In this document: piece by piece, positions 1 through 51,282 of the stretch | Layout of the letters: every line of letters begins with the position of its first letter | How positions within the stretch are numbered: position 1 is the stretch's first letter | Source: Paramesorhizobium endophyticum | GTDB lineage: Bacteria > Pseudomonadota > Alphaproteobacteria > Rhizobiales > Rhizobiaceae | Assembly (NCBI RefSeq): GCF_014640615.1 | Contig: NZ_BMHH01000026.1 | Coordinates: forward strand, 1-51,282 | Length of the DNA: 51,282 bases | Direction of reading: 5' to 3' | Translations under genes and position numbers: made by a program | The notes under the pieces: model-generated | The model's input: only the letters and a program-made list of their open reading frames with translations | Told to the model about the DNA's origin: nothing | Databases searched by the model: none

Positions 1-184
1 AAACGGAAGGTTCGGCGCGCAGCGCTGAAAGCCGTTTTTCTCCCCGGCCGACGCGGCTTGCCGCGCTTGCCAATTGATATCTCCGCGCTGCGGTCGCATG
101 GGCGGTTTTGTGAAAGTGTGAAAAGTCGGTGCCGGCGTGCCGGGGCCGACTATATGGAAAGTCGCCGGCGTGCCGGCGTCTGGA
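1..184. repeat. Long direct repeat, copy A (right part)
   Basis: Matches 20044-20227 almost base for base at a constant offset of 20043. The left part of the same repeat is at the other end of the window (51175-51282, matching 19861-19968). The window starts inside the left arm of a long hairpin that is intact at 20029-20095. Positions 90-178 form an 89-nt sub-block with a third copy at 16936-17024. It contains two palindromes, one of the form GTCGG..CCGG..GCCGG..CCGAC and one GCCGGC-GT-GCCGGC, separated by TATATGGAAA. No coding gene is credible here. Confidence 0.9.
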
Positions 185-408
185 TCTGCCGAAGGCAGCT
201 GCGTCAGGGGGCGTTACCCGAAGGGCCGAAACTGGCGGAAGGCCGCGACCAGGCGAAGCCGGGATTTCCGGCTTGGAACAAGACGGGAAATCCCGCTGCT
301 TCGCCGGAGCGGACGACGACAGGTTCGGTTCGCCGAAGGCGAATAGCACCCGGCCCGAAGGGGACGCCCTGACTAGCGGGCGCTTGCAATGAGCGACGCA
401 ATGATTTG
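185..408. other. GC-rich intergenic stretch, no gene seen
   Basis: GC-rich sequence follows repeat copy A, with several short inverted repeats (for example GGGAAATCCC near 290). Reading frames here overlap each other and lack ribosome-binding sites or recognisable protein sequence. It differs from the sequence that follows copy B at 20228. Confidence 0.5.
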
Positions 409-420
409 TATTAGCAATTT
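409..420 (+). promoter_or_regulatory. TATTAGCAATTT box upstream of nuclease gene
   Basis: The 12-mer TATTAGCAATTT lies about 20 nt before the nuclease gene. The same word is at 6653-6664, and at 11024-11053 it forms one arm of a perfect 12-bp palindrome. A related site is at 25305-25335. The recurrence in non-coding DNA suggests a regulator binding site; this is an inference. Confidence 0.4.
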
Positions 421-438
421 CACATTTTAAGGAGAGAA

Positions 439-864
439 ATGATGCGGATTTTTATCGGGACACTAATCGCAGTGAGCGGCTTAAGCGTCCCGACGCTGGC
501 CCAAGGGACGAATGAAACATGGCCGATTTGCGGCTACGAGAAGCGGATCACTTGCGTCGTCGATGGGGATACTTTTTGGTTCAATCGGGAGAAATATCGC
601 CTGTTCGGAATCGACGCGCCGGAGACGGGCGAGAAAGCACAATGCAGCACGGAGCGAGTCAGGGCAGACGACGCGACGAGATATTTGCAGCGGATATTGC
701 AATCCGGAGTGATCAGTTTGCAGCGGCGAGGCGTGGACCGATACAAGCGGATATTGGTGAGCGTCAAAACCAAATCCGGGGACGCTGAGGAATTGATGAT
801 CGCGCACGGGAAAGCTGCGCGGTACACCGGCGGCTATCGTGACAAACAGCAATGGTGCCGATGA
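439..864 (+). CDS. Secreted thermonuclease-like (SNase) protein
   Basis: This is a 141-residue protein with an N-terminal signal peptide (hydrophobic to about residue 20, ending TLAQ). A staphylococcal-nuclease domain follows. The catalytic-type residues are visible: VDGDT, the Arg and Asp of YRLFGIDAPET, the Glu of APET, and a second Arg in DRYKRIL. It is expected to cleave DNA or RNA in a Ca-dependent way in the periplasm or outside the cell. AAGGAGAG precedes the tandem ATGs at 439 and 442. The stop overlaps the next gene in an ATGA. Of the four SNase-fold proteins on this molecule it is the only one that keeps all these residues. Confidence 0.85.
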   Translation: MMRIFIGTLIAVSGLSVPTLAQGTNETWPICGYEKRITCVVDGDTFWFNREKYRLFGIDAPETGEKAQCSTERVRADDATRYLQRILQSGVISLQRRGVDRYKRILVSVKTKSGDAEELMIAHGKAARYTGGYRDKQQWCR

Positions 865-1280
865 TGTTCATCCGGTTCGGGCGAAAACCAAAAGCGAAGC
901 AGCATCCGATTTTCGCGATAGCATTCAATAAAGTGGTGATCCTGGCTACCGTTGCCTTGGTTGGTGTTTATTCCTTCAGGGCTGAAGTACCTAATTTCCC
1001 TTCATGGGATGAATTGAGCTTTAGCGCAGCGCTGGCGGAAAGCTGCGAGGATCGGGCTGGTGAGGGCGTTGAGACGTGCATTGAGCGAGGGAAACAAATC
1101 CACGCGACCATGGAGAAGCTGAGCGCCGAACTCGACGCGGCAAGCCGTCGGGCTTGCCGCGAGAGGTTCGGCGGTAACCTCGATGCGACTTGGCGATGTG
1201 TGAAATTGATAGACGGCCGCGATCTCGCGGCCGTCTATCGTCGGCCTGGCGCTGACGAAGGGGAGGCGGAGCCCCGCTGA
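861..1280 (+). CDS. Small membrane-anchored protein of unknown function
   Basis: About 139 residues with one membrane segment near the N-terminus (about residues 23-42: VVILATVALVGVYSF), then a Cys-containing periplasmic part. The ATG at 861 overlaps the stop of the nuclease gene (ATGA), which suggests coupled translation; an in-frame ATG at 852 is less likely. The last seven codons (EGEAEPR) and the stop lie in a 30-nt inverted repeat shared with the XRE gene at 2188. The stop codon itself is in the loop of a CCCCGC-TGAC-GCGGGG hairpin. The ending therefore looks acquired by recombination. Function not recognised. Confidence 0.65.
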   Translation: MMFIRFGRKPKAKQHPIFAIAFNKVVILATVALVGVYSFRAEVPNFPSWDELSFSAALAESCEDRAGEGVETCIERGKQIHATMEKLSAELDAASRRACRERFGGNLDATWRCVKLIDGRDLAAVYRRPGADEGEAEPR

Positions 1281-1285
1281 CGCGG
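1256..1285. repeat. 30-nt inverted repeat, left copy, with stop-codon hairpin
   Basis: These 30 bases are identical to the reverse complement of 2183-2212. Both copies form the 3' end of an unrelated coding sequence and give both proteins the same C-terminal EGEAEPR. Bases 1272-1287 fold as CCCCGC-TGAC-GCGGGG followed by TT, which could act as a weak terminator. Confidence 0.85.
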
Positions 1286-1296
1286 GGTTCCTTGGA

Positions 1297-1629
1297 TCAA
1301 CGGGAATGTGTGGGCTTTGGGCGGTTCCAGATGATGGAATAAACGTCGGGGTCATCTTGGCCGGCCGCCATGCCGAGGGTCGCGTAAATCACATAATCGA
1401 GCTCGGGCGTGTCGAAGGTGAGGGAGAGGTATTCGTTGCCGCTGGTCTTGCTCGTCTTCGTCCAGACGGCGCCGACTTCAGCAGATCCGCTGACGATGCG
1501 GTGTGTTGGGGCATTCTCGCTGGTGCGGTCCATCGGTATAATCTTGATGGGAGCATTGAGGGTTAGGGTGGTGAGGCGGCCTTCATAGATGCCGCGGCCG
1601 TTCTTTGCGACGGTGCCGATGGTTGCCAT
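1297..1629 (-). CDS. DUF736 family protein
   Basis: A 110-residue protein beginning MATIGTVAKNGRGIYEGRL, with the features of the DUF736 family often found on alphaproteobacterial plasmids (IKIIPMDRTSENAPTHRI, GAVWTKTSKTSGNEYLS, DYVIYATLG). The family function is not established. The start at 1629 follows GGAGAGACGAAA; an upstream in-frame start would add residues unlike the family. A decayed copy lies in the opposite orientation at 1873-2155. Confidence 0.85.
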   Translation of the reverse strand: MATIGTVAKNGRGIYEGRLTTLTLNAPIKIIPMDRTSENAPTHRIVSGSAEVGAVWTKTSKTSGNEYLSLTFDTPELDYVIYATLGMAAGQDDPDVYSIIWNRPKPTHSR

Positions 1630-1707
1630 TTTCGTCTCTCCTTTTTCGATCAGGGGCCATCCCCTGCGTAACGTCCGAAAAAGACCGCCTGTAAGGGCGG
1701 CAAACAC

Positions 1708-1872
1708 TCGACGGAGCGGAGCGGAGGACCGGCTGAAGGGATTATTTTGAAGCGAAGCGGGCGAGGAGCCGAAGGCGGGGAGAATAATCGATTCAGACGG
1801 TTGTTTGTTGTCCTGGCGGTCTTATAGGTCGTTACATCAAGCAGGGATGTTGCCCCGATGGCATAAGGAGAG
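1708..1872. other. Intergenic region between DUF736 gene and its decayed copy
   Basis: It contains short inverted repeats (GGATTATT near 1739 with AATAATCG near 1783; CCGCC..GGCGG near 1686) and ends with AAGGAGAG before the decayed gene at 1873. No gene is seen. Confidence 0.4.
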
Positions 1873-2155
1873 ATGAAAACGGCTACTGCGCTGACGCGAA
1901 TGCTCGCGGCATCTATGAAGGCCGCTTCACATCCGCGGAGGAGCTCATCGTTGATCCGATGGACCGCACCAGCGAGAATGCCCCAATGCCTCGGGTGACC
2001 GTTGTGCGATGAATCGATGCGGGGAGGGGAGGGGCAGGACTAGCGCTGGATGCACCTGTTATCGTGCCCGGTTCGATTATGTGATTTACGCGACCCTCGG
2101 CATGGCGGTCGGCTTGCAGCAGCGGAACGAATGGCATCGCTACGATCTGAAATAG
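1873..2155 (+). pseudogene. Decayed DUF736 gene (inverted copy)
   Basis: The three forward frames together still read DUF736 pieces: ARGIYEGRFTS, then DPMDRTSENAPMPRV, then a stop, then FDYVIYATLGMAVG and a short tail. These match residues of the intact gene at 1297-1629 on the other strand. AAGGAGAG and an ATG survive at the 5' end. Frameshifts, an internal stop and a missing middle part make it non-functional. Confidence 0.8.
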
Positions 2156-2182
2156 CCCGAAGCCATTTGCCGGTGAGCTGCT

Positions 2183-2212
2183 CCGCGTCAGCGGGGCTCC
2201 GCCTCCCCTTCG
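2183..2212. repeat. 30-nt inverted repeat, right copy
   Basis: Reverse complement of 1256-1285. Here it forms the last codons (EGEAEPR) and stop of the XRE regulator on the minus strand. Together with the inverted DUF736 copies between the arms, it marks 1256-2212 as a rearranged segment. Confidence 0.85.
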
Positions 2213-2607
2213 CGAGAAGCGCGGTCGGTGGCTGCCAGTTCACGGGCAACAGAAATGAGGACCCGCCGCCGGCGCGGATTTTTTATCTTAGCGACAAGTT
2301 CGGCCAGTTGGACAAATTCGGAATTGGAAAGAAACTGCGTGACTAGCGGGTTTTCCGGCTGGCCGTTAGTATCAAAAAAATATGAAACTGGAACATTAAA
2401 GATTTCAGCTATGTTTTGGAGTCGGCTGGCGCCGATACGATTTGAGCCTTTTTCGTATTTTTGAATCTGCTGAAATGTAATTCCGAGTGCCTCACCTAAT
2501 TTCTCTTGGCTGCAGCGCAGAGAATTGCGCAGCGCCCGCAGCCTAGCGCCAACTTTAACATCGATTGGATTCGGCGTTTTCGGTGACGGTTTATGAATAT
2601 TCGGCAT
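2188..2607 (-). CDS. XRE-family transcriptional regulator
   Basis: A 139-residue DNA-binding protein. The helix-turn-helix lies near residues 18-75: VGARLRALRNSL, SQEKLGEALGITFQQIQKYE, then GSNRIGASRLQNIAEIF. This is a Cro/C1-type domain of a form very common in Hyphomicrobiales. The C-terminal third is charged and ends in the shared EGEAEPR. The start at 2607 has GGAGAGG just upstream; an ATG at 2619 is inside that ribosome-binding site. It is a plausible repressor of plasmid genes; the target is unknown. Confidence 0.85.
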   Translation of the reverse strand: MPNIHKPSPKTPNPIDVKVGARLRALRNSLRCSQEKLGEALGITFQQIQKYEKGSNRIGASRLQNIAEIFNVPVSYFFDTNGQPENPLVTQFLSNSEFVQLAELVAKIKNPRRRRVLISVARELAATDRASREGEAEPR

Positions 2608-2677
2608 TATCCTCTCCATCTAAAAATGTTCAACTCGAGCCAGGCCGCGGGCAGGAGAACGCGGCCGGGAATTCGGG

Positions 2678-3097
2678 CTAATTCAGCTTCGCGATCACAG
2701 TCGGCCGACAATCATGCATCCGAAGATGGAACCGGCAACGGCGGGAGCCGGAGCCGGTGAGAAAAACCGGGTCAATGACGGGATGCACTAGGGTAATTCG
2801 CTCGGCGAACGCTTGAATCGGCGCGGACGGGTTTATGATTTCCTCGTCCTCGTCGGTGCCGGTTATGATAAGATTGCCGGCGATTGGCTCCAGATAGCCA
2901 TCAATCACGGTGACGCATGGCATACCATCGGCAAGGCCGCGTTCGCAAAACACGAAATGACCGTCAACTTTCGCGATATCGAGTTGCTTGCATCCAATAA
3001 GACGAATGATCGTCTCGATCTGCGCTTTGCCGTCAGGGAGAGAAACGCTTTGAAGCGTTCGGTCAAATGCTTTCAGAAAATAAGCTGTAACAGACAT
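2678..3097 (-). CDS. Conserved hypothetical, DUF3846-like
   Basis: A 139-residue soluble protein. Its layout recalls DUF3846 proteins of phages and plasmids (Ile-rich start, IGCKQLDIAKV, then GYLEPIAGNLIITGTDEDEE). The C-terminal half is more basic. The 50473-50916 gene has a similar layout (IDC..LERFAIDEIHDLW, GSGVILAHNSAGE) and may be a distant relative. The resemblance is by eye; function unknown. Confidence 0.55.
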   Translation of the reverse strand: MSVTAYFLKAFDRTLQSVSLPDGKAQIETIIRLIGCKQLDIAKVDGHFVFCERGLADGMPCVTVIDGYLEPIAGNLIITGTDEDEEIINPSAPIQAFAERITLVHPVIDPVFLTGSGSRRCRFHLRMHDCRPTVIAKLN

Positions 3098-3113
3098 TGT
3101 GAAAATCCAAACT

Positions 3114-3141
3114 CAGCATTTGCGGGCGCCCCCGCATATGC
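3114..3141. promoter_or_regulatory. Palindrome upstream of the 2678-3097 gene
   Basis: AGCAT-T-TGCGGG, loop CGCC, then CCCGCA-T-ATGCT forms an 11-bp interrupted stem in the 5' region of the minus-strand gene that starts at 3097. It could be an operator or a leader hairpin. A second pairing, TCGGGGAG at 3158-3165 with CTCCCCGA at 3233-3240, lies further upstream. No gene is seen in 3098-3444. Confidence 0.45.
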
Positions 3142-3368
3142 TCAATGATCTTGGTGATCGGGGAGTTTGGAAAACCGATAGACACGGCCCCCACGGCCTT
3201 TAGTTCGAAGAACCTGTTGCATTCGCCGCAGGCTCCCCGACCATAAAGGTCAGTGAGTTTGGTGATTTAACGTTTCACCGTCCGATCTATAGGGTTCCAA
3301 CGCCCTGGGCCATCGCGTGAATGGCTTAGTCTCAATAATAATGATTTTTGGAAAATCGTCCAGCCCAG

Positions 3369-3414
3369 TCCGCAACTTTTGCGGACGTATGACGCAGAAG
3401 ATTCGCGTCATACG
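3369..3414 (-). terminator. Tandem hairpins downstream of the 3445-3954 gene
   Basis: Two adjacent perfect hairpins: TCCGCAA-CTT-TTGCGGA at 3369-3385, and CGTATGACGC with GCGTCATACG at 3386-3395 and 3405-3414. They lie about 30 nt past the stop of the minus-strand gene at 3445. No long T tract follows, so factor-independent termination is uncertain; an operator role is also possible. Confidence 0.45.
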
Positions 3415-3444
3415 GTCAACAAATGGTCAACGCCGGGATAATTA

Positions 3445-3954
3445 TTATCTTGGCGGAATACCCCCTGATGGCACTGGAGGAAAATAGGAAGAGCCTTTTT
3501 CGGCGATGGGTAATTCTCGCGGCCTTGTCGGAAGCACGATACCCCAATTCTCACGGTCCTTACGCATGAAGTTGACCGGGCGTCCATATAGCTTCCGGCG
3601 CGATTCATCCATAAAAAATGTTTGGCAATGCACAAATTGCGGATCTTGGTCCACCTTATGGCGATAAGCGTCATATCCACCATTCTTGCAAGCAAAGAGG
3701 AAAATCGCGGCGGGGAGGGGCTTTCCCGGCGCGACCTGGTGGAAATCAATCGTCATGACGGGATCGCCGTCACGGGCGCGCTCGAAGGCAATGTTCGCCT
3801 GGCGCTGGCTCGGAAAATCGCCATTGCCGGATTGTACGGGCGGCTTGAAAGAGCCGTCCCATGTCCAATCCAAATCTCCTGAATGGTCATATTGCGCATA
3901 TGCCGTGCTGCTCACCAGCACGCCTAGAATCGCGGCCGCTATTGCCTTCATCAT
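3445..3954 (-). CDS. Secreted hypothetical protein
   Basis: A 169-residue protein with a clear signal peptide (MMKAIAAAILGVLVSSTAYA, then QYDHSG). The mature part has two Cys (FACKNG and FVHCQTFF) and a Pro-rich end (PPVPSGGIPPR). GAGGG precedes the ATG. It is the last of a minus-strand group with 3961-4494, 4494-4913 and 4915-5190, whose spacings are very small. Function not recognised. Confidence 0.7.
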   Translation of the reverse strand: MMKAIAAAILGVLVSSTAYAQYDHSGDLDWTWDGSFKPPVQSGNGDFPSQRQANIAFERARDGDPVMTIDFHQVAPGKPLPAAIFLFACKNGGYDAYRHKVDQDPQFVHCQTFFMDESRRKLYGRPVNFMRKDRENWGIVLPTRPRELPIAEKGSSYFPPVPSGGIPPR

Positions 3955-3960
3955 GATCCC

Positions 3961-4494
3961 TCAATTGCTTGATTGTTTTGTCTCGCCAGACTTGTAAAGC
4001 CATGGCTCGGTGAACGGGCCTTGCCACACGCCGCGTCCAGCGGCCTTGGCTTCAGCTTCGTTTTTCACATAGTTCCCATAGACCTGCGTTTCTCCACTTC
4101 GGTCTATGATCGCCCATCCGCGCCGGATCATTTCACCTCCAATGTCCGTGACCTGGGCAGTTGCGCAAACCGCGTATAGGCGGTCGAGGCCGTCCGCCTC
4201 CTTGCCGTTTTGAGGCACCACACGGCATCCAAGGGCTTGATCAGCGACGAAGGAGGCCAGCACATCGCGGGCGAACAATCCGGCCGGATACCCGCGTTTG
4301 ATCCGGTCCTCTCCCTTTTGTTCCAGCGCCGGCGCAGAGATACCGGCCAATCGAACCGGCTGGCCGGCGACGACGAGGCTATCACCGTCAACGGTATACC
4401 CGTATCCGGATATGATCCGGTCTGTTTGTTGTGCCTGGACGCCGCTGGAAATGAGAGCTGCGAGCGCTCCCGTCATGAATATCAGTGGTCTCAT
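3961..4494 (-). CDS. Secreted SNase-fold protein, catalytic residues degraded
   Basis: A 177-residue protein with a signal peptide (MRPLIFMTGALAALISSGVQAQ) and a staphylococcal-nuclease fold: VDGDSLVV, VRLAGISAP, then MIRRGWAI, NEAEAKAAGRGVWQGP. The Asp and Glu normally found in a GIDAPE motif are replaced (GISAPA), so nuclease activity is doubtful. The start at 4494 overlaps the upstream stop by one base (TAATG). It may be a binding or envelope protein derived from a nuclease. Confidence 0.75.
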   Translation of the reverse strand: MRPLIFMTGALAALISSGVQAQQTDRIISGYGYTVDGDSLVVAGQPVRLAGISAPALEQKGEDRIKRGYPAGLFARDVLASFVADQALGCRVVPQNGKEADGLDRLYAVCATAQVTDIGGEMIRRGWAIIDRSGETQVYGNYVKNEAEAKAAGRGVWQGPFTEPWLYKSGETKQSSN

Positions 4495-4913
4495 TAGGAG
4501 AATGCCCCATATCGAATGCGCTGATAGACGAGGCCAACAATCGCGAGCAGTACAAAAACCGCAGACATTGTGAAAATGGCGTCTATCAATGAGAAGGAGG
4601 AAAGATAGCCGACGCCGCCGACAATGGCGGCCGCGGCAAGGCCGATCAAGACCGCGGCTTTCCCGCGCCGGTTTATCGGAGGAAGAGAAAAAGAAGGTCG
4701 AGCGGATGGGCAATGTTCAGGTAACGGTTGCCAGCCGATTATCCGTTCGTCATCGGGCGCAAGAACGATTTGGTTGAGCACGTCAAGAAAAACGCCGTGA
4801 CGGCGACTGAACCGGACGACGGTGACATATTCCTCGACGCCCGCTGCCGCGTCCAGTTGGATGATAAAGGGACGCTCGTGAGGCGGAGCGCTGCCAAGTG
4901 ATCGCCACGACAT
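4494..4913 (-). CDS. Hypothetical protein with two membrane segments
   Basis: A 139-residue protein. The N-terminal 80 residues are soluble (VVRFSRRHGVFLDVLNQIVL, ERIIGWQPLP). Two membrane segments follow (AAVLIGLAAAAIVGGVGYL and AIFTMSAVFVLLAIVGLVY). It is translationally close to both neighbours (TAATG with the SNase-like gene; 1 nt from the gene at 4915). No family recognised. Confidence 0.65.
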   Translation of the reverse strand: MSWRSLGSAPPHERPFIIQLDAAAGVEEYVTVVRFSRRHGVFLDVLNQIVLAPDDERIIGWQPLPEHCPSARPSFSLPPINRRGKAAVLIGLAAAAIVGGVGYLSSFSLIDAIFTMSAVFVLLAIVGLVYQRIRYGAFS

Positions 4914-4914
4914 G

Positions 4915-5190
4915 TTATTCTTCGGGCGGCAGTTTCAGCGACTTTGCGGCCTTTTTCGGATTTGCAAAACACTGCTTTCTAAGTTGGCCCTTCGCCTCAT
5001 AGCAGAGTGCGGCATAGGTGCGATAACCGACTTCCGGCCAGTCGGGGAAGGCAGTGGCGGCAATTTCAAGCAATTTTTGGTATTCGGGCGGCTGACAACC
5101 ATCGCCGGTCGCGCCGCAATTGTCCTGCGCTGCCGCCGGCGCGGCGGTCAGAAACACGGCGGAAAAAAGCAAAGGGATCAAAGATTTCAT
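4915..5190 (-). CDS. Small secreted Cys-containing protein
   Basis: 91 residues with a signal peptide (MKSLIPLLFSAVFLTAAPAAAQ). The mature domain of about 70 residues has four Cys (DNCGATGDGC, ALCYEAK, KQCFANP), which may form disulphides in the periplasm. The start at 5190 follows GGAGGT with good spacing; longer upstream readings lack a signal peptide start. First gene of the 3445-5190 group. Confidence 0.7.
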   Translation of the reverse strand: MKSLIPLLFSAVFLTAAPAAAQDNCGATGDGCQPPEYQKLLEIAATAFPDWPEVGYRTYAALCYEAKGQLRKQCFANPKKAAKSLKLPPEE

Positions 5191-5463
5191 TGCGACCTCC
5201 AGTTTATTACATCTTATACAAATCCGGCGCGGAAATCCATCCGGCGCGGTTGCCCCATCAACGCGCGCCAACGCGCGCCGCCCGTGTAGGCCGTGCGCCG
5301 CCAAACGGCGGTTGTTTTCGCGCCAGCGGCTCAATGGGAGTCAAATACGAGCATTTTCAGCATCCCCCATAGGTGCGTGTTTGCGCACGGCACCGCCACC
5401 TCGCCCGCTCCTAAGCCCCTTTTTTTGGCGTAAACGTTTCGCGTGTTTGCCCCGGCAGCCCCG
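5191..5463. other. Intergenic region, no gene seen
   Basis: GC-rich and rich in short repeats of CGCGCC. It contains GGTGCGTG..GCGCACGGCACC near 5380 and a T tract at 5420. A hairpin of AGCCCC-GTTA-GGGGCT (5457-5472) overlaps the stop of the replication-type gene and may end its transcript. Confidence 0.4.
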
Positions 5464-6180
5464 TTAGGGGCTGTCCGGACTGAATAAATTGAAGTGAGTG
5501 CGCTTTGCGCGCTCTCCGCTTATCATTGGAATGATATTGTAATTTAGGTGATGGTTTTTAGAGGACAATTTTGTCTCATCTGAAAACACGCGATTGCTTA
5601 CCCAATCAGCTCCTAATTTTCCTGCCAAATCAGCGGCAAGCTTCTCGAAATTGGTCCAGTACGGCAACACCTTGGCCGTGATCTCGATCACGAGGCCGGT
5701 ATAAAGTCCCGTCCGTCCGGTGCGGGTGCGGGTGACGATATAGCCGAACCGGATGAGCTCACCGATATAGCGCTGGATCGAGCGTACAGACCGGCTCATG
5801 ATACTTGCGAGCGTGAATTTCGTTGTTTCCGTCCGACCGTGCTTGCCGCATCGGGCGCGGATCACCTGCAGCAAGGCTTTCGCCTGTGGCGTCAGCCTGT
5901 CGTCACGCGCGGCCTCAGTGGACATAGGGTTTGCATATTGACGTGTGGCTTGAGGCGCTTGCCGCTGCCAGCGAGCCGGAGGAGGGCTGGCCTTCCCCTG
6001 GCTGGCTTTGGCACGTTTCACCCTTTCCTCATGAGCGGCGAGATCCGCTTCATATTCTTCGTCGGTGATCCAGCCGTTCCCGACTGCGAACCAATAGTCG
6101 CGGCTATTAAATGCGGGCTTTCGCCAGTTAAGCGGTTGCGGCATCCGAGGCGCCGCCCCGAAACGTAAGATACCATTCAT
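5464..6180 (-). CDS. Winged-helix protein, candidate replication initiator
   Basis: A 238-residue basic protein. The N-terminal part is charged. A helix-turn-helix domain covers about residues 85-160 (LTPQAKALLQVIRARC, TKFTLASIMSRSVRSIQRYIGELIRFGYIVTR), and an Asn- and Ser-rich tail follows. Such domains occur in plasmid replication initiators and in unrelated regulators. The call rests on three points: no other replication gene is visible, the plasmid must have one, and the upstream region is full of inverted repeats. The start at 6180 follows AGGGGAA at about 9 nt. Confidence 0.45.
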   Translation of the reverse strand: MNGILRFGAAPRMPQPLNWRKPAFNSRDYWFAVGNGWITDEEYEADLAAHEERVKRAKASQGKASPPPARWQRQAPQATRQYANPMSTEAARDDRLTPQAKALLQVIRARCGKHGRTETTKFTLASIMSRSVRSIQRYIGELIRFGYIVTRTRTGRTGLYTGLVIEITAKVLPYWTNFEKLAADLAGKLGADWVSNRVFSDETKLSSKNHHLNYNIIPMISGERAKRTHFNLFSPDSP

Positions 6181-6270
6181 CGGTCACTTCCCCTTTTTGG
6201 GGCCGTGTTCAGGCTAAAGCTCACCCGTTCGGAAAATTGGCGTTTTTCCGTTGACAGCAGCTCGCAATTT

Positions 6271-6307
6271 TGGGAAAGTGACTCTTGAACAGTTTGGCAC
6301 TTTCCCA
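6271..6307. promoter_or_regulatory. 10-bp inverted repeat upstream of the initiator candidate
   Basis: TGGGAAAGTG (6271-6280) and CACTTTCCCA (6298-6307) are perfect inverted copies around 17 nt. The site lies about 90-125 nt before the start of the minus-strand gene at 6180. It could be an autoregulatory operator or part of the origin. Confidence 0.5.
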
Positions 6308-6309
6308 TC

Positions 6310-6346
6310 AAAAACCGCTTCGACGTTGGCGCGTCTGGCGGTTTTT
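6310..6346 (+). terminator. Terminator-like hairpin, symmetric
   Basis: AAAAACCGC (6310-6318) and GCGGTTTTT (6338-6346) pair perfectly across a 19-nt loop. A and T runs make it terminator-like in both directions. It lies inside the putative replication control region. Confidence 0.5.
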
Positions 6347-6392
6347 CTATTTAGCCTGAACTAGCCATATAACCCTCTCCGTGTTGTCGATT

Positions 6393-6416
6393 AGGCAAGC
6401 GAGTAATCGCTTGCCT
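6393..6416. repeat. Perfect 10-bp hairpin in origin-like region
   Basis: AGGCAAGCGA, loop GTAA, TCGCTTGCCT. The very short loop and perfect stem suggest an RNA hairpin or a protein-binding palindrome. It sits between the initiator candidate and the small-RNA-like unit at 6480-6575. Confidence 0.6.
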
Positions 6417-6479
6417 GGCGATTTGCCGGTCGCGCTGCTGCGCCATAGGCGCGCAAGCGCAACCGCCAAAAGGTGGCAG

Positions 6480-6575
6480 TTGACGAAATGAGGGGGAAGC
6501 GATAGGATTGTTTGTATTAGGGATTTTTGACCTATCGACCCCGCGTGGCAACCCCGCCATGCGGGGTTTTCTTTT
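6480..6575 (+). ncRNA. Candidate short RNA with promoter and terminator
   Basis: TTGACG (6480-6485), a 17-nt spacer and TAGGAT (6503-6508) resemble a sigma-70-type promoter. About 45 nt further on is a strong terminator: CCCCGC, CAT, GCGGGG, then TTTTCTTTT (6552-6575). A second CCCCGC at 6539-6544 could compete for the same GCGGGG. The predicted transcript of about 60 nt holds no good reading frame. It may be a regulatory RNA near the replication gene; no expression evidence. Confidence 0.4.
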
Positions 6576-6669
6576 CCTCAACATTTAAATTCCTGCATTC
6601 GGACGAATCGTCCCAAAGCATACGCTGACACAATGTAGCCTAAGGGACAATGTATTAGCAATTTTCGAG

Positions 6670-6915
6670 CTACAAATCGCCGCGCGTCTCATTCGATACG
6701 ACGAGGCGAACACGCGGCTCAATCGGCTCATTTGTGAAAACAGGAGCCGTGTCCAGCGACGGCAACCGCTCATTGGCCAGCAGCAATAATGCTCTTGTGA
6801 TGGTGTCGGTTTGAGATCGATGCCGCGCATAATTGGTGAGTAGCGTCACGACGAAGCCGAAAGTTGCGCCGACCGATAGGCCGAAAACAAAGTCAGTAGA
6901 CCCGAAATAATCCAT
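6670..6915 (-). CDS. Small membrane protein, paralogue of 6927-7151
   Basis: 81 residues starting MDYFGSTDFVFGLSVGATFG, with one membrane segment (about residues 9-28) and a hydrophilic C-terminus. The start pattern (MD, five or so residues, DF.FG..VGA) is repeated in the neighbouring 74-residue protein, so the pair arose by tandem duplication. Both lie downstream of the autotransporter and its terminator. Function unknown. Confidence 0.6.
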   Translation of the reverse strand: MDYFGSTDFVFGLSVGATFGFVVTLLTNYARHRSQTDTITRALLLLANERLPSLDTAPVFTNEPIEPRVRLVVSNETRGDL

Positions 6916-6926
6916 AGCGCTGCCGT

Positions 6927-7151
6927 CTAAATTCCGAAGAACTTTGGAATGCTGGCTTCGCCCGCGGGCTCATCTGCATCGTTCGGGTACGCAGGAGTGC
7001 TATTCGCTTCCCTCAGCTGAGCAAGCACACCGATGGCTCCCTCTCGCTCTGTCTTCCGCAACAGAGGATCCATCGCAATCATCATGACGATACTGACCGA
7101 GGCACCGACGACCGCGCCAAAGCCAAAATCCGCTGGGTTCGATATATCCAT
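6927..7151 (-). CDS. Small membrane protein, paralogue of 6670-6915
   Basis: 74 residues starting MDISNPADFGFGAVVGASVS, with one membrane segment, then REGAIGVLAQLREANST and a short tail. The ribosome-binding site is weak (AAAGGGC). It begins 18 nt after the terminator of the autotransporter gene, so it may need its own promoter or read-through. Confidence 0.6.
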   Translation of the reverse strand: MDISNPADFGFGAVVGASVSIVMMIAMDPLLRKTEREGAIGVLAQLREANSTPAYPNDADEPAGEASIPKFFGI

Positions 7152-7168
7152 TTTTCATGCCCTTTTTG

Positions 7169-7198
7169 AAAAGGGCCGCTTTATTGCGGCCCTTTTTT
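7169..7198 (-). terminator. Bidirectional terminator after the autotransporter gene
   Basis: AAAAGGGCCGC (7169-7179), loop TTTATT, GCGGCCCTTTT (7186-7196). The stem is perfect and flanked by A and T runs. It follows the autotransporter stop codon (7205) on the minus strand by a few bases. Confidence 0.85.
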
Positions 7199-7204
7199 GT
7201 ATCG

Positions 7205-10200
7205 TCAGAACTGGACCGCCAGGCCGATTTTTCCGGACAAGTCTTTTGTTCGCTCGCCGGAATACTCAACCGAACCATAGGCAGATACGCCTGAATTAAG
7301 ATCGAGCTTTGCCCCGGCCGACACGCGATAGGACATGCCTTGCATGTCGGAAATGCCGTTGAGAGTGTTGACGCCATCCGTGGCCGTGACCTTGTTTTCG
7401 GCAAGGGCCTCGTACTGGAGATCGGCTCTCAGCCATGGGCGCAGAATGACGCCATTCTCGAACACGGTTTCGGTTTCCGCCTTGACGCCAGCCAGCGCCA
7501 TCAGAGAGTCGCCCGAAAGCTGGCTGATGGTTACGCCGAAATTGTCGGTGAAGCCGTCCATGTCCACGTCTTGATAGACGAGCTGGGCAACCGGCGCGAT
7601 CCAGAGGCGATCAGCAAGCCCGGTGTTGACGCGGTAGCGATAGCTTGTCTCGATGCTGGCGATCCAGCCGTCTACATCCGTGGTCCCGCCATGCAAGCCG
7701 CCGGCGGCAAGCGATGCCTCGTTGAACTGATACGCCGCCAGCGCATCGATCCAAAGGCCCTCATCGATCGACTGCCAGTAGCTGGCATAGACGCCTCCAT
7801 GCCCACCCTGCATATCGATATCGATGTGCGGCGTTGTCGCCATGCCAGCGTCAACCGATCCCCAACCACCGAAGACGCCGCCAATGAGCGTACCGGATGG
7901 CAACAGGTTCGAAAGCTCGAAATCCACCCCGGCCTGCACCATCTTGCGGTCGTACTCGGTCTTGACGCCCGGCTCGGGCAAGATTGCGCCCGTGCCGCCG
8001 ATCACGCGGCCCCACGCGACAAGACCGTTTTTCCCAAGCTTGTCCGCTTCGCCCGCGCGTAGCCCGCCGATGCGATAGTAAAGGCCGTCCGCAATGCTGC
8101 GGCCTTGCAGCTGGGCGAGCGAAATGATGTTCGCGTAACCGTCGATGGTAGGCGATACCCATGGCGTCGGTTCCGGCTGCGGCTGGGGTTCCGGTTGAGG
8201 CTGAGGCTTCTCCGGCTGCGGCAGCGGCTGCTGTGGCTCTGGCTGCGGTTCCGGCTGAGGCTGCGGCTTCTCCGGCTCCGGTTCCGGCTTCTCCGGCTCA
8301 GGCTGCGGCTCCGGTTCCGGCTCGGGCTTCTCAGGCTCCGGCCATTGCGTCACGAGCTTATAGGTCTTGTCCGATGCGTCATACGTCCACTGGTAGACGT
8401 ACAGGCCGCCGATGATCAATTCGTCGCTGGTGAAATTGGTCCCATCGGTCAGGCCGTCCACGGTGATTACCGGGATTTTGGTATTGCAGGCCGATGCGCC
8501 ATAAGCCGTCAATTTTACAGCGCTGTGACCGCTGGCATTGCCGCCGATCCGCATATAGTCAGCGGGGCATGTTACGCCATCGAATCCAACATCAGCGGTG
8601 ATGGTCGATCCTTCCTCGCCCGTGTAATTGCCGGTGATGGTCAGCAGATCACGAGCCGCCCCGTTGCTTAGGGAGATGTTGCCACCATTGACCACATCGC
8701 CGGCAATGGTGGAGGTTCCCAACGCGAGTACCTGGCTGTTCGCGTCGATATCCAGTGTGCCGACTGTCAGCGCCCGCGAGGGATCGAGCGCCAGCGCCGA
8801 TTGCTGCAACTCGATCAGTTCCCATTCATCAAGACGAGTTTTCGCGAGGTCCGTGTTCTGGCCGATCAACTGGAGCTGGTCGAAGCCCTGTTCGCCTTCA
8901 GCGTCCGTGCCGCCGTTGATCGCGCCGAAATTAGCCGTGGAGGCGTCAGGCCCCACCATCACCGTGTCGCTGCCACCGCCGAGGTCAACGCTTTCAGCGT
9001 TGGAGGCTTGCTGGATATTCAAGAATTCGTTGCCCGCGCTGCCGGTAATAGTTTTCGCGGAGACATTCCGGATGGCAACCGACGAACTATCGAGCTTCAG
9101 CGTTTCTGTTTGGGTACGCCCTACGATGAGATCGCTACCCCCTGAAATTTCGATGGTTTCGAAATTCTGAATCCGGTTATCCGCAACGACCCCGGATTGC
9201 CCGACCATGGATAAGGTATCATTGTCACCGCCGCCATCGAGCAGGCCAAGCTTGGCATGATTGGCAGAGGCGGTGATGACAAGGCTGTCGTTACCATTCC
9301 CTAGCGCGATCCCGCCCAGCGTCGTCCCTTTTTCAATGATGACGTTTTCCGTGCTATCCGAACCGGCAACACCGACCGTCGCCGTCACATCCCTCAGCGT
9401 GAGGTTTGAATTCGCGACATTGATGATCTGCGTTGCGGTAAGCCCTAGCGTTAACTGGCTGTTTTGGACGTTGAAGGTTTCCCATCCTGCCACTTTATAA
9501 TCTTCAGTGGCCCCCGAAAACCGCAAGAAATTAATCACGTCCTGACCATCACCTCCGTGGAGGCTCGCCCCGGTGATTGTCGCGGCGTCAATGATATACG
9601 CGGTATCATCGCCCGCGCCACCAAAGAAGCCGTATGTGACCGAGCCGTCCTTGAGTACAAAAGTGTCGTCGCCGTCGCCGCCGTTGAAGGAGTAGATCGT
9701 TGCGTTCTTGCCAGAGACCTCGACGGTATCAATCCCGCCCTCGCCGCTCACGGAACCCAAGTCTGCAAGCGATCCTGCTGCGTCCGTGGCTCTGGCTATA
9801 AACGTATCATTGCCATCGCCGCCTAGAACGGAGCCGACTTTGACGCGCGTATTCAGTTTTGCGGTGCCGCCATCCGCTTCGAGCACAATTGTATCATCGC
9901 CACCGGCGAGGTAAATTTGCCCGTTGTTGACAACATCAAGGACGCCGGCAGTGCCGCCAGACTTCGATGAGATGTAGATCGTATCAGCGCCTTCGCCCGT
10001 CCTGATAAGCCCCGTTCCGGAGCTGACGATAACATGCGCGCGGCTTCCACTGCCAGTGGCAGATACTTCGAAGGTCTGCCCCCCGTCAGGACCGGGAGTG
10101 ATATTGTTCGGATAGTGCATACCGGCGCTGATGTTGCTCGCATTGCCGGTGCCCTCGGCGCGCACCGCCGCCGCATCGCCTCCACTTTCTGCAATCACCC

Positions 10201-10759
10201 GCAAATGGGGACCGTAACGGTAATTGTTCGAAAGGGATAGCGAGGCATCAACTATGTTCCCAGCTGCCCCTTGCACTGATGATACAATACTCGCGATCCC
10301 ACCATTTTTTGCGGTGACCGATACGTTATTCGGCCCCACCCCGAAATCAACGGAAGCGGAGTTTCTGTTGTTCGGGACCGTGGCGCGGTCCTCGCGAAGC
10401 AGCGACGAGCGCCCCGCCCCATCCTGAAGAACGCTTACGGTAGCGTCCTGATTACCGAAAATCAGGTTGCGCGAGGCTGTTGTTGATTGCGGCAAAATGA
10501 TGCCATCAACACCTGTGATATTCAGGGTGAGAAGCACTGCGGGGAACTGATAAGAATTGCCGGTGGTTGTGTAGAAAGTGCCGTTCGCGGAACTGTCGCA
10601 ATTGATGATCGAGGCGGAGCTACCTGATGATTGAGGCGAGCAAGCCGCCTGACTGATGCCGGTGCCCGCGAAATAGCTGGCGGCAAGAATTGCCGGAACA
10701 GAGGTCGCGGCTCGAAGCCATTTAGAAGATTTTAGTAAACGCGAGTCTATGCTAGACAT
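7205..10759 (-). CDS. Autotransporter (type V) surface protein
   Basis: About 1184 residues. The start at 10759 follows GAGGAA; a long signal sequence ends near SQAACSPQ. The passenger of roughly 750 residues is a Gly/Asp/Asn-rich repetitive beta structure with RTX-like blocks (GGDGDDTFVLKDG, GGAGDDTAYI, GGDGQDVINF). A Pro/Glu/Gln-rich linker of about 60 residues (coding 8163-8340) follows. The last 280 or so residues are an autotransporter beta-barrel ending in Phe (GLAVQF), as barrel proteins do. The passenger would be exported through the outer membrane, possibly as an adhesin; no catalytic motif is seen. It is flanked by strong hairpins and looks like a self-contained cargo unit. Confidence 0.9.
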   Translation of the reverse strand: MSSIDSRLLKSSKWLRAATSVPAILAASYFAGTGISQAACSPQSSGSSASIINCDSSANGTFYTTTGNSYQFPAVLLTLNITGVDGIILPQSTTASRNLIFGNQDATVSVLQDGAGRSSLLREDRATVPNNRNSASVDFGVGPNNVSVTAKNGGIASIVSSVQGAAGNIVDASLSLSNNYRYGPHLRVIAESGGDAAAVRAEGTGNASNISAGMHYPNNITPGPDGGQTFEVSATGSGSRAHVIVSSGTGLIRTGEGADTIYISSKSGGTAGVLDVVNNGQIYLAGGDDTIVLEADGGTAKLNTRVKVGSVLGGDGNDTFIARATDAAGSLADLGSVSGEGGIDTVEVSGKNATIYSFNGGDGDDTFVLKDGSVTYGFFGGAGDDTAYIIDAATITGASLHGGDGQDVINFLRFSGATEDYKVAGWETFNVQNSQLTLGLTATQIINVANSNLTLRDVTATVGVAGSDSTENVIIEKGTTLGGIALGNGNDSLVITASANHAKLGLLDGGGDNDTLSMVGQSGVVADNRIQNFETIEISGGSDLIVGRTQTETLKLDSSSVAIRNVSAKTITGSAGNEFLNIQQASNAESVDLGGGSDTVMVGPDASTANFGAINGGTDAEGEQGFDQLQLIGQNTDLAKTRLDEWELIELQQSALALDPSRALTVGTLDIDANSQVLALGTSTIAGDVVNGGNISLSNGAARDLLTITGNYTGEEGSTITADVGFDGVTCPADYMRIGGNASGHSAVKLTAYGASACNTKIPVITVDGLTDGTNFTSDELIIGGLYVYQWTYDASDKTYKLVTQWPEPEKPEPEPEPQPEPEKPEPEPEKPQPQPEPQPEPQQPLPQPEKPQPQPEPQPQPEPTPWVSPTIDGYANIISLAQLQGRSIADGLYYRIGGLRAGEADKLGKNGLVAWGRVIGGTGAILPEPGVKTEYDRKMVQAGVDFELSNLLPSGTLIGGVFGGWGSVDAGMATTPHIDIDMQGGHGGVYASYWQSIDEGLWIDALAAYQFNEASLAAGGLHGGTTDVDGWIASIETSYRYRVNTGLADRLWIAPVAQLVYQDVDMDGFTDNFGVTISQLSGDSLMALAGVKAETETVFENGVILRPWLRADLQYEALAENKVTATDGVNTLNGISDMQGMSYRVSAGAKLDLNSGVSAYGSVEYSGERTKDLSGKIGLAVQF

Positions 10760-10816
10760 AAGACGGTTCCTCGTCTGTCTCTGAATTTTGCCGTTCAGGT
10801 GGATTTTAGGAGCCAC

Positions 10817-10844
10817 GGATCGGAGCATTGCAGTGCTCCGATCC
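10817..10844. promoter_or_regulatory. 11-bp hairpin in the autotransporter leader
   Basis: GGATCGGAGCA, loop TTGCAG, TGCTCCGATCC: a perfect stem 58-85 nt upstream of the autotransporter start. The neighbouring hairpin at 10901-10928 has a different stem but the same loop TTGCAG. It could be a leader RNA structure or an operator. Confidence 0.6.
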
Positions 10845-10900
10845 ATCCCTTCGTTCTTGATGAATGGTTGCGGTTGATCGCCTCCTCAGTTCAACGAAGC

Positions 10901-10928
10901 AAAGCCGGCTGTTGCAGCAGCCGGCTTT
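10901..10928. terminator. 11-bp hairpin with TTGCAG loop
   Basis: AAAGCCGGCTG, loop TTGCAG, CAGCCGGCTTT, then TT. It is terminator-like, with only short T runs on either strand. It would end a minus-strand transcript started near 11010, or a plus-strand transcript. Confidence 0.55.
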
Positions 10929-11000
10929 TCGTTATGTGTGATTGGGAGACGCCGCTCGCGCTTGCGGTCGATAGGTGCATTACTCCGCGTCCCCCGGTTC

Positions 11001-11053
11001 ATTCGCCGGGGAGAATATACATGATTAGCAATTTCTCAAGTGAAATTGCTAAT
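11001..11053. promoter_or_regulatory. Shared promoter/leader element with 12-bp palindrome
   Basis: ATTAGCAATTTC (11024-11035), loop TCAAGT, GAAATTGCTAAT (11042-11053) is a perfect palindrome. Next to it is GAGAATATAC (11011-11020), and CCCCGG..CCGGGG lies just before. The same arrangement, with related sequence, is at 25273-25337 upstream of a minus-strand gene. On the minus strand TATATT could be a -10 element. Probably a duplicated regulated promoter; here the minus-strand product downstream is only a hairpin-rich leader. Confidence 0.55.
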
Positions 11054-11155
11054 AAGAAATTAGTACCCCCTGTCATTATGGGAGGCGGCAACAAACTGAG
11101 CGAACTTGTGAAATGTCTTGTGGCGTATCGTCTTGGTGGCGACGCTCCCGTCAGG

Positions 11156-11461
11156 CTATAGAACTATGCCTAACCGTTCGCCAAGGCTCAGACGCGCCGG
11201 TTTGCTGGACTCCGCGAGCATGGACAGGATAGTGTCTTGCGAGAGGGCGGAAAGCTCGTAACCATTAGACCTGGCGGCGAGAATGATACTTTCCAGCGTA
11301 GGAAATTCATCGCGCCGCCAACCCAACCAAAGCTCTGGCTCGTCGGTTTCTTTATCGACAAAAGCGTTTAAGAAAAATGTACGCAATGGAGGATCATAAC
11401 CAATGACTCCATTGTCGTCTTTTCTCTCTCCTTGAGTCACAGTGACTATATGTCGGCTCAT
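11156..11461 (-). CDS. Hypothetical protein
   Basis: 101 residues, soluble, acidic and aromatic-rich (YDPPLRTFFLNAFVD, PELWLGWRRDEFPTLE), ending LGERLGIVL. The ribosome-binding site is weak. It lies at the outer end of the minus-strand small-gene array but lacks the junction motif. Not recognised. Confidence 0.55.
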   Translation of the reverse strand: MSRHIVTVTQGERKDDNGVIGYDPPLRTFFLNAFVDKETDEPELWLGWRRDEFPTLESIILAARSNGYELSALSQDTILSMLAESSKPARLSLGERLGIVL

Positions 11462-11554
11462 AGCAAATCTCTCTAATGCCGTTTCTGGATTTATTGAGGG
11501 GAGGATAGAACGAAGGAGGGAAGTCCTTGTACCTCCCTCCAGGAGGAGATTAGC

Positions 11555-11713
11555 TTAGCTGCTCTTGCTGTACAGAGGGCGCTCGCTTCTCCCCTGCGAT
11601 ACTGAAGATCAAAGCATGGATTGCTTCTGCTTCAGCGGGTGCTTCCCTCCCGCTGACAGGATCGAACACGATATGTTCTGTCTCAATGCCTTGAGTTGAT
11701 CATCGTTCATTAT
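11555..11713 (-). pseudogene. Fusion remnant: MNDDQ gene start joined to another gene's end
   Basis: Bases 11684-11713 are identical to 12718-12747, the MNDDQLKAL start within the 12577-12867 gene. After the match, a different open frame continues to a stop at 11555 (VFDPVSGREAPAEAEAIHAL, ending QQEQLS) and reads like the end of a real protein. The join puts the two parts in different frames, so no full product can be made. It records a deletion or recombination inside the array. Confidence 0.7.
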
Positions 11714-11808
11714 GCGGCTAGAGCCTCGGCCTTAGACATGCGAGGCCAACGGGCAAGGGTAACAAATCCGTTTTTCTCATGATCTGCGACGGTGAGTTCG
11801 ATGCGCAT
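11710..11808 (-). pseudogene. Truncated copy of the 12883-13221 gene
   Basis: Bases 11715-11833 match 13128-13246 at an offset of 1413 with few differences. They encode MRIELTVADHEKNGFVTLAR and a few more residues, stopping after 32 codons. The copy includes the complete upstream junction motif (11809-11834). It shows that array members have been copied together with their junction. Confidence 0.8.
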
Positions 11809-11834
11809 AGCGCGCCTCCGGGCGGTTGTTGGAA
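11809..11834 (-). repeat. Array junction motif (minus strand)
   Basis: Reads TTCCAACAACCGCCCGGAGG on the minus strand, directly after the stop of the 11835 gene's frame boundary and before an ATG. The same or closely related words separate most neighbours in the arrays: 12108-12131, 12312-12336, 12538-12560, 12868-12890, 13222-13248, 13567-13590, 13971-13990, 14165-14183, 14381-14398. In several, the TAA or TAG in the motif is the stop of the upstream gene, and GGAGG is the ribosome-binding site of the next. Confidence 0.8.
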
Positions 11835-12107
11835 TTATTGGGCGGCATCGCCCAAAGCGGAAACAGCCGCGTCAATCTGGCTGTCGAGTTCGTCCATGGC
11901 TTCCATGGCCGTGTCTAAACTGGAAACAGCGTTTTCAGCCGCTGATCCTTTTTCGCCGCTTTGGAAACTTTCAGGCATGTTATTGAAATATTCCTGCTCT
12001 TCGTCGCGTAGCGTCTCGATCTCCCCCTTCAACTCTTCAATCGTGGCCTTCAAGCCTTCAATCTGGTCACTCAGCTTCACGATAGCCTTGCGGCGTTCTT
12101 TGTTCAT
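11835..12107 (-). CDS. Small coiled-coil protein (array member)
   Basis: 90 residues, nearly all helical and charged (MNKERRKAIVKLSDQIEGL, EELKGEIETLRDEEQEYF). It shares a core with the protein at 21773-22138: DE..E, (M/L)P(E/D)SF, then AM..LD..ID..L. The two are probably paralogues of one small accessory family. Followed by the conserved junction. Function unknown. Confidence 0.65.
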   Translation of the reverse strand: MNKERRKAIVKLSDQIEGLKATIEELKGEIETLRDEEQEYFNNMPESFQSGEKGSAAENAVSSLDTAMEAMDELDSQIDAAVSALGDAAQ

Positions 12108-12125
12108 TTTAGCGCGCTCCAGGCG

Positions 12126-12311
12126 TCATTTGGAACTGGAGTCGGCTTTGGCGTCATCAAAGCCTTGCCGATAGGTTGCGCGGCTCCGACTGCCATCATG
12201 GCCGCTACCAAAGGGGTGGCCGTAGTGCGCATCCGAGTATCCAGCGTGATAGTCGGCCCTCTGTTCGGGGGTCCAGTCGGGCTTGGGTTCTGGTCTTGGA
12301 TTCCACGGCAT
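12126..12311 (-). CDS. Small hydrophilic protein (array member)
   Basis: 61 residues, MPWNPRPEPKPDWTPEQRAD and so on, Tyr- and His-rich (YHAGYSDAHYGHPFG), ending SSSK with the stop inside the junction motif. GGAGG precedes the ATG by 5 nt. Not recognised. Confidence 0.6.
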   Translation of the reverse strand: MPWNPRPEPKPDWTPEQRADYHAGYSDAHYGHPFGSGHDGSRSRATYRQGFDDAKADSSSK

Positions 12312-12336
12312 GATTGCCTCCGGGCGGTTGTTGGAA

Positions 12337-12537
12337 TTAACGGATTTCCGATTGGTCGTAGCCGTGGTGCTCGACCAATGACGCGACCATGGCGTCAAAT
12401 GCCATGTCTTTGATGCCTGCTTGGTTTTCGGCGTCGGCCTGCGTGTAAGCGTCGGCCAGCAATTTCCCGGCTTCGCCAAGAATCTGATAAAATCGGCTGC
12501 GCATGGCGTATTTTTCTGCGTAGGTACGTTCGTCCAT
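12337..12537 (-). CDS. Small helical protein (array member)
   Basis: 66 residues, starting MDERTYAEKYAMRSRFYQIL, with an acidic helical middle and an end of HHGYDQSEIR. GGAGAGAG precedes the ATG. The stop TAA is immediately followed by the junction word TTCCAACAACCG. Unknown function. Confidence 0.6.
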   Translation of the reverse strand: MDERTYAEKYAMRSRFYQILGEAGKLLADAYTQADAENQAGIKDMAFDAMVASLVEHHGYDQSEIR

Positions 12538-12576
12538 CGTCTCTCTCCATCCCGGCGGTTTCTGGAATGTCAGTGT

Positions 12577-12867
12577 TCAGTGGGGTCGGGGACCGAAGGC
12601 CAGAGCCTTTGCTTCGGACTTCGCACGACGCAGCGTTTTCATTCCTTCGTCTGTAATCTCGTTCAAGCGTTGGTCAAAAGTCTTTAGCTCACCTTTCAAC
12701 TCTCCAATCGCGCCCTTCAATGCCTTGAGTTGATCATCGTTCATTATTGTGCGCCCCCGTTCGGTTGCGCGCTTGCCTTCGCAGTTGTCGCATAGGTCTT
12801 CATCGTGAGCGCCCGCGTGGCTCTCCCAAAAAGAGCCGCCGCAGCGTTTACAAGTGGATCGCTTCAT
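12577..12867 (-). CDS. Zinc-ribbon and coiled-coil protein (array member)
   Basis: 96 residues. The first 35 form a short zinc-ribbon-like part with CKRC and CDNC. From MNDDQLKALKGAIGELKGEL on, it is a charged coiled coil. A 30-nt piece containing the MNDDQ start is repeated in a remnant at 11684-11713, so the two halves may once have been separate genes. The upstream ATG at 12867 has GGAGG from the junction and is preferred; translation may also start at MNDDQ. Confidence 0.6.
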   Translation of the reverse strand: MKRSTCKRCGGSFWESHAGAHDEDLCDNCEGKRATERGRTIMNDDQLKALKGAIGELKGELKTFDQRLNEITDEGMKTLRRAKSEAKALAFGPRPH

Positions 12868-12882
12868 TGTCCCCTCCGGGAG

Positions 12883-13221
12883 TTATTTGAAAAATCTGCT
12901 GAGGACCGGAACGCGCCTATCTATCGCGTCATCCGGTTCCGGCCTTTCTTCGAGCCAGGTGCGAACCTGATCCGGGGCGAGGCGCATTGCTACTTGCATC
13001 GGCAAGCTACGCTGGCCGGTGTCGTGAAGATCGTACCCATCCATAATATCGAGGATGAAGGTGAATGGGCCTGTCAATCTGTCCGGTTCCATCTCGTCGC
13101 TGATCTCGGCATCGATGGCAGCAACGGCGGCTAGAGTCTCGGCCTTGGACATGCGAGGCCAACGGGCAAGGGTAACAAATCCGTTTTTCTCATGGTCAGC
13201 GACGGTGAGTTCGATGCGCAT
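12883..13221 (-). CDS. Hypothetical soluble protein (array member)
   Basis: 112 residues, MRIELTVADHEKNGFVTLAR, then acidic sequence (AIDAEISDEMEPD) and PFTFILDIMDGYDLHDTGQ. The C-terminal part is Pro- and Arg-rich and ends in RFFK. A truncated copy of its first 32 codons and its junction is at 11710-11833. Unknown function. Confidence 0.65.
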   Translation of the reverse strand: MRIELTVADHEKNGFVTLARWPRMSKAETLAAVAAIDAEISDEMEPDRLTGPFTFILDIMDGYDLHDTGQRSLPMQVAMRLAPDQVRTWLEERPEPDDAIDRRVPVLSRFFK

Positions 13222-13248
13222 AGCGCGCCTCCGGGCGGTTGTTTGAAT

Positions 13249-13566
13249 TTATACGGCGTCTACGTCCGCAATTTCTGTCGACGGCGCCCATATCTCTGGC
13301 CGCCATTCTCGCATGATATCTTCGATTTCGGCGCGATAGGCAGTTGGATATTCAGCCATTCCACGAGCAGCAAGCCACGAGAAGACCTGGGCCATGTCCA
13401 CAGCGATAGTGGAGTCTACACCGAACAAATCCGCAAGATTGAAACCTCCGAGTTTGTCAGCGTTCCACCAAGCAAGAACAAATGCCGCGGCCCTGCCTGA
13501 CTGGCCGGTATCTCCCCGGGCTAGATTAAGAAGCCGCTCAAACGCGGCACGAGTTGCATGATCCAT
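13249..13566 (-). CDS. Conserved hypothetical (array member)
   Basis: 105 residues with AAFERLLNLARGDTGQSGRA, AAFVLAWWNADKLGGF and a WRPEIW end. This DTGQ..AWWNA..GGF layout recalls a small proteobacterial family that I believe is DUF7673, from memory only. No catalytic motif. Flanked by junction motifs on both sides. Confidence 0.65.
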   Translation of the reverse strand: MDHATRAAFERLLNLARGDTGQSGRAAAFVLAWWNADKLGGFNLADLFGVDSTIAVDMAQVFSWLAARGMAEYPTAYRAEIEDIMREWRPEIWAPSTEIADVDAV

Positions 13567-13583
13567 TGTCGTGGCTCCGGGCG

Positions 13584-13970
13584 TTAGTTGGAACTGTTGG
13601 CAAGCGCCGCTTCGTTGGCCTTTTGATATGCCTGAGTGGCATGACCGGCGCGCGCCAGCGCATAGGCGAAACGCTTGGCGTGCTCACCGTTGCAGAAGAA
13701 GGGGTCTTGATAGCTTTCGCCATCCCATGTCGAGGCCTTGAAGATGAAATCACAGCCAGCCTTTTTAGCGTAGTAATCCTCACCACGCGACCAGCTCACC
13801 CCCACAACCTGCCCATTCACCAGTCTTTGCACCTCTTCCTTCGACGTTGGATACTCTGGACGGCTGCTGGCAAAATCTGTGACATGTGCTGCCGCCTCCG
13901 GTCCGAAATAGATCGTTTCCGTCTTCTTTGCGATCTTCTTACCGCAATATCGGCAAAGTGGCTGGCTCAT
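13584..13970 (-). CDS. Zinc-ribbon protein (array member)
   Basis: 128 residues. It starts MSQPLCRYCGKKIAKKTETI (one CxxC), with a second Cys in KKAGCDF and a third in PFFCNGEHA, which could complete a metal site. The C-terminus is helical and ends ANSSN with the stop in the junction motif. May bind nucleic acid; this is inferred from the zinc-ribbon look only. Confidence 0.65.
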   Translation of the reverse strand: MSQPLCRYCGKKIAKKTETIYFGPEAAAHVTDFASSRPEYPTSKEEVQRLVNGQVVGVSWSRGEDYYAKKAGCDFIFKASTWDGESYQDPFFCNGEHAKRFAYALARAGHATQAYQKANEAALANSSN

Positions 13971-13984
13971 CGTCTTTTCCGGCG

Positions 13985-14164
13985 TTAAATGGAAGAATAC
14001 GGATTGGCGGGGCCGAAGCGAACTCCATCCTGCTCAAAAAACCCCAAATAGCCAAGGAGCCATGCGCGATGGACTTCTGAGCCGGCGATAAGTTTGCGTA
14101 GTAAGCGGGACAGGGCTTTGCCTTGATAGCCGTAGAGATAAAATCGCATGTAAATATTGCTCAC
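13985..14164 (-). CDS. Short protein with GTG start (array member)
   Basis: 59 residues read from GTG at 14164: VSNIYMRFYLYGYQGKALSR, then aromatic- and Leu-rich sequence, ending NPYSSI. GGAGG lies 7 nt before the GTG, in the same junction position as for its neighbours; an in-frame ATG is at 14149. It fills what would otherwise be the only gap in the array. Basic and aromatic; unknown function. Confidence 0.6.
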   Translation of the reverse strand: MSNIYMRFYLYGYQGKALSRLLRKLIAGSEVHRAWLLGYLGFFEQDGVRFGPANPYSSI

Positions 14165-14179
14165 GGATTGCCTCCGGGG

Positions 14180-14380
14180 TTATTTGGACTGCGCGTCGAT
14201 ACGAGCGTAAAGCTCGGCGCGGGCGGAATCGAACGCTGCGTCGCCAAGGTGCGAGAACTGCCGCCAGAAGGCAAAGCGTTCTTCGTGGCTCTGACCGATC
14301 CCGGCTAGACGTTCGACCTCGCCTATGGTGGTGCAGCCCCGCGCCGCTTCCGGCTTCTGAATGGTCTTCTGCTTCTGCAT
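14180..14380 (-). CDS. Small protein (array member)
   Basis: 66 residues, MQKQKTIQKPEAARGCTTIG, then helical sequence, ending ARIDAQSK with TCC AAA TAA in the junction motif. GGAGG precedes the ATG. Unknown function. Confidence 0.6.
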   Translation of the reverse strand: MQKQKTIQKPEAARGCTTIGEVERLAGIGQSHEERFAFWRQFSHLGDAAFDSARAELYARIDAQSK

Positions 14381-14394
14381 GACGGCCTCCGGCG

Positions 14395-14586
14395 CTATTT
14401 GGATGGTTTAGGAAGTTTGAAATCCACAAGCCATGAGGGACCGTGGGTATTGCGAAGCCGATGAAGGATTGCCGGTGCGGCCGCGCGCATCCAAAGCTCG
14501 CGCAACTCGGATTTCCACTTGCGACCGTGCTCGGCGGCGAAGTCCGCAATGGCGGCGCTCTGCTCTGGTGTTAATGGTTTATTCAT
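14395..14586 (-). CDS. Small protein (array member)
   Basis: 63 residues, MNKPLTPEQSAAIADFAAEH, then GRKWKSELRELWM and an end of LPKPSK, with TCC AAA TAG in the junction. The start at 14586 follows GGAGG; an upstream in-frame extension has no ribosome-binding site. Helical and basic. Unknown function. Confidence 0.6.
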   Translation of the reverse strand: MNKPLTPEQSAAIADFAAEHGRKWKSELRELWMRAAAPAILHRLRNTHGPSWLVDFKLPKPSK

Positions 14587-14597
14587 GGCGTCCTCCC

Positions 14598-14738
14598 TCA
14601 CCAAGCTTCGTCGTCGGGGTAGCCACCATTGTCCGGCTCGCTTTCCCAATTTTCATGAAAGCCATCTTCGAAGCCCTCTGGATTATTACGCCAGTCGGCG
14701 GGCGGCGCATCGCTTTCAGGTGTAGGTTTCGGGACCAT
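14598..14738 (-). CDS. Short acidic protein, first gene of minus-strand array
   Basis: 46 residues, MVPKPTPESDAPPADWRNNP, very acidic and aromatic towards the end (ENWESEPDNGGYPDDEAW). AGGAGG lies 8 nt before the ATG at 14738. It is the first gene of the minus-strand array and diverges from the recombinase. The acidic character resembles DNA-mimic or inhibitor proteins, but this is only an impression. Confidence 0.5.
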   Translation of the reverse strand: MVPKPTPESDAPPADWRNNPEGFEDGFHENWESEPDNGGYPDDEAW

Positions 14739-14764
14739 TGCTAATTGCCTCCTGTTCTGCCTTG

Positions 14765-14817
14765 CACTATGACATAACATATGACACTATGTCAAACATA
14801 AATGTTATGTCACAGTG
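14765..14817. promoter_or_regulatory. Inverted-repeat site between the divergent arrays
   Basis: CACTATGACATAACAT (14765-14780) and ATGTTATGTCACAGTG (14802-14817) are inverted copies matching at 15 of 16 positions, 21 nt apart. In between is TGACA-CTA-TGTCA (14782-14794). It lies directly before the serine recombinase and between the two arrays. It could be the recombinase's res-type site, its autoregulatory operator, or both. Confidence 0.65.
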
Positions 14818-14830
14818 AGACTTTTTTGGA

Positions 14831-15424
14831 ATGAGGCGCGGATATATACGCTTGTCAAAGGCTGGCCCTTCAATCGATGAGCAGAAACAAGCGCTCAAGA
14901 GTGCCGGAATCGAGGACTTTTCAGAGTATGGGCCGGTGTATGTGGACGAAATCCCTCGGGGGCGGAATGAACCGGCGCTGCCACAACGCGACAATGCAAT
15001 TAGAAGCCTTGAGGCCGGTGACGTGCTGGTGATTGCCAGCGCTGCGCGGCTCGGTTCGTCCGAAGGCGACGTTCTGCAGGCGATGAAAGCAATCGGGGAA
15101 AGAAGCGCCGTCATATATGACGTGAAGACCGGCGAGACGATTGTTTGCCATCCCGACGCTATCAAGGTGTTGGAATATGCACAAAAAGCAGAGAGCGAAA
15201 ACCGAAAAGAGATTGCTCAAAAGATGCGGCGGGCGCGGGAAGCCAGCGGCAGGGTGGGCGGGCCACCAGAAAAGCTTGGCGGGGATCGATTACGCGAGGC
15301 AAAGCGCTTGTGGGAAGAATCGTCGCTTTCAAAAGGTGAGATCGCGAAGAAGTTCGGCGTGACTGTTCGGACGCTTTACCGTCGCCTCGGTGATCGTGGC
15401 GGTAAGCAGTTTGGTTCCAAATAA
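14831..15424 (+). CDS. Serine recombinase (resolvase/invertase family)
   Basis: 197 residues. The N-terminus MRRGYIRLSKAGPSIDEQKQ has the catalytic Ser (Ser9) in the Y-x-R-x-S context. The domain continues with GDVLVIASAARLGSSEGDVL (conserved Arg). A C-terminal helix-turn-helix (SKGEIAKKFGVTVRTLYRRL) is expected to bind the crossover site. Length fits a small resolvase or invertase. It heads the plus-strand array and faces the inverted-repeat site at 14765-14817. It may resolve multimers or rearrange the array. Its end, TCC AAA TAA, is a junction motif. Confidence 0.85.
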   Translation: MRRGYIRLSKAGPSIDEQKQALKSAGIEDFSEYGPVYVDEIPRGRNEPALPQRDNAIRSLEAGDVLVIASAARLGSSEGDVLQAMKAIGERSAVIYDVKTGETIVCHPDAIKVLEYAQKAESENRKEIAQKMRRAREASGRVGGPPEKLGGDRLREAKRLWEESSLSKGEIAKKFGVTVRTLYRRLGDRGGKQFGSK

Positions 15425-15456
15425 GGCACACTTCTGTGCAAGGAGAGGAGAGAACA

Positions 15457-15708
15457 ATGCGACGGAAAACAAACTTCAACGATGTAAAAGAGGCGATCTA
15501 CCTCGGTCGCTGGAAACTGATTGGTCTGCTTCTAGCCGTAGTTGGGCTTTGCTTCGCAATAGCAGGTTATTTTCTATTCCTGATGGGCGGGGATTACCGC
15601 ATTGTATATACCTGCTACGGAATCGTGGTGGCTCTCCTGCTGCTTGCTTGCAGCTACGGCGGTATGAAAATCAAAGACGTTTTATTCGGAAAAATGAGAC
15701 GCGATTAG
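15457..15708 (+). CDS. Small membrane protein (plus-strand array)
   Basis: 83 residues with two membrane segments (LIGLLLAVVGLCFAIAGYFLF and YGIVVALLLLACSYGG). The start at 15457 follows AAGGAGAGGAG. The upstream junction TTCCAAATAAGGC holds the recombinase stop, followed by a GCACA-CTTC-TGTGC hairpin. Unknown function. Confidence 0.6.
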   Translation: MRRKTNFNDVKEAIYLGRWKLIGLLLAVVGLCFAIAGYFLFLMGGDYRIVYTCYGIVVALLLLACSYGGMKIKDVLFGKMRRD

Positions 15709-15745
15709 TGGTCCAACTAAGGCACGGCATAGAGGGAAGAGGGAT

Positions 15746-16006
15746 ATGGCCCTAGTTTTGTACTCGCTGATGTATATTCCAGCCGTCCTGGGCGGGGCAG
15801 GATACATCGCAAATCCATGGGTCATCGTATCCGTGATTTCAGCGTGGATTTGGTCGATTTGGCGAAATAGCGAAAAAGGTGATGTCGATTATAAGCAGCT
15901 CGAGAGCCAGAGCTTCATAAGCCACGACAAAAGCATTCGGAACGCCACGCTTATGCGGCTAGCCACAATCGCATGTGTCTACGGGATAGCCTACCTGTTC
16001 CGTTAG
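15746..16006 (+). CDS. Small membrane protein (plus-strand array)
   Basis: 86 residues. Membrane segments are at about residues 5-35 (SLMYIPAVLGGAGYI, VIVSVISAWIWSIW) and at the C-terminus (LATIACVYGIAYLF). The upstream junction reads TCCAACTAAGGC, with GAGGGAAGAGGG before the ATG. Unknown function. Confidence 0.55.
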   Translation: MALVLYSLMYIPAVLGGAGYIANPWVIVSVISAWIWSIWRNSEKGDVDYKQLESQSFISHDKSIRNATLMRLATIACVYGIAYLFR

Positions 16007-16030
16007 CGTGTTTCCAACAAAGGCGTGACA

Positions 16031-16417
16031 ATGAAAACTAGATACCTTCCTATAGCAGTGTTGTCGCTCGCTTGTGCAATGCCGCTGGGATCTGCGATTG
16101 CGCAAGAACGTAGCGATCAAGGAAAGCAGCAATACGAGGCGATGATGCAATCATTCAGGAACGCACGCGATGCCTGCATTGAATGGGGTGGCGGTAAGAT
16201 TCATGAGGTCAAGGTAAACGAAGACGTTTCGCTCACGGTAAGGCCGCTTTCACCGGAAGGGCTGACATGCGCACTCTTAGAAGACCAAGACAGCATAATG
16301 AATGACGCTTTTAAAAATGGGATTCTTATTGGAGGCATTATTGGTTTTTCCGTTGGTCTCTCTCTGTTGGGCGTAGTGCGGTTCGCCTGGCGGTCCTTGA
16401 AACCAAATTTCCAATAA
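16031..16417 (+). CDS. Exported, C-terminally anchored protein (plus-strand array)
   Basis: 128 residues with a signal peptide (MKTRYLPIAVLSLACAMPLG, cleavage near AIAQE), a periplasmic domain with two Cys, and a C-terminal membrane segment (GGIIGFSVGLSLLGVVRFAW). Upstream junction TTTCCAACAAAGGCGTGACA; its own stop is in TTCCAATAAAGGCG. An in-frame GTG at 16025 is less likely. Unknown function. Confidence 0.6.
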   Translation: MKTRYLPIAVLSLACAMPLGSAIAQERSDQGKQQYEAMMQSFRNARDACIEWGGGKIHEVKVNEDVSLTVRPLSPEGLTCALLEDQDSIMNDAFKNGILIGGIIGFSVGLSLLGVVRFAWRSLKPNFQ

Positions 16418-16441
16418 AGGCGCGAATGAGGAGGCGAGACA

Positions 16442-16693
16442 TTGGAAAGAGAAGAAATCATTGCTCAGGCGCGGGCGCTGTTGTTGGAGGGTGCAGCGCA
16501 AATGGAAGATGCCGAAACCGCTCAAGGAAAGCTACCGGGCGCAGCGAAAGTAAGCCGGGCAGGGCAAATGCTGGTGAACCTGGGCGGTATCGTACTCGCG
16601 CGGGAGGTCCATGCGACACTCGGCGAATTTCAACGAACCGTCGAGCTGCAGTGGTACGGCCTGTCCGATGGCGAAAACACTTGGTTGCCCTGA
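16442..16693 (+). CDS. Small helical protein with TTG start (plus-strand array)
   Basis: 83 residues, starting at TTG 16442 with AGGAGG about 7 nt upstream; no ATG fits. The sequence is helical and acidic at first (EREEIIAQARALLLEGAAQM), then ends QWYGLSDGENTWLP. The junction before it carries the upstream stop. Unknown function. Confidence 0.5.
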   Translation: MEREEIIAQARALLLEGAAQMEDAETAQGKLPGAAKVSRAGQMLVNLGGIVLAREVHATLGEFQRTVELQWYGLSDGENTWLP

Positions 16694-16718
16694 TACGTTT
16701 TCAGAAAAGGGCGTGACG

Positions 16719-16967
16719 ATGGATCAGAACGAAATTGAACAGGCCAAACGCGATCTGCGGAAGGCTGGGAGTCTGTTGAAGGCGGTAGCATCCGACCATC
16801 GCTGGAAGCTGTTTTCTTTGCTTCTTTCGTTGATCGGCTTGGCGGCTGTTATTTTGGCCTTTTTCGTTGAAGATCGACTTGCACAGTTACTGCTCGCGCT
16901 GTTGGGCTTGGCGCTGGGTGCTCTCGCGGCGGGATGCGGTCGCATGGGCGGAATCTGTGAAGTGTGA
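16719..16967 (+). CDS. Small membrane protein, last of plus-strand array
   Basis: 82 residues, MDQNEIEQAKRDLRKAGSLL, then two membrane segments (LFSLLLSLIGLAAVILAFFV and LAQLLLALLGLALGALAAG). The junction upstream reads TTTTCAGAAAAGGGCGTGACG. Its last codons (GRMGGICEV) lie inside the third copy of the 89-nt repeat (16936-17024), so the natural 3' end has been overwritten by the repeat. Confidence 0.55.
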   Translation: MDQNEIEQAKRDLRKAGSLLKAVASDHRWKLFSLLLSLIGLAAVILAFFVEDRLAQLLLALLGLALGALAAGCGRMGGICEV

Positions 16968-17024
16968 ATAGTCGGCGCCGGCGAGCCGGGGCCGACTATA
17001 TGGAAAGTCGCCGGCGTGCCGGCG
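16936..17024. repeat. 89-nt repeat, third copy
   Basis: Matches 90-178 and 20133-20221 with a few substitutions, and keeps both GCCGGC-type palindromes and the TATATGGAAA between them. It lacks the upstream 21-bp hairpin present in the long copies. It begins inside the coding region of the 16719 gene. Confidence 0.85.
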
Positions 17025-17035
17025 GCATTATGGAT

Positions 17036-17136
17036 GGGGTTTTTCAGCCCTTCGGGCCGAAGCGAAGCGGAGCAGGCGGAGGCAGAACGCGCAATCAAAA
17101 AGCGCTGTAGAGATGCCGGAGCCTGTGAAAAACCCC
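17036..17136. other. Long-range inverted repeat in intergenic DNA
   Basis: GGGGTTTTTCA (17036-17046) and TGAAAAACCCC (17126-17136) pair perfectly around 79 nt that include a GCCC-TTC-GGGC hairpin. It may be a structured RNA or terminator between the plus-strand array and the minus-strand gene ending at 17197. No gene is seen in 16968-17196. Confidence 0.4.
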
Positions 17137-17196
17137 GGCCAGCCAACCAATCAAGCCAGTTGGGTGAGATACACGGTCCAGGAAAACCGCCGGAAT

Positions 17197-17616
17197 TCAT
17201 AGTGAATGCCTCTTGGTGGTCAACCACGCTTTCTGCTGGCCGATGCCAAGCCCTTGCATGGGGACGACGGCGCGGCTTCCGGCCCATGCCGCAAGCGGCT
17301 CGCGGTACAGCCGTCCGGCAAGGAAAATCAGGGGGAGGGGGGCCGGTCCAATCTCTGCCTTGATTTGCTCTATCACGCGGTCGCCCCATGCGCGGCGCTC
17401 GATCGCGCGCATGTCGGCAAGTGTGCGCTCATAGGGCTCTATCACCTGGGCGGGGTTCAATAGGCCGTGCTCGGCTGACAGGATGAACCATGGCAGGCCG
17501 GTATCTTCGACATAGGCGCGGGCCTTACGAAACCAGTCGGAAATATAGAGCGAGGCGGCCGGCGCTGCCTCGCTGCGTTTCTGCTTTACGCATGAAACAA
17601 GAAAAATCCCTGTCAT
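17197..17616 (-). CDS. DUF6884-like protein
   Basis: 139 residues beginning MTGIFLVSCVKQKRSEAAPA, followed by SLYISDWFRKARAYVE, WFILSAEHGLLNP and IEPYERTLADM. These features fit the family annotated DUF6884 on phages and plasmids. Conserved Cys, His and Glu suggest an enzyme, but no reaction is known to me. Last gene of the 17197-19895 operon. Confidence 0.7.
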   Translation of the reverse strand: MTGIFLVSCVKQKRSEAAPAASLYISDWFRKARAYVEDTGLPWFILSAEHGLLNPAQVIEPYERTLADMRAIERRAWGDRVIEQIKAEIGPAPLPLIFLAGRLYREPLAAWAGSRAVVPMQGLGIGQQKAWLTTKRHSL

Positions 17617-17620
17617 GGTT

Positions 17621-18226
17621 TTATGATTTCACAATACGGATGATTTTCGTGTTGACGTGGGCCGTCGCGAACGTGTCGGGCGGCAACGCCTCGAGCGTTT
17701 CCGCGTCCTGATGCTGGTAGGTGATCGGCACGAGCGCAACCAAGACGGCCGGTTCGGCATGGCCGCCCTTGCCCATGAGGGATAGAGCGGCTTCCATGTG
17801 CTTACGCACCTCCCGAAATGGCGGATTCATGATGACGCGGGGATATTCCACATGCCCCGCCACCTCAGCAGCCCATTCCAGGAAGCAGCTGATAACGACC
17901 GGGCCGAAGGAATGCAGGCCGGCGGCTAACTTCACATGACGCTCAACCTGGGTGAGTTCGTATCTACTATGTCCGGCCCGCAATAGTGCCTTTGTCAGCT
18001 GCCCGGTTCCGGCGCTCGGCTCCAACGTCAGAAAATCCCCTGCTGGCCCCAAGTAGCTGACCATTCGGTCCGCTACATCATCGGGGGTGACATGACATTC
18101 TGTGAATTTATCGACCGCAACCGGCTCCGCGATTGCAACGCCGTCAAGCTTCTCGAAGTCTTCCCGGCGACGAACCGGGAGAAACATGGGCTTAGCCGGG
18201 CGTGTATAGATCGCAGGGCGCTTCAT
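17621..18226 (-). CDS. Orphan N6-adenine DNA methyltransferase-like protein
   Basis: 201 residues. The SAM-binding motif is LEPSAGTGQLTKAL and the catalytic motif is MNPPFREV, so it should be an amino-methyltransferase (adenine in DNA, or an RNA relative). There is no target-recognition domain and no restriction gene nearby. It starts in an ATGA overlap with the DUF3560 gene, after GGAGGACGCAGA. A likely role is to modify the incoming plasmid or otherwise counter host restriction; this is inferred from context. Confidence 0.75.
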   Translation of the reverse strand: MKRPAIYTRPAKPMFLPVRRREDFEKLDGVAIAEPVAVDKFTECHVTPDDVADRMVSYLGPAGDFLTLEPSAGTGQLTKALLRAGHSRYELTQVERHVKLAAGLHSFGPVVISCFLEWAAEVAGHVEYPRVIMNPPFREVRKHMEAALSLMGKGGHAEPAVLVALVPITYQHQDAETLEALPPDTFATAHVNTKIIRIVKS

Positions 18227-19572
18227 TCTGCGTCCTCCTTCGTGCTGGCATGGACAATGGATTCTGGGATCGCATGAGCCTTCGAATCGGTGAGGAAAAC
18301 AGCAACCCATCCGGCGAGATAGCGCGGTCCCTCATGAAAGGGGTTCGGGGCGATTTTGAACCGAAACCCTCCACATAACGAAGGACGTGTGCCGCGCTGT
18401 TCAGCGTAAATTGCACCATATTGGGCTTTGGTCATATGAACGACCCGGAAAATCTCGATCTGGTCGCGGTGGTATCGATGCCGTGCGCGCAATTCGGGAA
18501 CGTTAAGATTAAGGATAGGAGGCTTTGCGTCCGTCTTTTCCGGCACCTCGTAGCCCACTGATTGCATCAGATCGCGCCACTCATCCGCCGTCATTTCGAG
18601 CACCGTATCATTTGCCAGATGCAAGGGGAGGGCGGCGGTACTCTCGACGATAAGGGTTGCGCCATCGATCCTTGCAACGGGCTTATGCGCTCCGTGCTCG
18701 CGGGCGAAAGCCTGTAGGATCACAGGCGTTAACTCGCCTTCGTAACGGGCAACCGGCCCCAGCAATTCGCGTTCATAGCTGAGGCGGTTCAAGGTGTGCT
18801 CGATGTAGCGGCGGCGGTAATCATTGCGTATAGTCCGGTTCGCCGCGTCGATTGCGTACTGGCGCGCTTCTTGCGGGGTCAGCTCGCCGCGCTCAACCTT
18901 CCACGATAGGTCCCAATGTGCCAGCGGGCCGGTTGTCAGCCCCCGCCCCAGAGCAATTTTAATCGCTTCGTCGGTGGTGATCCTTTCCCAGGCAGCAAGG
19001 CACAAATGCGCATGATTGATATCGCGCTGCATATCGCGCAATTCAGCCAGCAGCGTTTTAATCCGGTTCGCGCGAACCTTGGGGTTATTTTTGTGATTGG
19101 CGTGAGCCTCAACGCCTTCGGCGCGGTATAGCCAATAATTCGCGAGCTTTTCGGATTTTATGGCCTTATCCATAGCGGAGTGCATACGCTCTTGCGTCTT
19201 GCGCGCTTTGGCTTCCGAATGGTGGCCGATAAGAATGGGCTGTCCATTGGCGAAGGCTTGCGACAATTCCCGCGCGGCGCGCTGGAAGGCATTTGCCTGC
19301 TGATAGCGCTTTTCTGCTAATTGGTCGAGGCGTTCGGCCTTCGCCTGCGCGCGTTCAGCAAGCGTCATTTCTTCGGGCTGGATCTCGCCTGCCAGTTCAA
19401 GGGCCAAATCTTCCCGGGCGGGACTCCATTTAGGAGTAACGAAAAGTTCCTGCTTCGGAGCCCATTTGAAGCCGGCCGCCTTTACTCGCTCGAGAGTCTC
19501 TTGGTCGAGACGGCCAGAGGGATAAAGGCGGATTTTGTTATCTTCCGGGCTATAGGTGGCGTCGATGCTCAT
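18223..19572 (-). CDS. DUF3560 domain protein
   Basis: 449 residues. The N-terminal part (ATYSPEDNKIRLYPSGRLDQ, FKWAPKQELFVTPKW) is followed by a long helical section (KARKTQERMHSAMDKAIKSE, NYWLYRAEGVEAHA) typical of DUF3560 proteins of alphaproteobacterial plasmids. The C-terminal 150 residues are a separate folded domain. Function unknown in the family. ATGA overlaps join it to the genes on both sides, so it is the middle of one tightly coupled operon. Confidence 0.8.
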   Translation of the reverse strand: MSIDATYSPEDNKIRLYPSGRLDQETLERVKAAGFKWAPKQELFVTPKWSPAREDLALELAGEIQPEEMTLAERAQAKAERLDQLAEKRYQQANAFQRAARELSQAFANGQPILIGHHSEAKARKTQERMHSAMDKAIKSEKLANYWLYRAEGVEAHANHKNNPKVRANRIKTLLAELRDMQRDINHAHLCLAAWERITTDEAIKIALGRGLTTGPLAHWDLSWKVERGELTPQEARQYAIDAANRTIRNDYRRRYIEHTLNRLSYERELLGPVARYEGELTPVILQAFAREHGAHKPVARIDGATLIVESTAALPLHLANDTVLEMTADEWRDLMQSVGYEVPEKTDAKPPILNLNVPELRARHRYHRDQIEIFRVVHMTKAQYGAIYAEQRGTRPSLCGGFRFKIAPNPFHEGPRYLAGWVAVFLTDSKAHAIPESIVHASTKEDAE

Positions 19573-19895
19573 TTGTCTGTCCTCATTCCACGAAGCTGTG
19601 CACGGCGTTCGGCGCGTAATTCCTTGTGAAAAGCCTTCACGAAGGCCGCATTGAAATCTCTCAAGCTGGAAAATGCAGTGTCATGGCGGCGCTTCGCGGA
19701 TTGCCACTCCGGCAGCTCTCGAACCGCATCGGGCGTCAGCCCTAAAACGCCGGAACCCGACCCCGGGAACGATTTGAGGGCTGCGCCTGCCTCCCGGTAT
19801 TCCTGTTCTAAAATGGCCTGCTTCTGCTTGGCTGCGACGAAAGGCGTATTAACTCCCTCGCACCCGTGTTTTCCGCTTGGGGCTGCGTTTTCCAT
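19569..19895 (-). CDS. Small helical protein, first gene of operon
   Basis: 108 residues. It starts ME..APSGKHGC.GVN, the same as the gene at 50913-51209, because both begin inside the long repeat; after about 16 residues the two differ. The rest is helical (KQKQAILEQEYREAGAALKS, LTPDAVRELPEWQSAKRRHD), a pattern I know from plasmid accessory proteins without a function. AGGAGAG precedes the ATG. Confidence 0.7.
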   Translation of the reverse strand: MENAAPSGKHGCEGVNTPFVAAKQKQAILEQEYREAGAALKSFPGSGSGVLGLTPDAVRELPEWQSAKRRHDTAFSSLRDFNAAFVKAFHKELRAERRAQLRGMRTDK

Positions 19896-20227
19896 ATTGG
19901 CACTCTCCTATTATCCGCCAGTGGGCGAAGCCTTCTTCCTTTGTCCCGTGAAACGGGCTTGTCCGTTTCCCGGGGCGAAGGGAGGAGGGCGAAGCCCGCC
20001 GATCGTCCGGAGCGTGGAGATGTCAATGGTCGGCCGGGGTGAAAAACGGAAGGTTCGGCGCGCAGCGCTGAAAGCCGTTTTTCTCCCCGGCCGACGCGGC
20101 TTGCCGCGCCCGCCAATTGATATCTCCGCGCTGCGGTCGCATGGGCGGTTTTGTGAAAGTGTGAAAAGTCGGTGCCGGCGTGCCGGAGCCGTCTATATGG
20201 AAAGTCGCCGGCGTGCCGGCGTCTGGA
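19861..20227. repeat. Long direct repeat, copy B (intact)
   Basis: 367 nt. Its left 108 nt match 51175-51282 and its right 184 nt match 1-184; the 75 nt in between (19969-20043) are absent from the other copy as given. It contains the first codons, ribosome-binding site and upstream region of the gene starting at 19895. Upstream of the ATG lie a 21-bp hairpin (20029-20095) and the 89-nt palindromic block (20133-20221). Identical leaders for two operons point to a functional promoter or signal. Confidence 0.9.
20029..20095. promoter_or_regulatory. 21-bp hairpin in the repeated leader
   Basis: The arms 20029-20049 and 20075-20095 are inverted copies matching at 20 of 21 positions, around a 25-nt loop with its own GCGC palindrome. 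The arms start GTCGGCCGGGG and end CCCCGGCCGAC. It is by far the strongest hairpin in the leader. The other repeat copy is broken exactly within it at the window ends. Confidence 0.8.
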
Positions 20228-20237
20228 CCGATGCCCC

Positions 20238-20294
20238 GGCGAGGCGTTCCTGTCCATCGGGCAGGAACCCCGTTCCTGCCTTCTAGGCCTCGCC
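20238..20294. other. Alternative hairpins upstream of repeat copy B
   Basis: An outer stem GGCGAGGC (20238-20245) with GCCTCGCC (20287-20294) encloses three related words: GTTCCTG (20246-20252), GGCAGGAAC (20260-20268) and GTTCCTGCC (20272-20280). The middle one can pair with either neighbour. This looks like an RNA switch or attenuator. No gene is seen in 20228-20734, though further hairpins occur (GGCCCGC-GT-GCGGGCC near 20465). Confidence 0.5.
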
Positions 20295-20734
20295 AATGAG
20301 AGTGGGTGAGAGGGGGAGCAAGGGACTGCGCAGGGCCAAGGGTGCGCAACGCGGTTGCACCCTTCAGGGTGCGACCGACTTGCTGCATCCCTTGGAACCA
20401 GCTGCGCCCTTGCCTGGGGGAGAGAGGGCGGCGTCCTCTTTCCCCCTCATAACGAAACAAAACTGGCCCGCGTGCGGGCCACATTTCAATGCTTCCGGGG
20501 GCGTCACCCGAATGGGCCGAGACGATCCGGCCGGGATCGTTGGCGAGCTCGCGCCGGCGATGGCTCCGGAGGAGACAAGCCGGCGCATAGCTCCAGCCCG
20601 ATCCAGGCCGGATAATCGGCTCGGTCGCCGGCCTGCCGGCGATAGAACACGGACCGCGCCATCGGCGCGGATGCCCTAGATTTAGGACAGCCCTTTGCCC
20701 TACTATGGCAACAACCTAGCGGGGAGATTTAGTT

Positions 20735-20920
20735 ATGGGGTACTGGGAACAGACTGGGGTTGCAAACCTGCGCTATGAGCAAAAGAGGGCAGCAATGCAC
20801 CCATTTCGGCGTGTGCTTCAAGATGCGCTGAAATCATTTGCGTTGGTTGTCGTCGCATCCGCTGTATGGTTGCTCATCTTTTTTCCGAAGTTTTGGCAGT
20901 TTGTGGCTTTCGGTTGGTAG
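20735..20920 (+). CDS. Small single-pass membrane protein
   Basis: 61 residues with one membrane segment (ALVVVASAVWLLIFFPKFW) near the C-terminus and a basic N-terminal half. GGGGAG lies about 8 nt before the ATG. A strong hairpin follows. Unknown function. Confidence 0.55.
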   Translation: MGYWEQTGVANLRYEQKRAAMHPFRRVLQDALKSFALVVVASAVWLLIFFPKFWQFVAFGW

Positions 20921-20934
20921 AAGCTCACATGACA

Positions 20935-20967
20935 ATCGGCCCGGGGGAGGGGGTCCACCGGGCCGAT
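20935..20967 (+). terminator. GC-rich hairpin after the 20735 gene
   Basis: ATCGGCCCGG (20935-20944) and CCGGGCCGAT (20958-20967) pair perfectly across 13 nt. There is no T tract, so termination is probable but not certain. No gene is seen in 20968-21123. Confidence 0.5.
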
Positions 20968-21123
20968 CAATCGTGACCTAGTCGTTATCTGCCGGGGGAA
21001 TGGCATAGGTCACAAAACTCTTGCCTTTTTATGCCACAACGCGAGTTGGGAACTCCACCGGATTTACGCAATCATGACGGGTTTCTCACGTTAAGGTTAA
21101 ACTCTTTCATACAGGCAGATTCA

Positions 21124-21603
21124 CTACCTCTGAGCAGAGCGGCTCTTGTTCCATTGTTCCTTGCGCTCGCGCTCGCTGTACAAGACAAGCGTGCTATGCG
21201 GGTTGAGCAAGTGCCGCAGCAGTTCCTTGCGCGTCTCTATCGGTTCATTGCGCAAATCCACGCCATTCAGTTCGACGAGATCAAACGCATAGAGTTGCAC
21301 CGGATGTTTACGTGATCTGAGCTGTGCGAATGATGGCACGCCGCGCTCGTCGGAGGACACTATCTCGCCGTCGATTACGCAGGATGTGCAATTAAATGCG
21401 GCAACCTCAGATGCGACCGCAGGAAACCGATCCGTCCAGTCGAAACCGTTCTTTGTGATGAGCCTGACGTGCCTATCCCGGCGCTCGGCCATCAATCGAT
21501 AGCCGTCATATTTGATCTCATGCAGCCAGCCGGAACCCGCCGGCGGCTTGCGGGCAGGCCGCGGAAGACATGGAGCGATGAAACGAGGTACACGCGCTTT
21601 CAT
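21124..21603 (-). pseudogene. 3'-truncated ATP-dependent DNA ligase (LigD type)
   Basis: 159 residues that match the start of the ATP-dependent ligase domain: EIKYDGYRLMA with the catalytic Lys, then VIDGEIVSSDERGVPSFAQL and YAFDLVELNGVDLRN. The downstream motifs (the second nucleotide-binding Lys motifs and the OB domain) are missing; the frame ends after SERERKEQ. A complete domain is about twice as long. It is therefore a remnant, or at best a fragment able to bind ATP. Confidence 0.8.
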
Positions 21604-21772
21604 TCGGTTAATATAGTGACTCTCAGTAAATGTTTCCCGCCATCAAGAGATGGAATTGACCAGAGAAGTAACTGGCGGATTTTTACCGTAACAGGCTGAA
21701 ATATTTCTCTTGGATTCACGAACAGGCCGTGCAACTTTAGCAATGTCATTAGTAACGAGTGGGGGTTATGCC

Positions 21773-22138
21773 ATGCACAAGGCTCAACAGAATGCAGTAG
21801 ATAATATGTTGCCCAAAATGCGAAAGGTGGGCCGTGAAATTCAAGAGTGGCGTAGGATTTGTGATATAATCACCGACGAACGGCGCGAATTTTATCAAGC
21901 CCTACCGGATTCCTTTAAAACTGCTGAAACTGGAGCGGAAATCCAGTGGCAAATGACCGTCCTGGCCGAGGCGATGCGCGGACTTGATATCGCGATTGAT
22001 AGCCTAGGTTGGATTGAAACCCGCACTGAACCGAATGCCATCGATCTGGAGCGTGTTCGCCGGATGCGCAATGCGGTTGCCCCCAATGTATTTTTCATCA
22101 ATCCCCGCCTGTCCAGCCGTCAGGGTAATCGCCTATGA
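21773..22138 (+). CDS. Small helical accessory protein
   Basis: 121 residues, MHKAQQNAVDNMLPKMRKVG, then ITDERREFYQALPDSFK and AMRGLDIAIDSLGW. It resembles the array protein at 11835-12107 over this core. It begins a three-gene unit joined by two ATGA overlaps. Ribosome-binding site is a G-rich stretch. No function known. Confidence 0.6.
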   Translation: MHKAQQNAVDNMLPKMRKVGREIQEWRRICDIITDERREFYQALPDSFKTAETGAEIQWQMTVLAEAMRGLDIAIDSLGWIETRTEPNAIDLERVRRMRNAVAPNVFFINPRLSSRQGNRL

Positions 22139-22278
22139 CGGCAATCGGCGTACCTTTAGGTTTCGTCGTCTTCCTTGCCTTCGGTTTCGGTCTGCTCTCC
22201 GGCCTCGGTGTCGGGGTGTTGGCTGCCATCATGATGCCTGGGGGACTATTATCACGGTCATCATCGGGGGTGGAATGA
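22135..22278 (+). CDS. 47-residue membrane protein
   Basis: MTAIGVPLGFVVFLAFGFGL and so on: one long or two short membrane segments rich in Gly, Phe and Leu, then a Ser-rich tail. Both ends overlap neighbours by ATGA (22135-22138 and 22275-22278), which strongly suggests coupled translation. Unknown function. Confidence 0.55.
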   Translation: MTAIGVPLGFVVFLAFGFGLLSGLGVGVLAAIMMPGGLLSRSSSGVE

Positions 22279-22610
22279 TGCCATTACGTCTATTGCGCTC
22301 GATCAGGCGAGGGGTGCGGGGGATGATGGGGCCGGCGTCGGTGCCCGAGTTTCGCCCGGACCTGCTCGGATCTCGGGACCAAGCCAAATTTATCGTGGTA
22401 GGGATCGATGAGTTTCACATTTTGGCCGATTGCTTCGATGCGTCCCAAAAAGAACTTGTCGGGCGGCAATGGTGTATAGGGGCCATCGAGCGGATCAGGG
22501 TCGGTATCCGGGTAGAGGATTCACTGCGCTTCCGGATCGGTACGAAATTTACCTTGCGAAGCTATCGCGACACGCCGCCAAGAACTCGTGTGATGGTGAT
22601 CCAGTTTTAG
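22275..22610 (+). CDS. Hypothetical basic protein
   Basis: 111 residues, MMPLRLLRSIRRGVRGMMGP, then a mixed alpha/beta part (AKFIVVGIDEFHILADCFDA, QWCIGAIERIRVGIRV). It is third in the coupled unit 21773-22610. Function not recognised. Confidence 0.55.
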   Translation: MMPLRLLRSIRRGVRGMMGPASVPEFRPDLLGSRDQAKFIVVGIDEFHILADCFDASQKELVGRQWCIGAIERIRVGIRVEDSLRFRIGTKFTLRSYRDTPPRTRVMVIQF

Positions 22611-22706
22611 CGGGTGGGGGAGGAGTTTTCTTGATCCAACATAAAGAACTCCTCCCTCACCCTTCCCCTACTGGTAAGAAATTATTAACACAAAACCGCA
22701 GCGAAA

Positions 22707-22730
22707 AATAGGGATGCTGTCATCCCTATT
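22707..22730. terminator. Bidirectional terminator
   Basis: AATAGGGATG, loop CTGT, CATCCCTATT, with GCGA and TCGC pairing further out. It lies between the convergent genes ending at 22610 (plus) and 22767 (minus). Confidence 0.7.
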
Positions 22731-22766
22731 TCGCTGTCACAATTCCATAACATAGATTACGCAACT

Positions 22767-23018
22767 TTAACGAGCAACAGAATAATCATTAACATCAATG
22801 GTGGTATACCCCCTATTGGTGATGGTCAAGCTGTGATTGCTCTCCTGCGTAATCACGGGATTGGTTACTTCGATCAAACCATGATCCAATAGCCGGCGGA
22901 CCCGGCGCCAAGGCAGCGCCAGTTCTTCGCCTCGTATAATCGTGGCAAGGTCTTCTAGCACCTGGCGCTTTTGCTCCTCAGTCAACGGAGCGAGTGAATA
23001 CATATCCGGTCCCGACAT
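22767..23018 (-). CDS. Hypothetical protein
   Basis: 83 residues, MSGPDMYSLAPLTEEQKRQV, helical first half (VLEDLATIIRGEELALPWRR, RRLLDHGLIEV) that could be a small winged helix. It ends NDYSVAR. AAGGAGAA precedes the ATG. An ATCGGTAA box at 23050-23057 lies in its upstream region. Unknown function. Confidence 0.6.
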   Translation of the reverse strand: MSGPDMYSLAPLTEEQKRQVLEDLATIIRGEELALPWRRVRRLLDHGLIEVTNPVITQESNHSLTITNRGYTTIDVNDYSVAR

Positions 23019-23351
23019 GCTTTCTCCTTATGGCATCTCAATAGCGAAAATCGGTAAGTGGTATATCAGAATACCTGCCTGACGAAACCAAGTCAGAAGA
23101 GTTATTCGATTCAAGTTTTATCGTTGTTTTTTATCCCTTTTTTATTCGACGCAGATATTTCGACGCGCCCTGCAACCAGAAAGTACCAAGTACCCGGAAA
23201 CCCACACGGAAAGGCTTAGGGCCAGCCCTCAGCGCGCTACAAGCAGATTAGCGATCGACCGTGGCTCCGCGCTGCGCTTGTGCGCCCGCACCACTCGCTC
23301 GCGAATCTGCTTTCCGCTTGCACACCCGGTCTTACTTGCGACGCGGCGGGA

Positions 23352-23370
23352 GCAGGAGCGGGGCTCCTGC
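23352..23370. other. Hairpin upstream of the 23416 gene
   Basis: GCAGGAGC-GGG-GCTCCTGC, directly followed by TGCCC-GCA-GGGCA. The paired hairpins lie about 45-65 nt before the ATG. The rest of 23019-23415 holds an AT-rich part near 23100-23160 and no gene. Confidence 0.4.
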
Positions 23371-23415
23371 CCGCAGGGCAAGAGCAGTGCCGCTTCACGA
23401 AGGTGGAGCCAAAAC

Positions 23416-23685
23416 ATGACAAACAGGCTTATAATGGATGAGAATGGCTTTTTTTACATGGTGATGGTGAGCGGAAATTCCGTGGCGTTCGCTCCATCCT
23501 ATGATGTGGATCATGGCGAGGCGTTGATAGCGGACGCCGCCGAAGCGCGAGCTCGAGGAATGGTTGATCTGAAGGAAGCATTTAGCAGGCCGGGGCACAC
23601 GAGGTTCCTTATGAACGCGGCTGATTTCGATACTTTCATGGTCGCGATCAAAGAGGGGAAGATCCGTTCGCACACCCGGCAATAA
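23416..23685 (+). CDS. Hypothetical protein
   Basis: 89 residues, MTNRLIMDENGFFYMVMVSG, then AFAPSYDVDHGEALIADAAE and a C-terminal part ending KIRSHTRQ. GGTGGAG precedes the ATG at 23416. Soluble, mixed alpha/beta. Unknown function. Confidence 0.6.
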   Translation: MTNRLIMDENGFFYMVMVSGNSVAFAPSYDVDHGEALIADAAEARARGMVDLKEAFSRPGHTRFLMNAADFDTFMVAIKEGKIRSHTRQ

Positions 23686-23706
23686 CCGGGTTTGTGAATC
23701 GAGGTC

Positions 23707-23730
23707 CGATTTACAAGGAGGTGTAAATCG
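23707..23730 (+). promoter_or_regulatory. Hairpin with AGGAGG in its loop
   Basis: CGATTTACA, loop AGGAGG, TGTAAATCG. The loop is a perfect Shine-Dalgarno sequence exposed on a 9-bp stem. It lies 14 nt before a TTG that opens the short frame 23736-23915. It may control translation of that frame and of the coupled gene at 23912. Confidence 0.5.
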
Positions 23731-23735
23731 TCATA

Positions 23736-23915
23736 TTGAAATCGGGTTCGCCAGCTGATTGCCCTCTCTGGCTGGACCACATGAGCCGTCCTGACGTTCC
23801 CCCTTTCCCCACCGAATGTTGGATCGTTGGTGACGGCTCACCCCCTCCCCTCTTCCTTTCGCATGTCTATGGGTATAGTTCGCCCCTGGTTCGATACAAA
23901 GGAGGACACTTGTGA
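23736..23915 (+). CDS. Possible 59-residue protein with TTG start
   Basis: An open frame of 59 codons from TTG (an in-frame ATG is at 23781), Pro-rich and with two Cys. It ends in a GTGA overlap with the next gene, whose ribosome-binding site (AGGAGG) lies in its last codons. That arrangement and the upstream AGGAGG-loop hairpin argue for translation; the composition is unusual and no family is recognised. It could be a leader peptide. Confidence 0.4.
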   Translation: MKSGSPADCPLWLDHMSRPDVPPFPTECWIVGDGSPPPLFLSHVYGYSSPLVRYKGGHL

Positions 23916-24340
23916 ATTTGCAGCCAACGATTATTGCCCTCGCTATCGGCCTGGTGGGCGGTTCAGGTGCAACATGGGTATTCACGAGCCCGCCAGTGGC
24001 GTTGCCCCAAAATGCCGAGGACGCGAAAGTCGCACACAAAATAGCGGCTCTAAGATCTGATCCGACGCTTACGCTTTGCTCCCCGTCCATGGGTAAACAG
24101 GAGCCAAATACGCCCGTTTTGCAGATCCCATCAGCTGACGAAGCGCAAGCAGCGTTTCATGTCGAGAAGGGCGCAACTTTTCCGAATGTCAGAATATCGC
24201 TTGGACAGTGCGACAAAGACACCGAAGGACCTGGCGTAGCCTGTGCAGTCGATATCGATTGGGGTGACGGGACGAAGGGAAGCGGCGTGGTCGGCTTTAG
24301 CAAATCACCAAGCGGCTGGAAGTCCACGCATTATTATTAA
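23912..24340 (+). CDS. Exported or membrane-anchored hypothetical protein
   Basis: 142 residues from GTG 23912, with AGGAGG 7 nt upstream. One N-terminal membrane segment (TIIALAIGLVGGSGATWVF), then a periplasmic domain with three Cys (LTLCSPS, LGQCDKD, GVACAVDIDWGDG). Unknown function. Confidence 0.6.
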   Translation: MNLQPTIIALAIGLVGGSGATWVFTSPPVALPQNAEDAKVAHKIAALRSDPTLTLCSPSMGKQEPNTPVLQIPSADEAQAAFHVEKGATFPNVRISLGQCDKDTEGPGVACAVDIDWGDGTKGSGVVGFSKSPSGWKSTHYY

Positions 24341-24369
24341 TTGCAGAGACGCCGCGTATTCAAAAAAAA

Positions 24370-24393
24370 GCCGTAGCGGTTCGCCGCTACGGC
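24370..24393 (-). terminator. Terminator of ssb
   Basis: GCCGTAGCGG, loop TTCG, CCGCTACGGC: a perfect stem with a stable tetraloop. On the minus strand it is followed by a run of eight T, and it lies 26 nt after the ssb stop. Confidence 0.9.
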
Positions 24394-24418
24394 ATCGACG
24401 ATGTAAGGGCCGGACGGT

Positions 24419-24745
24419 CTATTCCCCTTTTTTAGCAAGACGCGCGAAGTCCTTCGCGTGGAGATCCACGACATAGTGCTTCTCACCGTTGGCGTCTTGG
24501 TAGCTGCTTTCGCGCACTCGGCCTATTGCTCGAACAAGATCGCCTTTCTGGATGTGGCCGTCGATATATTCACGGTCGGCCTTGTCCCAGATATTGACGG
24601 TGTTGAAATGTGGATCATCCTCCCAATTGTTATTTTTCTTTGTTCGGAGATTTGCGGCAATGGTGACTTTCGTTACCTTTTCGAGCTTCGCAATATTGGC
24701 CACATTGCCAATTATGTGAAATTCGGCACAATTACGGATCGACAC
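24419..24745 (-). CDS. ssb: Single-stranded DNA-binding protein, short form
   Basis: 108 residues with an OB fold: MSIRNCAEFHIIGNVANI, KVTIAANLRTKKNNNWED, HFNTVNIWDKADREYI, KGDLVRAIGRVRESSY. It lacks the acidic tail ending in DDIPF by which typical bacterial SSB recruits other proteins. The start is GTG at 24745 after AGGAATTAGCC. It probably coats the incoming single strand during transfer; without the tail it may protect DNA without recruiting host partners. Confidence 0.85.
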   Translation of the reverse strand: MSIRNCAEFHIIGNVANIAKLEKVTKVTIAANLRTKKNNNWEDDPHFNTVNIWDKADREYIDGHIQKGDLVRAIGRVRESSYQDANGEKHYVVDLHAKDFARLAKKGE

Positions 24746-24754
24746 GGCTAATTC

Positions 24755-25264
24755 CTATGTGTTGAGATTAAACCAGAAACGCTTTTTCACGCCGTTGGCG
24801 TCGGGAATGTCAAAATACCAAGGATCGGCGCGGCGCGGCCGGGACATTTCCACTGACCGGATGCAATCTTCTTTGTCCCCTCGCCCGTAGCTTCTTGGGC
24901 GCCCGTTTTTGCAGGTGTTGATCGTTTTCACACACCTGTCCGGTCTGGAATATTGGTCGTCTCGGCCGTAGGAACTGTAGCCAATGCTATATCCAGCTGG
25001 GCAGTCGGCATATTCCTCTTTGCCGGGCTTGCCCGCTTTCCCTTCGCGGCAAATGGGCCACGAAAAGCCAGGAAGCTTCATGGCCGCGATGAGCTTTGTC
25101 ATTGGGGGCACGCAATACGGAACGCTGTGCCAGGACGGATTACTCGATGCGGCACAAAGCAGTACCTGACAGCCCCACGATGCGTCTTGAGCTTTGGCGG
25201 GCGCGGCGCTGGCGGCGGCTGCGCCCGCAATGATCGCTCCTAAGATGAGAGCTTTTTTTCTCAT
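24755..25264 (-). CDS. Secreted Cys-rich protein
   Basis: 169 residues with a signal peptide (MRKKALILGAIIAGAAAASA, then APAKAQD). The mature protein has about eight Cys (WGCQVLLCAASS, PYCVPP, WPICREG, ADCPAGY, RCVKTINTCKN, EDCIRS), suggesting several disulphides. This recalls secreted TraW-like or lectin-like plasmid proteins, but no family is certain. It lies 9 nt before ssb. Its GGAGAGG is in the arm of a hairpin (25273-25295). Confidence 0.65.
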   Translation of the reverse strand: MRKKALILGAIIAGAAAASAAPAKAQDASWGCQVLLCAASSNPSWHSVPYCVPPMTKLIAAMKLPGFSWPICREGKAGKPGKEEYADCPAGYSIGYSSYGRDDQYSRPDRCVKTINTCKNGRPRSYGRGDKEDCIRSVEMSRPRRADPWYFDIPDANGVKKRFWFNLNT

Positions 25265-25272
25265 AGAATGGC

Positions 25273-25295
25273 CTCTCCGGTTTGACGCCGGAGAG
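25273..25295 (-). promoter_or_regulatory. Hairpin covering the ribosome-binding site
   Basis: CTCTCCGG (25273-25280), loop TTTGACG, CCGGAGAG (25288-25295). On the minus strand the arm next to the start contains GGAGAGG, the ribosome-binding site of the gene starting at 25264, so it would be hidden in the folded RNA. Confidence 0.45.
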
Positions 25296-25337
25296 AATAT
25301 ACGCGAATGACAAATTCTCAAGTGAAATAGCTAATAA
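25293..25337. promoter_or_regulatory. Shared promoter/leader element, second copy
   Basis: GAGAATATAC, then TTCTCAAGTGAAAT and GCTAATAA, match the element at 11011-11055 in order and spacing, each preceded by a GC hairpin. On the minus strand TATATT may be a -10 element for the gene starting at 25264. The palindrome is complete at 11024-11053 and degraded here. Confidence 0.5.
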
Positions 25338-25339
25338 AG

Positions 25340-25651
25340 CTATGTGTCATCCTCGTCCTTTTGGACAAGTCCTTTCTTAAGAAGATGATAGGTCGTCTCG
25401 CGTAAGTTTTGAAAACCCTCTTGATCCCTGATTTGCTCGATGAAGGCATGAATGTCGGGGTCCAGCCAGAGAGTGACCGCTTTGCGCCCAAGTTCGGCCT
25501 GCTCCTCTCTGAATCGGCGCTGGAACTCAGCGGAAATTCGCCTCCGCTGTTCCCTGATAGTCTCTTTCTCTGGGAGCTTCTCTTTAGAACCGGATTTCTC
25601 AACTGACTTATTCATTTTTTTTCGCTTTGGTGGCGCTCGGCGCTTCGTCAT
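25340..25651 (-). CDS. Ribbon-helix-helix DNA-binding protein
   Basis: 103 residues. A very basic and charged N-terminal half precedes a ribbon-helix-helix pattern (LGRKAVTLWLDPDIHAFIEQ, NLRETTYHLLKKGL). Possibly a regulator of the nearby transfer genes. The start at 25651 overlaps the upstream stop in ATGA. An ATG at 25615 is an alternative. Confidence 0.65.
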   Translation of the reverse strand: MTKRRAPPKRKKMNKSVEKSGSKEKLPEKETIREQRRRISAEFQRRFREEQAELGRKAVTLWLDPDIHAFIEQIRDQEGFQNLRETTYHLLKKGLVQKDEDDT

Positions 25652-26202
25652 TGTTCCCTAGGTTTGACCGCCTTCATAAGAATTGCTGTGGGATATGGAA
25701 AGTCCGGAAAGGCCCATAGTCCAGCCTTCTGATTCCTCGCCTGCTCTTCGGCTACAACATATTGCATTGAGGTCGGCGTACCATCCGGATTATAGGCAGA
25801 AAATGCGAAACCGCTCAGTATGAGCGCCGTTCCAAGATCGACTTGCTGCCCACCGACATTCGCCTTGCAAACGACGAGATATTGCTTTGGTTGCGTCGTT
25901 TCGGCAATGCCTTGGCATTGTGGGGCCGTGTTCTTCACGAGGCCGGCGAGATAGACCATCGAAATCTCGCCGCAATCCGTGGTCTTCTCGGCAGAAACTT
26001 TTACCTTTGTCCCGCGGATGCACGATTGGACGCCATATAGGCGGACAATCGTTCCACCTTGATTCCATGTGTCGCCAGAGAGAAACGTCACATTTGGCGG
26101 AACGGGGAAAATCGGATTGGAATTGGCTGCCTGACCATCTTCTGCGCTGGCAGCTCCGCAAGGCAGCATGACCGCTGCGAGGATAAAGGCTAGCTTCTTC
26201 AT
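25648..26202 (-). CDS. Secreted SNase-fold protein, catalytic residues missing
   Basis: 184 residues with a signal peptide (MKKLAFILAAVMLPCGAASA). It has the order of SNase elements (TIVRLYGVQSC, YLVVCKANVGGQQVDLGTAL, GFAFSAYN, AEEQARNQKAGLWAF), but the Asp and Glu of the usual GIDAPE motif are missing. Cys residues replace several core positions. Likely a periplasmic structural or binding protein. ATGA overlaps link it to both neighbours. Confidence 0.65.
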   Translation of the reverse strand: MKKLAFILAAVMLPCGAASAEDGQAANSNPIFPVPPNVTFLSGDTWNQGGTIVRLYGVQSCIRGTKVKVSAEKTTDCGEISMVYLAGLVKNTAPQCQGIAETTQPKQYLVVCKANVGGQQVDLGTALILSGFAFSAYNPDGTPTSMQYVVAEEQARNQKAGLWAFPDFPYPTAILMKAVKPREQ

Positions 26203-26825
26203 TGGTGAATTCCTAACGCCGCCGCAGCGGATGGATTCCAGAGCAGCGTCTGTTTTTCTCTTGCAAATTGCTCTGATGTTTCCAGATCGGGGCGCAATGG
26301 CCGCCCCTCTTTGTCGCGGGTCAACATCACCGCGCCAACTCGTAGAACTGCATCTTCGAGATTGTGAATAATCTCGGTATCGAGCACACGATAAAGAGTG
26401 AAGCACGTTGCGTCCTGCAGGGGCTTGTCGGCCTGTGACTCGAACACCCGGCACAACAGCATGGGGGAAAGGCTGAGCTCTGTGTTGATATATTGAGGGG
26501 CGGCCTGGTCACACGGTCCACTGTAGACGTAAACCGATATGTCCCTTTTCGATGGACAGGCGGAGAGGCCATAAAGATTGAGGTTCATGCCTTGCAACTG
26601 GATCGTCGCGCCAGCGCCGGCTTTGAACGGCTTTTGTGAACGAAATGTTCTTTGGCCGGTGACGCGGGTATACCCAGCATCGACATATTCAATCACAGCG
26701 ACAAACGGCGCATCGCGTTTGAAACGCTCGAAATAGGCGTCGTCCGGCGGGATCATCGTTCCAGCGAGGGCGATTTTTGGAGCGAAAATTGCTCCCAAAA
26801 TCATGGGAGAAAGGCGGTTTTTCAT
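26199..26825 (-). CDS. Exported protein with degenerate SNase-like features
   Basis: 208 residues. N-terminal signal (MKNRLSPMILGAIFAPKIAL, AGT). The pattern LNLYGLSACPSK, then LDTEIIHNLEDAVLRVGAVM and SEQFAREKQTLLWNP follows the SNase order, but the active-site residues are missing. It is first in the minus-strand unit 24419-26825 and diverges from virB1. The relation to SNase is by eye and weaker than for 25648-26202. Confidence 0.5.
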   Translation of the reverse strand: MKNRLSPMILGAIFAPKIALAGTMIPPDDAYFERFKRDAPFVAVIEYVDAGYTRVTGQRTFRSQKPFKAGAGATIQLQGMNLNLYGLSACPSKRDISVYVYSGPCDQAAPQYINTELSLSPMLLCRVFESQADKPLQDATCFTLYRVLDTEIIHNLEDAVLRVGAVMLTRDKEGRPLRPDLETSEQFAREKQTLLWNPSAAAALGIHQ

Positions 26826-26906
26826 GGCTTCCCGTTATTACATCTTTACCATTGACGAGAACGTATAACAGCTTTACCGATAATAAACATATTCGGGAAT
26901 TGAGCT
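26826..26906. promoter_or_regulatory. Divergent promoter region before the transfer operon
   Basis: 81 nt, AT-rich. TTGACG at 26852-26857 is followed after 17 nt by TACCGA, a poor -10. TTTACCGATA at 26873-26882 is identical to a box in the par region (45733-45742). It may link control of transfer to the partition proteins. Confidence 0.4.
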
Positions 26907-27779
26907 ATGGGTTTACCGCAAAAATCGTCGGTTTTGTGTTCAGGCGTTGCGGCCATATGCGTGCTCGTGGGCACGCAATTTTCGTATTCTCAGGAATCCA
27001 ATCCCGTCGCGTCGGACAAAACAGATCGTCATCTAGGCAAAAATATGAAGAAGCCTGATGAGCGGATCGCGCTCTCCTATTCAGAGGGGGAGAAGCCAAT
27101 ACGGGCATTCGTCCTGGGTGAAGATGGCGTTGCCGTCAAGGCGAGCGAAGCCGCTCCGGTCGGTATTGTCGGAGCGCGGGAAACGACAGTTCAGCGCCCG
27201 GACTTGGATTCGAGGCAAAACAGCGTCGAGCGGTTGACGGCGGACGCAGTGGAGCAAATGGTGATCGCCGCTGCCAAGCGTGAGGGCGTCGATCCGAAAT
27301 TTGCGGTCGCTATCGCCAAGATTGAATCCAGATTCAATCAGTTCGCGTATAGCGAAGATGGTGCGATTGGCGTCATGCAGTTGATGCCAGGGACCGCTTC
27401 GGCTCTCGGCGTGCAAAACCCGTGGGATGCGGTTCAGAACATTAATGGCGGGGTGCGCTATCTGAAAGAGCTGACCGCCGAATTTCGTCATCCCCTACTG
27501 GTAGCAGCAGCCTATCATTCCGGCCCCCAGGCAGTGCGGGACGCGCAAGGCATCCCGAAGGGTCCGCGAACGGCTGGCTATATGGTCGCTCTGCTGAATG
27601 ACTTTTACGACATTTACGGATCTTCTGCCGTCGCCGTCAGTCCGGTGGCAACGACGAAGAACTCGCCATCTGAAAATCAGACGGCTGCAATCTCTGGAGA
27701 CGATACAGCTCTGGAGGAAACCCCCGCTTCAAACAGTGTTGGCAAGTGGGACCACGGCTTTGTAATGCATCTAGACTAA
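26907..27779 (+). CDS. virB1: VirB1-like lytic transglycosylase
   Basis: 290 residues with an N-terminal export signal. The SLT domain covers about residues 120-240: VDPKFAVAIAKIESRFNQFA with the catalytic Glu, GAIGVMQLMPGTASALGV, GGVRYLKELT and AAYHSGPQAV. It should open the peptidoglycan for assembly of the type IV secretion channel. The C-terminal tail is low-complexity. First gene of a continuous transfer operon to 40226. Confidence 0.9.
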   Translation: MGLPQKSSVLCSGVAAICVLVGTQFSYSQESNPVASDKTDRHLGKNMKKPDERIALSYSEGEKPIRAFVLGEDGVAVKASEAAPVGIVGARETTVQRPDLDSRQNSVERLTADAVEQMVIAAAKREGVDPKFAVAIAKIESRFNQFAYSEDGAIGVMQLMPGTASALGVQNPWDAVQNINGGVRYLKELTAEFRHPLLVAAAYHSGPQAVRDAQGIPKGPRTAGYMVALLNDFYDIYGSSAVAVSPVATTKNSPSENQTAAISGDDTALEETPASNSVGKWDHGFVMHLD

Positions 27780-27791
27780 GGAGTGAAAAGC

Positions 27792-28145
27792 ATGGGATGG
27801 CTTACCGATCAGACGATCAAAGCCTATTCGTTCGCGAAGACGCGCGACAAGGAACAGGTTGCGAAGATGGCGGCGCTCGCTGTCGGCGCTGCCAGCATTG
27901 CGGTTATGTTCGCGGAGCCGGCGCTGGCTCAGACGCTTGAATCCCTCGACAACGCAGCAAGCACTGTCGATAGCTGGATTGGCGGCACATTCGCGAAAAC
28001 CATTGCGGGTATCGCATTGGCAGGAACGGGCTTTGCCGCCATGTTCAACCGGATTTCATGGTTTTGGTTCTTCGGCGTCATCCTCGGTATTGCGATCATT
28101 TTTGGCCGCGCACAGATCGTCGATATGTTCGCCAGCGGAGCATAA
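27792..28145 (+). CDS. virB2: VirB2-like pilin
   Basis: 117 residues. A long leader ends at EPALAQ, the likely signal-peptidase site, leaving a pilin of about 70 residues with two hydrophobic segments (KTIAGIALAGTGFAAMF and FFGVILGIAIIFGRAQIV). It would be the pilus subunit. AAGGAG lies 8 nt before the ATG at 27792; the GTG at 27783 is too close to it. Confidence 0.85.
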   Translation: MGWLTDQTIKAYSFAKTRDKEQVAKMAALAVGAASIAVMFAEPALAQTLESLDNAASTVDSWIGGTFAKTIAGIALAGTGFAAMFNRISWFWFFGVILGIAIIFGRAQIVDMFASGA

Positions 28146-28148
28146 AGC

Positions 28149-28457
28149 ATGGCCGACGATCATTATACTCAGGATACCGAGTTGGAGTTTTACCCAATCG
28201 TCATCGGCCTGACACGGCCCGCGACGTTCAAGGGGGTTCCGCTTCAATTTGCGGCCTTCTGCGCAATGATCGTCGGTATCGTGTTCATCTTCTCCGAAGA
28301 TTTGCGCACGCTTCTGATGTATCCTGTGCTTCATGCAATCGGATATGCCTTGCAGGTCTGGGACCATCGGTTCATCGATATATGCTTTCTCAAAATGAGA
28401 AAGGGATGGTTCGTAAAGAACTTCAGTTTCTGGGGCGGAAATTCATACTTACCGTAG
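28149..28457 (+). CDS. virB3: VirB3-like inner-membrane protein
   Basis: 102 residues. Typical VirB3 pattern: FYPIVIGLTRPATFKGVPLQ, then two hydrophobic segments and DHRFIDICFLKMRKG. Works with VirB4 in the inner-membrane complex of the secretion system. Confidence 0.85.
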   Translation: MADDHYTQDTELEFYPIVIGLTRPATFKGVPLQFAAFCAMIVGIVFIFSEDLRTLLMYPVLHAIGYALQVWDHRFIDICFLKMRKGWFVKNFSFWGGNSYLP

Positions 28458-28463
28458 GACGCG

Positions 28464-30932
28464 ATGTTGTTTAATCGGCTAGCTCTCGACCTTGAATATT
28501 CTGGTGTCGCTCGACGGGAAGCGCCTTCGGCGCGTCATATCCCGTTCATCCGGCATGTCACCGATCACATTGTTAAAACCAAACACGACCAATACATTGG
28601 CGTGATCCGGATGAACGGCTTTTCGTTTCAGACGGCGGACAATCGGACACTGAACACGCTGCTTGAGCAGCGGAACACCTTCATCCGGTCGCTGAACAGC
28701 AGCCGGTGGGCGATTTATTCCCACATTATTCGCAAGCGCATCAAGCCGGATCTTCTGGGTGAGTTTCAGTCGGATTTCGCGAAATATGTGAATGATCGAT
28801 ACATGGCATCGCTCAAAGAGCGGTCCATGTTCACCAATGAGCTTTACCTGACGATCGTGCGCAAGCCCGCTATTGGCAAGATGGGGGCAATCGAAAGTTT
28901 CACCAATCTTCTTCGCGGCGCGACAACGGACGTTTCAGCCGAGCTGGAAAGCGAGCGCATCTCTGACCTTAAGGAGGTCTTAGGGCGCTTCACTGAGCAA
29001 TTTGCCCCATACAGGCCGCAGATTCTGAGTGTTTGCGAGCGCAATGGGGCGTTCTATTCGGAACCTTGTGAATTCCTTTCCCAACTGGTGAATGGGCCGC
29101 ACGATCATCAACTTCGCCTTCCCCGAATGAGCTTGGATGGCTATCTGCCAACACATCGCCCGCTGTTTCAGAAGCGGGCTTTTGCGCTGCAAGGCCGGAG
29201 CATCAATGATAGTTGGTTCGGTGCGATGCTGTCGATCAAGGAATACCCGACCGGCGTAGCGGCGGGTATGCTGGACCGGCTATTGAAGCTCAATCGCGAA
29301 TTCATCCTGACGCAATCGTTCTCGGTGTTCGAGCGGGACGAGGCGCGCGCTAAAATCGAGAAGCAAAGCGGCCAGCTCGCCGCCGGCGACGATGGCGAGA
29401 GCGCGCTCGTTGACGATGTGGCGAACGCCAAAGACCGCCTCATGAGCGGCATCGCAACCTATGGCGACCATCACTTGACGGTCTGCTGTCTGTCCCGTGA
29501 TCTGTCAGGGCTCGAACGTGGCGTTGATGAAGTGATGACCGGGCTTTCAGAGGTCGGCATCGTTCCCGTCCGCGAGGACGTGAATATGGAGAATTGCTAT
29601 TGGGCGCAACTTCCAGGCAATAATAGCTATATCGCACGAAATGCGATGATTAGCTCGCTGGAGGTCATGGGCTTTTCCTCATTTCACAATTATCCGAATG
29701 GTGAACGCAAAGGGCCGCGCTGGAACACGCCGGTTTCCCTCCTCGAGACGACTTCCCTCACACCATATTTCTTCAACTTCCATGAAAAGGGCGGCGACCG
29801 GCCGCCCGGTAATTTTTTCATCATCGGCCCAACTGGAACCGGCAAGACCGTGTTGCAAGGCTTTGTGATTTCTCAATTAGAACGGATCAGCCCCTCCCCT
29901 AACCTCGTATTCTTTGACAAGGACCGGGGCGGCGAAATCATGATCCGCGCCTTGGGCGGGTATTATGAAACATTGAAAATGGGGCAGCCCACGGGCTTCA
30001 ATCCTTTTCAATTGGACAATACGCCGCAAAATCGGGAATTCCTCTTTAAACTCGTCGAATATCTTTGCCTCGATCAGGGGCAGGAGAGGCTTGCATCAGT
30101 GGAAGCGGATATTGTTCGCGATTCCATTGCCAAGATTATGACCTATCAGCGCGAGCATCGGACTTGTGAAAATTTCCATGAACTGCTGCAAGGCCATCAG
30201 ATCAAGCAGTCGGGCGATCTGGCTTCTCGCTTTGATGAATGGGTAGATCATGAGCGCAGGGGCTGGTTGTTCAACAATCCGATGGATAGCTTTACCGTAA
30301 ATCCGCGCGTGATCGGTTTCGATATGACGGAAGTGCTGGATGCTGGGCGCATCCGCACGGCCTCTTTGATGTATATCTTCCATCGCTGTGAACAGAAGCT
30401 ACGGGAAGATGGACCGCCAACGGCATTTTTCATTGACGAGGGCTGGAAATATCTTCGCGATGAGTATTTCCCGCAATTCCTGCTCGACAAATTGAAGACG
30501 ATCCGAAAGCTCAACGGGATCATCGGCATTGGCACACAATCAGGCCAGGACATAATCAAGAGCAATGAAGCCGATGAACTGATCCAGCAGACGCAAACGA
30601 AAATTTTCTTTCCGAACCCCGACGCTGACGAACGTGTCCATCGGACGCGGTTTAAGCTGACGGCTCGCGAATATGAATGGATTCTCAAGACGCCAAAGAA
30701 TGAGCGCGCCTTCCTGATCAAGCACGGCCTGGATTCGGTTGTCGCCCGTCTAAATCTCAAGGGTATGCCGGAAGTCCTGAAGGTTCTCTCGGCAGATAAG
30801 GATAGCTTGGCCGAAATGGACAGGCTGCGCGACGAATTCCAAGATGATGTTTCTCAATGGCTTCCGATCCTGATGTTTGGCCGCGAGAATTTGGCGAGCG
30901 AGCAAGGTCGGCTGAAGGAGGATGACACATGA
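28464..30932 (+). CDS. virB4: VirB4 ATPase
   Basis: 822 residues, the usual length. The Walker A motif is IIGPTGTGKTVLQGF at about residue 453; Walker B is AFFIDEGWKYL near residue 653. It energises pilus assembly and transfer at the inner membrane. Its stop overlaps the next start (ATGA). Confidence 0.95.
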   Translation: MLFNRLALDLEYSGVARREAPSARHIPFIRHVTDHIVKTKHDQYIGVIRMNGFSFQTADNRTLNTLLEQRNTFIRSLNSSRWAIYSHIIRKRIKPDLLGEFQSDFAKYVNDRYMASLKERSMFTNELYLTIVRKPAIGKMGAIESFTNLLRGATTDVSAELESERISDLKEVLGRFTEQFAPYRPQILSVCERNGAFYSEPCEFLSQLVNGPHDHQLRLPRMSLDGYLPTHRPLFQKRAFALQGRSINDSWFGAMLSIKEYPTGVAAGMLDRLLKLNREFILTQSFSVFERDEARAKIEKQSGQLAAGDDGESALVDDVANAKDRLMSGIATYGDHHLTVCCLSRDLSGLERGVDEVMTGLSEVGIVPVREDVNMENCYWAQLPGNNSYIARNAMISSLEVMGFSSFHNYPNGERKGPRWNTPVSLLETTSLTPYFFNFHEKGGDRPPGNFFIIGPTGTGKTVLQGFVISQLERISPSPNLVFFDKDRGGEIMIRALGGYYETLKMGQPTGFNPFQLDNTPQNREFLFKLVEYLCLDQGQERLASVEADIVRDSIAKIMTYQREHRTCENFHELLQGHQIKQSGDLASRFDEWVDHERRGWLFNNPMDSFTVNPRVIGFDMTEVLDAGRIRTASLMYIFHRCEQKLREDGPPTAFFIDEGWKYLRDEYFPQFLLDKLKTIRKLNGIIGIGTQSGQDIIKSNEADELIQQTQTKIFFPNPDADERVHRTRFKLTAREYEWILKTPKNERAFLIKHGLDSVVARLNLKGMPEVLKVLSADKDSLAEMDRLRDEFQDDVSQWLPILMFGRENLASEQGRLKEDDT

Positions 30933-32140
30933 AGAAGGCTGCCTTTGTGATTGCGGCTTTTGCATCGTCGCACCTGAGCGCCGCCGCTCAGGTGCCGACT
31001 ACGGATGCTGCGGTCGAAAAGGAAGTGACGGGCGAAAAGAACCATTGGCTCAAGAGTGTCGAAATCAAGAAAGGGCAATCTGAGAGCACGAAGGGCGTTG
31101 CCTGTGCCTGGGGTTTAAGCCCAAAAGATGCATTGGCAAAACGCGCTGATGTGGCGGCGAAGATCGCCAACACCTGCTCGAGCGTCGGTGTCGATCCCGC
31201 CTTGGGCATGTCAATTGCTTATCAGGAAAGCCGATTCAACCAGAATTGCGTGGCGCCGACGACTCCGCATTCAGGCGGGGAGCGGGCAGAAGGCGTTATG
31301 CAAGTTCTTCCGCGAACCGGGCAGCGTATGTTCACAAAGGCTGGTCTTGGAACATACAACGGCAAGAACGAGGATCAGAATATTCTAGCCGGATGCCTTT
31401 ATCTCAAGGAAGGCTCGCAGATTGCCGGCGGCAGCAATTATCACATCGCGGGCGGCTATCATTCTGGCTACGACCACAAGGTATGGCGTGAACAGACGGC
31501 CATTCCTGGCTCATGGCCAAAAACGCTCGATTACGCCAACAAGGTATCTAATCGCTGGTATCCGATTTTCAGTAAATCCCTGGGCGGCTATCAGGGAGGC
31601 CGCTTCAGCATGGACGAGCTCAATGTGAACACTGTTGGCGCGGGCCAGGCAGGGATTACCCAAATCCAGCAGAATACAGCGACGATGACGCAGCGCATTG
31701 CAGAGCAAGCGGCCGCGGTCGGCACGACTGAAACTGATATTCAGTCGTGGGACCGGAATTCTCAGGCGCGCTTGCTGGTAGCTCAAAACTGGAACGGGCT
31801 GAATGAGGCGTTGGCGCTTTTCATGCTGTACAAGCAGGTGGCTCTTATGAGCGACTTGACCGACGATTCCGAAACGTCAGCGCTGACAAATTCTGTGAAA
31901 AAGCCCCGTCGTCGGAAAGACGATGTGAAGGCCGTCTATGATCAGCTCGAGCGCCGGTGGAAAATCCTCGGCGCTGACGGAACTTGGCGATATGTTGACG
32001 AACAGACAGGCGAGACCGTGAAAATGGTCCCAACAGGCGGAAATCCGGCTGATCAAGGCAATGATCTATCCAATGAAGCGATAACCGAACGGTTGCGCCA
32101 GATGAAGGATGAGGCCGCTGCGCGGGCCTCGAAGCAGTGA
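30929..32140 (+). CDS. Second lytic transglycosylase with VirB5-like start
   Basis: 403 residues. After the signal peptide the mature start AQVPTTDAAVEKE copies that of the VirB5 protein encoded next (AQVPTYDSAVHKE). An SLT-type domain follows (VDPALGMSIAYQESRFNQNC with the catalytic Glu, EGVMQVLPRTGQRM, AGGYHSGYDHKVW). A C-terminal region of about 150 residues is helical and basic. It sits where VirB5 is expected and probably arose by fusion or duplication. Its role may be to build the periplasmic part of the channel or act in recipient entry. Confidence 0.8.
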   Translation: MKKAAFVIAAFASSHLSAAAQVPTTDAAVEKEVTGEKNHWLKSVEIKKGQSESTKGVACAWGLSPKDALAKRADVAAKIANTCSSVGVDPALGMSIAYQESRFNQNCVAPTTPHSGGERAEGVMQVLPRTGQRMFTKAGLGTYNGKNEDQNILAGCLYLKEGSQIAGGSNYHIAGGYHSGYDHKVWREQTAIPGSWPKTLDYANKVSNRWYPIFSKSLGGYQGGRFSMDELNVNTVGAGQAGITQIQQNTATMTQRIAEQAAAVGTTETDIQSWDRNSQARLLVAQNWNGLNEALALFMLYKQVALMSDLTDDSETSALTNSVKKPRRRKDDVKAVYDQLERRWKILGADGTWRYVDEQTGETVKMVPTGGNPADQGNDLSNEAITERLRQMKDEAAARASKQ

Positions 32141-32154
32141 GGAAGGAACGCGAA

Positions 32155-32862
32155 ATGAGGAACTTGAAAAAAAGTGCTTTGAGTGTTGCGGTCCTTGCCA
32201 TCTCGGCGGTGCCGGGTGTGGCCCAGGTCCCAACCTACGACTCGGCGGTTCATAAGGAAACGATCCAAACCACCAAGAATACACAAACGATTCTGGAATC
32301 GAACGATCTTATCAAGCAGCAGACCAAGAGCATCCTCGAGGCCGTCACGGGCAACCGCCAGGACGGTTCGAGCTTCGCCAATGCCGCGCTTGGCGGCGGT
32401 TTTAGCTTCGGGCAAGCCCCGACATTTTCTGACGTGCTCGCTGGCGGCTCGATGAATTGGGGAAATCTTGGCGGCGATTTTCAAAAGCTCGCCTCGACGT
32501 TGATCAACGGCATGAAACTTGTGAAATCGCTTTCGGGCAAAGAGGGCATGGCGAAGAGTTCATCGAACCAGGCCGGATATGAAAGCGCGCTGAACATGGC
32601 GACGTCACTTGCCGGTATTGTCTCCGGATCACAAGCGGCTGTGGCGAACAGAACATCGCAGTTCCAGAACGCGGGCGGCCAGATCGGGCAGTCGAAAGAC
32701 ATTAAGGGCTCGATCGACATGAATACGCAGATGCAGCTGCAAACCGCGCAAACGACAAATGAAGCCATCGGCGCGGTCACGGCGCTGGGCGCTGCTGAAC
32801 AGAGCAAACTTATGAAGCAGCTTGCTGAGGAAAGCGGGACCGCTGACCTTCTGAATTACTGA
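32155..32862 (+). CDS. virB5: VirB5-like minor pilus protein
   Basis: 235 residues with a signal peptide (to GVAQVP). The mature protein is mostly helical with Gln-, Ala- and Ser-rich parts, as in VirB5/TrbJ proteins, starting AQVPTYDSAVHKETIQTTKN. It is expected at the pilus tip. GGAAGGA lies before the ATG at 32155; the GTG at 32137 overlaps the previous stop and is less likely. Confidence 0.75.
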   Translation: MRNLKKSALSVAVLAISAVPGVAQVPTYDSAVHKETIQTTKNTQTILESNDLIKQQTKSILEAVTGNRQDGSSFANAALGGGFSFGQAPTFSDVLAGGSMNWGNLGGDFQKLASTLINGMKLVKSLSGKEGMAKSSSNQAGYESALNMATSLAGIVSGSQAAVANRTSQFQNAGGQIGQSKDIKGSIDMNTQMQLQTAQTTNEAIGAVTALGAAEQSKLMKQLAEESGTADLLNY

Positions 32863-32877
32863 CGAGGTGGGAAAATT

Positions 32878-33108
32878 ATGAAAGTGGGGAATATCGGGTT
32901 GCTGGTCGCTGTAATGACAGCGCTCTCGGCTTGCGGACATAGGGAGCTGAAGGCTCCTTGTTCAAGCAGTGACGTTCCGCGGAACGTGACGCAATTTTTC
33001 GAGGGTCAGACTTCGCATCCGACGCCATTTGACGCGCTCGGCTTGGATGAACGCGATTGCGGCCCTCTTCGCCCATTGAACAGAGAGCCGGCACCGGCTG
33101 GGGAGTAA
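32878..33108 (+). CDS. virB7: Lipoprotein in the VirB7 position
   Basis: 76 residues with a lipobox (TALSAC) at the end of its signal sequence. The mature part has four further Cys, a PFDALGLDERDCGPL motif and a Pro-rich end. By position and type it is the outer-membrane lipoprotein that stabilises VirB9. It could instead act in entry exclusion; sequence alone does not decide. Confidence 0.7.
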   Translation: MKVGNIGLLVAVMTALSACGHRELKAPCSSSDVPRNVTQFFEGQTSHPTPFDALGLDERDCGPLRPLNREPAPAGE

Positions 33109-33113
33109 TCGGC

Positions 33114-34151
33114 GTGGGCGACTTCATAACTGAGATCATGAATAAGGTCGATACGGTAGGCTCCACTTATGTCCAGTCGGCCTATAGCTCGCTGTCGGCG
33201 CCAGTCATTGCATCCCTGAAAATCTTTTTTGCGATTTCCGTCGCTTACTACGGCATTCGGGTGATGCTCGGCATGTCGAATGTAAGCCTTGGTGAGGTAT
33301 TCAAGCGATTATCCGTCATTATGTTGATCATGGTGGGATTGTCGGCTTGGGCGAACTATCAGGTTTTCATTTACGATATCGTCATTGATGTGCCGGAATC
33401 GGTGGGGAATACCCTGTTCAAGGGTTTTGCCGCTGGCAACGTGTCAACGGGAGCGGAAAGCGCATTGCAGACCGCTTGGGACACCGGATGGGAAGCAGTT
33501 CGAGCGGCTTTCGCAAAGGGTGGTATCCGTTCGATGGGCGCATTTCTGGTTGCCGGGCTTTTGGCATTAGCAAATATCATCTTCGTAGTTTCAGGCTTTT
33601 TTGTCGTCGCGATGGCGAAAATGATCGCTTTCGTGCTTCTTGCACTCGGCCCAATCTTCATTGGTTTGGTTGCTTTCGAATGGTCGAGGAATTGGTTCTT
33701 TTCGTGGATTGGCGCTCTATTCACAACCATGTGTACCTTGATGATTGGATACGCAATTCTCGGCCTGGTGCTTGGTATCGGCTGGAACACAATCGAAAGC
33801 GTGAAGGTTGCAGCTGATGACCTGTCAATCATGCTACGGGATGCTGCGGAATATCTCTTCCTTTGCGTTCTGGGCGCGTTTGTTTTTCTTCAGGTGCCCA
33901 CGCTCGCGTCGATGGTATCAGGTGGCATTTCTGCAAATGTTGGCCAATCCATGGGCGTATCATCCCTTAATTCGGCGCGGTCTGCTTTGGGTAAAATCGG
34001 ATCGGCGAATCGTAATCGGATATGGGGAACCCATGCCCGCCAGCAGCGCATGGCAGATCAGCGCATGGCAAACGCAATTAGCGCCGGCATAGACGGTGCG
34101 AGAAGACGCGGTTCGGCAATCACCTCCGCGATCCAAAACAATAGAAATTAA
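33114..34151 (+). CDS. virB6: VirB6-like polytopic membrane protein
   Basis: 345 residues from GTG 33114 after GGGGAG. At least five hydrophobic segments (FFAISVAYYGIRVML, MLIMVGLSAWANYQ, FLVAGLLALANIIFVVSGFF, MIAFVLLALGPIFIGLVAF, MCTLMIGYAILGLVLGIGW), as in VirB6/TrbL channel proteins. The C-terminus is basic and cytoplasmic. Confidence 0.85.
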   Translation: MGDFITEIMNKVDTVGSTYVQSAYSSLSAPVIASLKIFFAISVAYYGIRVMLGMSNVSLGEVFKRLSVIMLIMVGLSAWANYQVFIYDIVIDVPESVGNTLFKGFAAGNVSTGAESALQTAWDTGWEAVRAAFAKGGIRSMGAFLVAGLLALANIIFVVSGFFVVAMAKMIAFVLLALGPIFIGLVAFEWSRNWFFSWIGALFTTMCTLMIGYAILGLVLGIGWNTIESVKVAADDLSIMLRDAAEYLFLCVLGAFVFLQVPTLASMVSGGISANVGQSMGVSSLNSARSALGKIGSANRNRIWGTHARQQRMADQRMANAISAGIDGARRRGSAITSAIQNNRN

Positions 34152-34163
34152 CAGGGGTCATTG

Positions 34164-34907
34164 ATGTTCAGGAAAAAGAAAGTGGAGCCGCAAGGCCCCG
34201 CTGCGGGAAAAGAGTCTGACTCGATGGTAGAGCGGTCATACTACCAGCAGGGGGAGACGTGGGAAAAATCAGTTTATCGGAGCGCCGTGGCGAGTAGGCG
34301 CTTGGCATGGGCGGTTGCCGGATCTGCTGTGCTTATTGCGCTGGTGGAAGCAGTGGCGCTGGCATCCCTCATCCCATTGCAGACATACGAACCGTACCTG
34401 ATCGTTCAGGACAAAACGACTGGTTATCTCGAAATCGCGCGAGCGCTAAAGCCGGGAGCTCTCGCGGATGACGCTGCGGTTACGCAGGCGAATATTGTGC
34501 GTTATATCCGGGCGCGCGAGACTTATGATTACAATGGTCTAGGCCGCGACTATCAGCTGACGCTCCTGCTTTCGACGGGCCGGGCTGCCAAGGATTACGA
34601 GGCTCTCTACAGCGAAGCAAATCCGCAAGCACCGCAAAAAATTCTCGGACGCTCGGCGCGCATAAACGTCAATGTGAAATCCGTGTCGTTGCTCAACGAA
34701 AGGACCGCAACCGTTCGGTTTTCGACTGAACGGATAGACGACACACAAAAAACCATCAGCCATTATGTGGCAACGGTGCGCTTCCGCTATTCAACCGCTC
34801 CTATGAAAAATGAACTGCGTTTTGATAATCCTCTAGGCTTTCAGGTATTTGAATATCGTCGGGATCAGGAGTCTGTGAACGACGCGCCGCGGACGGTTGG
34901 ACCATGA
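34164..34907 (+). CDS. virB8: VirB8-like assembly factor
   Basis: 247 residues. One membrane segment near residues 48-70 (AWAVAGSAVLIALVEAVAL), then a periplasmic NTF2-like domain (RETYDYNGLGRDYQLTLLLS, SLLNERTATVRF, ISHYVATVRFRY). It links inner-membrane and core complexes. The stop overlaps the virB9 start. Confidence 0.9.
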   Translation: MFRKKKVEPQGPAAGKESDSMVERSYYQQGETWEKSVYRSAVASRRLAWAVAGSAVLIALVEAVALASLIPLQTYEPYLIVQDKTTGYLEIARALKPGALADDAAVTQANIVRYIRARETYDYNGLGRDYQLTLLLSTGRAAKDYEALYSEANPQAPQKILGRSARINVNVKSVSLLNERTATVRFSTERIDDTQKTISHYVATVRFRYSTAPMKNELRFDNPLGFQVFEYRRDQESVNDAPRTVGP

Positions 34908-35752
34908 AAAAATTCCGCATTCTTCTTCTCGCCGGCATTGCGGCGACGATGGCATTCACTCCCGCGATGGCAGAAAGAAAGCCCGCCGGCGGTCGCTATG
35001 ACCCACGGATTCGCACTGTCGTTTACAAGGCCGATGATGTGGTAGGCATCACTGCCACCTATGGCATCTCCACCATGATTGTCTTTGGTGACAATGAGAT
35101 GGTGGAAACAATCACGCTCGGAGATTCCGTTGCCTGGCAGGTGGTTCCGAATAGCAAGAAGAACATTATTTTCATCAAGCCGGTCGAGAAAAACGCGCGA
35201 TCAAACATGAATGTCGTCACCAATCGACGCATTTATTCGTTTGACCTATCTTCGAATTCCTCCACCAGCAGGAGCGAGCAGACATTTAAAATCCGGTTCC
35301 TTTATCCAGAGGAGCAATATAACGCCAAGCTTCTGGCGGAAGCAAAGGCGGCGGTAGAAAGCCCGAACCTATCCAACCTCGATGTGGCGAACACCAACAC
35401 CGATTATGCCTATAAAGGCGACGATGGGGCGAAGCCCGCCGCCGTGTTCGATGACGGCGTGAAGACCTTTTTCAAATTTACCGGCGATGTACCGGCAATC
35501 TACGCTGTTGATGGAGATCGGCGCGAGACGCTCGTAAATTTTCGTCGCGAAAAAGAGTTCATCGTCGTTGACCGTGTGAATTTCCAGTGGACCATGCGTA
35601 ACGGCAATGTCGTGACGTGTGTTTTCAATCTGCGGGCTCCATCTGACAATCCGAAACCTTCCGTCGATGCTGTTGCTGCGCCGCGCAAAATCCAATCCGG
35701 ATTGGGCGGACGGGCGCTTGCCAAGAGCGGTCCCGTAAATCCAGATAGGTGA
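34904..35752 (+). CDS. virB9: VirB9 outer-membrane core protein
   Basis: 282 residues with a signal peptide (to PAMAE). The N-terminal VirB9 pattern is DPRIRTVVYKADDVVGITA and the C-terminal one is AVFDDGVKTFFKFTGDVPAI with VDRVNFQWTMRNGNVV. Forms the outer-membrane ring with VirB7 and VirB10. Confidence 0.95.
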   Translation: MKKFRILLLAGIAATMAFTPAMAERKPAGGRYDPRIRTVVYKADDVVGITATYGISTMIVFGDNEMVETITLGDSVAWQVVPNSKKNIIFIKPVEKNARSNMNVVTNRRIYSFDLSSNSSTSRSEQTFKIRFLYPEEQYNAKLLAEAKAAVESPNLSNLDVANTNTDYAYKGDDGAKPAAVFDDGVKTFFKFTGDVPAIYAVDGDRRETLVNFRREKEFIVVDRVNFQWTMRNGNVVTCVFNLRAPSDNPKPSVDAVAAPRKIQSGLGGRALAKSGPVNPDR

Positions 35753-35756
35753 TAAG

Positions 35757-37121
35757 ATGGCACTCAGCGAAGAAGAATATCGGCAAATCGCGGCAAGTAG
35801 CGATATAAGCGCTGAACGTCGGTCGCCAGGAGGCGGAGGCCGCAAGTCGGTTCCGATTCCGGTAATGGCTCTGGCGGCTATAGCCGGTATCGGCGGCATA
35901 TGGTTCTTGACCAAGGACGATACTCCGCCTCGGCGTTTGACCGATCCGGACACGGAAGCCTTTAGCACCACCACTCCGATTCCGCCAACAGTGCCGCCGG
36001 CACAAGTGACAGAGTCACCCGCTTCGGATAACCGCGTTGTCATGGAGCCGGAAGCAAACGTTGCGCCTCCCCCACCTCTCGTTGCTCCAAGCGCGCCGGC
36101 AACTCCGCCTGTTCAAGAGGCGGTTGTAGCGCCGCCGCCAATGGAAGCGCCGGCGGCGCCGGCGCCGGTATCCGTCTCAGGGGAACCAGCTCAAGTTGAT
36201 AATTCGAAAGAAGAGGAAGAGCGTTGGAAACGGTTACGTTCAGACCAACTCATCAACGTAGGGAGCACAGGTTCGAATGACGCGGGTGGAGATGGGCTTG
36301 GAGACGGAATTAATCCAGGTTCAGCCGTAACCGAAGATGTGAATTCCGAGGCTAACATGGCGTTCCTCGATAAGCAGGCTCGAAAAGGGGTCGCTGTCTC
36401 AGTTGCCGGCAAGATCGATAGAACAGATGCCTATATTGTCGAAGGTACGATGATCAAGGGTGTTCTTGAAACCGCCATTCAATCGGATCTACCTGGCTCA
36501 GTTCGAGCGGTGATTTCAGAAGATGTTTGGTCCTTTGACGGTCGCCGTATTCTGTTGCCTCGTGGCTCGAGGCTGATTGGAGAATATAGCTCTGCGATTC
36601 AGCAAGGACAGACGCGCGTTCTTATCGCTTGGAACCGGGTCGTTCGATCTGACGGCGTAAGTGTTCAGATCGGATCGATTGGAACGGATACGCTCGGTCG
36701 ATCCGGAATGACTGGCAAGGTCGATCATCACGTCATTGAGCGATATGGTGGTGCTATGCTCCTGACGCTGATCGGCGGCGGTACGCAATTTCTCGCAACC
36801 CTCGGCCAGGAAGCGAGCCCGCCGTCGCAAACTATTTCGCGGATCGATCCCGTCACGGGCGAAACCATCACCACGACGATTGACGGCAACAACAGCAGGA
36901 ATGAAGCGCGGGAAATCGCGGCCCGGACTATCAGCCAATCAGTTCAGGAAATGGCGAACGAAGCGCTCAAGAATTCCATGCAGATAAAGCCGACGATCTT
37001 CGTCAATCAGGGCGAACGGATCATGATCTTTGTGCGTCGCGATCTCGATTTCTCAGCGCTGTATGAAGATCCAGTTCGCGAGAAAATGCGGGAATTGGGA
37101 AACCAGCATGTCTATAAATGA
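35757..37121 (+). CDS. virB10: VirB10/TrbI scaffold protein
   Basis: 454 residues. One membrane segment near residues 37-53, a Pro-rich periplasmic spacer (about residues 70-145), and the TrbI domain (AYIVEGTMIKGVLETAIQSD, RRILLPRGSRLIGEYSS, MLLTLIGGGTQFLAT, NQGERIMIFVRRDLDF). It spans both membranes. Its end overlaps virB11 by 14 nt. Confidence 0.95.
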   Translation: MALSEEEYRQIAASSDISAERRSPGGGGRKSVPIPVMALAAIAGIGGIWFLTKDDTPPRRLTDPDTEAFSTTTPIPPTVPPAQVTESPASDNRVVMEPEANVAPPPPLVAPSAPATPPVQEAVVAPPPMEAPAAPAPVSVSGEPAQVDNSKEEEERWKRLRSDQLINVGSTGSNDAGGDGLGDGINPGSAVTEDVNSEANMAFLDKQARKGVAVSVAGKIDRTDAYIVEGTMIKGVLETAIQSDLPGSVRAVISEDVWSFDGRRILLPRGSRLIGEYSSAIQQGQTRVLIAWNRVVRSDGVSVQIGSIGTDTLGRSGMTGKVDHHVIERYGGAMLLTLIGGGTQFLATLGQEASPPSQTISRIDPVTGETITTTIDGNNSRNEAREIAARTISQSVQEMANEALKNSMQIKPTIFVNQGERIMIFVRRDLDFSALYEDPVREKMRELGNQHVYK

Positions 37122-38181
37122 AGATGCCGTTGAGACTTTAAAACAAACCTCATATGTGCTGGCTGACGCGCTTCAGCCCGTGGAAAAATGGCTGAATCAG
37201 CCTGATGTGGTTGAAATCTGCATCAATAAGCCGGGGGTAGTGTTCGTGGAGCGCATCGGCGGCGCAGGTATGGAAGAGCACAGCGTACCGGCACTATCTG
37301 AGAAGGAAGTGATGCACATTGCGCGACGGGTTGCGGCGGCTACGAAGCAAGCCGTCGCGGCCGAGAAGCCAATCCTTTCGGCAACATTGCCTGATGGTTC
37401 TCGCTTTCAGGCAATCTTACCGCCTGCAGCTCCGTATGGCGGATCGATCACGATCCGCAAGCAGGTCATTCAAGACATGAGCATGGCCGATTATGTGAAT
37501 CGTGGCGCATTTTCTCGCACGGTTCGCCGCTATCAGAAGGTCAATATCGGATCGGAAAAAGCCTCTCTCCTGCCCGCTCACGAAAAGGAACTGATCGGCT
37601 ACCTTCGTGAAGGGCTGTTTGCAGATTTCCTTGAGCTCGCCATCAAAAGCAAAATCTCGATTCTGCTATCTGGAGGGACCAGCACGGGCAAGACCACATT
37701 CTTGAACATGCTCTTGAAATCGGTCTCACCCAGGGAGCGGATACTGACCATTGAAGATGTGAGGGAATTGAAACCCCCGCAAAGCAATTGGGTGTCGCTC
37801 CTTGCTTCTAAGGGCGAGCAGGGCCAAGCGAAGGTGACGATACAGGATTTGCTTGAAGCATCGCTTCGGATGCGTCCTGACCGCATTTTCCTTGGCGAGC
37901 TCCGTGGCGAGGAGGCATTCACATTTCTTCGTGCTGTCAACACTGGCCACCCTGGCTCGATCAGCACGATTCACGCTGACTCCACTGAAATGGCATTTCA
38001 CCAGCTCGTGCTTATGGCCCTCCAGGCCAATCTTGGCCTGCGTGCAGATGATATCATGGGATATGTGAAATCGGTGATACCGATCGTCATTCAGCTTTCC
38101 CGCTGGGAGGACGAGGAGACGGGTATAGATTTTCGCGGCGTGTCTGACATTTATTATCTAGCGGCGGAAAGGCTCTTGTGA
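37108..38181 (+). CDS. virB11: VirB11 traffic ATPase
   Basis: 357 residues. Walker A is LLSGGTSTGKTTFLNML near residue 187; then ILTIEDVREL, FLGELRGEEAFTFLRAVNTG and GSISTIHAD. Hexameric ATPase that switches the system between pilus assembly and DNA transfer. The start at 37108 lies in the end of virB10. Confidence 0.95.
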   Translation: MSINEDAVETLKQTSYVLADALQPVEKWLNQPDVVEICINKPGVVFVERIGGAGMEEHSVPALSEKEVMHIARRVAAATKQAVAAEKPILSATLPDGSRFQAILPPAAPYGGSITIRKQVIQDMSMADYVNRGAFSRTVRRYQKVNIGSEKASLLPAHEKELIGYLREGLFADFLELAIKSKISILLSGGTSTGKTTFLNMLLKSVSPRERILTIEDVRELKPPQSNWVSLLASKGEQGQAKVTIQDLLEASLRMRPDRIFLGELRGEEAFTFLRAVNTGHPGSISTIHADSTEMAFHQLVLMALQANLGLRADDIMGYVKSVIPIVIQLSRWEDEETGIDFRGVSDIYYLAAERLL

Positions 38182-40226
38182 TGGTGAAGCCGGAAACAAT
38201 TGTTGCCGGCGGCTTTATCGCAGCGGCAAGCGGGGTTGTTTGGAATGCGACCTATGCTGCCATCTATGATCTGCGCCGGATCGCTCAATACGGTATGGCT
38301 GCCACTCGGGATTCGTTGTTCGGAAGGATGGGCGATACGCCATGGGCGCCGATGATCGACGCCTGGCAGCATTGGCCGTCACTGCAAAATCTTTTCAGCC
38401 AAGGCACCTCCAATTTCTTCGTCACCACTGCGGCTGGCGCGACGGCCATAACGGCTGCTGCAGCGACTGGCACGGCTATCGCCCTGCTCAAAAAAAAATC
38501 CGAAGATCTCCACGGCAACGCAAGGTTCCTAGAGCGCCGAGAATTGAAGAAGAAAGGGCTGAAGGCCAAAGGAGGATTGCTTCTCGGACGAGCGGGCAAC
38601 CAGCTCCTGAGAGACGAAGATCAATCACATGTCGCTGTGATAGGTCCGACGAATTCAGGAAAAACAGAATGTTTCGTCATCCCAAACCTCATTGAATGGG
38701 AGGGGACCTTCATTGCGCTGGACTTCAAAGGCACGCTATACGAGCGCACCGCGAAAATCCGGAAGCAGAAGGGTGATAAGGTATATCTTTTCGGACCCGG
38801 TTTCGAGAATTCCCACACCTATAATCCTCTGGATATGATCCGCGGCGGCATAGCCAGGATCACGGATATTCAGGCGTTAGCGAGCTTGCTTATCCCGGTG
38901 CTCGATCCGAAAAGCGCTCACTGGAATACCAGTGCTCAGATGCTTGTCGCTGGCATGATTTCCTACGTTTTGGAATCGAAGGAATGTGAAAATGCCCGCA
39001 CGTTGGGGACGATTGTTCGCTTGTTCAGCGTGCGCGACAATTTCATTGATACGCTCAAGGCCATGCGCGACGAGGAAGGAATTAGCGATTATACGCGGGC
39101 GCGTTTGACTGAATTCATGGCGATCCCCAGCGAAGAGGCGGGTAGCATTCGATCAACGCTGAACACGCATCTTAAGCCTTGGCAGAATCCAGCGGTCGAA
39201 GCGCTGACGAAATCGGGCGACAATGCCATCAGGATTGAATCGCTGCGGCAAGAGCGCTCGGCCATCTACCTCGTGATCGATACGGGGCAAATCGAGATTT
39301 TCTCCCAACTGCTGAAACTCTTCCTCGAGCAGGTAAATTCCTTCGTCAATCGAGCCTATCGTCAGCCCGACGAAAATAAGATTCTTTTCATGATCGACGA
39401 GTTTTACCAGCTCGGCCGCATCAACAGTATTATCAAGCAGCTGCCGTTCGCCCGTGACCGAGACATTCGCATCTGTCTGGTGTCTCAAGGTGTCGCGCAG
39501 ATCGATGAGCAATTCACGCGGTCCGGCCGAGAATCGATTTTGGGATCGTGCGCGCTTCAGCTTTTTTGCTCTTTCAATGACGAGCCCACGGTGGATCTCG
39601 TAACGAAGAAGACCGGATCGACCACTCAGGGGTATGAAACGACAAGCCGTCAGCTAAAACCATTCGGGGGCATTCCTCAAAAGACAGTGGCAGAACATTC
39701 GATGGCGCGGCCTTTGTTCCGTCCGAATGAACTTTATGCCTGGAACAGAAACCATCTGCTCATCCTGAAGACCAATGCCGCTCCGTTCATTTGCGACAAG
39801 ATTCTTGCAGACCGAACAAAGAAATATATCAAGATGAAGAATGGCGCCCTCGGCGTGACTCTTCAGATCCCGCCATTAGAAGCACTGGCGCCGTTCATGC
39901 CTTCCTGGGCGCGGCGCTCATCGGAAAAGCCGCTGCCGAAGGAGAAAGCAGTACTCCCAACGAGCGATGAAAGCGGCGACAAGTCAGCGCAAAAAGAATA
40001 TGCGGCAAAGGCGGCATTTCTTGACAGCGGTGAGGCGGATACCGTCGATTATGAAGCGCTGTACGGAAAGCTCAATGCGCTTGTGGGGGATGCCGGATAT
40101 TTCGAAACCGCGGTCGAAGCGAGCGATCTTATTGAAGACAAAGAATACACGCTATCGCTTATCCAAGAGCTCAAGGATGAGCATGAGGCGATTGTGAATT
40201 TGGTTGCGAATGAGGCAGGTGCTTAA
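38181..40226 (+). CDS. virD4: VirD4 coupling protein
   Basis: 681 residues. N-terminal membrane segments, Walker A VIGPTNSGKTECFVIPNLIE near residue 153, Walker B ILFMIDEFYQLGRI near residue 400, then FNDEPTVDLVTKKTG. It brings the relaxase-DNA complex to the secretion channel. The start may be ATG 38181 or the GTG three bases earlier; both overlap the virB11 stop. Confidence 0.95.
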   Translation: MVKPETIVAGGFIAAASGVVWNATYAAIYDLRRIAQYGMAATRDSLFGRMGDTPWAPMIDAWQHWPSLQNLFSQGTSNFFVTTAAGATAITAAAATGTAIALLKKKSEDLHGNARFLERRELKKKGLKAKGGLLLGRAGNQLLRDEDQSHVAVIGPTNSGKTECFVIPNLIEWEGTFIALDFKGTLYERTAKIRKQKGDKVYLFGPGFENSHTYNPLDMIRGGIARITDIQALASLLIPVLDPKSAHWNTSAQMLVAGMISYVLESKECENARTLGTIVRLFSVRDNFIDTLKAMRDEEGISDYTRARLTEFMAIPSEEAGSIRSTLNTHLKPWQNPAVEALTKSGDNAIRIESLRQERSAIYLVIDTGQIEIFSQLLKLFLEQVNSFVNRAYRQPDENKILFMIDEFYQLGRINSIIKQLPFARDRDIRICLVSQGVAQIDEQFTRSGRESILGSCALQLFCSFNDEPTVDLVTKKTGSTTQGYETTSRQLKPFGGIPQKTVAEHSMARPLFRPNELYAWNRNHLLILKTNAAPFICDKILADRTKKYIKMKNGALGVTLQIPPLEALAPFMPSWARRSSEKPLPKEKAVLPTSDESGDKSAQKEYAAKAAFLDSGEADTVDYEALYGKLNALVGDAGYFETAVEASDLIEDKEYTLSLIQELKDEHEAIVNLVANEAGA

Positions 40227-40266
40227 TAGCAACGCCAGTCCCACGGAGTAGGCCAGCGTTGAAAAC

Positions 40267-40407
40267 TCAACTAAAAAGGTAACTGAGCACCAAAAGGCAA
40301 AACGCGATAGCTACGAGGGTTTCCAGCCCGGAAACGCCTCTATTTGTCGGGTTCTGCTGCATCTGATATTGCATCAGCAGCGGGTTTGCTTCGTCTTTCC
40401 AGTTCAT
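40267..40407 (-). CDS. 46-residue membrane protein
   Basis: MNWKDEANPLLMQYQMQQNP, a short linker and one membrane segment (LETLVAIAFCLLVLSYLF). GAGGAA lies 7 nt before the ATG at 40407. It is last in the minus-strand relaxase group and lies opposite the end of virD4. Unknown function. Confidence 0.55.
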   Translation of the reverse strand: MNWKDEANPLLMQYQMQQNPTNRGVSGLETLVAIAFCLLVLSYLFS

Positions 40408-40421
40408 GGGCTGTTCCTCGC

Positions 40422-40955
40422 CTATAGCGTGCGCCGTTTTTCAGGTTTACGGGCCGCGTTCACATGCTCCAGTGTCCGCCTGTGATCATTATCGGTGTTC
40501 TGCGAAGAAATTGCAACATCGGGTCGATATTCATCGCCCCTGACGATTTGCTCCGCGCGCTCGCGAATCTGGTGGGTATCATCACCGGCGGCACGTAAAT
40601 TGGCTTCGGCCGATTCAGCCGCCACTCCAGCTCGGGCGCCAATGGCGCGAAACTGCCTTGCCTTATCCGCGTTATCACGTGCTGTCGCCGGGTCAATGGC
40701 GGTACGCGCAGCGCGCTCATGGGCTTCCGCATTCTCGGCCGCCTGCGCTTGCTGAGCCCTCGCCCGCTCCGCTCCTGCCAGGTCGCGGTCTTTCGTATTT
40801 CCCTCCCCCGCTGAAGCGATAGCATCGATCGCTGGACGCGATTTTTCATCGAACGCCGCCTTGAGTTGCGGATCGCTACGCATGGATTCTGAAATCTTAC
40901 CAACAATTTGCTGATAACGGTCGAGAGAACTTTCCAGTGCTGCTGTCTGCGCCAT
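40422..40955 (-). CDS. Helical protein sharing a module with the relaxase
   Basis: 177 residues, mostly charged and Ala-rich helix. Its start (LESSLDRYQQIVGKISESM, then R.DPQLKAAFD) is nearly the same as residues 646-674 of the relaxase and similar to the end of the 40974-42236 protein. The rest (ERARAQQAQAAENAEAHERA) looks like coiled coil. It may assemble with the relaxase, or be a fragment split off from it. Confidence 0.6.
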   Translation of the reverse strand: MAQTAALESSLDRYQQIVGKISESMRSDPQLKAAFDEKSRPAIDAIASAGEGNTKDRDLAGAERARAQQAQAAENAEAHERAARTAIDPATARDNADKARQFRAIGARAGVAAESAEANLRAAGDDTHQIRERAEQIVRGDEYRPDVAISSQNTDNDHRRTLEHVNAARKPEKRRTL

Positions 40956-40973
40956 TCGAATTGCCCTTTCGGT

Positions 40974-42236
40974 TTAACGTGAGCGGCCTTGCGCTTGCGG
41001 CCGCGTATGTACTTGCTCTTGGTTCACTCCGATTTGAGCCTCAGCATTTTGCGAATTTTGTGCGGGCTTCTGCGCCTGGGTTTCCCTCGATGCCGCGACC
41101 GATAGCGATTTCACATGCGCTTGCATTTTTTCGTCAAAGGCCGCTTTCATTTGCGGATCACCACGCATCGAATCTGAAATCTTCTCAACGACTTTGACAA
41201 TCCGTTGCATCACATTGGAAAAACCGGAAACCTGCTGAACAGGAGCGTTCATGTCATTGGCTTCATCGGAAAACTTAGCTCCTTCTTGGTTCGTAGCAAG
41301 GAGCTCATGACGGCGCTCGCTCTCTTTTCGCGTCTCAATTGTAAAACCCTGATCCTTTATGGCTTTCACAACATGTTCGTAGGGAGTGTCCTCAGTAAAA
41401 TTATCATGGAATTCGCCCACGGCATCGAGCGTGGTGTCCATAACGGTCCAGCCTGCAAATTCCCTATCCCCATCATCATTGTACGCATGTTCTTTTTCGA
41501 TCCTTGCATACTTTTCCGCTATCGGGCCAGTCTGTGAATTCGTATTCTGATTGATCGAACTTTCATTTTCCCTATGCCCGCGCTCAATGGTTTCTATCGC
41601 CACCTGGAGTTCAGGAATACCCTGAGCTTCATTCCGCAAAATTTGATTTCCGGACACGGCGAGGAGGGCGGCTTGGCTGGTGGCAGATTGCTTCTCAGCC
41701 TGATAGCGCGTGGGATCGTCTCCACGCTCGATTGTTTCTGCTATGGCTATGTCGGCCTGTGCTATTTTATCTAGTGCCCGATGGGCCGCTGCGGCTTGTT
41801 CACGACCATATTTTGCCACGTCGTCTTTCGCAAAATTATCTACCCAATAATAGTCAGCTGCTTCCAGCTTTGGCTCGTTCTGAATTTCTGATTTTGCATT
41901 GGCAAGAGCCTTTTGCAAATGTGCTATGTCTGAGCGGATTTCTGGCGCTGCATCTTGTAAGCGGATATCCAGGGTATTCAATCCTTCCGCGTAATAATTC
42001 AAGAGCACACGATCGGTCATTGCTTCTTGAGGGATTGGTAAACCACTCGAGCCAGCAGCAATCATTTGTTCCTTAGGGCTGATAGAGCTTGCTGGTAACG
42101 ACATATGTTCTGCATCACCTTCAATGCCCCAGACTTCCTTCACAGCGCGGCCTAAACGTTGCCCTTGCTCCATGTCCCGATGCGTTATGGCTTCTGCCTG
42201 CATGTCAACTGCTTGGTTCTCTTGCTGCCCGACCAC
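40974..42236 (-). CDS. Large helical accessory protein with shared module
   Basis: 420 residues from GTG 42236 (GGAGAG upstream). Hydrophilic, rich in Glu, Ala and Gln (MQAEAITHRDMEQGQRLGRA, ALDKIAQADIAIAETIERGD). Near the C-terminus it has VVEKISDSMRGDPQMKAAFD, the module also found in the relaxase and the 40422 protein. It may be an auxiliary transfer protein or a substrate of the secretion system. No known domain recognised. Confidence 0.55.
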   Translation of the reverse strand: MVGQQENQAVDMQAEAITHRDMEQGQRLGRAVKEVWGIEGDAEHMSLPASSISPKEQMIAAGSSGLPIPQEAMTDRVLLNYYAEGLNTLDIRLQDAAPEIRSDIAHLQKALANAKSEIQNEPKLEAADYYWVDNFAKDDVAKYGREQAAAAHRALDKIAQADIAIAETIERGDDPTRYQAEKQSATSQAALLAVSGNQILRNEAQGIPELQVAIETIERGHRENESSINQNTNSQTGPIAEKYARIEKEHAYNDDGDREFAGWTVMDTTLDAVGEFHDNFTEDTPYEHVVKAIKDQGFTIETRKESERRHELLATNQEGAKFSDEANDMNAPVQQVSGFSNVMQRIVKVVEKISDSMRGDPQMKAAFDEKMQAHVKSLSVAASRETQAQKPAQNSQNAEAQIGVNQEQVHTRPQAQGRSR

Positions 42237-42300
42237 TTAACTCTCCATCTTTGTCTGCCATCAGAGCTTATTAGATGTTATAAATTTTTCCATACGCTTT

Positions 42301-45003
42301 CTACCGTGGCGGCCTTTTTCTCTCCACTGTCGGATGATCGTCCATTCGCCCGGGTTGCGGCTTCTGTGAAACCGAATCCTCATTCTCAATCCCATCGCTT
42401 TCCTGAGCCCGCTTGCGGATGGAGGTGCGGAGATCCCGTTCCCATTTCTTCGCCGCGGCCTGAACGTTTTCGGCGGTGATTTCCTTATCTCGCGGCCCGG
42501 TAAGCGTGCCGGCACGGTTCGCCGCCGCCTCCATCTCCTTCGCCAGGCCGGCAACGCCATGGACTGCTTTTCCGTATTCGAGGGACAAGCGTGATGCGCC
42601 GGCGTCGCCAAGCTTTTCGCGCAACTGATCACGTACTTTTTCTAGGGCATGGTCTGTCGTCTTGATCCGGCCCTTGCCTGTCGATGCAATCGACATGACG
42701 ACGACGAGCTGTTGCCGCCCTTCGCCGTCGAGGGCGTCGCCCATGACGAGGCGCTGTTCCCTATAGACCTCTTTCAAGGCATTGCGGACTTTGGCAATAT
42801 CCGTCCCGCCGTCGATTGTGACGTTCAGCGTAACAGCGTCTCTCGAGAAATCGCGGGTTGCCTTATCCTCGGCGCGTGGCTCGACGCTCGCCAATTTGCT
42901 CGGCTCTGCTGCCTTGTCGCGCTCATGTGTCCGGCTCCTTTCCGGCTGAAAGAGTGCGTCAAGCGCCGCGCGTGTCTTGTCATCGAACGCGGCCTTGAGC
43001 TGCGGATCTCCGCGCATCGATTCCGAAATCTTGCCCACAATTTGCTGATAGCGGTCGAGGGAGCTTTCCAGCACCTTCCGCTGAGGGGCGTCCAAAGTGC
43101 GGCGGGAATCCTGCTGAAGCATTTCCGAAAGAGCGGTCAAGGAGGAAATGACTTGCGCTGCAGCGTCCAGCCTATCCAACTGGACATTGCCAAGCTTGGC
43201 TTCTGTGAATGCCGCATCATGGCGCTTCGCCATTTGCAGCGCGGCGATGCTTACAACATTGTCGCCGCTCTTGCCGGCCTCTTTGAGAACCGTTTCCAAT
43301 GCGGCCCTGCCCTGCCCTGCGGCCAGGACGCCCGCCGGCTGGCGTGGCATGACGGGCTCACGATCCTGCTTCGTCTTCACCTTCTTCCTGATCGTCTCGC
43401 CGGCGACATTGGCCTTAACGGCTTCATGCTCGGCCTTTGTGAAATTCGGCGCGTTGACATTTTCGGCGCGGCGCGTGGCGACCATGTTGATACCTCGCTC
43501 CTGGGCGAAATGCGCCATGTTCTCACGCCAGCGCTGGAAATCCCTGATGTTGGGGTCGAGCTTCCGGCCCGATATGGACCGCATGACGATCATGGCATGG
43601 ACATGCACATGATCGGTTGCCTTGGATTCCTGCGTCCGCTTATCGATTGCCGTGTCATGAGGCCCATGAAGCGCAAAGGCATATTTATGTTCGGCAAACT
43701 CGTGACCAAGGAAGTCTCGAACAGCCTCGAGGAATGCGGATTGGTCCGTCCCGGCCTTCGCGCTGATTGCGATGTGCATCACATCGCGAGGACCATATGA
43801 GCGAAGATCCTTTTCCCAGCCCTTAGCCACGGCCTGGATGTTCTCGGCGTTGATTTCCCCGTCGCGGCCACTGGTGAGCGTGCCGGCGCGTTTCACGGCG
43901 GCATCAAGCTCTTTCGTCAGCCCGGCAACGCCATGGGTCGCTTTGCCGTACTCGAGAGATAGGTGCGGTGCGGCGGCGCCAAGCCGCTCGCGCAACTGTT
44001 CATGCACCTTCTCAAGGGCCTGATCGGTCGTCTTGATCCGGCCCTTGCCTGCTGACGCTATCGACATGACGACGACGATCTGTTGCCTTCCCTCGGCGTC
44101 GGTCGTTTCGCCAATCGCCAGGCGCTGATCCTTGTAAATGTCCTCCAGCGCTTCTCTTACGGCAGAGGCCGCGCCCTCCCCCGCGATCGTGACCGTCAAT
44201 GTCACCGCATCCTTGGAGGGTTCGCGTTTGTCGAACAGCGCTTCCCACTCGTCGAGCATGGCGGACTGCTCCGCCTTCGTCGTCACCATCTCGCCATTCT
44301 CTCGCTCAAGCGGCATGGCTGCTTCGCGGGAATTGTATGCCACCATGTTGGAGGCTGACGTTCGCCCCCCGCCGACACTGATCATTTTGACCACTGACGC
44401 CTGAGCTCCCGATGCAAGCGCCGTCATACGCTTTTCGGGCGTCATGACTGGACCAAGCGCGCGCGGCGTCTCGCCAACGGCTTTTCGGATTATCTCGTTG
44501 ATGGGCTGTGGGCGCTGCGGCTTTGGGTGGCCCTCCGGACGTGCGTTCCGCTTGCGGCGACCGAAGCTCTTGGACTTACCCCCCCCGCCGCCTCCTTTTT
44601 TCACTTCAAGAGGTTCTTCCCACTCCTTTTCGTTCTTGAATCCGATATCGACAATCATCGTCGTGGCGATCCCGCGCGACGTATTGTTAGTCACGGCCTT
44701 CATGGCATTGGCTGACGGCGAACTGACCGCAACTGCGTTCGTCCCCCTGGGCTGGCCGGAAGCTTTCTTCGGCTTTGCGCCGGCCTTTCCGGACACTGGC
44801 TTAGGTGGGATTGGTTTCCCCCCCGCCCCTCCCCCGCCGCCAGTTAGCTTGGAGTTTGTGAAAACTGGCGCTCCCGATTGCAGCGTCGCGATGGCAGCGT
44901 AGGCTTGAAATGCTTTCCGCTGCGCAACGGCCAATTCCTCCGAACCGAAGTCGCCATCCTCGAAGTCTGGTGTCGTCGTGAATGGATTGAAGATTTCAGC
45001 CAT
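42301..45003 (-). CDS. Relaxase (MOB-P-like), with internal duplication
   Basis: 900 residues. A Gly/Pro-rich N-terminal 200 residues precede the relaxase domain. The probable nucleophile is Tyr223 (NMVAYNSRE) and the metal-binding His triad is H465/H467/H469 (DHVHVHAMIVM). Residues 265-402 (TLTVTI, QQIVVVMSIAS, KGRIKTTDQALEKV, LSLEYGKATHGVAGL) are repeated at 722-861. The first copy separates the Tyr and His motifs, which are usually closer; the second forms the C-terminus. Residues 646-674 are the module shared with two neighbours. It should nick at the site near 45482 and pilot the strand to the recipient. Confidence 0.85.
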   Translation of the reverse strand: MAEIFNPFTTTPDFEDGDFGSEELAVAQRKAFQAYAAIATLQSGAPVFTNSKLTGGGGGAGGKPIPPKPVSGKAGAKPKKASGQPRGTNAVAVSSPSANAMKAVTNNTSRGIATTMIVDIGFKNEKEWEEPLEVKKGGGGGGKSKSFGRRKRNARPEGHPKPQRPQPINEIIRKAVGETPRALGPVMTPEKRMTALASGAQASVVKMISVGGGRTSASNMVAYNSREAAMPLERENGEMVTTKAEQSAMLDEWEALFDKREPSKDAVTLTVTIAGEGAASAVREALEDIYKDQRLAIGETTDAEGRQQIVVVMSIASAGKGRIKTTDQALEKVHEQLRERLGAAAPHLSLEYGKATHGVAGLTKELDAAVKRAGTLTSGRDGEINAENIQAVAKGWEKDLRSYGPRDVMHIAISAKAGTDQSAFLEAVRDFLGHEFAEHKYAFALHGPHDTAIDKRTQESKATDHVHVHAMIVMRSISGRKLDPNIRDFQRWRENMAHFAQERGINMVATRRAENVNAPNFTKAEHEAVKANVAGETIRKKVKTKQDREPVMPRQPAGVLAAGQGRAALETVLKEAGKSGDNVVSIAALQMAKRHDAAFTEAKLGNVQLDRLDAAAQVISSLTALSEMLQQDSRRTLDAPQRKVLESSLDRYQQIVGKISESMRGDPQLKAAFDDKTRAALDALFQPERSRTHERDKAAEPSKLASVEPRAEDKATRDFSRDAVTLNVTIDGGTDIAKVRNALKEVYREQRLVMGDALDGEGRQQLVVVMSIASTGKGRIKTTDHALEKVRDQLREKLGDAGASRLSLEYGKAVHGVAGLAKEMEAAANRAGTLTGPRDKEITAENVQAAAKKWERDLRTSIRKRAQESDGIENEDSVSQKPQPGRMDDHPTVERKRPPR

Positions 45004-45379
45004 CGGCCATCACTCGCTTGGCACGGGTTCGGGCCTTCGCAGCCTGCATGACGTACAATTCACCCAGAGCGGTAAGTGAGTTTGACAAGCTGACGAGCAT
45101 TGACCTGATCTCGGCATCGTCGGGAACGCGGCCAGTGTTCATGGCTCGAACGGCTTGGTTCACGTTCACACCGATAGAGTTCAGCTCCTGATAAATCGCG
45201 TCGAAGCGATTTCTGTCACGGTCAGTAAGCACTGGACCGTAACCCATTGCAGCGCGAACTGCGCGGCGGATTGCTTCAGCTATTGATAACCCAAACTGGT
45301 CCGCTAGCTGTTCGAATTCGGCTTTCTCGTCAGCCGACATTCGAACGTGAAAGACAATATCCTTTCGCTTACCGGCCAT
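44996..45379 (-). CDS. mobC: MobC-like relaxosome protein
   Basis: 127 residues from 45379 after AAGGACGCC. A ribbon-helix-helix part (DIVFHVRMSADEKAEFEQLA, SIAEAIRRAVRAAMG) precedes the MobC-type pattern YQELNSIGVNVNQAVRAMN. It binds the transfer origin and helps the relaxase nick. A start at 45466 would run through the palindromic repeats at 45409-45449 and is less likely. It overlaps the relaxase gene by 8 nt. Confidence 0.85.
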   Translation of the reverse strand: MAGKRKDIVFHVRMSADEKAEFEQLADQFGLSIAEAIRRAVRAAMGYGPVLTDRDRNRFDAIYQELNSIGVNVNQAVRAMNTGRVPDDAEIRSMLVSLSNSLTALGELYVMQAAKARTRAKRVMADG

Positions 45380-45408
45380 TTGGCGTCCTTGCCCTTCTCT
45401 TTCTTCTG

Positions 45409-45490
45409 CCGCGCTCAGAGCGGCAATCTGAACCGCGCTCAGAGCGGTTCCGGGATTTTGTATCACATAAATCCCTATCCTGCCATCAGA
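45409..45490 (+). other. Candidate origin of transfer (oriT) with nic site
   Basis: CCTATCCTGCC at 45474-45484 is identical to the core around the RP4 nic site; by analogy the nick is between 45482 and 45483. About 25 nt before it is AACCGC-loop-GCGGTT (45431-45449), and CCGCGCTCAGAGCGG occurs twice (45409-45423 and 45433-45447), each with a CGCTC-A-GAGCG palindrome. The position directly upstream of mobC and the relaxase is the usual one. Confidence 0.75.
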
Positions 45491-45593
45491 AACAATACAC
45501 CCATTTACTCGTGACTTTCCGATTTTCCATACTCACCCAAAAGGACACTATCGCAATCTATTCACAACTATCAATAAGCAAATACCGTTTCCC

Positions 45594-45880
45594 CGTTATC
45601 GGTAAATACCATTCTCGGCTAATTGGTGTTTCGCTGTTTCTATGTTAATTCAACGCGGTTTATCGGTTCTCATATGTCGCTGTATTCACATGTTTACCGA
45701 TTAAGGCGTTCATATAAATCGGTAATTGTTTTTTTACCGATAGCGGTTATCATATGGTTCGTTATCCATATGCTCCGGTATTTCGCTATTTACCGTTTCC
45801 GGTGTTTATATGAATAGGTAAAACGGTGTTCATGTGGTCATTTGAACGTATGGATCGGTATTCATACGGTCATTTAAACA
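45594..45880. repeat. Centromere-like repeat cluster (parS/parC)
   Basis: At least eight copies of a degenerate 13-mer CGGTNTTCATATG lie upstream of parA: 45664, 45680, 45704, 45744, 45760, 45800, 45824 and 45856 (approximate starts). Between them are ACCGAT/ATCGGT boxes (45598, 45694, 45718, 45733, 45787), and GGTCATTTRAAC occurs twice (45837, 45869). The array is the likely binding site of the ribbon-helix-helix protein at 46675 and may also be its operator. Confidence 0.8.
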
Positions 45881-45898
45881 CCGAGCCTTAGGAGGCGG

Positions 45899-45955
45899 AT
45901 GCAAATCCGTCTCAAATGGCTACTGAATGAAAGAGGGCAAAACGGAAATGACTAA
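45899..45955 (+). CDS. Possible 18-residue leader peptide before parA
   Basis: AGGAGG is followed at 4 nt by an ATG that opens a frame of 18 codons (MQIRLKWLLNERGQNGND). Its stop overlaps the parA start at 45948 by 8 nt. The strong ribosome-binding site here, and a weak one for parA itself, suggest translational coupling. It is too short to call with confidence. Confidence 0.4.
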   Translation: MQIRLKWLLNERGQNGND

Positions 45956-46673
45956 AACCATATCGGCAATTTCGACAAAGGGCGGCTCGGGGAAATCGAC
46001 CACAATCCGCATCCTTGCATCACAACTCGCTCATGAGGGAAACACGGTTGTAATCCTTGATACCGACCCTCAAGGAAGCTGCGCAGAATGGATCGCGAAC
46101 GCAGAGCAGCGAGGCAATAAAATCCCGAATGTTGGATTCAAAGAGATTGAGCAATTGAGCCACATTTCGCCCGTTATTCAACACCTGCGTGGCAAGGTCG
46201 ATTATATTCTGTTCGATGTTCAAGGTGCGAAAACAGAAATGATTTTGCCGGTGGCTGAAGCGTCTGAACTGATTATCTTGCCTTATGCAACAACTGATGA
46301 TGATTGGGTCAATCTATTAAAAACGTTTAAAATCTTGGATCGCATTCGAAAGAGCGAACCAATCGATCCCAAAATAGTTCTCTCTCCTAATCGCATCACC
46401 GCGCCTGACGTTCACAACCCATATGTGAAGCAAAGATCGGAGATTGCAAAGCAAATGAACGTGCTGGCAGCTGAACGCCTCATATGGAAACGCGGTTTCT
46501 ATTCTGAAATGCTCAAACGATACGGATCAATTCCTTCGCTTAAAGAAGTGAGCGATAGCAGCAAAAAGGGGAGGGAAATGAACGATAGCATCAAAAATTG
46601 CAAAAAAGAGATTAAAGAATTCACCGACGAAATGACCGGCCTTATTGCCGGTCATACGACAAAGGTTGCCTGA
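45948..46673 (+). CDS. parA: ParA partition ATPase
   Basis: 241 residues from 45948 (an in-frame ATG at 45927 is possible). Deviant Walker A STKGGSGKSTT, then VVILDTDPQGSCAEWIANA and YILFDVQGAKTEMI. There is no N-terminal DNA-binding domain, as in the short (type Ib, ParF-like) ParA. It positions plasmid copies with the partner encoded next. The C-terminus is charged and Lys-rich. Confidence 0.9.
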   Translation: MTKTISAISTKGGSGKSTTIRILASQLAHEGNTVVILDTDPQGSCAEWIANAEQRGNKIPNVGFKEIEQLSHISPVIQHLRGKVDYILFDVQGAKTEMILPVAEASELIILPYATTDDDWVNLLKTFKILDRIRKSEPIDPKIVLSPNRITAPDVHNPYVKQRSEIAKQMNVLAAERLIWKRGFYSEMLKRYGSIPSLKEVSDSSKKGREMNDSIKNCKKEIKEFTDEMTGLIAGHTTKVA

Positions 46674-46674
46674 C

Positions 46675-46977
46675 ATGCCAGTTAGAGACGTAAACGATAT
46701 TTTATCAGAACTGAACCTTGATGAACCTGTTCGATCCATCCCTCAGCCGGTGAAACCGTCTGAGGAAGGACCGGCCGTCATGAAGCCTAAAAGCGAGCGG
46801 TCAATACGCAAGAAGGCGCAAGCGCTGCTTCATTCCGATAAACGCAAGGAGAAACAGACGAGTATCGCGTTCACTCCGGAATTTCACATGGAGCTTAAGC
46901 TTTATGCCGTGAGGAATAATACGACGATTGTTGCGGTAGTCGAGACGGCAGTACGCGAGTACATGGCGAAGAACTAA
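46675..46977 (+). CDS. Ribbon-helix-helix partition partner (ParG/ParB type)
   Basis: 100 residues. A flexible N-terminal half (SELNLDEPVRSIPQPVKPSE) precedes a basic ribbon-helix-helix domain (KQTSIAFTPEFHMELKLYAV, TTIVAVVETAVREYM). It begins 2 nt after the parA stop. It should bind the repeats at 45594-45880 and stimulate ParA. Confidence 0.85.
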   Translation: MPVRDVNDILSELNLDEPVRSIPQPVKPSEEGPAVMKPKSERSIRKKAQALLHSDKRKEKQTSIAFTPEFHMELKLYAVRNNTTIVAVVETAVREYMAKN

Positions 46978-46984
46978 CCACAAA

Positions 46985-47056
46985 CCGGGCCGGATGTCGC
47001 TCGCCGTCACTACGGCGCTATTGAGGGCGCGTTCCGGCTCGCTCCATCCGGCCCGG
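46985..47056. other. Long stem structure after the par genes
   Basis: CCGGGCCGGATG (46985-46996) and CATCCGGCCCGG (47045-47056) pair perfectly. Inside is CGCCGT-CACT-ACGGCG (47002-47017). No T tract follows. It may be a terminator, a structured RNA or a single-strand initiation site, as it lies about 1.5 kb from nic on the side that enters first. Confidence 0.5.
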
Positions 47057-47392
47057 CCTAAGAACCTGCCATTTCATCCTTGAAGAGGGCAGGGGCTACC
47101 AACGCGAAGTTCCCGTATCTGCTTCAGTTTCCCAGAGCGCACAGATCGCTCCCGCCCTGGGGAGAGGGGGATGGGTTTGGGAAGGGGGAGGAGGGAACCG
47201 TCACCCCCTTCCCAACGCCACGGTTCCGTTGCCAGAGCGGTGAACAGTCATCGCGACCATTGACGATGCCGCCCATTTGCCGCCATTGAAGGCTCGGCGG
47301 CGGCGAGGCTGGCAAAATATGGGGGACCGTCATCGCCCCCAATAGAAATGCTGTAGACGGTCGAGTCCTCATTCATTGGCAGCCGTCCGAAA
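47057..47392. other. Non-coding region with inverted repeat
   Basis: No gene is seen. TTGGGAAGGGGG (47177-47188) and CCCCCTTCCCAA (47204-47215) form a perfect 12-bp stem with a 15-nt loop. Another weaker pair, GGACCGTC and GACGGTC, lies near 47324 and 47355. Confidence 0.5.
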
Positions 47393-47575
47393 TTAGGCCG
47401 AACACGCAGCGCCGCGACATGCTGCGAGCTGCTCGATCTGGTGATAAGCTTCGCCTACCTGAATGAGATAGGCGGCTTCTTCGAGGGTCTGGACGGGATC
47501 GCCAAAGGGTTTCCCGGTTCCCAGATCGATAACGGTCCATTTTCCATCAGGCGTGGGTTCCACGGTGAAATGCAT
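47393..47575 (-). CDS. Small protein coupled to vapC
   Basis: 60 residues, MHFTVEPTPDGKWTVIDLGT, GKPFGDPVQTLEEAAYLIQ, ending in CRGAACSA. Its start overlaps the vapC stop (TAATG). The pattern looks like a small beta-alpha domain. It may be a third component of the toxin-antitoxin operon; no family is recognised. Confidence 0.55.
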   Translation of the reverse strand: MHFTVEPTPDGKWTVIDLGTGKPFGDPVQTLEEAAYLIQVGEAYHQIEQLAACRGAACSA

Positions 47576-48012
47576 TATGCTGCCTCAATGTCGGTTTTGG
47601 AAAAATCGTTGCCCTTGTATAGCATCGCCAGCCGGTATTCCCTGGCGCAAGCGTAGGCGAAACAGTCCCCGAAATTGAGGCGCGCGGGATGCGCCACGAA
47701 GCGGCCATAGGTTCGTGCCGCCTCTATGGCCTTGCGGTGAAGCGAGCCGCTGACAGCCATTTCTTTCGCTCCAGCCGTTTCTAGAAATCGTTCCACGATG
47801 CCCTGAGCCTTGTCGATCAATTCAGGAGGCGTCGGGGTTTGATCGCCGTTCGCAGCAATGGAAAATATCCGCGCCAGATTAATGACGGCTTCGAACATCG
47901 AAAGCGAGGAGTAAAAGATCGGCTTTTTGCTCATCTCGATCTTAGCCGCGAAATAATCTGCGTCTTCTTCCTCGGCAAGGATGGCAACGATTGCGGATGC
48001 GTCCAGATACAT
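47575..48012 (-). CDS. vapC: VapC-type PIN-domain toxin
   Basis: 145 residues. MYLDASAIVAILAEEEDADY holds the first acidic residues of the PIN active site; SMFEAVINLAR and NFGDCFAYACAREYRLAML hold the others. Expected to be a ribonuclease, usually acting on tRNA or rRNA. The start at 48012 overlaps the vapB stop (TGATG). It stabilises the plasmid by killing or stalling cells that lose it. Confidence 0.85.
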   Translation of the reverse strand: MYLDASAIVAILAEEEDADYFAAKIEMSKKPIFYSSLSMFEAVINLARIFSIAANGDQTPTPPELIDKAQGIVERFLETAGAKEMAVSGSLHRKAIEAARTYGRFVAHPARLNFGDCFAYACAREYRLAMLYKGNDFSKTDIEAA

Positions 48013-48257
48013 CAGATTTCCCACATTTCGTCGTTGAATTTTTTCAAGTCGTATTCGACCTTGTTAGGCCCTATAATCTCGCGGACTTCATCTTGAAGCT
48101 TCCGTATTCGCTGCCTAAATGGTATTGTAGCTTCGACGCGGGCGAGTTCGTTTTGCAAAGCTCGCCTAACCGCTTCGGTCTTATTTGGCGCTTTCGTTGC
48201 CTTGAGGACTTTCCTCGCCAGCGCGTCAACTTCATCATCACGAATGTACAGTGACAT
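48012..48257 (-). CDS. vapB: VapB-type antitoxin
   Basis: 81 residues, MSLYIRDDEVDALARKVLKA, NKTEAVRRALQNELARVE: the pattern of Rv0623-like VapB antitoxins with an N-terminal DNA-binding part. The acidic C-terminus (EYDLKKFNDEMWEI) should bind the toxin. GGAGG precedes the ATG. Confidence 0.85.
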   Translation of the reverse strand: MSLYIRDDEVDALARKVLKATKAPNKTEAVRRALQNELARVEATIPFRQRIRKLQDEVREIIGPNKVEYDLKKFNDEMWEI

Positions 48258-48281
48258 TGGGTATCCTCCAGTGTGGGATAT

Positions 48282-48345
48282 TCCTTTGAGAATATATGAA
48301 TATATTAAAATGAATATTCCAATTTTGCAACGGTATATTCTCGGA
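48282..48345 (-). promoter_or_regulatory. AT-rich operator/promoter of vapBC
   Basis: GAATAT or its complement is repeated at least four times (near 48291, 48299, 48313 and 48340) in an otherwise GC-rich region. It lies just upstream of vapB and is the expected site for autoregulation by the VapBC complex. Confidence 0.5.
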
Positions 48346-48466
48346 AACCAGAAATTTTTTGCCGCTCACGCCTGTAGTTGGAAAGGGAAACGCGGCGCAA
48401 CCGATTTCAGGCTTCGATTGCGCCGCGCGGGCCGCCCTAAAGGAGAGAAACGGGCAGCCTATTCAC

Positions 48467-50443
48467 TCACTCGGCGGCGGCGGCGATATCTTCGTCTAAA
48501 TCATCCTCTGCCGCTTCCACTCGCTCAACAGTGCGCGGACGTAAACAGAGGGGTAGCCAGCCGGTATCACGAAGGTGTTCAAGCGTGGTGCTCACGGCGT
48601 CGGCTTTCGTGTCTTTCTCCATGCCTTTGCACACGCTCTCATTGATCCCGGCTTCTCGAACCGCTGCGATAGCGATGCTCTTCGGAACTCGGCTGAAAAA
48701 CTCTGCTGATGGTTTCCACCATTTGTTCATGTCAAGCGAAACCGCCGCCGCTATTTGGTCTGCCATCTCAAGGCGGGTATGGCCGGTATGCCGATGCTGC
48801 CAAGCGTTGACGGCGCGGCTCGTCACATAAGCGAGAAGCTGCATAAGTGCGCCTTGGTTCTGTTCTGTAAGCCAATCCCAGAGCGCAGCGCGGTCGGCTG
48901 GCATTTTTGCCGCCCAAGTTTCGTGAAGCTCATCCAATGCGTCAAATGCACTATGATTGCTGCTGTCGGCTTGCAGTTGACGGGGGCCACGGAATGCGTT
49001 GCTGATTTCAACTGCGTTTTCGAAAAATCCCTTATCCTTATAGAAAAGCTGGATAGCCAGCGGATGAATGATAGCGCAAAGCGCCACATCTGGCCGCTCG
49101 GCAACAGCCAATTGAAGCGCAACCGTGCGCAATGCAGTCAAGTCTTCAATGACGGCAAAAGAGAGGGCAGGGCCATCTTGTTCATCGTCCTGCTTGGTGG
49201 CGTCGATTGTCTCGATGAGCTCTATCCGTTCGGTTTTGTTCCGGACGCGCGCTAATTCCGCCGAATCTTCGGGCGCTACCCGGCCTTCATCGATTTCGAT
49301 CTTTCCATCATACCCGATATACACCAACACCCCGGCAACAGCCTTTTCCATCGGATTATATGCGACGTAACGGGCATTTATTTCTTTAATATCGGCATCG
49401 ATCAGGTCTAATTCCTCGACCAATGTTTGATATTCCGTGGAGTCCTCGTCTAGCTCTGTGGCTGCGTCCTCGATGCCGTTCCTACGCTCCTGTAATTTGT
49501 CGAGCTTCGCTTGATCTTCTTCGCTCGGATCGGTGTGCCTCGCGAAAATGCGCTGATAGTTGGAGGCGCTTTCCAAAGTCGGCATAACCCACTTCCAGCC
49601 CTCGCCATTGATCTGCGCTGCTGCGGCCTGCAACTTCTCCAAGGCGAGGCGTTGCAGTAGTTGCCGGTCAGTAAGAAATACCTCGTCGGCTTCTGAAAAG
49701 AGGTCACGAACAACGCCACCACCTGCGGCGGTATAAGCATCGAGCCCAACGAATTTCACCAGCCGGTCGCTGCCGCGTACCTGCTCGTTGGTCAGGCGTT
49801 CGCGTAGGGTATCCGGGCGGCGTGCCCAATTGTATTCAGCCTCAAACCATGCCTTTTCCTGCGCCTCGTGATCATCGGAAAGCGCCAGAGCCTGCATTTG
49901 CTCAAGGCTCATATTGTTCTGACGAAATTCCTCAAGAATGCGGGGGGAAACGTTCGCCAGTTTCAACCGGCGGCGGACGGTCATATGGCTGATGCCGAAT
50001 CTGTCGGAAATCTGCTCCGGGGTAAGCCCTTCTTCTTCGTGAAGTTTTTTATATGCCTCGATTTCATCGGCGGGGTGCATGTCGGAGCGCTCGATATTTT
50101 CCGCCAGTGAGATTTCGATATCGCTATCATTCTCGGCAGCGCTGACGACACGAACGGGAAAATCCTTCGTGACCTTCACCCCCTTGACGCTCCGGCCTTC
50201 ACTCATGAGGCGCTTGAGCGCTGCCAAGCGGCGCGCTCCGGCAACAACCTCATATACACCCTTATCGCCCTTTCGAACATTGAGGTTCTGCAACTGGCCG
50301 TGATGCTCCAGTGAGGTGGCAAGTTCGGCAAGCCCCGCTTCGCTCTGGTAGCGCCGAACGTTCTTTTCGGATGGCTTGAGCTTGCCAAGCGGTACGGTGA
50401 AACCGTTGTCAATCGCCGGGGTCTGTGTGGTCTTGTTGGTCAT
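48467..50443 (-). CDS. Large ParB/Spo0J-domain protein
   Basis: 658 residues. The ParB domain is at about residues 15-220: GKLKPSEKNVRRYQSEAGLA, VVAGARRLAALKRL, ISLAENIERSDMHPADEIEA, then the helix-turn-helix LTPEQISDRFGISHMTVRRR. The other 430 residues are helical and acidic, with an end rich in Glu, Asp and Ala. Proteins of this type and size are found in the first-transferred region of F- and I-type plasmids. The separate par system at 45948-46977 suggests this one is not the partition protein. A role at incoming DNA is inferred. GGAGAG precedes the ATG. Confidence 0.85.
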   Translation of the reverse strand: MTNKTTQTPAIDNGFTVPLGKLKPSEKNVRRYQSEAGLAELATSLEHHGQLQNLNVRKGDKGVYEVVAGARRLAALKRLMSEGRSVKGVKVTKDFPVRVVSAAENDSDIEISLAENIERSDMHPADEIEAYKKLHEEEGLTPEQISDRFGISHMTVRRRLKLANVSPRILEEFRQNNMSLEQMQALALSDDHEAQEKAWFEAEYNWARRPDTLRERLTNEQVRGSDRLVKFVGLDAYTAAGGGVVRDLFSEADEVFLTDRQLLQRLALEKLQAAAAQINGEGWKWVMPTLESASNYQRIFARHTDPSEEDQAKLDKLQERRNGIEDAATELDEDSTEYQTLVEELDLIDADIKEINARYVAYNPMEKAVAGVLVYIGYDGKIEIDEGRVAPEDSAELARVRNKTERIELIETIDATKQDDEQDGPALSFAVIEDLTALRTVALQLAVAERPDVALCAIIHPLAIQLFYKDKGFFENAVEISNAFRGPRQLQADSSNHSAFDALDELHETWAAKMPADRAALWDWLTEQNQGALMQLLAYVTSRAVNAWQHRHTGHTRLEMADQIAAAVSLDMNKWWKPSAEFFSRVPKSIAIAAVREAGINESVCKGMEKDTKADAVSTTLEHLRDTGWLPLCLRPRTVERVEAAEDDLDEDIAAAAE

Positions 50444-50472
50444 GGGTTCTCTCCTTATGCGAATTGTGAAAA

Positions 50473-50916
50473 TCAGACGATGGACAACGGAACGCGCTGC
50501 GCGTGGGTTGTCAGAGAGACGATGCTGTCTCTCATGCTGAGGTTGACGTTTGGAAATGATAGAAACTTGGCCGACATGATCGGCTGAACGGCGTCGATCA
50601 TTGCCCGGAATGTTTCAATAGAGAGGGTGGGGGATATCCTCTCGCCCGCACTGTTGTGCGCCAGAATGACACCCGAACCAGCAAATAATTGTCCTTCATA
50701 GCTCTTGAGGTCGATTGCCGCTCTAGCGCCGTCGAGCCATCCATATTCGTTAAGCCAGAGATCGTGGATTTCATCGATGGCAAACCGCTCCAAGAACCGG
50801 CAATCGATGAGCGCGGTAATAGTTTCGAACTCGGCGCTTCTATCGATTTCAACCCGCTTGATTGTGGCGTTATAGGGGTTCACAAGGTAGCCGAACATGA
50901 CTTGCGGACCACTCAT
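50473..50916 (-). CDS. Conserved hypothetical, DUF3846-like
   Basis: 147 residues from 50916 (GGAGGG upstream, ATGA overlap with the gene before). YLVNPYNATIKRVEIDRSAE, ALIDCRFLERFAIDEIHDLW and LFAGSGVILAHNSAGE give a layout like DUF3846 proteins and the 2678-3097 gene. Function unknown. It lies between the repeat-headed gene and the ParB-like gene. Confidence 0.6.
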   Translation of the reverse strand: MSGPQVMFGYLVNPYNATIKRVEIDRSAEFETITALIDCRFLERFAIDEIHDLWLNEYGWLDGARAAIDLKSYEGQLFAGSGVILAHNSAGERISPTLSIETFRAMIDAVQPIMSAKFLSFPNVNLSMRDSIVSLTTHAQRVPLSIV

Positions 50917-51209
50917 AGCCATCCCTCCACCTTTTCGAGAGTGGGAAGCTTGTCACCACGCCTTTCGGCTTGAACTGCCCGGACAAATTCACATGCCAAA
51001 ATCGCGTCCAGTGCTGCGTTCCGATACTTTTCCTCGGGCTCGGCATTGGCTTCCGCAAGATCGGCTTGACGAACAATTTGCCCGTGAAAAAAGCGGATTT
51101 CTACGCCCGCGCGCTGGAGCCCATCGGCCTGCTTAAAGTACCAGTTCAGGACGTGATCGTAATTCACCCCATTGCACCCGTGTTTTCCGCTTGGGGCTGA
51201 TGTTTCCAT
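50913..51209 (-). CDS. Small protein, first gene from the long repeat
   Basis: 98 residues. Its start ME..APSGKHGC.GVN is shared with the 19569-19895 gene through the repeat. The rest differs (YDHVLNWYFKQADGLQRAGV, RFFHGQIVRQADLAEANAEP). AGGAGAG lies 7 nt before the ATG. Unknown function; it leads the operon that ends with the ParB-like gene. Confidence 0.7.
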   Translation of the reverse strand: METSAPSGKHGCNGVNYDHVLNWYFKQADGLQRAGVEIRFFHGQIVRQADLAEANAEPEEKYRNAALDAILACEFVRAVQAERRGDKLPTLEKVEGWL

Positions 51210-51282
51210 GTTTGCGCTCTCCTATTATCCGCCAGTGGGCGAAGCCTTCTTCCTTTGTCCCGTGAAACGGGCTTGTCCGTTT
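51175..51282. repeat. Long direct repeat, copy A (left part)
   Basis: Matches 19861-19968 at a constant offset of 31314. It covers the first codons, the ribosome-binding site and the start of the upstream region of the gene at 51209. The remaining part of this copy is at 1-184. The 75 nt that would join them (as in 19969-20043) are missing from the window. Confidence 0.9.

Follow-up and report, generated by a model that had tools for sequence, protein, structure and literature searches.

Do the short words that separate the tiny genes of a divergent array mark borders at which single genes are exchanged, and is the serine recombinase homologue between the two arms the enzyme that moves them? 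An earlier note had described such a locus, with a serine recombinase at its centre, in the window, i.e. the whole analysed stretch of 51,282 nucleotides from Paramesorhizobium endophyticum, and had suggested that the genes with their junctions are mobile cassettes.

The array of the window and its junction words

The gene layout given in the earlier note was confirmed: 11 minus-strand genes and 6 plus-strand genes diverge from approximately 14.8 kb, and the minus row ends distally in an additional, truncated copy (Table 1). The locus is a divergent operon pair of small accessory genes, several of which are of phage type.

With up to 3 mismatches allowed, the minus-arm word TTCCAANNAACNCCNGGAGG has 8 matches in the window, where 0.37 are expected, and 7 of these lie within 11815-13593; the plus-arm word has 9 matches (1.92 expected), of which 5 are the plus-arm junctions. 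For both words, none of 100 shuffles reached the counts of the window. Junctions were scored by the presence of TTCCAA (at most 1 mismatch) no further than 45 nt upstream of a start, and a word of this type was found at 14 of the 16 array junctions, compared with 5 of 27 control starts, chosen from longer ORFs elsewhere in the window (Fisher p = 1.2e-5). The two exceptions are junction 14598/14586, which has no word, and junction 16693/16719, whose word has two mismatches. The claim that the same word separates nearly all neighbours is generously worded, as many window copies carry one to three mismatches. A search of the whole 4.9-Mb genome with a 19-base minus word (at most 2 mismatches) returned 13 matches, 6 of them in the array, 1 elsewhere in the window and 6 on other contigs, while a reversed control returned 8.

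Table 1. Features of the divergent array in the window (positions are those of the window).
Feature	Position	Strand	Remarks
Minus arm, 11 small genes	11835..14738	-	starts 14738, 14586, 14380, 14164 (or 14149), 13970, 13566, 13221, 12867, 12537, 12311, 12107
Scrambled array end	11683..11836	-	copy of 13127-13249 (96%) fused to copy of 12717-12747 (100%)
Junction word	11815..11834	-	before truncated gene starting 11808; 24 bp identical to 12316-12339
Junction word	12116..12135	-	before gene 11835-12107; gives stop TCC AAA TGA
Junction word	12317..12336	-	before gene 12126-12311
Junction word, 3 mismatches	12548..12567	-	before gene 12337-12537
Junction word	12873..12892	-	before gene 12577-12867
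Junction word	13228..13247	-	before gene 12883-13221; start within 2 bp of one end of the 123-bp duplication
Junction word	13574..13593	-	before gene 13249-13566
Junction word TTCCATTTAACGCCGGAA	13977..13994	-	before gene 13584-13970; read from sequence
Junction word GTCCAAATAACCCCGGAGG	14171..14189	-	before gene 13985-14164; read from sequence
Junction word ATCCAAATAGCGCCGGAGG	14386..14404	-	before gene 14180-14380; read from sequence
Palindromic site TGACATAACAT...ATGTTATGTCA	14770..14812	.	separates the two arms; read by eye
Resolvase-like protein	14831..15424	+	matches PF00239 and HTH_7; no equivalents of R45, D67, R71 of gamma-delta resolvase
Plus-arm word	15415..15431	+	gives stop (TCC AAA TAA) of recombinase homologue
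Plus arm past recombinase homologue, 5 small genes	15457..16967	+	starts 15457, 15746, 16031, 16442, 16719
Plus-arm word	15711..15727	+	before 15746
Plus-arm word	16012..16028	+	before 16031
Plus-arm word	16409..16425	+	before 16442
Degenerate plus-arm word	16700..16716	+	before 16719

Related arrays and probable exchange of genes at the words

Besides the window, 4 arrays of similar build were identified (five in total, with two or more backbone types among them): a 25-kb array in Xanthobacter NM-59, one on a protelomerase plasmid of Xanthobacter dioxanivorans, and two less pronounced arrays, in pAtG3_79c of Agrobacterium and in p2 of Paracoccus TOH. The NM-59 and X. dioxanivorans arrays are related elements. 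In the NM-59 genome all 20 exact matches to TTCCAANTGAGG are located inside the array, as are 12 of the 30 further matches with one mismatch (reversed control, 22 in all). The X. dioxanivorans plasmid (L025) contains 18 word matches, with 1.24 expected, and pAtG3_79c contains 7, with 3.3 expected, a number that was reached by 12 of 200 shuffles and is not significant by count.

Across the five arrays, 81 words with a start and an SD sequence downstream were scored, 45 of them in NM-59; the strict scoring passes only 4 words in pAtG3_79c and 3 in Paracoccus TOH p2. The consensus is TTCCAANTRA-like followed by GGAG. Its letters vary by arm and lineage, and a TCCAA-type core, a stop codon and a ribosome-binding site recur. 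The word supplies the in-frame stop of the upstream gene in 6 of the 11 scored window words and 51 of the 81 words overall (p = 5e-8 against 1/3). Word orientation follows transcription and each arm has its own word forms; moreover, all 13 protein matches between arrays link like arms (about eight independent genes). The words show no stem-loop signal (mean z 0.01, 4% below -2; 81 junctions, mononucleotide shuffles) and no dyad, TTGGA being present within the 60-nt window of only 3 of 81 words, and an Rfam RNA at the array was rejected. No words were found within 50 nt of 7 homologues of two window genes located outside arrays.

Conservation as a block, or breakpoints without relation to the words, would have spoken against the earlier note; in two cases the comparison favoured cassettes instead. 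In NM-59, 19 of the 32 ends of 8 internal duplications are at words, whereas random placement gives a mean of 2.18 and a maximum of 9 (n=5000), although the endpoints are partly non-independent, one gene family entering three of the eight pairs. Both ends are at words in 6 of 16 duplicated segments (null, 0.08). The second case is a pair of sister Agrobacterium plasmids, pAtG3_79c and pAt13-2099-1-2b, which differ by one word-to-word gene: in pAt13-2099-1-2b, which lacks it, the left part of one word is joined to the right part of the next, and the switch point falls within TCCAAC, i.e. only 6 bp of identity. This is the only clean single-gene indel found. The same gene is present behind higBA in six inspected pAt megaplasmid loci, where homology on that side stops at the word, and in four of them (L341-L344) homology extends beyond the word downstream of the gene. 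These pAt copies retain the word outside any array, contrary to the homologues elsewhere (0 of 7).

The mobile-cassette behaviour postulated in the earlier note is thus supported in relatives (NM-59 and the Agrobacterium pair), and in part by the six pAt loci; against it stand the 13 of 32 NM-59 duplication ends away from words and the window's own 123-bp duplication, of which one end is no more than 2 bp from the start of word 13228..13247 and only that side is at a word. The search for plasmids closely related to the window array found none (15 plasmid records, the highest coverage being 6%), and the support for cassettes comes from the more distant arrays only. In these relatives the breakpoints suggest gene shuffling at the words.

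Wider searches were also performed. Exact words occur in viral contigs once per contig among the matches listed (including 41 stretches) or not at all, and no array was seen. No relatives of the window recombinase were found in the genome-contig database, and none of its family in viral contigs or, at E 1e-15, in phage records; six viral loci carry relatives (36-47%) of the Xanthobacter recombinase. Among 397 genomes of the order, scans for exact words matched 8 and 2 genomes, with at most two matches each; such scans are unable to exclude degenerate arrays, because even the genome that contains the window yields a single exact match. In the NM-59 family, the close recombinase clade was found in 2 of the 248 genomes searched (E 1e-70), namely NM-59 and one whose match coincides in its coordinates with that on the X. 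dioxanivorans plasmid; it was found in 0 of 385 genomes of the class (E 1e-70) and 0 of 297 of the family (E 1e-60), empty answers that are uninformative by themselves. For the distant recombinase loci L300-L320, TTCCAA counts only were obtained, and all were below the 3.4-fold of NM-59 (L299), with 2.0 to 2.5-fold in L305, L306 and L317. There were no words at the printed starts of L322-L324, nor in Bordetella locus L277, which has one gene in common.

The resolvase-like protein and comparison with known systems

The arrays have two recombinase types, 23% identical to each other and both homologous in sequence to small serine recombinases. At the positions of R45, D67 and R71 in the alignment to gamma-delta resolvase, the window protein has L, A and S, and equivalents are absent from all 5 members of its divergent family. 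The pAtG3_79c copy has Leu instead of the nucleophilic Ser, so that neither protein has the full set of catalytic Ser and Arg of an active small serine recombinase, while the catalytic motifs are intact in NM-59 and X. dioxanivorans. The best PDB match of the central protein is 4m6f, labelled as a DNA-invertase, which we take to be Gin of phage Mu. Upstream of the recombinase there are 4 copies of TTCCAR in both pAtG3_79c and NM-59, with the same 13/29/13-bp spacing, and two copies plus two variants in X. dioxanivorans (W01; 13/31/13). Upstream of the window-type recombinase there are none on the recombinase strand and one TTCCAAAAAA on the other (14822-14831); the palindromes there are of the TGACA type, and TGACA-type motifs were also seen by eye upstream of homologues L321-L324. 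With its catalytic positions missing, its upstream palindromes of another type, and words that neither fold nor have an inverted partner, the proposal that the central recombinase moves the cassettes is unsupported in the window, where the protein is probably a regulator, an inactive-looking copy.

Integron cassettes are rows of small unrelated genes with a shared junction, which can be added, copied and lost. The arrays resemble them in their rows with a common junction, but differ in having a Resolvase (serine) family protein, two divergent arms and no attC-like fold. An attC-type folded site was rejected on the 81 junctions (mean z 0.01), and no tyrosine integrase (IntI) was found at the array, where the recombinase homologue matches PF00239 Resolvase and HTH_7, in agreement with the statement of the earlier note that this is not an integron. 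The stoperators of phage L5 are asymmetric, repressor-bound sites in gene junctions, oriented with transcription and with extra copies near the promoter. The array words appear similar in junction position, orientation and further central copies, but a repressor that binds them would be hypothetical, and in the window the recombinase strand is free of TTCCAR upstream of the homologue. PeSL is a repeated intergenic element consisting of an early promoter and a stem-loop. It differs from the array words in its stem-loop (the 81 words have no fold) and in belonging to phages rather than plasmids.

The statement that no described system has this form was nevertheless too strong, judging by the available portions of two papers. 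A role in gene shuffling is reported for the PeSL elements of T4-like phages (PMC4503421), and the array words are likewise repeated intergenic elements, at which genes appear to be shuffled between relatives. Much alike are the start-associated sequences (SAS/ESAS) of cluster K mycobacteriophages, with the sequence GGGATAGGAGCCC, discussed for translation initiation and possible binding in a paper that also refers to regulatory sequences of cluster A phages, L5 among them (PMC3203893). As described in that portion, SAS are short and asymmetric, lie directly upstream of many unrelated starts, include GGAG, have mostly one orientation, sometimes contain the upstream stop, and are rare in the host chromosome; a conserved asymmetric word with a ribosome-binding site directly upstream of many unrelated starts is present here too. 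SAS proper is unrelated in sequence to TTCCAANTRA-like plus GGAG, and the two arm-specific forms, the central resolvase-like gene and the duplication between words go beyond what is described there. No published description of this word was found in the literature searched, and the terms 'recombinase', 'intergenic' and 'cassette' do not occur in the text of a paper on Rhizobiaceae linear plasmids (PMC13293297). The comparison suggests an anatomy of a known kind (SAS, PeSL).

Explanations of the junction words

The reading that we favour, and consider slightly more likely than not, is that stop/start junction words double as exchange points and that the resolvase-like protein is a regulator. 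It draws on what is observed: the words with their arm-specific forms, word-bounded duplication (NM-59), gain or loss of a gene in one Agrobacterium pair, wordless homologues (n=7) and missing catalytic residues. The word that joins most genes to the next combines three parts: a core of the TTCCAA type, a stop codon at which the upstream gene often terminates, and a ribosome-binding site for the gene that follows. A gene with a word on each side could then be inserted, copied or lost with the translation of its neighbours unbroken, and because word-flanked genes would be exchanged harmlessly, words may persist both as expression joints and as recombination points that leave a working product. 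Exchange would proceed via the short shared word by recombination functions of the host or the element, and the resolvase-like protein heading the plus arm would, in this plasmid, bind DNA and regulate the divergent promoters instead of catalysing the exchange.

It is less likely, but deserves consideration, that the words are merely regulatory or translational signals (a coupled stop and ribosome-binding site, or stoperator-like sites) and that changes at boundaries reflect selection against broken genes. As the genes are packed so tightly, "at a word" nearly equals "at a gene boundary", and whole-gene selection alone would yield the same breakpoint positions; in addition, stop and GGAG are part of the word, its orientation is that of transcription, and three arrays have further copies of the core upstream of the recombinase, TTCCAR clusters that a pure joint leaves unexplained. 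A mere signal fits poorly with the 7 wordless homologues outside arrays, with arm-specific forms, which suggest copying within an arm, and with the hybrid word of the Agrobacterium pair, which seems to record directly how one word was joined to another. Chance similarity or composition bias has a negligible probability: single window words with up to 3 mismatches and the pAtG3_79c count alone would be compatible with it, but it is refuted by the word counts of the window, NM-59 and X. dioxanivorans (W01), including the 100 shuffles, 14/16 against 5/27 junctions and 18 matches against 1.24.

We regard as improbable a cassette system driven by the serine recombinase, in which the enzyme would recognise TTCCAA both in the cluster preceding its gene and in all of the words, and would carry out the insertion, excision and copying of cassettes, the NM-59 and X. 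dioxanivorans arrays being active and the enzymes of the window, Paracoccus TOH and pAtG3_79c decayed or replaced. The TTCCAR clusters upstream of the recombinase in three arrays, with the same spacing in pAtG3_79c and NM-59, argue for it, as do the words in all three loci found with a close recombinase (at least 74% identity), the switch inside the 6 bp of TCCAAC, and the highest numbers of scored words (45 and 18) in the arrays with intact motifs, which are, however, related elements. Small serine recombinases act at inverted half-sites, but the words have no dyad (TTGGA near 3 of 81), the proteins of 3 of the 5 arrays lack catalytic residues, the word is kept with two recombinase types only 23% identical, of which the window type has no upstream TTCCAR on its strand, and at the six pAt loci with the word-flanked gene the annotation of the 6-kb flanks contains no recombinase. 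Equally doubtful is the corresponding gene-capture platform, in which a small serine recombinase would use single TTCCAA half-sites as double-stranded junctions to build two divergent rows of expression-ready cassettes, and of which the window would be a descendant with the recombinase turned regulator and words and cassettes remaining. If true, gene capture would have a platform of a second kind, analogous to the integron but independent of folded sites.

On the reading of words as joints and exchange points, the arrays provide a testable case, from Alphaproteobacteria and not from T4-like or mycobacterial phages, of plasmids that swap small accessory genes singly, with operons unbroken. The words, marking cassette borders, would be usable to find and delimit unknown accessory genes, and the central proteins represent a family of resolvase-like proteins that have apparently lost catalysis and yet head such operons. 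On certain bacterial plasmids, tiny unrelated genes thus stand in two rows, placed back to back and joined by a short repeated signal, and the comparison of related arrays suggests that copying, gain and loss of genes take place at this signal.

Junction words and the arrays that carry them

Two divergent rows of small genes span 11.8-17.0 kb of the window and diverge at about 14.8 kb, and a short word lies upstream of most of their starts. The observation of the earlier note that nearly all neighbouring genes are separated by a shared word was borne out: with at most one mismatch to TTCCAA, within 45 nt of the start, the word is present at 14 of the 16 array junctions, versus 5 of 27 other starts (the latter being our own pick among the longer ORFs). 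Full word patterns were found 8 and 9 times in the window, versus shuffled expectations of 0.37 and 1.92, respectively. Throughout the 4.9-Mb genome, the 19-base form of the minus word (up to two mismatches) gave 13 matches, 6 of them within the array, and the reversed control gave 8.

Of the plasmid-collection records, 15 match the window array, and none is a close relative, with at most 6% of the array covered. Four other arrays follow a similar plan, i.e. a minus row and then a recombinase-family gene heading the plus row (see the table), and they are not equally good. In the Xanthobacter dioxanivorans array (L025/W01) there are 18 word matches versus 1.24 expected. In pAtG3_79c (L021) the short word form gave 7 matches versus 3.3, a count reached in 12 of 200 shuffles; the L021 array therefore rests on the reading of its junctions and on shared genes. 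In the Paracoccus array (L321) a minus gene breaks into the plus row and few words were found. Strictly scored words number 45 in NM-59, 18 in W01, 11 in the window, 4 in L021 and 3 in L321. The array of NM-59 extends over about 25 kb and contains each of the 20 exact matches of TTCCAANTGAGG in that genome, as well as 12 of the 30 matches with one mismatch (reversed control, 22 in all).

The words share a TTCCAA-type core and a stop codon, followed by a GGAG-like ribosome-binding sequence. The plus-arm word reads TTCCAACTGAGGAG in NM-59 and W01, and the minus-arm word reads TTCCAACTGAGGGAC in NM-59 and, less regularly, in W01. Because the word sets were selected by core match, the core is to some extent conserved by construction. 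Over the six bases past it, identity is 0.73 and 0.65 within arms versus 0.45 between arms in NM-59, and 0.76 and 0.62 versus 0.52 in W01; other arm-specific tails were seen by eye in the window and pAtG3_79c. In 51 of the 81 words, the stop codon that they contain closes an upstream reading frame (p = 5e-8 versus one third). These 81 words showed no folding (mean z 0.01), and TTGGA occurs within the 60-nt window of just 3 of them.

The functions of the array genes are mostly not known. Clear Pfam matches among 18 window proteins are DUF6884, DUF7673 and resolvase, and five PHROG families, including a DNA invertase family, match below 1e-10. One Fic and one GIY-YIG match were obtained for 30 scanned NM-59 cassette proteins. 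The DUF6884 gene adjoins the plus row in both the window and L021, on opposite strands. By eye, an immediate neighbour of the window array is an autotransporter-like ORF of 1213 aa that contains proline/glutamate repeats. A relaxase-like ORF elsewhere in the window seemingly holds a long segment in duplicate (DAVTLTVTIAGEG... / DAVTLNVTIDGGT...), and ORFs next to it have parts similar to its YQQIVGKISESMR stretch, again judged by eye.

Arrays related in plan to that of the window, and coordinates of features
Feature	Locus	Coordinates	Remark
Array	Agrobacterium tumefaciens pAtG3_79c (L021)		
Array	Xanthobacter dioxanivorans YN2 plasmid unnamed3 (L025/W01)		encodes telomere resolvase
Array	Xanthobacter sp. 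NM-59 (L299/X299)		
Array	Paracoccus sp. TOH p2 (L321)		
TTCCAR repeats upstream of recombinase	L299	5890-6001	
TTCCAR repeats upstream of recombinase	L021	10902-11004	
TTCCAR repeats upstream of recombinase	L025	10906-11015	
TTCCAAAAAA	window	14822-14831	strand opposite to recombinase-like gene
DUF6884 gene	window	17197-17616	
DUF6884 gene	L021	12281-12700	
Autotransporter-like ORF	window	7205-10846	
Relaxase-like ORF	window	42301-45003	
ORFs next to relaxase-like ORF	window	40422-42236 region	
ResT/TelK-type telomere resolvase gene	L025	2951-4099	
Similar cassettes	NM-59 (L332)	13902-14792; 7728-8612	
Recombinase homologue with small neighbours	L324	8394-10560; 14877-17047	
Second recombinase-family gene	L321	2954-3532	

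Changes in gene content relative to words

The earlier note had also proposed testing whether gene content changes exactly at words, and a pair of Agrobacterium plasmids provides such a case. Up to one word, L021 and pAt13-2099-1-2b (L022) match along 9.2 kb at 93.6% identity; past it, L022 lacks one L021 gene and resumes with the sequence behind the next L021 word. The hybrid word that is left takes its left side from one word and its right side from the other, changing over inside TCCAAC. After a further 13 bp L022 diverges from L021, and farther along it has kept 59 bp of another array gene as a remnant.

The gene missing from L022 is present in 10 of 18 searched records besides L021 (H115-H120, H125-H127 and H129). 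In all six Agrobacterium megaplasmid loci inspected (L339-L344) it comes after higBA and is preceded by a word, and the annotation makes some copies shorter; homology ends upstream at the word and continues downstream past the word to a variable extent. This gene thus retains its word outside a recombinase-bearing array. No recombinase is annotated in the stretches shown around these six loci. For two window genes, by contrast, homologues were examined at seven loci outside arrays, and a word is absent from the 50 nt at both ends of each.

Within the NM-59 array, self-comparison (blastn, at least 150 bp) revealed 8 same-direction duplications. Of the 32 duplication ends, 19 lie at words and 13 lie elsewhere; in 5000 random placements, the mean was 2.18 and the maximum 9. 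The ends are partly interdependent, as a single gene family contributes to three of the pairs. Both ends are word-to-word in 6 of the 16 duplicated segments (null 0.08). The word at 21093 carries three mismatches and was therefore included manually. A search of this array for duplications of at least 60 bp that are inverted or shared between arms found none. A 123-bp duplication in the window has one end at a word and the other at a scrambled joint. Two NM-59 cassettes 6 kb apart share 90% DNA identity; the protein of the one at 13902-14792 belongs to the 30 scanned, one of which matches Fic.

All 13 protein matches between arrays are same-arm (about eight independent genes), and L025 and L299 share one 38-bp inverted DNA match that covers little except the word.

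Two types of central protein

The same array position is held by two recombinase types. The first is a clade comprising the L025, L299 and L021 proteins (74-82% identity), whose nearest PDB entry is the DNA-invertase 4m6f and which has no member in the window genome (best 1.5e-40). Catalytic motifs are present in L025 and L299, and the L021 protein has leucine at the position of the nucleophilic serine of 4m6f. The window protein is 58% identical to that of L321 and forms with it and homologues at L322-L324 a second family. Residues R45, D67 and R71 of gamma-delta resolvase are needed for catalysis, and all five members of the second family have other residues at the aligned positions. As words accompany both types, the word is kept alongside two different central proteins.

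The regions upstream of the two types were also compared. TTCCAR repeats with 13/29/13-bp spacing precede the first-type recombinase in L021 and NM-59, and W01 has two exact copies and two variants spaced 13/31/13; such regular spacing suggests a candidate operator or recombination site. Palindromes of TGACA type lie upstream of the window-type protein; TTCCAR is absent there from the recombinase strand, and TTCCAAAAAA occurs once on the other strand.

Second recombinase-family genes were also observed. At L324 (Agrobacterium deltaense pEL101-131) the homologue and its small neighbours occur twice, in inverted order, and in Paracoccus TOH p2 a second gene near the first shows weak inverted similarity, upstream region included. 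The L025 plasmid, marked circular in its record, may be linear because it encodes a ResT/TelK-type telomere resolvase.

Words as proposed joints of gene cassettes

For the window's central protein, the role of a regulator is the more likely one. The candidates for a cassette system driven by the recombinase, a reading that seems improbable, are L025 and L299, the two arrays with intact-motif enzymes and also the largest; being related elements, they count as nearly one case. In three of the five arrays the proteins lack catalytic residues.

In the literature searched, no account of the array word was found. Among known systems, the start-associated sequences of cluster K mycobacteriophages (PMC3203893) are closest to the words in anatomy, and PeSL elements in shuffling behaviour. 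We take the words to be expression joints, which would supply a stop codon and a ribosome-binding site and perhaps also a protein site, and which would double as recombination points; the genes of these arrays would therefore behave as cassettes.
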